A DNA stretch of 23,812 bases, taken from positions 1-23,812 of IMG/VR virus record IMGVR_UViG_3300033571_025499; one strand, written 5' to 3'. The notes beneath the pieces are model-generated. The model did no database searches, had not been told where the DNA came from, and saw nothing but the letters and a program-made list of their open reading frames with translations. Made by a program: the position numbers and the translations under genes. The stretch is from a virus. Shown here piece by piece: positions 1-23,812 of this stretch. How positions within the stretch are numbered: the stretch's first letter is position 1; every line of letters starts with the position of its first letter.

Positions 1-114
1 CCAACTACCGCACCAAACGCAGCAAATTTATTAGCGCAACCCTACCGCGCTATTCGTTTAACTGGTGCAACCGCTGGCGACACTTTAACGGTAATTCAGT
101 CCGGAGTTAAGTAA
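1..114 (+). CDS. C-terminal end of an unidentified, probably structural, phage protein (5' truncated)
   Basis: The reading frame is open from the first base and stops at the TAA at 112-114, giving the last 37 residues of a protein that starts upstream. The visible tail ends in ITG-like beta-strand sequence (RLTGATAGDTLTVIQSG), Ala/Thr rich with no motif that identifies a family. Its stop shares its last base with the ATG of the next gene (TAATG), so the two are probably translationally coupled and in the same virion-structural operon. A minor capsid or decoration protein is possible but cannot be shown from 37 residues. Confidence 0.6.
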   Translation, partial: PTTAPNAANLLAQPYRAIRLTGATAGDTLTVIQSGVK

Positions 115-737
115 TGCCTGTTTACCTCGACACTCGGGGTAACAGTGTCCTGTCTGTGGCGATCTGTGATCGCTGCAGCAGGAAATTTGCGTACACAGAA
201 TTAATGCCCGACCCAAATTTTCCGGGTATGCGCGTTTGCAAAGAAGATTTAGATAAGTTTGACCCATGGCGTTTACCTGCACGTCAAACTGAAAACATCG
301 CGTTACGTTTCCCACGTCCAGACGTATCTGTTGCTACCGGACCAATCGGTGGTAATCAGATTATGACAGAGAACGGATTCCAAAATAACAATTCTATGTT
401 TATTGATGGCGTATCTCCGTTTAGTGGAAACACTCAAGGTGATTTGAACACAGCGAGTAACGTTGAGCCAAATATACAAGTTTTATATCCGTACATTTAC
501 ACAGTCACGCCGGCATCAGGATCCATAGCTGGCGGCACCCTTGTTACTTTAATGGGTGCTAATTTTACTGATGTGACTACGGTTAGATTTGGTGGAGTCG
601 TTGCGTCTTTTTCACTAGTTAATTCAACTCAGATTGTTGCGACAACACCACCATATCAAATTACTGGTATGGTTGACGTTAGCGCAGGATCTCCATTTGG
701 AACCGCTACCAAGCATGGTGGCTTTACATATACATAA
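114..737 (+). CDS. Zinc-ribbon-like and IPT/TIG-domain virion protein
   Basis: This is a 207-residue protein with two recognisable parts. The N-terminus (residues 15-55) resembles the small phage zinc-ribbon proteins, which usually read CDRCG...RVCxxC. Here C18, C21 and C42 are kept, but the fourth ligand position is D45 (VCKED), so metal binding may use Asp or be lost. The conserved downstream PRP element is present as FPRPD (66-70). Residues about 123-207 form an IPT/TIG immunoglobulin-like fold, shown by the pattern VTPASGSIAGGTLVTLMGANF, a VRFGG strand and a C-terminal GGFTYT strand. TIG domains are common on exposed phage head or tail proteins and usually mediate weak carbohydrate or protein contacts. 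GGAG at 103-106 gives a ribosome binding site 7 nt before the ATG. The next gene follows after 3 nt. A minor virion or decoration role is inferred; the exact function is unknown. Confidence 0.75.
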   Translation: MPVYLDTRGNSVLSVAICDRCSRKFAYTELMPDPNFPGMRVCKEDLDKFDPWRLPARQTENIALRFPRPDVSVATGPIGGNQIMTENGFQNNNSMFIDGVSPFSGNTQGDLNTASNVEPNIQVLYPYIYTVTPASGSIAGGTLVTLMGANFTDVTTVRFGGVVASFSLVNSTQIVATTPPYQITGMVDVSAGSPFGTATKHGGFTYT

Positions 738-740
738 AAC

Positions 741-3629
741 ATGGCAGATCGTTCAATAACACAACTGCCAGTTGCGAATACAGTTAACGGCAACGAAGTA
801 ACTGTAATTGTTCAACAGGGTGTCACAAAGCAAGTAGCTATTGGGTTAATTGCTAACGCAGTGTCGCCCGGAAAATTTATTACTAATATCACGTACGATC
901 CTAACACGTACATGATAACAATTTATTACAGCGACGGCACCACTCAGATGATTGGTCCTGTGCCGGGATTTCAGAGCGCTTATATCGACGGCAGCGGTAA
1001 TTTAATTTTAGTTGGCACCGATGGGACGCTTTATAATTTAGGACCTGTCATCGGTCCGTCAGGATTTAGCGGCTATTCAGGACTGAGCGGCTTTTCTGGT
1101 TTTAGCGGCACATCTGGACTCAGTGGTTATTCTGGATCGGGTGTGAGTGGCTTTTCTGGTTTTAGCGGACAGTCTGGTTTAAGTGGATTTAGTGGCGCAT
1201 CTGGTTTTAGCGGACAGTCTGGTTTAAGTGGATTTAGCGGAGTCTCCGGTTTTAGTGGCACTAGCGGTATCTCTGGCTTTAGTGGAACATCTGGTTTTAG
1301 TGGCGCTAGCGGTATTTCTGGCTTTAGTGGAGCATCTGGTTTCAGTGGCGCTAGCGGTATTTCTGGCTTTAGCGGAACATCTGGTTTCAGTGGCGCTAGC
1401 GGTACCTCTGGTTTTAGCGGAACATCTGGTTTCAGTGGCGCTAGCGGTATCTCTGGCTTTAGTGGAACATCTGGTTTTAGTGGCGCTAGCGGTATCTCTG
1501 GCTTTAGCGGAACATCTGGTTTTAGTGGCGCTAGTGGTATCTCTGGCTTTAGCGGAACATCTGGTTTCAGTGGTAGATCTGGATTTAGCGGATTCTCTGG
1601 CGCAGTAGGAGCTGGCGGCACAATTGGTCACTGGGGATCGTTTTGGGACACTACCGATCAGGTTGCAGTATCAGCCAATACGGCCTACCCAGTTACATTA
1701 AACAGCGCCGACCCAAATAATACCGGCGTAAACGTTGTATCTAACAGCCGAGTAACATTTAGTAATGCTGGAGTTTACAGCTTAACATTCTCAATTCAGT
1801 TTGTTAATACTGACCAACAAATACATGACGTTAATGTTTGGTTGCGTAAAAATAATGCAGGAAGTGCTGGTGACGTCCCCGATTCAGACACACGATTAAG
1901 CATTCAACAAAGACATGGCGGGGTTGATGGCTACGGTCTGATGACCGTTAACTTTGTGCTGCAGTTGGAGGCCAACGACTATATCGAAATGATATGGGCG
2001 ACAACAAATACTGATGTATCTATCCAATCTATACCCGCGGGAACTTCACCAGTAAGCCCATCAATCCCGGGTGTCATATTCACTGCAACACAAGTCATGT
2101 ACACCCAGTCTGGTTACAGTGGCTTCTCTGGTATTAGTGGCTTCTCTGGTATTAGTGGCTTCTCTGGCGCGTCCGGGATTAGTGGATTCTCCGGTATTAG
2201 TGGCTTCTCTGGCGCGTCCGGGATTAGTGGATTCTCCGGTTTTAGTGGCACCAGCGGTTTCTCTGGAACGAGTGGTTTCTCTGGAACACCCGGCCAGTCT
2301 ACAAGTTTTTTCTTGTATCGAACAAACACTGGTGCAACTTCAGGGTACCCGGGTGATGGCGATTTGTTGTGGAACAACATAACCCAAACTAGCGCCACGC
2401 AGATAAATGTTAGCCACCTAACGGACGACAACACTGACATCGAGATATTTTTATCATTGCTGCAAGCAGATGAATCTTTTATAATTCAAGATAAAAATGT
2501 TAGTGAAAATTTTCAAACGTGGTTAATAACCGGTACCCCTACTAAAGTAAACTGGGGCACGTCAACCGCATATTTACAGATACCTGTAACGTTAACAGAT
2601 TCTGGCGGAACCGGGACATCTGGGTTCGCAAACAATCTAGAAGTATTTTTTGCAATCGTGTCCGGCATAAGTGGATTTAGCGGACAGTCTGGTTTTAGCG
2701 GATTCTCTGGCGCTTCTGGCTTTAGCGGCATTAGTGGTTTCAGCGGCATCAGTGGTTTCAGTGGTGATTCTGGTATCAGTGGATTCTCCGGCGCTTCTGG
2801 TATCAGTGGCTTCTCTGGTGCTTCTGGTATCAGTGGCTTCTCTGGCACTTCTGGCATCAGTGGTTTCAGTGGTGATTCTGGCATCAGTGGTTTTAGTGGC
2901 TTTAGCGGCATCAGTGGTTTCTCTGGCGATTCTGGCATTAGTGGCTTTAGCGGCATTAGTGGTTTCTCTGGCGATTCTGGCATTAGTGGCTTTAGCGGCA
3001 TCAGTGGTTTCTCTGGCGATTCTGGCATTAGTGGATTTAGCGGCATTAGTGGATTTAGCGGCATCAGTGGATTCAGCGGCTTTAGTGGCGCTTCTGGCAT
3101 TAGTGGTTTCAGTGGCGATTCTGGTATCAGTGGCTTCTCTGGCATTAGTGGCTTCAGTGGCGTAAGCGGCTTCTCGGGCGCGCAGGGACCTACAGTTTAT
3201 CCCGGATCAGGTATACCGTTATCAACTGGATCAGCTTGGGGAACATCATATGCCTCAGTTAGCGGTGGAATTGTTGGTACCACCGACACCCAGACACTAA
3301 CAAACAAACGGATACAGCCAAGGGTGCTGGCATCCACGGCCAATAGTGCAACCCCAACACTAAACACCGATAACTTTGATATGATGGTAATCACTGGTCA
3401 ATCAGTAGCCATCACCTCATTTACTACCAATTTAAGCGGCACTCCAGTAAACGGTCAAAAGCTATGGATTTCGATCACTGGAACAACGGCTATTGCAATT
3501 ACGTGGGGCGCTTCATTTGAGTCTTCTACGGTCGCGCTACCAACAACTACAACAGGAACAAATAGACTTGATGTAGGGTTTGTATGGAATGTTGCAAACT
3601 CTGATTGGCGTTGCGTAGCAGTCGCATAA
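741..3629 (+). CDS. Collagen-like triplet-repeat tail fibre with C1q-like jelly-roll domain
   Basis: This 962-residue fibre protein is modular. Residues 1-104 form a globular head probably used for virion attachment (MADRSITQLPVA start). Residues 105-286, 458-519 and 642-812 are Gly-X-Ser triplet blocks in which X alternates between Phe/Ile/Leu and small or polar residues. Residues about 289-455 resemble a C1q/TNF jelly-roll, with an NTAYPVTLN strand, the RVTFSNAGVYSLTFSIQF core and a VNVWLRKNN strand. Residues about 520-640 form another beta-rich domain of unknown family. Residues 816-962 form a C-terminal domain with the TTDTQTLTNK motif, shared with the shorter fibre at 6330-7226. The repeats are nearly proline-free, unlike animal collagen, so a true triple helix is not assured. 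No Shine-Dalgarno is visible; translation probably re-initiates 3 nt after the upstream stop. Trimeric receptor-binding or host-adhesion fibre is inferred. Confidence 0.88.
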   Translation: MADRSITQLPVANTVNGNEVTVIVQQGVTKQVAIGLIANAVSPGKFITNITYDPNTYMITIYYSDGTTQMIGPVPGFQSAYIDGSGNLILVGTDGTLYNLGPVIGPSGFSGYSGLSGFSGFSGTSGLSGYSGSGVSGFSGFSGQSGLSGFSGASGFSGQSGLSGFSGVSGFSGTSGISGFSGTSGFSGASGISGFSGASGFSGASGISGFSGTSGFSGASGTSGFSGTSGFSGASGISGFSGTSGFSGASGISGFSGTSGFSGASGISGFSGTSGFSGRSGFSGFSGAVGAGGTIGHWGSFWDTTDQVAVSANTAYPVTLNSADPNNTGVNVVSNSRVTFSNAGVYSLTFSIQFVNTDQQIHDVNVWLRKNNAGSAGDVPDSDTRLSIQQRHGGVDGYGLMTVNFVLQLEANDYIEMIWATTNTDVSIQSIPAGTSPVSPSIPGVIFTATQVMYTQSGYSGFSGISGFSGISGFSGASGISGFSGISGFSGASGISGFSGFSGTSGFSGTSGFSGTPGQSTSFFLYRTNTGATSGYPGDGDLLWNNITQTSATQINVSHLTDDNTDIEIFLSLLQADESFIIQDKNVSENFQTWLITGTPTKVNWGTSTAYLQIPVTLTDSGGTGTSGFANNLEVFFAIVSGISGFSGQSGFSGFSGASGFSGISGFSGISGFSGDSGISGFSGASGISGFSGASGISGFSGTSGISGFSGDSGISGFSGFSGISGFSGDSGISGFSGISGFSGDSGISGFSGISGFSGDSGISGFSGISGFSGISGFSGFSGASGISGFSGDSGISGFSGISGFSGVSGFSGAQGPTVYPGSGIPLSTGSAWGTSYASVSGGIVGTTDTQTLTNKRIQPRVLASTANSATPTLNTDNFDMMVITGQSVAITSFTTNLSGTPVNGQKLWISITGTTAIAITWGASFESSTVALPTTTTGTNRLDVGFVWNVANSDWRCVAVA
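1053..1598 (+). repeat. Gly-X-Ser coding repeat block 1
   Basis: Degenerate 9-bp triplet units are organised into roughly seven near-identical 45-bp higher-order units between about 1254 and 1578 (protein unit GTSGFSGASGISGFS). Differences between copies are mostly synonymous changes such as agt/agc and tct/agt. This near-identity suggests recent unit duplication or gene conversion. Confidence 0.9.
2112..2297 (+). repeat. Gly-X-Ser coding repeat block 2
   Basis: This is a shorter block of the same triplet repeat, containing two nearly identical copies of a unit encoding SGISGFSGAS. It separates the jelly-roll domain from the next globular domain of the fibre and ends at a PGQS break. Confidence 0.85.
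2664..3176 (+). repeat. Gly-X-Ser coding repeat block 3
   Basis: This is the longest uninterrupted stretch after block 1. It differs by periodic acidic triplets: GDSGISGFSGISGFS recurs several times, so an Asp appears about every 15 residues. It leads through GAQGPT into the C-terminal fibre domain. Confidence 0.9.
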
Positions 3630-3642
3630 TGTAGTATAATTA
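3611..3642 (+). promoter_or_regulatory. Candidate promoter upstream of the glycosyltransferase island
   Basis: TATAAT lies at 3635-3640 (TAGTATAATTAGG) in the short gap before the 3668 gene, with a weak TTGCGT 18 bp upstream inside the end of the fibre gene. The core resembles motifs in the two other intergenic gaps at 14157 and 20417. A host sigma-70 promoter or a phage-specific late promoter would both fit; this is inferred from sequence only. Confidence 0.45.
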
Positions 3643-3658
3643 GGCTCGTACGAGTCTA
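3641..3658 (+). repeat. Inverted repeat / possible 5' leader hairpin
   Basis: The perfect palindrome CTCGTACGAG (3645-3654) extends to a 7-bp stem with one G-T pair and a GTAC loop. It sits directly after the TATAAT element and abuts the AGGAGA ribosome binding site (3658-3663) of the next gene. It could be an operator or an RNA element affecting initiation. There is no T-tract, so it is not an intrinsic terminator. Confidence 0.4.
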
Positions 3659-3667
3659 GGAGATTGT

Positions 3668-4930
3668 ATGAAATATAGTATTGTTATACCTACGTATAAC
3701 CACTGTAATGATTTGTTAAAACCATGTGTTGATAGTATTATTAAACACAGCGACATGAATGATGTCGAGTTAATTATATCAGCAAACGGTTGTGTAGATA
3801 ACACTAAAGTGTACTTAGATTATCTTGCCACTTTAGTACCAAACTTGATTGTAACGTGGGATGACAAACCGCTAGGCTACGCAAAAGCAACAAACGAAGG
3901 AATTAAAAAAGCAACAGCAAACAAAATTGTGTTGCTAAATAATGATACGATTTTATTGGATCAGGCAAAGAATCAATGGCTGCAAATGTTAGAGGCGCCG
4001 TTTTTGCAAGAGCCAAACATGGGAATCACTGGACCAGTAATCCAACATTCCCCTGACGCAAACCACATTTTTTGTGTATTTTTCTGCGTAATGATTGACA
4101 GAAAAGTATTTGACAGGATTGGTCTGCTTAATGAAGAGTACGGCGTTGGTACCGGTGAGGATGTTGAGTTTTCAATCGAGGCCATGCGCGCTGGATTTCA
4201 CATGGCAGAGCCCGCACCTAAACATTTACAAAACGGCGAGATGTATGTTGGCACATTCCCAATCTACCACGCCGGTGAAGGCACAGTACACGACACGACA
4301 TTAGTTCAAAATTTTAATGATGTGTTTAATAAAAATTGCCGCAAGTTAGCCCGTAAATATAATGCACAAGGCTATAAGTGGAGCTTAATGAATAACTTTG
4401 AGCGCTACATGGCAATTAAAGGCGAAGAAGTACAGCCACGAGAAAAGGGCAGGTATCTATGGGCCGCAAACAAATTAGTTGGGAGCACCGTACTGGAAAT
4501 TGGATGCTCGAATGGATACGGATCTCAATTCTTTGGCAACAGCATCTCGTATCTTGGTTTAGACTACGATGAAAAGATTATCGAGGTAGCAAGAGAAGAG
4601 GGTTGGGGTGACAATAAGCAGTTTGTGCACGCTGATATTAATACGTTTGAGTTAGGTCAGTATGACACCATCGTAGCGATGGAAATAATTGAGCATATTG
4701 ATACGGGCTTAGAGATTGCTCAAAAATTAAAGAAGCACTGCAAACGGTTATTGATTACTGTGCCGTATATGGAGACTCCGGGATTTTGGGGCGAGCACCA
4801 CAAACTGCACATGTTAAACCAATCGCACTTACCCGGGTTTACGTATCAGTTTATGGGCGAGAATGGCGAGATTGCTGATACGCCACATAATGGCATCATG
4901 AATTTGATGTTGTGTGAGTACAATGCCTAA
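3668..4930 (+). CDS. Bifunctional GT2 glycosyltransferase and class I SAM methyltransferase
   Basis: This is a 420-residue fusion. Residues 1-240 are a GT-A fold family 2 glycosyltransferase: the nucleotide-binding start is YSIVIPTYN (3-11), NND (91-93) takes the DxD metal-binding position after the LL strand, and GEDVEFS (163-169) is the usual catalytic ED segment. Residues about 262-415 form a Rossmann methyltransferase: motif I is VLEIGCSNGYG (275-285), the acidic ribose-binding residue is D299 in GLDYDE, then come ADI (322-324) and VAMEIIEHI (336-344). The protein should transfer a sugar from a nucleotide donor and methylate the sugar or a nearby group. The acceptor is unknown. AGGAG at 3658-3662 is a good ribosome binding site. 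It is the first of three overlapping carbohydrate genes set between two triplet-repeat fibre genes, which suggests virion fibre glycosylation or modification of host glycans. Family assignment is firm; substrate is not. Confidence 0.88.
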   Translation: MKYSIVIPTYNHCNDLLKPCVDSIIKHSDMNDVELIISANGCVDNTKVYLDYLATLVPNLIVTWDDKPLGYAKATNEGIKKATANKIVLLNNDTILLDQAKNQWLQMLEAPFLQEPNMGITGPVIQHSPDANHIFCVFFCVMIDRKVFDRIGLLNEEYGVGTGEDVEFSIEAMRAGFHMAEPAPKHLQNGEMYVGTFPIYHAGEGTVHDTTLVQNFNDVFNKNCRKLARKYNAQGYKWSLMNNFERYMAIKGEEVQPREKGRYLWAANKLVGSTVLEIGCSNGYGSQFFGNSISYLGLDYDEKIIEVAREEGWGDNKQFVHADINTFELGQYDTIVAMEIIEHIDTGLEIAQKLKKHCKRLLITVPYMETPGFWGEHHKLHMLNQSHLPGFTYQFMGENGEIADTPHNGIMNLMLCEYNA

Positions 4931-5891
4931 GATATTGTGTTCGATTGCAACCCGCGGTAGGTATTTCTCTACACTGCCGCTAGTGTTAAATGCGGTGATT
5001 AACCAGACGCGTCCCGTAGATAAAGTTGTTATTTTTGATGACAACGACGAGCCGCAAGACATGCGAAAAGAGTTGGTGTACAACTACTTTTTTCAAATGA
5101 TGGATTTGAAAGGTATTGCGTGGGAGTGGTTGTTTGCTGAGAAAAAAGGTCAGCACCACATTCACCAACGAGCCAATTTGATGAAGTTTGATTGGGTCTG
5201 GCGAGTTGATGACGATGCAATACCTGAACCCAACGTTTTGGAAAATTTAACCAAGCATATAGCTGACGACGTGGGTGCGGTAGGTGGGTCGATATTAACG
5301 CCACCATACTTGCCAGACACAAGTGAAGTCAGTGGTACAATTGACAAAATTAATGACGAACCAAACATACAGTGGGGAGTAATTAAAAATGTTAGAGAAG
5401 TTGAGCATCTGCATTGTAGCTTTATTTATCGTGCTGGCGTTTGCGATTACAACCTCGGATTATCTCGAGTTGCACACAGGGAAGAAACCTTGTTCACTTG
5501 GGGGCTGCATCGTAAAGGTTACCGGATCTTAGCTGTACCAAACGCAGTAACGCTGCACATGAAAAACCCGCAAGGTGGGATTCGTAGCGAGACACAACAG
5601 AGCATGTATTGGCACGACGAGCAGATATTTAAGAATATTATAGATTACCGCGACAAAACGATAGTAGTCTTAAATAACGGTTTAGGCGATCACATTGTAT
5701 TTAGTCATGTGTTGCCAGATGTTAAAAATGCTGAGGTGTTTAGCTGCTACCCTGAAATTGTTCCGGGTAACTCAATCGCCGCCGCGCAGGCTTTGTTTGG
5801 TGATATTGAGTCGTACAATGTGTACGCCAAAATGGCGCAGTGGGGTTGGAAAGATAGTTTAGAAAACGCTTACCGAAAGTTGTACGTATGA
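4923..5891 (+). CDS. GT2-type glycosyltransferase fused to a short GT9-like N-terminal half
   Basis: With the ATG at 4923 the protein has 322 residues. A GTG at 4914 would add three, but it has no ribosome binding site and the family normally begins MxKILCSIATRGR. Residues 1-230 look like a GT-A family 2 enzyme: SIATRGR (7-13), the acidic pair DD at 39-40, a DDD metal motif (96-98, WRVDDDAIPEP) and HREETLF (185-191). Residues about 246-322 change character: IVVLNNGLGDHIVFSHVLP matches the start of GT9/heptosyltransferase proteins (typically xRxGGxGDxxxxTPxL). Only about 75 residues of that half exist, and the matching C-terminal half is encoded by the next gene. It overlaps the upstream gene by 8 nt and the downstream one by ATGA, so all three are coupled. 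The GT2 assignment is confident; the GT9-like tail is a motif-based reading. Confidence 0.8.
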   Translation: MPKILCSIATRGRYFSTLPLVLNAVINQTRPVDKVVIFDDNDEPQDMRKELVYNYFFQMMDLKGIAWEWLFAEKKGQHHIHQRANLMKFDWVWRVDDDAIPEPNVLENLTKHIADDVGAVGGSILTPPYLPDTSEVSGTIDKINDEPNIQWGVIKNVREVEHLHCSFIYRAGVCDYNLGLSRVAHREETLFTWGLHRKGYRILAVPNAVTLHMKNPQGGIRSETQQSMYWHDEQIFKNIIDYRDKTIVVLNNGLGDHIVFSHVLPDVKNAEVFSCYPEIVPGNSIAAAQALFGDIESYNVYAKMAQWGWKDSLENAYRKLYV

Positions 5892-6325
5892 TTATTATTT
5901 CACCATACGCTAAAGCGCTTCGAAACGGCAAACAAAACCCAAAAAACTACCCGTATTGGGAAGAGCTAATTAAGCTAATTGATGAGCCGATTGTACAAGT
6001 TGGCGTGCTTGGTGAGAAACAGTTAGTTGACGATTTTAGGCAAAATTTACCGTTAGCTGATTTAAGGCAGCTAGTACAAGACTGCAGGACTTGGATTGGT
6101 ATTGATAGTTTTTTCCAGCACTTATGCTGGGACGAAGGCAAAAAAGGAATTGTTTTGTGGGGGCCTTCCGATCCATTAATATTTGGACACCCCGAAAACA
6201 TTAATTTATTAAAAGATCGTTCCCATTTAACACCCAATCAGTTTTTATGGTGGGAGTTTACAGAACACAAAAAAGAACGATTTGTAGAACCACATGTAGT
6301 AATGGAACACTTAAACAAGGTATAA
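5888..6325 (+). CDS. GT9 (heptosyltransferase-like) C-terminal half as a separate protein
   Basis: This 145-residue protein resembles only the donor-binding Rossmann half of GT9/ADP-heptose:LPS heptosyltransferases. It opens with a strand and basic loop (ISPYAKALRNGKQNPKNYP). It then has VQVGVLGE (36-43), a DLRQLVQDCRTWIGIDSFF segment matching the family's 'eLaali..ad..ig.DtG', QHLCWDEGKKGIVLWGPSDP (77-96) matching 'mHlAaalgkpvvalfGpt.p', and a tail that would cap the cleft. Its ATG overlaps the previous stop (ATGA), and that gene ends in a GT9-like N-terminal half, so the two polypeptides probably associate into one GT-B-like enzyme. A degraded or lectin-like remnant is the alternative. The reading frame is intact, which argues against simple decay. 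Confidence 0.75.
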   Translation: MIIISPYAKALRNGKQNPKNYPYWEELIKLIDEPIVQVGVLGEKQLVDDFRQNLPLADLRQLVQDCRTWIGIDSFFQHLCWDEGKKGIVLWGPSDPLIFGHPENINLLKDRSHLTPNQFLWWEFTEHKKERFVEPHVVMEHLNKV

Positions 6326-6329
6326 ACAT

Positions 6330-7226
6330 ATGGCACAGTCCGGTTACACCCCCATAGCGCTATATCACAGCACCACTCCCGGCGCTACGCCCGCTGCTGG
6401 CAATTTGGTGGATGGTGAGTTGGCGCTTAATATTGCCGACGGGTACTTATTTTTCAAAAAATCTGGAGTAGTTCAAAATATAGCCGGTTTATCGGGGTAT
6501 AGCGGAATTAGTGGATTTAGCGGCCGATCAGGTTTTAGTGGTTTCTCTGGTTTTAGCGGCACCTCTGGTTTTAGCGGCACCTCTGGTTTTAGCGGCACCT
6601 CTGGTTTTAGTGGCGCTAGCGGCATCTCTGGTTTTAGTGGTGCTGTCGGCTCGACTGGTGCTAGTGGTTTATCTGGTTTTAGTGGCATCTCTGGTTTTAG
6701 CGGCGCTAGTGGTTTATCTGGTTTTAGTGGAGCCAGCGGCATTTCAGGATTTAGCGGCGCGCAAGGGCCTACAATCTATCCCGCGGCAGGTGTCCCGGTC
6801 TCCACCGGGTCAGCTTGGAACTCGTCGTTAACGGCACCCTCCGGAAACCTTGTAGGCACAACCGATACACAAACACTCACCAACAAAACTATCACAGCTC
6901 GAGTTAGTTCTGCGGCTAGTATTAGCTCACCACTTGCTTGGAATAGTGATAATTTTGATCAGTACGCGGCCACCGCGCAGGCGAATGATTTAACAATTAG
7001 CGCCGATGCCGGAACACCAACAAACGGTCGAAAGATTATTTTCCGTTTTAAAGATGATGGCACCGCAAGAGTTTTGACATGGACAACAGGCTCAAGCAAA
7101 AGTTTTAGAGCTGTTGGTGTAGTATTACCCACGACAACGGTAGTTAATAAAACGTTGTACGTTGGCTGCATTTATAATCTGGCAGATGACCGCTGGGATG
7201 CAGTCGCTGTAGCAAGTGAAGTTTAA
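6330..7226 (+). CDS. Short collagen-like triplet-repeat tail fibre
   Basis: This 298-residue fibre has three parts. Residues 1-52 resemble the common phage fibre N-terminus in which AAGNLVDGELALNIADGYL is followed by a short beta strand and VVQNIA; this segment normally docks the fibre to the tail. Residues 53-142 are Gly-X-Ser triplets (GFSGTSGFSG type), interrupted once by GAVGSTGAS. Residues about 146-298 form a globular C-terminal domain homologous by eye to that of the 962-residue fibre: GAQGPT, STGSAW, GTTDTQTLTNK, a SDNFD segment, GTPTNGRK, VLPTTT and a final WDAVAVA strand align in order. The C-terminal domain probably sets trimer register or binds the receptor. AAGG at 6317-6320 lies 9 nt before the ATG. 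It directly follows the carbohydrate-modification genes. Confidence 0.87.
   Translation: MAQSGYTPIALYHSTTPGATPAAGNLVDGELALNIADGYLFFKKSGVVQNIAGLSGYSGISGFSGRSGFSGFSGFSGTSGFSGTSGFSGTSGFSGASGISGFSGAVGSTGASGLSGFSGISGFSGASGLSGFSGASGISGFSGAQGPTIYPAAGVPVSTGSAWNSSLTAPSGNLVGTTDTQTLTNKTITARVSSAASISSPLAWNSDNFDQYAATAQANDLTISADAGTPTNGRKIIFRFKDDGTARVLTWTTGSSKSFRAVGVVLPTTTVVNKTLYVGCIYNLADDRWDAVAVASEV
6486..6755 (+). repeat. Gly-X-Ser coding repeat block of the short fibre
   Basis: There are about 30 triplets with Gly at every third codon and Ser mostly in the third position of the triplet. Three successive copies of an 18-bp unit encoding SGTSGF occur near 6550-6610. The pattern is the same as in the long fibre but with fewer Asp-containing triplets. 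Confidence 0.88.
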
Positions 7227-7239
7227 TTAGGAGGAAGCA

Positions 7240-7419
7240 ATGAAAATTGATTTTGAATTTGATACTAAACATGGTGTGTTTCGTGATGCGCTGCATTTAC
7301 CTGACAACCATACCCACACTGACGCTGAAATTGAGGCAATGAAAAAACAGCGCCTTGACAATTGGATTGCGATTGTCGAAGCACCACCCGTAGAAGAAGA
7401 AAACACCGTTCAGGAGTAA
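7240..7419 (+). CDS. Small acidic conserved-type phage protein (59 aa)
   Basis: This small gene has the strongest ribosome binding site in its region, AGGAGGA at 7229-7235, five bases before the ATG. The 59-residue product (start MKIDFEFDTKHGVFRDAL) is soluble and charged. It has a short beta-type N-terminus, a predicted helix at about residues 28-45 (DAEIEAMKKQRLDNWIAIV) and an acidic tail (VEEENTVQE). Similar small proteins are often seen next to tail-fibre genes in phages, but no function is assigned. A fibre assembly accessory or chaperone is conceivable from position only. The stop lies 3 nt before the GTG of the giant repeat protein, and its terminal CAGGAG supplies that gene's ribosome binding site. 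Confidence 0.75.
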   Translation: MKIDFEFDTKHGVFRDALHLPDNHTHTDAEIEAMKKQRLDNWIAIVEAPPVEEENTVQE

Positions 7420-7422
7420 TAC

Positions 7423-10400
7423 GTGGCTGATAGATATTGGGTAGGCGGTACTGCAAACTGGGATGGTACGGCTGGTACTAAGTGGTCTGCTACGTCTGGC
7501 GGACCGGGCGGGGCATCTGTTCCGACCTCTGCCGATGATGTGTTTTTTACAAACTTATCAACAGGTACCTGCACCATAGCAACAGGTAACACGGGTGCTA
7601 GATCCATTAACTGCACAGGTTTTACTGGAACAATAACTGGTAGTGCAAACATTACTGTATCAGGCAGTGTTACGCTTGTTGCTGGCATGACCCACACTTA
7701 CACAGGTTCTTTGACTGTCAATGCTAGTGCAACAATTATATGCGCTGGAAAAACACTAGCTGATTTTTTAGTAATTAGTCAAACAAGCACGGTAGTTCAA
7801 TTAGGTGATGCTTTATTTGTTAACGGTATTACTTTAAGTTCTGGCACATTCACCACAAATAATTTTTCTGTAACATTAACATCAAGTTTCAACTCAATAG
7901 GATCTTCTTCTCGTACTATTAATTTAGGTAGCAGCACTTTAACATTTGCAGGAAACGTGCCGTTTAACTTTAGCCCAAATACTAATTTGACGCTTAATAG
8001 TGGAACCGCCCAAGCAATTTTTACTAATTCAAACCCAACTATAACTGGAGATAATTTAACCTTTCCAAATATTAGTTGGACAAGCACAAGTGCAGGTACG
8101 TTTGCTATATCTGGCTCAAACAACACTTTTAATAATATATCAATTACGGGAACCACATTAGTTAGCGTAAAACAGGTCACGTTTGACTCCCGCCAAACTA
8201 TCAACGGCACTCTGTCCACCACAGGCACAGCAGGTAACAGGCGAGTATGGTTTCGTGGCGCAACATATGGTATTGCCCAAACCCTTACCATCAACAGCGC
8301 ACCATCCTTAACGGATGCTGACTTCCGTGACATCTACGTCATTGGCACCGCAGCACCCATCTCCGGCACTCGTATTGGTGACTTGCGTGGTTGCCGGGGT
8401 ATTACGTTTAGCACCCCCAAAACAGTATATTGGAATTTAGCGGGCACTCAAAACTGGTCAGCAAACGGCTGGGCAGCAACGTCAACTGGCACACCATCAA
8501 CCGACAACTTCCCACTCGCCCAAGATACCGCCACATTTACTAACGCTGGTAGCGTAACTGGTCCGATTACGATCAATTCCGATATTCCAACCATTAGTGC
8601 TGTGGATATGTCTGGTCGTACAAGTGCGATGACATTATCTATAGGCGCCAATCTAACAATATACGGCGATTGGAAAAACGGTTCTGGTACAACAATATCC
8701 GGATCAGGCACACTTATTTTTTCAGGACGCAATACTCAAACAATAACAAGCGCAGGAAAAACATTTTCAGGTGGAATCACAATCGACTCCTACGGCGGCA
8801 CGGTTGAGCTTGCTGATGCGCTGAACACTGGCTCCCAAACCCTCAATGTTACTAATGGCACATTTGATACTAAAGGTTATGCTGTAACTGCTGCGGTTTT
8901 GGGTTCTGGCAATACCAACGTAAGAACAATTAATTTGGGTGCTAGTACAGTTACCCTAAGTGGTGCTAACCCAATTGGCTTTGCAACATTTACAAATTTA
9001 ACTTTAAACGCCGGAACATCCCAAATTAATTGCACTGCCGGCGCACCAAGTTTTAGTGGTGGTGGCAAAACGTTTTACAACGTTTCTTTTACAGGTGTTT
9101 CGACATCCGGCGGAGCTGTTAGCGGAGAAAACACTTTTAACAATCTTAGCTTTACTGCAACAAGTTCTGCAGGAATAATGGGTTATTCATTTACCGAAAA
9201 TCAAACCATCACAGGAACCCTCACCTGCGCTGGAGCCACAGCAGTACGCCGTATCTTCCTAAGATCCGACACCCTTGGCACAACCCGCACCTTAACAGTC
9301 GGCACTTTATCTGCAAACGACTGTGATTTCCGTGACATCACCATAGCGGGACCTGCTGCTGGTACATCCCCAACTAGAGCAGGTAACTGTGGTGGTAACT
9401 CAGGCATTACGTTCCCTGCACCAAAAACAGTGTATTGGAACTTAGCTGGTACACAATTATGGGCAGCAACAGCATGGGCACCGAGTTCTGGCGGCACACC
9501 CGACATTAACAACTTTCCGTTGGCTCAAGATACTGCGGTGTTTGATAATGCAGGTGCAGCAAATACCGTTACAACTGGTGGAGTAGTTTGGAACGCAGGA
9601 ACAATCAATATGTCTGCACGAACAAGTGCTATGACATTTGGCCTAGATACTTCTTTTTCTATGCATGGAAGTTTAACTTTAGGTACTGGTGTTACAACAA
9701 TAAATGCCCCAACTCTAACATTCTTTGGTAGAGGAACAAATACATTAACTTCTAATGGTGTAGCAATAACTTGGGGTATTACAGTTAATGCTGCAACTGG
9801 CACTTTGCAATTAGGCGATGCTCTTAATATGAGTTCTCCTGCAAGAACCCTAACATTCACATCAGGAACATTTGATGCTGTGACGTACAACGTGACAACA
9901 GGGACGTTTAGTGCGGTTTCCGCAGCCTCTGGCTCAACATTAAAAATGGGGAGTGGCACATGGACTCTTTCAGGTACTTCACAAGTTTGGGTAGGTATTG
10001 CTACTGGTGTTAATTTTTACAAAGGCACAGCAAATATTGTTCTGTCGGATACCAGCACAACAGCAAGAACATTTTTAGGTAGCAATCTTTCCTACAACAA
10101 GCTCACCATCGGCGGTACAACTGGCATATCAACTACTACAATCAGTGGTAACAACCAGTTCACTGAACTAGCCTCTACTAAAACCGTAGCTCACACTATT
10201 GCATTAGGCACAACCATCCAGACCTTCGGTGCTTGGACAGTTACAGGTACTGTAGGTAACGTAGTAACAGTTACTGGCACAGCTACAATAACTATAGCCG
10301 GAGCAGCAACATCCGGGCTTAACTATTTAGCGATGGGGACAACCGCCCTATCAACAACCAGTCCCGGCGAGTTTTACGCTGGCGTTAATTCAACCGGAAC

Positions 10401-12558
10401 CGGCGCAGGCATCACATTAACAGCACCCCCAACACCCCGCACCGTGTATTGGGTTGGCGGTACGGGTAACTGGTCAAACACCGCCCGTTGGTCAACAGGT
10501 TCTGGCGGAGGCGGCGGCGCTGCAGTGCCAACCAGCCTCGATGATGTCGTGTTCGATATTGGATCAAACGCCACTGCGTACACGGCAACAATTGACCCAA
10601 CTCAAGCCCGTTGTAAATCATTAACGATTGCCGGCCCAGTCTCAGGCAACGTAACCATCGCCGGAACTGGCGGTTTGGCAGCTCACGGAAACGTTACATT
10701 CCCAGCAACTGGCATGACTCGCACGTATACGGGAGCTATTACACTAACTGGCTCAACCACAGGTAGAACGCTGACAACTAACGGTATAGGGCTGGGTGCT
10801 ACTAATATTACGGTTAATGGTGTCAACTGTGAATGGTCGCTTGGTAGTGCAATTACTTTTGGATCTGCTGGAGAATTAATTGTCACTAATGGTTCGTTTA
10901 ACACGGGTAACTTTAATATCACTTCTAGTTTGATTAGCAGCAACAGCCAAAACTCCAGAACTTTAAACTTAGGGTCTAGCACAGTTTCACTTTCTGGGTT
11001 AACACCTCTTGATTTTGGTAATACAGAAACAATCCGAGCCGCTCTAACGTTTACAGCAGGAACCTCACAAATAAACGCTTCAAATGCAAATACAACACTT
11101 AGCGGCAACAACCAAACTTTTTACAACGTTTCTTTTACTGCAAACTTAAACGCAGTAACTATAAACGGTTCAAATACTTTTAATAATCTAAGTATTGCAG
11201 GAAGAACAACCGCAAACGTCAACTTTGTTAACTTGAGTGCCAACCAAACTATCAACGGCACACTAACGCTCTCTGCAGGAACTAACGCCACGATGCGCAC
11301 GTTCGTGCAGTCAGACAACATCGGCACAACACGTACACTGACCTGCGCCGCTGTTGCGACACTTACAGACATCGACTTTCGTGACATCACGATTGCTGGC
11401 GCTGCGGCACCTGTTAGTGGTACTCGTTTAGGTGACTGTAAAGGCAATAGTGGCATTACATTTGATGCGGCTAAGACGGTGTTTTACAGGAGCGCTGCAT
11501 CAGCCAACTGGAACGCTGCTTGGTCTTTTACAAATGGGGGAACCTCCGATATAACTGCTTTTCCGTTAGCGCAAGACACCGCTGTATTCCCATCAAGTCC
11601 TACGCCGTATCCTTCTAGCGGAAATACGGTTACTCTAAATATAAACTACAACCTCGGCACGATTGATATGTCTGCCCGCACCAGCGACACAATGACACTG
11701 GCAACTGCGACAGCTTCTCCATCGATCTACGGCAACTGGATTAACGGCACAGGCACTACGCTGACAGGTACAGGAAATCCGATATTCGCTGGACGTACAT
11801 CACAAACCATTACCAGCGCAGGGAGGACGTTCACGCAAGGCATTGACTTGGACAGCCCCAGCGGTTCGGTGACATTGCAGGATGCGTTCAATTGTTCAAG
11901 GGCAACAGCAGGAACCATTGAAGTAATTACTGGAACTTTTAACGCAAACGGATACAACGTCACACTGTCAGGCAGTGCATCCAGTGTTGTTTCTTCAGGC
12001 TCAACAACAAGAACACTTGCCATTGGATCAGGGACTTGGACAATTGCTGGTACTAATGGGTGGAATACTAGCACATCCACCAACCTCACGGTCACAGGTA
12101 CAGGTACAATCAGCCTAACCAGCGCATCTGCCAAAACATTTAACGGCGGCGGCGTCTCCTACTCAGGCATCACGCTTGATCAAGGCGGAGCTGGCACATT
12201 GACCATCACAGGTAACAACACCTTTGCCAACATCACTAACACCTACAGTGCAACAGGCGCCACAACAATAGCCCTAGGCACAACTACTCAAACTGTAGGC
12301 GCATTTACTGCTACTGGCGAATCAGGTCGGGCGTTAACCGTCACAGGCACTTCCGCAAGCTCTCCAGCCACGCTAATTTTAACCAGCGGCACGGTTACAA
12401 CACCAAACTTTTTGACTATCACGGGTATTAGGGCGTATAACTTGGTAGATACTTGGTACGCAGGCAATAACTCAACTAATAACGGCTCGCTTGGGTGGAT
12501 TTTTGCTTCAGCAACACCACCATCTGGCAACACCAGCAGTTTCTTCTTACTATTCTGA
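7423..12558 (+). CDS. Giant repetitive beta-rich surface/tail protein (1711 aa, five modules)
   Basis: The gene starts at GTG 7423 with CAGGAG six bases upstream. The 1711-residue product is dominated by Thr, Ser, Gly, Asn and alternating hydrophobics, typical of a right-handed beta-helix or stacked beta-solenoid. Five modules of about 330-355 residues begin at Tyr 5, 336, 671, 1009 and 1355. Modules 1 and 4 open with YWVGGTxNW and a VPTSxDDVxF strand. Modules 2, 3 and 5 open with (Y/F)(W/Y)-type variants (2 and 3 share YWNLAGTQ) and carry FPLAQDTA. Modules 1, 2 and 4 close with a DFRDI element plus GITF, while 3 and 5 close with a YAGxNST element. No signal peptide, transmembrane segment or catalytic motif is visible. 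A virion-exposed adhesin or fibre-like role is likely from its place between fibres and lysis genes; enzymatic depolymerase activity is possible but unsupported. Confidence 0.85.
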   Translation: MADRYWVGGTANWDGTAGTKWSATSGGPGGASVPTSADDVFFTNLSTGTCTIATGNTGARSINCTGFTGTITGSANITVSGSVTLVAGMTHTYTGSLTVNASATIICAGKTLADFLVISQTSTVVQLGDALFVNGITLSSGTFTTNNFSVTLTSSFNSIGSSSRTINLGSSTLTFAGNVPFNFSPNTNLTLNSGTAQAIFTNSNPTITGDNLTFPNISWTSTSAGTFAISGSNNTFNNISITGTTLVSVKQVTFDSRQTINGTLSTTGTAGNRRVWFRGATYGIAQTLTINSAPSLTDADFRDIYVIGTAAPISGTRIGDLRGCRGITFSTPKTVYWNLAGTQNWSANGWAATSTGTPSTDNFPLAQDTATFTNAGSVTGPITINSDIPTISAVDMSGRTSAMTLSIGANLTIYGDWKNGSGTTISGSGTLIFSGRNTQTITSAGKTFSGGITIDSYGGTVELADALNTGSQTLNVTNGTFDTKGYAVTAAVLGSGNTNVRTINLGASTVTLSGANPIGFATFTNLTLNAGTSQINCTAGAPSFSGGGKTFYNVSFTGVSTSGGAVSGENTFNNLSFTATSSAGIMGYSFTENQTITGTLTCAGATAVRRIFLRSDTLGTTRTLTVGTLSANDCDFRDITIAGPAAGTSPTRAGNCGGNSGITFPAPKTVYWNLAGTQLWAATAWAPSSGGTPDINNFPLAQDTAVFDNAGAANTVTTGGVVWNAGTINMSARTSAMTFGLDTSFSMHGSLTLGTGVTTINAPTLTFFGRGTNTLTSNGVAITWGITVNAATGTLQLGDALNMSSPARTLTFTSGTFDAVTYNVTTGTFSAVSAASGSTLKMGSGTWTLSGTSQVWVGIATGVNFYKGTANIVLSDTSTTARTFLGSNLSYNKLTIGGTTGISTTTISGNNQFTELASTKTVAHTIALGTTIQTFGAWTVTGTVGNVVTVTGTATITIAGAATSGLNYLAMGTTALSTTSPGEFYAGVNSTGTGAGITLTAPPTPRTVYWVGGTGNWSNTARWSTGSGGGGGAAVPTSLDDVVFDIGSNATAYTATIDPTQARCKSLTIAGPVSGNVTIAGTGGLAAHGNVTFPATGMTRTYTGAITLTGSTTGRTLTTNGIGLGATNITVNGVNCEWSLGSAITFGSAGELIVTNGSFNTGNFNITSSLISSNSQNSRTLNLGSSTVSLSGLTPLDFGNTETIRAALTFTAGTSQINASNANTTLSGNNQTFYNVSFTANLNAVTINGSNTFNNLSIAGRTTANVNFVNLSANQTINGTLTLSAGTNATMRTFVQSDNIGTTRTLTCAAVATLTDIDFRDITIAGAAAPVSGTRLGDCKGNSGITFDAAKTVFYRSAASANWNAAWSFTNGGTSDITAFPLAQDTAVFPSSPTPYPSSGNTVTLNINYNLGTIDMSARTSDTMTLATATASPSIYGNWINGTGTTLTGTGNPIFAGRTSQTITSAGRTFTQGIDLDSPSGSVTLQDAFNCSRATAGTIEVITGTFNANGYNVTLSGSASSVVSSGSTTRTLAIGSGTWTIAGTNGWNTSTSTNLTVTGTGTISLTSASAKTFNGGGVSYSGITLDQGGAGTLTITGNNTFANITNTYSATGATTIALGTTTQTVGAFTATGESGRALTVTGTSASSPATLILTSGTVTTPNFLTITGIRAYNLVDTWYAGNNSTNNGSLGWIFASATPPSGNTSSFFLLF

Positions 12559-12562
12559 CACT

Positions 12563-12796
12563 ATGGACTTACAGACATTTATTAACTTCATCCTGCCAAC
12601 CGTCTGCGGTATCTTGGGCTGGTTCTGCCGTGAACTTTGGACTGCGGTTCAGGAGCTTAAAGAAGATCTTGCAAAGCTCAGAGAAGAGCTGCCCCAGCAC
12701 TACGTTAGCAAACAAGACTTCCAAGATCGTTGGTATGAGGTACTAAAATCATTGCACCGCATCGAAGACAAGCTAGACCAAAAGGTAGATAAATGA
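12563..12796 (+). CDS. Small membrane-anchored coiled-coil protein of the lysis cassette
   Basis: I take the ATG at 12563, four bases after the giant gene's stop, giving 77 residues. An in-frame GTG at 12491 would overlap that gene by 68 bp and add a His-rich, unlikely N-terminus. The N-terminus is a short hydrophobic segment (residues 7-22, NFILPTVCGILGWFCR), followed by a charged amphipathic helix suited to a coiled coil (ELKEDLAKLREELP, 31-44). A YVSKQDFQDRW element and a second helix (RIEDKLDQKVDK) follow. Similar small proteins sit beside holins in many phages. A holin partner, an antiholin or a spanin-like accessory are all possible. No lipobox or signal peptide supports a spanin. It overlaps the next gene by ATGA. 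Confidence 0.72.
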   Translation: MDLQTFINFILPTVCGILGWFCRELWTAVQELKEDLAKLREELPQHYVSKQDFQDRWYEVLKSLHRIEDKLDQKVDK

Positions 12797-13161
12797 TTAT
12801 CGAATCCATCATCGGCGCATTGGTTCCGGTTGGTGTTGAGGGAATCAAGCAGCTCATTAATCGTTTTACTGGCGGCGTTAAGCCAACCACCATCGCCGAG
12901 CAGATCGAGCTCGAAAAGATGGACATCAGCCGCATCGAGGCGATTGCCAAACTAGACGCGCCAGCCGGCACACCAAGCCAGTGGGTGGTTGACCTGCGGG
13001 CCTCCGCGCGCTACATTGGGGCATTGTTCGTAATTGGTGTCGGTATTGGTACATTGTTTTTCAATGTCCCCGCAGAAATCCAACGTATCGGCATCGAGGC
13101 CGCTAACATCGCGTTTGGTTTCTTATTCGGTAGCCGCATCATGGCCAACTTAAAACGATGA
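12793..13161 (+). CDS. Holin-like membrane protein (3TM holin type)
   Basis: This 122-residue protein has a hydrophobic N-terminal stretch (residues 2-18) and an amphipathic helical region (32-54). Two clear membrane segments follow, about 73-92 (ARYIGALFVIGVGIGTLFF) and 100-117 (GIEAANIAFGFLFGSRIM). The DLRASAR element (67-73) just before the first strong membrane segment resembles the conserved D-x-R-S-x-x-R element of the 3TM holin families. The basic C-terminus (NLKR) would stay in the cytoplasm. The gene sits directly before two cell-wall-degrading enzymes, overlapping by four bases on each side, which strongly supports a holin that permeabilises the inner membrane at lysis. Family assignment is by architecture and context rather than strong motif. 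Confidence 0.75.
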   Translation: MIIESIIGALVPVGVEGIKQLINRFTGGVKPTTIAEQIELEKMDISRIEAIAKLDAPAGTPSQWVVDLRASARYIGALFVIGVGIGTLFFNVPAEIQRIGIEAANIAFGFLFGSRIMANLKR

Positions 13162-13592
13162 AGTTATCACCAAATTTTACACTGCAAGAGCTAACCACCT
13201 CTGAGATTGCCCAGCGCCGCAATCTGGACAACACGCCCAACGCAACCGAAGTAGCAAACCTCGTGCGCGTGGCTGAACTTTTGGAACAGGTCCGCGCCCT
13301 ATTAGGCAAGCCAATCCTTGTTAATTCAGCGTTTCGCTCAAAACCAGTCAACGATGCCGTTGGTTCGCGTGACACTAGCCAGCATAGGCTGGGTTGCGCT
13401 GCCGACATCCGCGTCCCCGGAATTACACCCAAAGAGGTAGTGCGCCGCTGCATCGACGCCAACATCCCTTTTGACCAGATTATTGAAGAGTTTGACTCTT
13501 GGACGCACATTAGCGTTCCAAACACCAAAGACCAACAACCAAGGCGCCAAGCCTTAATTATTGACAGGAACGGCACCAGACCGTACAATTAG
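13158..13592 (+). CDS. M15-family cell-wall peptidase (endolysin-type D,D- or L,D-carboxypeptidase)
   Basis: This 144-residue protein matches the zinc peptidase M15 (Peptidase_M15_3-like) fold. It opens with SPNFTLQELTTSE, the helical start typical of the family. SAFRS (57-61) supplies the conserved basic substrate residue. SQHRLGCAADI (74-84) provides zinc ligands H76 and D83, and WTHISV (115-120) provides H117; E110 or E111 is the candidate catalytic base. All expected catalytic residues are present. The enzyme should cut peptide stems or cross-links of peptidoglycan. It has no signal peptide, so it would need the holin to reach the wall. It overlaps the holin gene by ATGA and is followed 21 bp later by a GH24 lysozyme. 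A baseplate-borne or periplasmic role is less likely given the cassette. Confidence 0.88.
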   Translation: MKLSPNFTLQELTTSEIAQRRNLDNTPNATEVANLVRVAELLEQVRALLGKPILVNSAFRSKPVNDAVGSRDTSQHRLGCAADIRVPGITPKEVVRRCIDANIPFDQIIEEFDSWTHISVPNTKDQQPRRQALIIDRNGTRPYN

Positions 13593-13613
13593 TCCAAAAT
13601 TAAGGAGGACGTC

Positions 13614-14135
13614 ATGGTAAAAACATGGTTAGCGCCGGTGTGCGCTTGGGCATTTATTGCCAGTGTAGTATTTAACATAATTCAGAGCAAAGAGGTAGAA
13701 ACGTTTAGCTGGGTGGATCACTCCACCGTTGCCCTTTTAGAGCATTTTGAGGGTAAGCGTTACAAAGCCTACCAAGACAGTGAGGGCAACTGGACTACCG
13801 GAGTTGGCCACCTCATTAAGCGCCAGACCCGCGATTTGCTGCATAGGGAGCTTTCCGAGGAGGAGGTAATGGGTATCCTATACCAAGACCTAGAAAAGTG
13901 CACCACGGCCCTAGAATCAAGTTTAAATGCTGGTGTGACGCGACCCCAAATTAACGCGTTATTGAGCCTCTGCCACAATATTGGACCAGACAATTTTTCC
14001 CGGTCAGACGTTATGAAGTACCTAAACCAAGGAAATATTTACCGCGCGGCGGACTCGTTTATGAACTGGAGCAACCCGCCAGTCCTTAAAAAACGCCGTC
14101 AAATTGAGCGACAACTGTTTTTAGCCGGGGCGTAA
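13614..14135 (+). CDS. GH24 lysozyme (muramidase) with N-terminal anchor, probable SAR endolysin
   Basis: This 173-residue phage lysozyme hydrolyses the N-acetylmuramic acid to N-acetylglucosamine bond. The catalytic E-x8-D-x5-T triad is intact: E46 (HFEGKRY), D55 (YQDSEG) and T61 (NWTTGVGH). The usual GVGH loop, the INALLSLCHNIG helix (113-124) and an RRxxE element near the C-terminus (161-165) are also present. Residues 5-23 form a single weakly hydrophobic helix rich in Ala and small residues (WLAPVCAWAFIASVVFNII) without a signal peptidase site. This is typical of a signal-anchor-release domain that tethers the inactive enzyme until the membrane is depolarised. Cysteines at 10, 96 and 120 could support disulfide-based control, as known for P1 Lyz, but this is inference. 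AAGGAGG at 13602-13608 is a strong ribosome binding site. The gene ends in an intrinsic terminator. Confidence 0.93.
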   Translation: MVKTWLAPVCAWAFIASVVFNIIQSKEVETFSWVDHSTVALLEHFEGKRYKAYQDSEGNWTTGVGHLIKRQTRDLLHRELSEEEVMGILYQDLEKCTTALESSLNAGVTRPQINALLSLCHNIGPDNFSRSDVMKYLNQGNIYRAADSFMNWSNPPVLKKRRQIERQLFLAGA

Positions 14136-14149
14136 ATCCCCGTTATTTT
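14126..14149 (+). terminator. Intrinsic terminator after the lysis cassette
   Basis: A 5-bp GC stem, CGGGG (14126-14130) with CCCCG (14138-14142), encloses a 7-base loop and is followed by TTATTTT. The lysozyme stop codon TAA (14133-14135) lies inside the loop. It fits a rho-independent terminator overlapping the end of the gene, placed immediately before a candidate promoter. Confidence 0.65.
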
Positions 14150-14168
14150 GCATTAGTAGATGTAGGAC
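14143..14168 (+). promoter_or_regulatory. Candidate phage promoter motif (copy 2)
   Basis: TTTTGCATTAGTA (14146-14158) is identical over 13 bases to 20406-20418, and TAG-A/G-AC follows in both. The TAGATG (14157-14162) takes the place of the TATAAG of the other copy. It lies between the terminator and the 14211 gene, about 48 bp before the start codon. No convincing -35 box is seen, so a phage-specific or activator-dependent promoter is possible. Confidence 0.5.
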
Positions 14169-14179
14169 TGATCATCCTA
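14163..14179 (+). repeat. Inverted repeat in leader of the 14211 gene
   Basis: TAGGA (14163-14167) pairs with TCCTA (14175-14179) around a CTGATCA loop and is followed by GTTTTAT. It lies just after the promoter-like motif, the same relative place as the palindrome at 3645-3654. It may be an operator, a leader hairpin or a second weak terminator. Confidence 0.35.
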
Positions 14180-14210
14180 GTTTTATCAATTTTAACCTCG
14201 AGGAATCACC

Positions 14211-14879
14211 ATGGAAGGCTTTAAGTCAAACACCAAAATGAAGGCCGGCGTCGCTTGTTATAAAGAAGGGGGCTCGGTAAAGTATAAGTCACGTCACTCT
14301 GAAAAGTCAGAGATGAAAGAAGACATCAAACAAGACAAAGCGGTTGTAAAGAAGGCCGTCAAAATGCACGACGTGCAGCAGCACGGCGGCGAGAAGACCG
14401 ACCTAGCCAAACTCAAAAAGGGTGGTCGCATGAAGAAAGAAGGCGGCTGCGTAGGTCGCTACAAGTCGGGCGGCGGTGTCTCGTACGGTGCTAAGAAGAC
14501 CAAAGAAGACAAAAAAGAAATCGCTGCAATCAAGCGCATGAAAGACGGAGGCTCGTTAAAAGAAGTCGACGCCGAAGAAAACCCCGGCTTGGCCAAACTG
14601 CCAACCAACGTACGTAACAAGATGGGCTACGCTAAAAAAGGTGGTACCGTAAAAAAGTATGCTGACGGAGGCATGGTAACGGATGAAGAAAAAGAGCGCA
14701 TGCCTGCTGGCAAACTACCACAGCAAGTAGTTGATGAAGAGGCAATGGCGGCCAATACAGAAACTCGCGAAATGGTCGCAGGTCCCTTGCGTAAATTAAA
14801 GCAAGGAATCATGGAGAAATTTAAAAGCAAATCTAAGACACCAGTTGCCCCGATGAAAAAAGGCGGAAAGGCTTGCTAA
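14211..14879 (+). CDS. Lys/Gly-rich basic protein with repeated K-x-GG motifs
   Basis: This 222-residue, very basic, low-complexity protein begins [13 protein letters not shown], a start I associate with a family seen in many environmental phages. A short motif recurs: a Lys or Asp followed by GG and a hydrophobic or basic residue (KEGGSV, KKGGRM, KEGGCV, KSGGGV, KDGGSL, KKGGTV, ADGGMV, KKGGKAC). The spacers are charged helices such as [16 protein letters not shown]. No signal, membrane segment or catalytic motif is visible, and much of it is probably disordered or helical. Charge and position at the head of a structural operon suggest nucleic-acid contact or packaging inside the virion, but this is inference. 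GAGG at 14200-14203 is the ribosome binding site. TAA is followed by one base and the next ATG. Confidence 0.8.
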
Positions 14880-14880
14880 T

Positions 14881-15048
14881 ATGCCAATAGAGTCTAAGCA
14901 ACAACAAAAAGCAATGTACGCTGCGGCGGCCGGCAAGTCAACCCTTGGCATCCCTAAAAAAGTTGGCAAGGAGTTTATCAAAGCTGGCAAAGCAAAAGCA
15001 AACCTACCACAAAAAGTAACCAAGCGAGCCTCTGGCCGCGGGAGATAA
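14881..15048 (+). CDS. Small basic protein, DUF3008-like (55 aa)
   Basis: This 55-residue basic protein starts [19 protein letters not shown] and continues with [18 protein letters not shown]. That layout, SKxQQKAM followed by a KxGI.K.VGKEF helix, resembles the small phage and bacterial proteins grouped as DUF3008-like. It would form two short basic helices with a Gly hinge and a RASGRGR tail. The function of the family is unknown; DNA binding or a structural role is possible. The start lies one base after the previous stop, so it is surely co-translated. Its terminal GGGAG provides the ribosome binding site of the next gene. Confidence 0.75.
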
Positions 15049-15050
15049 TT

Positions 15051-16118
15051 TTGGCGTATTCCAACACCACTGGTCAGACGACAATTAATGTCGACCAGTT
15101 AATTTCATATGCGTTTCGTGATGCTGGTAAAACGGCAGAAGAGATGACGCCCGAGTATATTGAGGCAGGTAAGCAGGCGCTATTCTACAACTTGCAAAAC
15201 CTCTCCAACCTCGGCGTTAATTTATGGCTGTTGGAAAACCAGTTATATGGCGCCCTTACGGCACAACAGCAGCTCTATCTTCCAAAAACTGTGATTGATG
15301 TCCGCGAAGCAAACTGGGTCTATGTCATTAATAACCAAGCATCTGAGTATTTGCCAACTAATAACGTTGACTCACCGGCTGCGTTTGATCAAAGTTTAGA
15401 CACTCCAGCAACTTCGTTGTCAAATGAGAACTATTTTGGTATTGAGTACCAGCAGGCGCTGCCTGTGTTTTATGTAGGTTTTAATGCGTACGCATCACCG
15501 GGCAACACGGTAACCTACAACTTTGCGTATGAGACCAGCGACGACGGAATTACTTGGGCTACAGTAAAACAGCTTCCAGAAACAACTCTGGCCGATCGCG
15601 AGTGGGCCTATTTTAACATCGCAATTACGCCTAATCACAGGTATTATCGGTTGCGCGAGACTGTGGCGACCACATTCACTGTTCGCGAGATTGTGTTTTC
15701 TACTAGCCAGCAAGTTATTCCACTGTCACGCTTAAACCGTAACGATTACTGGAATCTACCAAATAAACAATTCCCATCGGTTCGTTCGCTGCAGTATTGG
15801 TTTGATCGCACCATCGAGCCTTCGATGTATTTGTGGCCTGTGCCAAACAACGACTTCCAGATGTTCCAGTTAATTGTGGAAAAACAAATGGAAGATGTTG
15901 GATCATTGACCAATCAGATCTATGTACCAGATCGCTGGATTAACTGTGTGCAAAAACAATTGTCCCACAGCATGGCGATGCAATTGCCCGGTGTTGATTT
16001 GAACCGCGTTACCTATTTGGAAGCTCAAGCGCAAAAAGCATACCTCGACGCGTCACAAGAAGAGCGTGACAAGAGCCCGATCTATTTTCAACCTAACATA
16101 AGCTACTACACAAGATGA
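15051..16118 (+). CDS. Virion structural protein, adaptor-like with a beta-sandwich insert
   Basis: The start is TTG at 15051, six bases after GGGAG (15040-15044); no nearby ATG would keep the conserved-looking N-terminus MAYSNTTGQTTINVDQLI. The 355-residue protein has a helical N-terminal part (13-75) and a helical C-terminal part (288-345, including VPDRWINCVQKQLSHSMAMQ). This is the general layout of small head-to-tail adaptor proteins. Between them, residues about 135-222 form a beta-rich insert. The core SDDGITWATVKQLPETTL and WAYFNIAITPNHRYYRLRE resemble a discoidin/F5-F8 type C or carbohydrate-binding sandwich. The YLWPVPN element (260-266) precedes a strand that re-enters the adaptor-like part. 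It overlaps the next adaptor-like gene by ATGA. A portal-neck structural role is inferred. Confidence 0.7.
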   Translation: MAYSNTTGQTTINVDQLISYAFRDAGKTAEEMTPEYIEAGKQALFYNLQNLSNLGVNLWLLENQLYGALTAQQQLYLPKTVIDVREANWVYVINNQASEYLPTNNVDSPAAFDQSLDTPATSLSNENYFGIEYQQALPVFYVGFNAYASPGNTVTYNFAYETSDDGITWATVKQLPETTLADREWAYFNIAITPNHRYYRLRETVATTFTVREIVFSTSQQVIPLSRLNRNDYWNLPNKQFPSVRSLQYWFDRTIEPSMYLWPVPNNDFQMFQLIVEKQMEDVGSLTNQIYVPDRWINCVQKQLSHSMAMQLPGVDLNRVTYLEAQAQKAYLDASQEERDKSPIYFQPNISYYTR

Positions 16119-16735
16119 GCGGCGCATACGTAATGACCTATGACAACCTGATTCAGGATGTTATTAACTACATGGAGCGCGACGACCCCGGTTTTATTGC
16201 GCAAATCCCGAGCTTGATCGGATTAGCTGAGTCTGCTATTGCGGCAGAGTTAAAGTCGTTGCTGCAGTTGACTGTTGTAGAAACTACTCTGGCAACCAAT
16301 CAAGATGTTCTACAAAAGCCAGCTCGCTGGCGTAAAACGGTATCGATGAAAATAAATGGTCAGCCCGTGCTACTCCGTTCGCAAGATCTTATTGCTCAAT
16401 ACCAGTCCGAATCCTCTAACGGGCTGCCAAAGTATTATGGCGAATATGATTATAACAACTGGAACTTTGCTCCCAAACCAAATCAGGATTATCCGGTTGA
16501 GATTATCTACTACAGCTTAATTCAACCGCTTGACTCAACTAACCAGCAAAATTTATTCACGCGTGAGTGCCCGCAAGCGATGTTGTTTGGTACACTACTG
16601 CAAGCTCAAGGATACTTAAAAGCATTAGATAAGCTGCCAGTGTGGAAGCAATACTATACCGAGGCTCTTGCAGCGCTCAAAAAAGAAGACAACTCTCGAC
16701 GCATCGATAGAAATACCACGATTCAGGAACCTTAA
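16115..16735 (+). CDS. Head-to-tail adaptor / tail-tubular-A-like protein
   Basis: This 206-residue mostly helical protein follows a pattern I recognise from phage adaptor proteins (gp11-like or phage gp6-type). An N-terminal TYDNLIQDVINYMERDD leads to IPSLIGLAESAIAAELK (a long helix with Ala-Glu-Ser-Ala-Ile). A small beta part with LLRSQDLIAQYQ and PVEIIYYSLIQPL follows, then a C-terminal helix with CPQAMLFGTLLQAQGYLKAL. Such proteins form a dodecameric ring between the portal and the tail nozzle. The ATG overlaps the preceding stop (ATGA); a second Met at 16133 would also be compatible with the family start. The gene order adaptor, fibre-like, nozzle-like supports a short-tailed virion. No individual residue is diagnostic, so confidence is moderate. 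Confidence 0.7.
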   Translation: MSGAYVMTYDNLIQDVINYMERDDPGFIAQIPSLIGLAESAIAAELKSLLQLTVVETTLATNQDVLQKPARWRKTVSMKINGQPVLLRSQDLIAQYQSESSNGLPKYYGEYDYNNWNFAPKPNQDYPVEIIYYSLIQPLDSTNQQNLFTRECPQAMLFGTLLQAQGYLKALDKLPVWKQYYTEALAALKKEDNSRRIDRNTTIQEP

Positions 16736-16738
16736 TCC

Positions 16739-18001
16739 ATGCCAACATTTACATCACCGTTTACAGGTACCGTTGTCCAGCCGACCGACGTATCTTATTA
16801 CGACCTGCAGTTTAGCTCAAATGTACAGTTGTACTGGCCTGCGGTGGTTAACCCAACGCAAGTCCCAGCGGCTCGCATTATAGACTGCACCCCATCGACG
16901 TCTGGTTTAATTATTACACTGCCCCAAGCAAATCAGGGTGCCGTTGGTACCGACATTTTAATCCGTAACCAAGGCGCTAGTAGTTTTACAGTACGAAACT
17001 TTGGTGGTGTTGGGTCTGTTTTAGTAACTGCTGGTCAGTCTCGGTATTTTTATTTAGCAGATAACACGACAGCGGCTGGCGTATGGGAAAACGTTGTATT
17101 TGGCGCCGGCACATCTGCAGCCGATGCTGCTTCACTAGCCGGAGACGGTTTAGTTGCGCTCGCCGGAAAACTAAACGTCAACCAAAACATTATCGAGTTG
17201 TCGTCGCCACCAGCACTTACCGACGGCAATCGCGCAGATACGCTGCTTTGGATAGCCGGTAACAATTCAATTAGCCTCCCATCTACAACGGTTTTAACGG
17301 CCGGCTGGTTTATTGCATTTAGAAATGAAGGGACCGGCACACTAACATTTACACCTCAAGGCACATCGCTAATTAACGGTGACTCAACATTAAATGTAAA
17401 TCCTTCCGAATCTGGTTTTATTGTATACCAGCAAACGTCCGGTAACTTCTTTACTGTTGGATTAGCTGTACCAGCTAACGTTACTTTTACAACTGCGACA
17501 TATGACGTAGACTCAATCGTTGGCAATACTTTCAACCTAGTTTCTTACGCACCAATTATTCAGACCTATGTTGCGTTATCTGGAACTCGGTCAGCAAATT
17601 TAGATGTTACACTGCCCGCAACAACCCAGCTTTACATTCTAGTTAACAACACTGGCGAATCATCTTATGATATAAGATTCCAAGTTTCTGGAAGTTTGCA
17701 AACGCCAATTACTGTATCAGACGGTAACATTGCGTTAGTTCTGAGTGACGGTAACTTCTTATATGTAATTAGTCAAACTACTTCCGCTTCGTTTCAGGCA
17801 ATTGACGGATCGGCTGGAGCCCCAGCGTATTCGTTTATTTCTAATAATACTACCGGTATGTATTTAGAGGGCGTAAACGTTTTAGCATTTTCAGCTAACG
17901 CCACTAAAATGCTCGAGATTGATAATACAAACATTTTAAGCCCTCAAGTATCGACCCCAGCAACTTTTAACGCGGCGTTGATTAGCGGCGGAACATTCTA
18001 A
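16739..18001 (+). CDS. Beta-repeat tail fibre/appendage protein
   Basis: This 420-residue protein has three related beta-rich segments around residues 56-115, 170-240 and 275-335. Each contains a (I/V)TLP or SLP strand, a (F/L/V)(R/V)N(Q/E/T)G turn and a later G(Q/E)S or DGN strand, typical of phage fibre beta-modules. Near the C-terminus, APAYSFISNNTTGMYLEG and a MLEIDNTN strand match the repeated YSF...TGxY...(A/T)xxMxID motif that often precedes a tail-fibre chaperone domain. No S74 peptidase domain follows, and the protein ends GGTF. It lies between an adaptor-like and a nozzle-like gene, AGGAA at 16725-16729 is its ribosome binding site, and its TAA overlaps the next ATG by one base. A neck or tail appendage is inferred. 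Confidence 0.72.
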   Translation: MPTFTSPFTGTVVQPTDVSYYDLQFSSNVQLYWPAVVNPTQVPAARIIDCTPSTSGLIITLPQANQGAVGTDILIRNQGASSFTVRNFGGVGSVLVTAGQSRYFYLADNTTAAGVWENVVFGAGTSAADAASLAGDGLVALAGKLNVNQNIIELSSPPALTDGNRADTLLWIAGNNSISLPSTTVLTAGWFIAFRNEGTGTLTFTPQGTSLINGDSTLNVNPSESGFIVYQQTSGNFFTVGLAVPANVTFTTATYDVDSIVGNTFNLVSYAPIIQTYVALSGTRSANLDVTLPATTQLYILVNNTGESSYDIRFQVSGSLQTPITVSDGNIALVLSDGNFLYVISQTTSASFQAIDGSAGAPAYSFISNNTTGMYLEGVNVLAFSANATKMLEIDNTNILSPQVSTPATFNAALISGGTF

Positions 18002-20136
18002 TGGCGGAGCAAAACCAAACGCAGGCCCAGTATAGTCTGGTCCATACTCTTGGTATACAACCCGGCATTAAACGTGACGGGACAGTTTTCGACGCGCGTG
18101 AATTTAGTGACGGCGAGTGGTGTCGTTTTCAGCGCGGCGTGCCTAAGAAAATGGGCGGATATCGAGAGATTTTTGCCACGTTTAACGGCATCCCGCGTGG
18201 CATGATTACCAATTCGTTTAACGGTGTTAACTACGTTTTTGTTGGTAATGAAAATGGTTTAGAGATATTCACTACCGGCACCACGTTTGGTGTGGGTAGC
18301 GGGCCTTTTGTTGCCAACGTTCAAGCAGGTTACTCACCCTTTACCCTTGTATCAAACACAGCAAACAATTTTGTTGTTGCTGGCGATGTCACCGCGGCGT
18401 TCCCAAACAACACTCAGGTCATATTTGATAATGATCCGACCACCGTAACTACCGTAACCGGCGCAACGTACGGCGCCCCAAATACTACGGTTTCAGTAAC
18501 AGCAGCATCTATTGCCGGATCCCCGACTGATGTGCAGTTGTATGACGCTTATTTTTATGCAGACCCACGATTACTGTGGCAGTTTGATTTGCAGTATTCG
18601 CCAGCAGGCGGCGCGCTTCAAGTTTTAGCCCACGGTGGTTTGAACTTAGTAAACATCGACAACGCCATACAAACTCCAATCTTAGCCGGCAATCTGTTAC
18701 CGGATAGCAATAACGAATGGAACTTTGAAGTACTGGCGGACACGGGTGGTCAAAACCCGACCTATCGTCCAATCACCGCTGACGGCGGTGTTTGCGTTTT
18801 GTATCCATACATTTTTGTGTACGGTTCTGACGGTTTTATTGCCAACAATCACGCAGATACAAACGCTGATTTAGCAACCTATAACGCTCAGTCTTTGAGC
18901 GATTGGAACGGACCAACCGCTAACCAAGTCAACATGTCGTCGTCTAAGATTGTTAAAGGCATGCCAGTTCGCGGCGGCACTAACTCGCCGTCTGGTTTAT
19001 TCTGGGCAACGGACAGCTTAATTCGTGTGTCTTTCACAGGTCAAGTGCCGCTCTACTGGCGCTATGATATTATTTCTAGCCAGATCTCAATCATGTCGTC
19101 CTCTGCTGTCGTTGAGATGGACGGCATTTTTTACTGGATGGGTGTTGACCGTTTTTACCAATACAATGGTGCGGTCTCTGTATTGCCAAATGATAAGAAC
19201 GTAAACTGGCTGTTTAACAACCTAAACTACGTACAGCGCCAAAAGGTATGGGCTACCAAAGTACCTCGGTATAATGAGATCTGGTTCTTTTATCCTCGCG
19301 GAGATGCAAGTGAGTGCACCGACGCAATTATCTACAACGTTAAAGACAAGATCTGGTATGACGCAGGTCAAGCGGTTGGTGCTTACCGTTCTTGTGGATA
19401 CACCACAGAAATTTTCCCGACCCCAATCTGGGCTGGTTGGGATCCGGTCGTGACAGTTAGTGCACCATTCACCGTTATTTCCGAACCCGCAGCTTTATCA
19501 GCACCAAACGCCGATCAAATTTATATTGACGGTGATGTAACAATTACTTTTGGGGCGGGAGATTATCTGACTTTAAGTAATAACAACGAAACAACAATAT
19601 ACAAAATCCTTACCAGCGTATTTACTTTTACCTCTGCAGTTACCGCGACCAACCCAAATGGTGTCACACTAATAACCGTAGATAAAAACTTTGATCCCGC
19701 AGTAAGCCCGGGTGATTTTGTTTACTATTTAGAGGGTGGTTTTCCGCTGTGGCAGCATGAGTTTGGTCTAAACAGGATTACATTTAATGCGGAAACAGCC
19801 GTAACCTCCAGCATTACCACTTGCGATATTAGCTGGGTCGGTGGAACCCCCTATCAAGATGCGGCAACCGGTGTTAACCGACGGATGCACCTACGACGGA
19901 TAGAACCTGATTTTGTTCAAGAAGGGGAAATGTCACTAGTTGTATTAGGTAAAAAGTTTGCTCGAGGTGAAGTAGAAACATCTAACCCGTTTATGTTTGG
20001 GCCGGATGACGGTAAGATTGACATGCGAATTGAGCACCGCGAGATACGCTTAAAGTTTGAGTCTAATGTCATTGACGGTAATTTTGAGATGGGTCGAATA
20101 CTAATCACGGCCGAGTACGGAGACGAGCGTCCGTGA
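18001..20136 (+). CDS. Tail nozzle-like virion structural protein (711 aa)
   Basis: The 711-residue product has an N-terminal signature common in environmental short-tailed phages: GIKRDGTVFDAREFSDGEW (22-40), then CRFQRGVPKKMGGYRE. After that comes a large all-beta, propeller-like body with many Trp/Tyr-containing strands, for example WNFEVLADTGGQN, GLFWATDSLIRVSF and YWMGVDRFYQY. There are aromatic and Gly turns throughout and no hydrophobic membrane segment. The size and location just after an adaptor-like gene suggest the tail nozzle or stabilisation protein (T7 gp12 or P22 gp10 equivalent). This is inferred from architecture, not from a diagnostic motif. Its stop TGA is overlapped by the GTG start of the next gene. 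A minor tail protein that binds host glycans is an alternative. Confidence 0.65.
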   Translation: MAEQNQTQAQYSLVHTLGIQPGIKRDGTVFDAREFSDGEWCRFQRGVPKKMGGYREIFATFNGIPRGMITNSFNGVNYVFVGNENGLEIFTTGTTFGVGSGPFVANVQAGYSPFTLVSNTANNFVVAGDVTAAFPNNTQVIFDNDPTTVTTVTGATYGAPNTTVSVTAASIAGSPTDVQLYDAYFYADPRLLWQFDLQYSPAGGALQVLAHGGLNLVNIDNAIQTPILAGNLLPDSNNEWNFEVLADTGGQNPTYRPITADGGVCVLYPYIFVYGSDGFIANNHADTNADLATYNAQSLSDWNGPTANQVNMSSSKIVKGMPVRGGTNSPSGLFWATDSLIRVSFTGQVPLYWRYDIISSQISIMSSSAVVEMDGIFYWMGVDRFYQYNGAVSVLPNDKNVNWLFNNLNYVQRQKVWATKVPRYNEIWFFYPRGDASECTDAIIYNVKDKIWYDAGQAVGAYRSCGYTTEIFPTPIWAGWDPVVTVSAPFTVISEPAALSAPNADQIYIDGDVTITFGAGDYLTLSNNNETTIYKILTSVFTFTSAVTATNPNGVTLITVDKNFDPAVSPGDFVYYLEGGFPLWQHEFGLNRITFNAETAVTSSITTCDISWVGGTPYQDAATGVNRRMHLRRIEPDFVQEGEMSLVVLGKKFARGEVETSNPFMFGPDDGKIDMRIEHREIRLKFESNVIDGNFEMGRILITAEYGDERP

Positions 20137-20384
20137 GTACTCAAAGTTTTTTCCCCCTTGTCCCGGATACGACGACATGGGAGAACTGGAATGGCAATGT
20201 GCTCCACTACTACGGCGAGCAGCCAATTCCATATTTACCCGAAGTAGACTGGAAGATTGTGGCTAAAAACATCTCCCAGCTACCCACTTTTGAGAACTAC
20301 TTCATACCCTCCCCGGACACGTTTACAGATTGGCGGGACTGGGCAAGGGAGTTTACCCAGTCAATCAACGGACCCTCAATATAA
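20133..20384 (+). CDS. Small Trp-rich phage protein (83 aa)
   Basis: The start is GTG at 20133, overlapping the previous stop as GTGA. The 83-residue product is notable for many aromatic residues, including several Trp: TTWENWNGNVLHYYGEQPIP, then VDWKIVAK and FTDWRDWAREF. The spacing of WENWNG, HYYGEQ, a central P-x-F motif and a WRDWA(R)EF helix looks like a small conserved domain, and I recall similar proteins next to tail nozzle genes, but no function is known. It lacks a signal and any membrane segment. It closes the 14211-20384 transcription unit and is followed by the third intergenic promoter-like motif. Confidence 0.72.
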   Translation: MSTQSFFPLVPDTTTWENWNGNVLHYYGEQPIPYLPEVDWKIVAKNISQLPTFENYFIPSPDTFTDWRDWAREFTQSINGPSI

Positions 20385-20402
20385 TTAGGGCGTGAAGTTG
20401 AA

Positions 20403-20428
20403 TATTTTTGCATTAGTATAAGTAGAAC
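20403..20428 (+). promoter_or_regulatory. Candidate phage promoter motif (copy 3)
   Basis: TTTTGCATTAGTATAAGTAGAAC shares 13 identical bases with the copy at 14146-14158 and carries TATAAG at 20417-20422. It is about 25 bp before the start of the 20448 gene, in the gap after the Trp-rich gene. The TATAAGTA core also recalls the T4 late element TATAAATA, without proving a sigma factor. A weak CCCT/AGGG hairpin (20373-20390) precedes it. Confidence 0.5.
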
Positions 20429-20447
20429 GATTTAACAAAAAGGTTAT

Positions 20448-20930
20448 TTGCCGGTGTCATCTTTTGTCGATTCCAAACAACGGGAACTTTCCCCAGAAGA
20501 AATTTGCAAGATTGCGGCTAAAGAAACCGGCGGCAAGTACAGTGTCGACCAGATCCAAGCCAGCTTAATGGCAGAGGCCTACGAGGCTGGTGCCTTGATG
20601 ATGCGTCAGGGCAATACTATTTTTATTGTGCACCCTTTTAAAAGCAATCCACGGATTGTTTTATTTCGTGCAGTAAACGCGGACACCATTCAGAACTACT
20701 TCCAAAACTCACTAGAGTTCACCAAAGCGATGGGGCTGGCTGGTTTTCAGTACATGGTTACTGATTTTGAAGATGAGCGTCTATTGAACATTTTTAAGTA
20801 CATAAAACGTAACCAGCCGTTCCCAAAAATGGGGTACGCCATCCAACGTCAAAAGAATGGCTGGATTCGAGTTACGGTTAACTTGGGCGAAACCGGGCAC
20901 CCACCCCTAAAACTAGGTGAAGAAGAATGA
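20448..20930 (+). CDS. Unidentified phage protein, possibly GNAT-like (160 aa)
   Basis: I keep the TTG at 20448; AAAAAGG (20437-20443) lies 4 bases before it. A GTG at 20454 would remove only two residues, so the start is uncertain. The 160-residue protein has an N-terminal helical part (ELSPEEICKIAAKETGGK), a middle strand-rich part (NTIFIVHPFKSNPRIVLFRA) and a helix-strand end (FTKAMGLAGFQYMVTDFED, then MGYAIQRQKNGWIRVTVN). The order is reminiscent of the degenerate GNAT fold of T7 gp13-type proteins in virion operons. No acetyl-CoA pocket motif (Q/RxxGxG/A) is visible, so enzymatic activity is doubtful. It overlaps the next gene by ATGA and is probably co-expressed with the large ejection-type protein. 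Confidence 0.65.
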   Translation: MPVSSFVDSKQRELSPEEICKIAAKETGGKYSVDQIQASLMAEAYEAGALMMRQGNTIFIVHPFKSNPRIVLFRAVNADTIQNYFQNSLEFTKAMGLAGFQYMVTDFEDERLLNIFKYIKRNQPFPKMGYAIQRQKNGWIRVTVNLGETGHPPLKLGEEE

Positions 20931-23812
20931 GTGCCGTATTTGATCCTATTTCATCTGCTTTAGGTACTGACGGCGGTGGCGGCGGGTTATTGGGCGCTGT
21001 CGAGAGTATTGGTGAGATTGCTGTATCCGGCGTTCGCGAGATTGGTAAAGGCGCAGAGTCACTGGGCCGCGAAGTTGGTAAGATTGGTCAGAGCGCGATT
21101 AATAACCCGGTAGCGACCCTTGCACAAGTCGCGGCGGTTGCAACTGGTAACGCGTGGGCGTTGCCTCTTATCTCTGCAACAAACGTTGTCGCTCAAGGTG
21201 GAGATCTTGGGCAAGCGGCATTGTCGGCTGGTATTTCGTATGCTGGAATGGCAGTTGCCGGCGCAATTTCAAATCAGTTAAACGCTGCGTTTGCAAACGA
21301 GTTAACAAGTTCTGTTGGTGATGCGTCTCTTGTAACATCTAAAACGCTTGCTGACGGCTCTGTACAACACCTGTTTACTGATGGTAGTGCGATTCTTCAA
21401 GCCGCTAACGGTGTTATTAGTACGACACCGGCTACGGTGCTACCAAGCACGTTGTCCACACTTGCAACCAGCATCGGGCCAACCGCGGTATCTGCAATTA
21501 ACACCGCTTTAGCAAATAGCGGCGGTTCTGCTGCAAGAGCTGTTTTAAGTGGCGGAGATGTAGGACAATCGTTACTTGGTGGTTTAACAGCGGGTGCTGG
21601 TACATTAGCCAATATCGGTACAGGAATTGGATTACGCGATTTAGGATTGCCGTCTAGCATAGCAAACATTGCAAGTGCAACCACTGGTGCTGGAGCTAAA
21701 GCATTATTGTCTGGCCAAGATATTACTAAGGCCACCGGCAGTGCGTTAATTAGTAACATCATTGACACGACACTGGCTCAAAGCGCAAATACAATTAGAA
21801 ATTCAGATTTTGCTAAAGGTGTTAAAACGCAGTTTAACAAAATTGTTGATAGCTTTAAAGACCCGGTAGAATCTTCTGCTCAAAAATTTTCTGGCGAAGT
21901 AAAAAAATTAGTTCAATATGAAACTGAAAGTAAGCAGGTGCTTACTGAAGCTCAACGAATTGAAGCGGAAGCAAAACAATATTTTGAAGATTCGGTGGCA
22001 CCCAGTCAAAAAACTGCTGAAGAGGCTTATCAAAGAGCAACCAATTCGTGGAATGAATACCAACCATTAAGAGATCGGTTTTCCAGTTTAGTTTCTCGAT
22101 ATGATGCCGCAGTTGCCGCAAATGATACCGCAACAGCCAATACGTTAGCTGATGAGGCAAACGCCTTAATACCGTCATTAAATGCTGCAACCGATAAATA
22201 CAACGCAGATTTTACTGCGTATGATTCCGCTAAATTACAATTTGAAAATTCAAATAGTCGATACATCCAGTATTCAAATAGTTTAACAGATCTAAATACT
22301 AGATATGTTGATTTGAATACAAAAGCCACTCAACAAGTGGATTTAGTTAATCAAGCAGCGGAACAATATAACACAAATTATGATCAGTTACAGACAGGGT
22401 TAAAGAAAACACTGGATGATACTCAAGCGGCTAGTGAAGTAATTTCAAAATATGATCCTGTTGCACAGAAGGCCTTTGAAAAATCTTTTGCTGAAGGTAA
22501 AGATATTAGTGCGGCTCAACAGTTGGCAACCGATGTTAATGGATATACATCAATTGCCAAAGAAGCATTAAACAGCGCATATGATTATGGGCTCGAAATT
22601 GATAAAGCTGCAGAACTTGCCGCTAATGTAAACAAATTAAATAGCTCGCAGCAAAACTATTATAAGTTTGCTAGTGAGCTTGGCATGTCTCCCGAAGATG
22701 CGTTATCGTACGGGCCTGAGATTGCCAAGATGCCAATCGTAGCTCAACGTGCGTTTGTGGATGCTATGCAAGACAGCCCTAACGCTGGTGCAGCATACGA
22801 CAAAGCACAACAAATTGCGCAGATGTCTAAGCCAGAACAAAACGCATATTTTAATGCACGCATGCAAGGTTTGGATTCGGCTGACGCAGTTCAGCTTGCT
22901 AATCGCGTTGGTACCATGTCTGAACAAAATCAGCAGGCGTACATTGACGCGGTTAAGTTTGGATTAAATCCGTCTTTTGCGGAGATGTTTGCTAAATCAG
23001 AAGACATTAAAAATGGTGGAACTGCACTTGCTGATATTAACGAAAGTAATTTAAAACAATTAAGTACGGCAGAAGGCAAAGAGGCTTATGCGATGTCTAT
23101 GTCTGCTACAGGCAGCCCGGCCAAAGCATTTGAAGACGCCAAAAAGTTAGATACTCAAGCGGCTGATTTTTATAAACAGCAAGCTGCTTCCACGGGCGCA
23201 AAGTCGTGGACCGATGCCAATGGAAATATAACGATGATTGGAATGGCATCACCACCATCTGGTTCTGTAGAAGTGTTAGACCCAGAAACAAAACAACCTT
23301 TGCAAGTTTCCGCTCAAGAAAAAGGATTTTTAGAAAATCTAAAATCAATTGGCGCACTTGTTGGATTTGGCACGCCAGACCCAACATCTGGAAAATACGC
23401 TTTGTTTGGTAGTGGCGCAAGCGGCGGCCCGGACACTGGTTTTGGTCTTTTTGCATTTGATAGTGAAAAACAAAAGCAAGATACAATTACCGAAATTAAT
23501 TTACTTGAAAATGACCAAACAAAGACACCAGAAGAGCGTCAAATTGCTAAACAAATAAAAGAAAAAGTAGAGGCGCAACCTGTTCAAAAACAACCCGGTG
23601 GTGGCGGAACCGTAAAAGAAGCCGGCAGCACTCCCGGAGAAACAGCGCAACAGACTACCACTGGAACTCCTACAACAACGCCCGGTGGTGGGACTAACTT
23701 AACGGCAAACCCAATGTTGCAAGACTACATCAACGAGATGTTTAAGTCACCAACAACTGGCGGAACACAGACTGGCGGAACACAGACTGGCGGAACACAG
23801 ACTGGCGGAACA
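20927..23812 (+). CDS. Very large internal virion / DNA-ejection type protein (3' end outside window)
   Basis: The ATG at 20927 overlaps the previous TGA (ATGA). The frame is open to the last base, so 962 residues are seen and no stop. Residues 1-110 are Gly/Ala-rich with amphipathic or hydrophobic stretches (LLGAVESIGEIAV, ISYAGMAVAGAISNQL). About 120-285 is a further low-complexity Ala/Gly/Ser part. About 290-570 is strongly helical with coiled-coil heptads and many Gln, Ala and Tyr. The sequence then alternates helices and loops up to about 885. The visible end is low complexity (GGGG, TTTGTPTTTPGGG) followed by TGGTQ repeats. Size, helicity and place after tail genes resemble ejected internal proteins of podoviruses (T7 gp15/gp16 or P22 gp16/gp20 type), which form a channel for DNA entry. 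The assignment is contextual; a tape-measure-like protein is the alternative. Confidence 0.72.
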   Translation, partial: MSAVFDPISSALGTDGGGGGLLGAVESIGEIAVSGVREIGKGAESLGREVGKIGQSAINNPVATLAQVAAVATGNAWALPLISATNVVAQGGDLGQAALSAGISYAGMAVAGAISNQLNAAFANELTSSVGDASLVTSKTLADGSVQHLFTDGSAILQAANGVISTTPATVLPSTLSTLATSIGPTAVSAINTALANSGGSAARAVLSGGDVGQSLLGGLTAGAGTLANIGTGIGLRDLGLPSSIANIASATTGAGAKALLSGQDITKATGSALISNIIDTTLAQSANTIRNSDFAKGVKTQFNKIVDSFKDPVESSAQKFSGEVKKLVQYETESKQVLTEAQRIEAEAKQYFEDSVAPSQKTAEEAYQRATNSWNEYQPLRDRFSSLVSRYDAAVAANDTATANTLADEANALIPSLNAATDKYNADFTAYDSAKLQFENSNSRYIQYSNSLTDLNTRYVDLNTKATQQVDLVNQAAEQYNTNYDQLQTGLKKTLDDTQAASEVISKYDPVAQKAFEKSFAEGKDISAAQQLATDVNGYTSIAKEALNSAYDYGLEIDKAAELAANVNKLNSSQQNYYKFASELGMSPEDALSYGPEIAKMPIVAQRAFVDAMQDSPNAGAAYDKAQQIAQMSKPEQNAYFNARMQGLDSADAVQLANRVGTMSEQNQQAYIDAVKFGLNPSFAEMFAKSEDIKNGGTALADINESNLKQLSTAEGKEAYAMSMSATGSPAKAFEDAKKLDTQAADFYKQQAASTGAKSWTDANGNITMIGMASPPSGSVEVLDPETKQPLQVSAQEKGFLENLKSIGALVGFGTPDPTSGKYALFGSGASGGPDTGFGLFAFDSEKQKQDTITEINLLENDQTKTPEERQIAKQIKEKVEAQPVQKQPGGGGTVKEAGSTPGETAQQTTTGTPTTTPGGGTNLTANPMLQDYINEMFKSPTTGGTQTGGTQTGGTQTGGT
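23756..23812 (+). repeat. 15-bp tandem repeat (TGGTQ codons) at the window edge
   Basis: ACTGGCGGAACACAG is repeated exactly at 23756, 23771 and 23786, and a fourth partial copy runs into the end of the window at 23801. It encodes Thr-Gly-Gly-Thr-Gln pentapeptides in the linker of the large ejection-type protein. Copies are identical at base level, so the array is recent or length-variable. Confidence 0.95.

What the first reader, a model, noticed from the sequence alone, without database searches (positions are those of the whole stretch)
3668..6325. Carbohydrate-modification island set between two serine-saturated collagen-like fibre genes
Seen: a GT2-methyltransferase fusion, a GT2 with a GT9-like tail and a GT9-like C-terminal protein, all translationally overlapping, sit exactly between the two fibres (741-3629 and 6330-7226). 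Both fibres carry hundreds of Gly-X-Ser sites in extended exposed repeats. Known: collagen-like glycoproteins such as Bacillus BclA carry O-glycans on their G-X-T triplets. Inferred: the phage may glycosylate, and partly O-methylate, its own tail fibres, a possible self-decoration system. The alternative is modification of host LPS or capsule during infection.
Basis: partly seen in the sequence, partly recalled or inferred. Interest (0 to 1): 0.72.

Follow-up and report, generated by a model that had tools for sequence, protein, structure and literature searches.

The report
Phage enzymes that sugar-coat collagen fibres
A freshwater phage carries sugar- and methyl-transferring enzyme genes between two collagen-like tail-fibre genes, and across hundreds of phage sequences these enzymes occur with proline-free, serine-rich collagen fibres and were not found with proline-rich ones, which suggests that phages sugar-coat this one kind of fibre.

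Summary
The island is real. Between two collagen-like fibre genes lie three overlapping genes: a GT2-methyltransferase fusion, a GT2 with a 75-residue tail, and a GT9/heptosyltransferase C-terminal domain. Of 39 distinct cassettes found by enzyme search with at least 4 kb upstream, 39 have a collagen fibre upstream. In an enzyme-blind sample of Gly-X-Ser fibres, 26 of 30 records of 30 kb or more carry the core enzyme; of matched proline-rich collagen records, 0 of 21 do. Within one siphophage lineage the cassette is in 9/9 phages with proline-free Ser fibres, 0/8 with proline-rich collagen and 0/26 without collagen. Relatives are almost absent from 84,980 cellular genomes. The methyltransferase domain is swapped among three families while the GT2/GT9 core stays. 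The best reading is a fibre-specific protein O-glycosylation module, probably acting on Y-position serines of collagen that lacks proline. No glycan has been shown. That the sugars replace proline as stabiliser, and that the GT9 enzyme assembles from two polypeptides, are inferences. An isolate, Methylophilaceae phage P19250A, makes it testable.

The parts
741..3629 (+). Collagen-like fibre 1 (962 aa); 145 Gly-X-Y triplets, 136 with Ser in Y, almost no Pro; proposed glycosylation substrate
   Evidence: Pfam Collagen 4.7e-59; triplet count; last 144 aa 83% identical to P19250A gp23
3668..4930 (+). GT2-methyltransferase fusion (420 aa); NND motif and catalytic D165 invariant (E164 nearly so) in 19 relatives; MT domain swappable among relatives
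   Evidence: Pfam; alignment A3; MT families in relatives
4923..5891 (+). Core GT2 with 75-aa C-terminal tail (start corrected from GTG 4914 to ATG 4923); DDD 99-101, E191, H215 and tail G256/G258/D259/H260 invariant (numbered from the GTG start)
   Evidence: Pfam GT2 3.5e-7; alignment A1; AlphaFold2 pLDDT 93; fold matches include ppGalNAc-T and ColGalT1
5888..6325 (+). GT9/heptosyltransferase C-terminal (nucleotide-sugar) domain alone (145 aa), ATGA overlap with previous gene
   Evidence: Pfam GT9 6e-4; WaaC 180-294; AlphaFold2 pLDDT 94, Foldseek TibC/WaaC/WaaF; 4-bp overlap in 156 of 189 relatives
6330..7226 (+). Collagen-like fibre 2 (298 aa); 32 triplets, 28 with Ser in Y
   Evidence: Pfam Collagen 4.2e-15
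114..737 (+). TIG-domain tail protein upstream of fibre 1, conserved neighbour in this phage group
   Evidence: Pfam TIG 5e-14; neighbourhoods

Best explanation
The three genes encode a fibre-specific protein O-glycosylation module. The two soluble GT2 enzymes and the GT9-type enzyme act in the cytoplasm on the newly made Gly-X-Ser collagen chains before virion assembly. They most likely attach a sugar to Y-position serines and extend it with a second sugar; the fused methyltransferase then caps the glycan (inferred order). The GT9 C-terminal domain probably completes its active site with the GxGDH tail of the core GT2, so core GT2 and GT9C work as one complex (inferred). Because these collagens have about 1% proline-containing triplets, the sugars probably replace proline/hydroxyproline as stabiliser of the fibre, and the variable caps may also change how the fibre is recognised (inferred). 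Shown here: gene content, conserved active-site motifs, tight and fibre-type-specific co-occurrence, swapping of the capping domains. Not shown: any glycan.
For: Enzyme-fetched cassettes: collagen upstream in 39/39 with >=4 kb upstream and 54/56 with >=2.5 kb; fibres median 87% Ser in Y, 1% Pro-containing triplets. Enzyme-blind Gly-X-Ser sample: core cassette in 36/46 with >=3 kb downstream vs 0/33 for proline-rich collagens (Fisher 1e-13). Whole records >=30 kb: 26/30 vs 0/21. One siphophage lineage: 9/9 Pro-free Ser fibres with cassette, 0/8 Pro-rich collagen, 0/26 no collagen. L447 vs its sister group L450/L452/L477: same genes up to the fibre, fibre type and cassette differ together. Module present in window-type and P19250A-type backbones; fibre C-terminus 83% identical between them. 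Core kept but MT domain swapped (FkbM, Methyltransf_24, Methyltransf_12) or a GT2/GT17 added; fusions MT-GT2 and GT-MT-GT2. Only 4 relatives in 84,980 cellular genomes, all MAG contigs; 2 of the 4 show a collagen fibre upstream, even at 37% identity (L431), the other two being cut off upstream. Catalytic motifs conserved. GT9C fold matches TibC, a serine-specific protein heptosyltransferase (PMC4358343), equally with WaaC.
Against: No mass-spectrometric or biochemical data. GT9C resembles LPS heptosyltransferases WaaC/WaaF as much as TibC; GT folds do not fix the acceptor. The GT9 identity of the GT2 tail failed a profile search. Independent gains/losses on the J tree are few (3 changes; sign test 3:0, p 0.25), and backbone switching of the module only about 3, so part of the association is inherited. 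4 of 30 large Gly-X-Ser records lack the core. The triple helix itself is not shown for a proline-free repeat.
Confidence: 0.77

Rival explanations
1. The enzymes modify the host's LPS or capsule during infection (superinfection exclusion), and sit near fibres because both belong to a host-interaction island.
For: GT9C matches LPS heptosyltransferases; aquatic phage GTs near fibres have been read this way (PMC7029224; PMC10202952).
Against: Co-occurrence depends on the fibre's repeat chemistry: proline-rich collagen phages of the same lineage lack it. Almost no cellular homologues, no flippase or membrane GT, late-gene position between two structural genes with overlaps. It persists across very different phages, including jumbo-size records of 374 and 494 kb.
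Confidence: 0.13
2. The fibre is glycosylated, but the purpose is masking or changing receptor/antibody recognition, not stability; the swappable methyl/GT caps are the selected feature. (A sub-variant of the best explanation, so its confidence overlaps with it.)
For: Capping domains vary (FkbM, Methyltransf_24, extra GT2/GT17) on a fixed core; mycobacteriophage virion glycans shield against anti-phage responses (Freeman 2023, as cited in PMC12619734).
Against: Does not by itself explain why the cassette goes with proline-free fibres and is absent from proline-rich collagens. The two purposes are not exclusive.
Confidence: 0.25
3. Hitchhiking: the cassette and the Gly-X-Ser fibre are one inherited recombination cassette without functional link.
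For: Single-linkage of neighbouring genes puts 74 of 89 contigs in one component; few independent events.
Against: Catalytic residues conserved over large divergence; association kept at 37% identity (L431) and in two backbone types; joint absence in L440 nested among carriers.
Confidence: 0.07
4. The glycosyltransferases modify phage DNA bases.
For: Phage GTs acting on DNA exist; one relative has a weak TET-associated GT match (L157, 5e-4).
Against: No TET/JBP or pyrimidine hydroxymethylase genes among the window ORFs matched; location is in the tail module.
Confidence: 0.02

Closest known systems
TibC/AAH bacterial autotransporter heptosyltransferases (BAHT)
   Same: GT9-type fold (GT9C's top Foldseek hit); serine-specific hyperglycosylation of a repetitive surface protein (PMC4358343)
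   Different: Here only the C-terminal GT-B half is present, split from any N-domain and paired with a GT2; substrate is a phage collagen; no sequence match to TibC detected
PBCV-1 A064R (virus GT-GT-methyltransferase fusion)
   Same: Virus-encoded GT domains fused to a methyltransferase building an O-methylated glycan on its own virion protein (PMC9614988)
   Different: N-glycan on a capsid protein of a eukaryotic virus; different GT families
Mimivirus L230 / collagen glucosyltransferase
   Same: Virus modifies and glycosylates its own collagen-like proteins (PMC9614988, PMC9546862)
   Different: Acts on hydroxylysine of lysine-containing collagen; unrelated enzymes; eukaryotic host
Mycobacteriophage virion glycosylation (Freeman 2023, cited in PMC12619734)
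   Same: Glycans on virion proteins of a phage
   Different: Targets C-termini of capsid and tail-tube subunits, not collagen fibres; no fibre-type pairing
BclA of Bacillus exosporium
   Same: Bacterial collagen-like filament with O-glycans in the repeat (PMC8968730)
   Different: Pro- and Thr-containing repeat, host enzymes; not a phage
Phage/prophage collagens such as EPclA
   Same: Collagen-like phage fibre
   Different: Proline-rich, stable without glycosylation, periodic-acid-Schiff negative as a recombinant protein (PMC3368898); no such cassette found with proline-rich phage collagens

Membership tests
Collagen-like phage fibre (Pfam Collagen PF01391) | Long Gly-X-Y repeats scoring above Pfam cut-off | tested here: met
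   196.5 and 55.7 bits against cut-off 27.2
Collagen-like phage fibre (Pfam Collagen PF01391) | Triple-helical structure | not testable with these tools
   Needs CD/cryo-EM; proline nearly absent, so not self-evident
GT2 (gene 3668-4930 and gene 4923-5891) | GT-A domain with D/N-x-D metal motif and catalytic acidic residue | tested here: met
   Pfam GT2 above cut-off in both; NND91-93/D165 and DDD99-101/E191 invariant
GT9 / heptosyltransferase | C-terminal nucleotide-sugar domain | tested here: met
   WaaC 180-294 E 0.006; Foldseek TibC/WaaC prob 1.00, WaaF TM 0.71
GT9 / heptosyltransferase | N-terminal acceptor domain in the same chain | tested here: not met
   GT9C is 145 aa alone; no GT9N-GT9C fusion among 189 loci
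GT9 / heptosyltransferase | N-terminal domain supplied by the tail of the adjacent GT2 | tested here: inconclusive
   GxGDH motif invariant but no profile match
BAHT (TibC) protein heptosyltransferase | Full-length GT9-type protein, iron-containing dodecamer, acts on autotransporter Ser | tested here: not met
   Only the C-terminal half is present; oligomer, iron and activity not testable
O-antigen conversion (Gtr) cassette | Membrane GTs with flippase | tested here: not met
   No transmembrane-like segment in the three enzymes (max KD19 1.27); no flippase among the scanned neighbours
Virus-encoded virion glycosylation | Glycan on a virion protein made by virus enzymes | not testable with these tools
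   Needs mass spectrometry
Virus-encoded virion glycosylation | Genetic linkage of enzymes to a specific virion substrate | tested here: met

The most novel reading that the evidence does not exclude
Phages use a fibre-type-specific collagen maturation code: proline-free Gly-X-Ser fibres are paired with a GT2 plus split-GT9 O-glycosylation cassette that replaces proline/hydroxyproline as stabiliser, while proline-rich collagen fibres are paired in the same slot with other enzymes (2OG-Fe(II) oxygenases, PLOD/GT25-type collagen glycosyltransferase domains, a GT2-TPR), so that prokaryotic viruses have several collagen post-translational modification pathways.
Probability: 0.35. Interest if true: 0.88.

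Novelty: new variant of a known kind. Interest (0 to 1): 0.74.

Why it matters
It would be a widespread phage-encoded protein O-glycosylation system dedicated to tail fibres and a clear case of bacterial viruses glycosylating their own collagen. It gives a concrete function to a family of glycosyltransferases now annotated as hypothetical; comparable aquatic phage GTs are usually attributed to DNA or LPS modification. It offers an answer to how proline-free collagen could hold together, a cultured test system (phage P19250A), and a possible enzyme kit for glycosylated collagen biomaterials.

Tried and rejected
PHROGs gave only weak generic hits for the enzymes. Profile search of the GT2 tail alone against PDB found no GT9. 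Searching for GT9N-GT9C fusions to prove a split enzyme found none. Single-linkage of neighbouring genes to count independent backbones collapsed to one component of 74 and was replaced by the J-gene lineage test. The PDB profile search with the core GT2 found nothing. Foldseek of the core GT2 gave cellulose and chondroitin synthases as well as ppGalNAc-T and ColGalT1, so I do not use it to name the acceptor. A frameshift artefact between genes 2 and 3 was rejected: the 4-bp ATGA overlap is kept in 156 relatives. DNA modification was rejected for lack of partner genes. Literature searches found no prior description in the held library; subscription papers are not covered.

Full report
What is there. 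The window is a 23.8-kb IMG/VR virus record. It carries virion structural genes and a homologue of a 'phage stabilization protein', so it is probably a short-tailed phage (inferred). Between two collagen-like fibre genes (741-3629, 6330-7226; Pfam Collagen) lie three same-strand genes: GT2-methyltransferase (3668-4930), GT2 with a short tail (4923-5891, start corrected) and a GT9-type C-terminal domain (5888-6325). Overlaps are 8 bp and 4 bp, and fibre 2 begins 4 bp downstream. Fibre 1 has 145 Gly-X-Y triplets in runs of four or more, 136 with Ser in Y; fibre 2 has 32, 28 with Ser.

Is the enzyme-fibre link more than a local accident? Enzyme queries of IMG/VR returned 15 loci for the GT-MT, 337 for the core GT2 and at least 598 for GT9C. 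In the held loci the order TIG protein, collagen fibre, GT-MT, GT2, GT9C, second fibre recurs. After removing duplicates and using only enzyme-fetched loci, collagen lies upstream in 39/39 cassettes with at least 4 kb of upstream DNA and 54/56 with at least 2.5 kb.

The converse test was blind to the enzymes. A degenerate DNA pattern for Ser-Gly-Phe-Ser-Gly repeats gave 120 loci; 36 of the 46 with a collagen ORF and at least 3 kb downstream had the core cassette. A control pattern for Gly-Pro-X collagens (49% Pro-containing triplets, 3% Ser in Y) gave 0 of 33, or 0 of 79 with any flank. When whole records were searched with the core-GT2 profile, 0/40 proline-rich records matched. Of 48 Gly-X-Ser records that lacked the cassette in the fetched piece, 29 had it elsewhere in the record. 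For records of 30 kb or more this makes 26/30 (19/23 plus 7 further contigs already positive; lengths) against 0/21.

The lineage test. The tip protein J of P19250A was used to fetch one siphophage lineage. Among 44 loci with at least 5 kb beyond J, all 9 with Pro-free Ser-rich fibres carry the cassette. None of 8 with proline-rich collagen, none of 26 without collagen, and not L497 with a poor 21-triplet fibre carry it (Fisher 1.4e-9, not corrected for relatedness). On the J tree the cassette needs 3 changes; independent pairs go 3:0 the same way, too few for significance (p 0.25). L447 and its sister group L450/L452/L477 share the genes up to the fibre. L447 has a Gly-X-Ser fibre plus cassette; L452 and L477 have a GPTGAT fibre followed by a different GT2-TPR gene in the same slot. 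L440, nested among carriers, lacks fibre and cassette together.

Who else has it. In INPHARED only Methylophilaceae phage P19250A has the core genes: gp23 (annotated tape measure) is a 1201-aa Gly-X-Ser collagen, gp24 a methyltransferase without the GT domain, gp25 the core GT2, gp26 GT9C. The last 144 residues of the window's fibre 1 are 83% identical to gp23 although the two phages have different backbones. Of 84,980 bacterial and archaeal genomes four MAG contigs matched. Two of them, one at 37% identity, have a Gly-X-Ser/Thr collagen upstream; the other two are cut off upstream. The family therefore looks virus-specific. The GT2 tree needs about 3 switches between the two backbone types.

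What the enzymes can do. Active-site motifs are conserved. AlphaFold2 models are confident (pLDDT 93 and 94). GT9C matches the nucleotide-sugar domain of TibC, WaaC and WaaF. TibC is a protein heptosyltransferase found to modify Ser but not Thr in an adhesin peptide (PMC4358343), yet WaaC matches equally well, so the acceptor is not settled by fold. GT9C has no N-terminal domain and follows the core GT2, whose tail has an invariant GxGDH; from my own knowledge of heptosyltransferases the GD motif lies at the first strand-helix turn of the N-domain and carries the proposed base. That the two make a split GT-B enzyme is inference; a profile search of the tail did not confirm it. The capping region is modular: FkbM methyltransferase (L115, L127, L155, L165, L161), Methyltransf_24 (L172, L431), an extra GT2 (L157) or GT17 (L431), and fusions MT-GT2 (L166) and GT-MT-GT2 (L208). 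No transmembrane-like segments were found.

Mechanism and rivals. Most bacterial collagens use Pro in X and Thr in Y (PMC8968730), and the recombinant prophage collagen EPclA is Pro-rich and unglycosylated (PMC3368898). These fibres have Ser in Y and almost no Pro, and only such fibres came with the cassette. The simplest account is that Y-position serines are O-glycosylated and the glycan stabilises or shields the fibre. Host LPS modification, the usual reading of aquatic phage glycosyltransferases, does not predict dependence on fibre repeat chemistry. Hitchhiking is not fully excluded because independent switches are few.

Known or new. Viruses that glycosylate their own virions, including collagens, are known (mimivirus L230, PBCV-1 A064R, mycobacteriophages). 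A phage module dedicated to proline-free collagen fibres was not found described in the held literature. I class it as a new variant of a known kind.

Noticed in passing
L324:8041-8637, L328:6076-6687, L365:10961-11524 and others: Proteins directly downstream of proline-rich phage collagens include 2OG-Fe(II) oxygenases (5 of 81 proteins match PF13640) and one match each to the PLOD GT domain (3.9e-49) and GT25, i.e. classical collagen hydroxylation/glycosylation enzyme types. No background rate was measured.
   Followed up: partly
L452:17735-18781, L477:19526-20572, L448:16194-17240: A different GT2 (348 aa with TPR) occupies the slot right after proline-rich collagen genes in the same siphophage lineage; similar GT2s follow proline-rich collagen in L372 and L421.
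   Followed up: partly
KX815270 (L151) 21390-24995 and 18045-20822: P19250A gp23 annotated 'tail length tape-measure protein' is a Gly-X-Ser collagen fibre; gp21 annotated 'PE family protein' starts like the window's 7423-12558 protein (MADRYWVGGT).
   Followed up: partly
window 7423-12558: 1711-aa repetitive protein after fibre 2 with no Pfam or PHROG match; looks like a beta-rich adhesin or fibre by repeat pattern (seen by eye).
   Followed up: no
records of L181 (494 kb) and L232 (374 kb): Jumbo-size virus records with Gly-X-Ser collagen also hold divergent homologues of the core GT2.
   Followed up: no
window 13158-13592 and 13614-14135: Two adjacent lysis-type enzymes, an M15 peptidase and a lysozyme-like endolysin.
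   Followed up: no
window 1127-1621 and 2513-3145, minus strand: Long antisense open frames are by-products of the low-complexity Gly-X-Ser repeat and should not be called genes.
   Followed up: no
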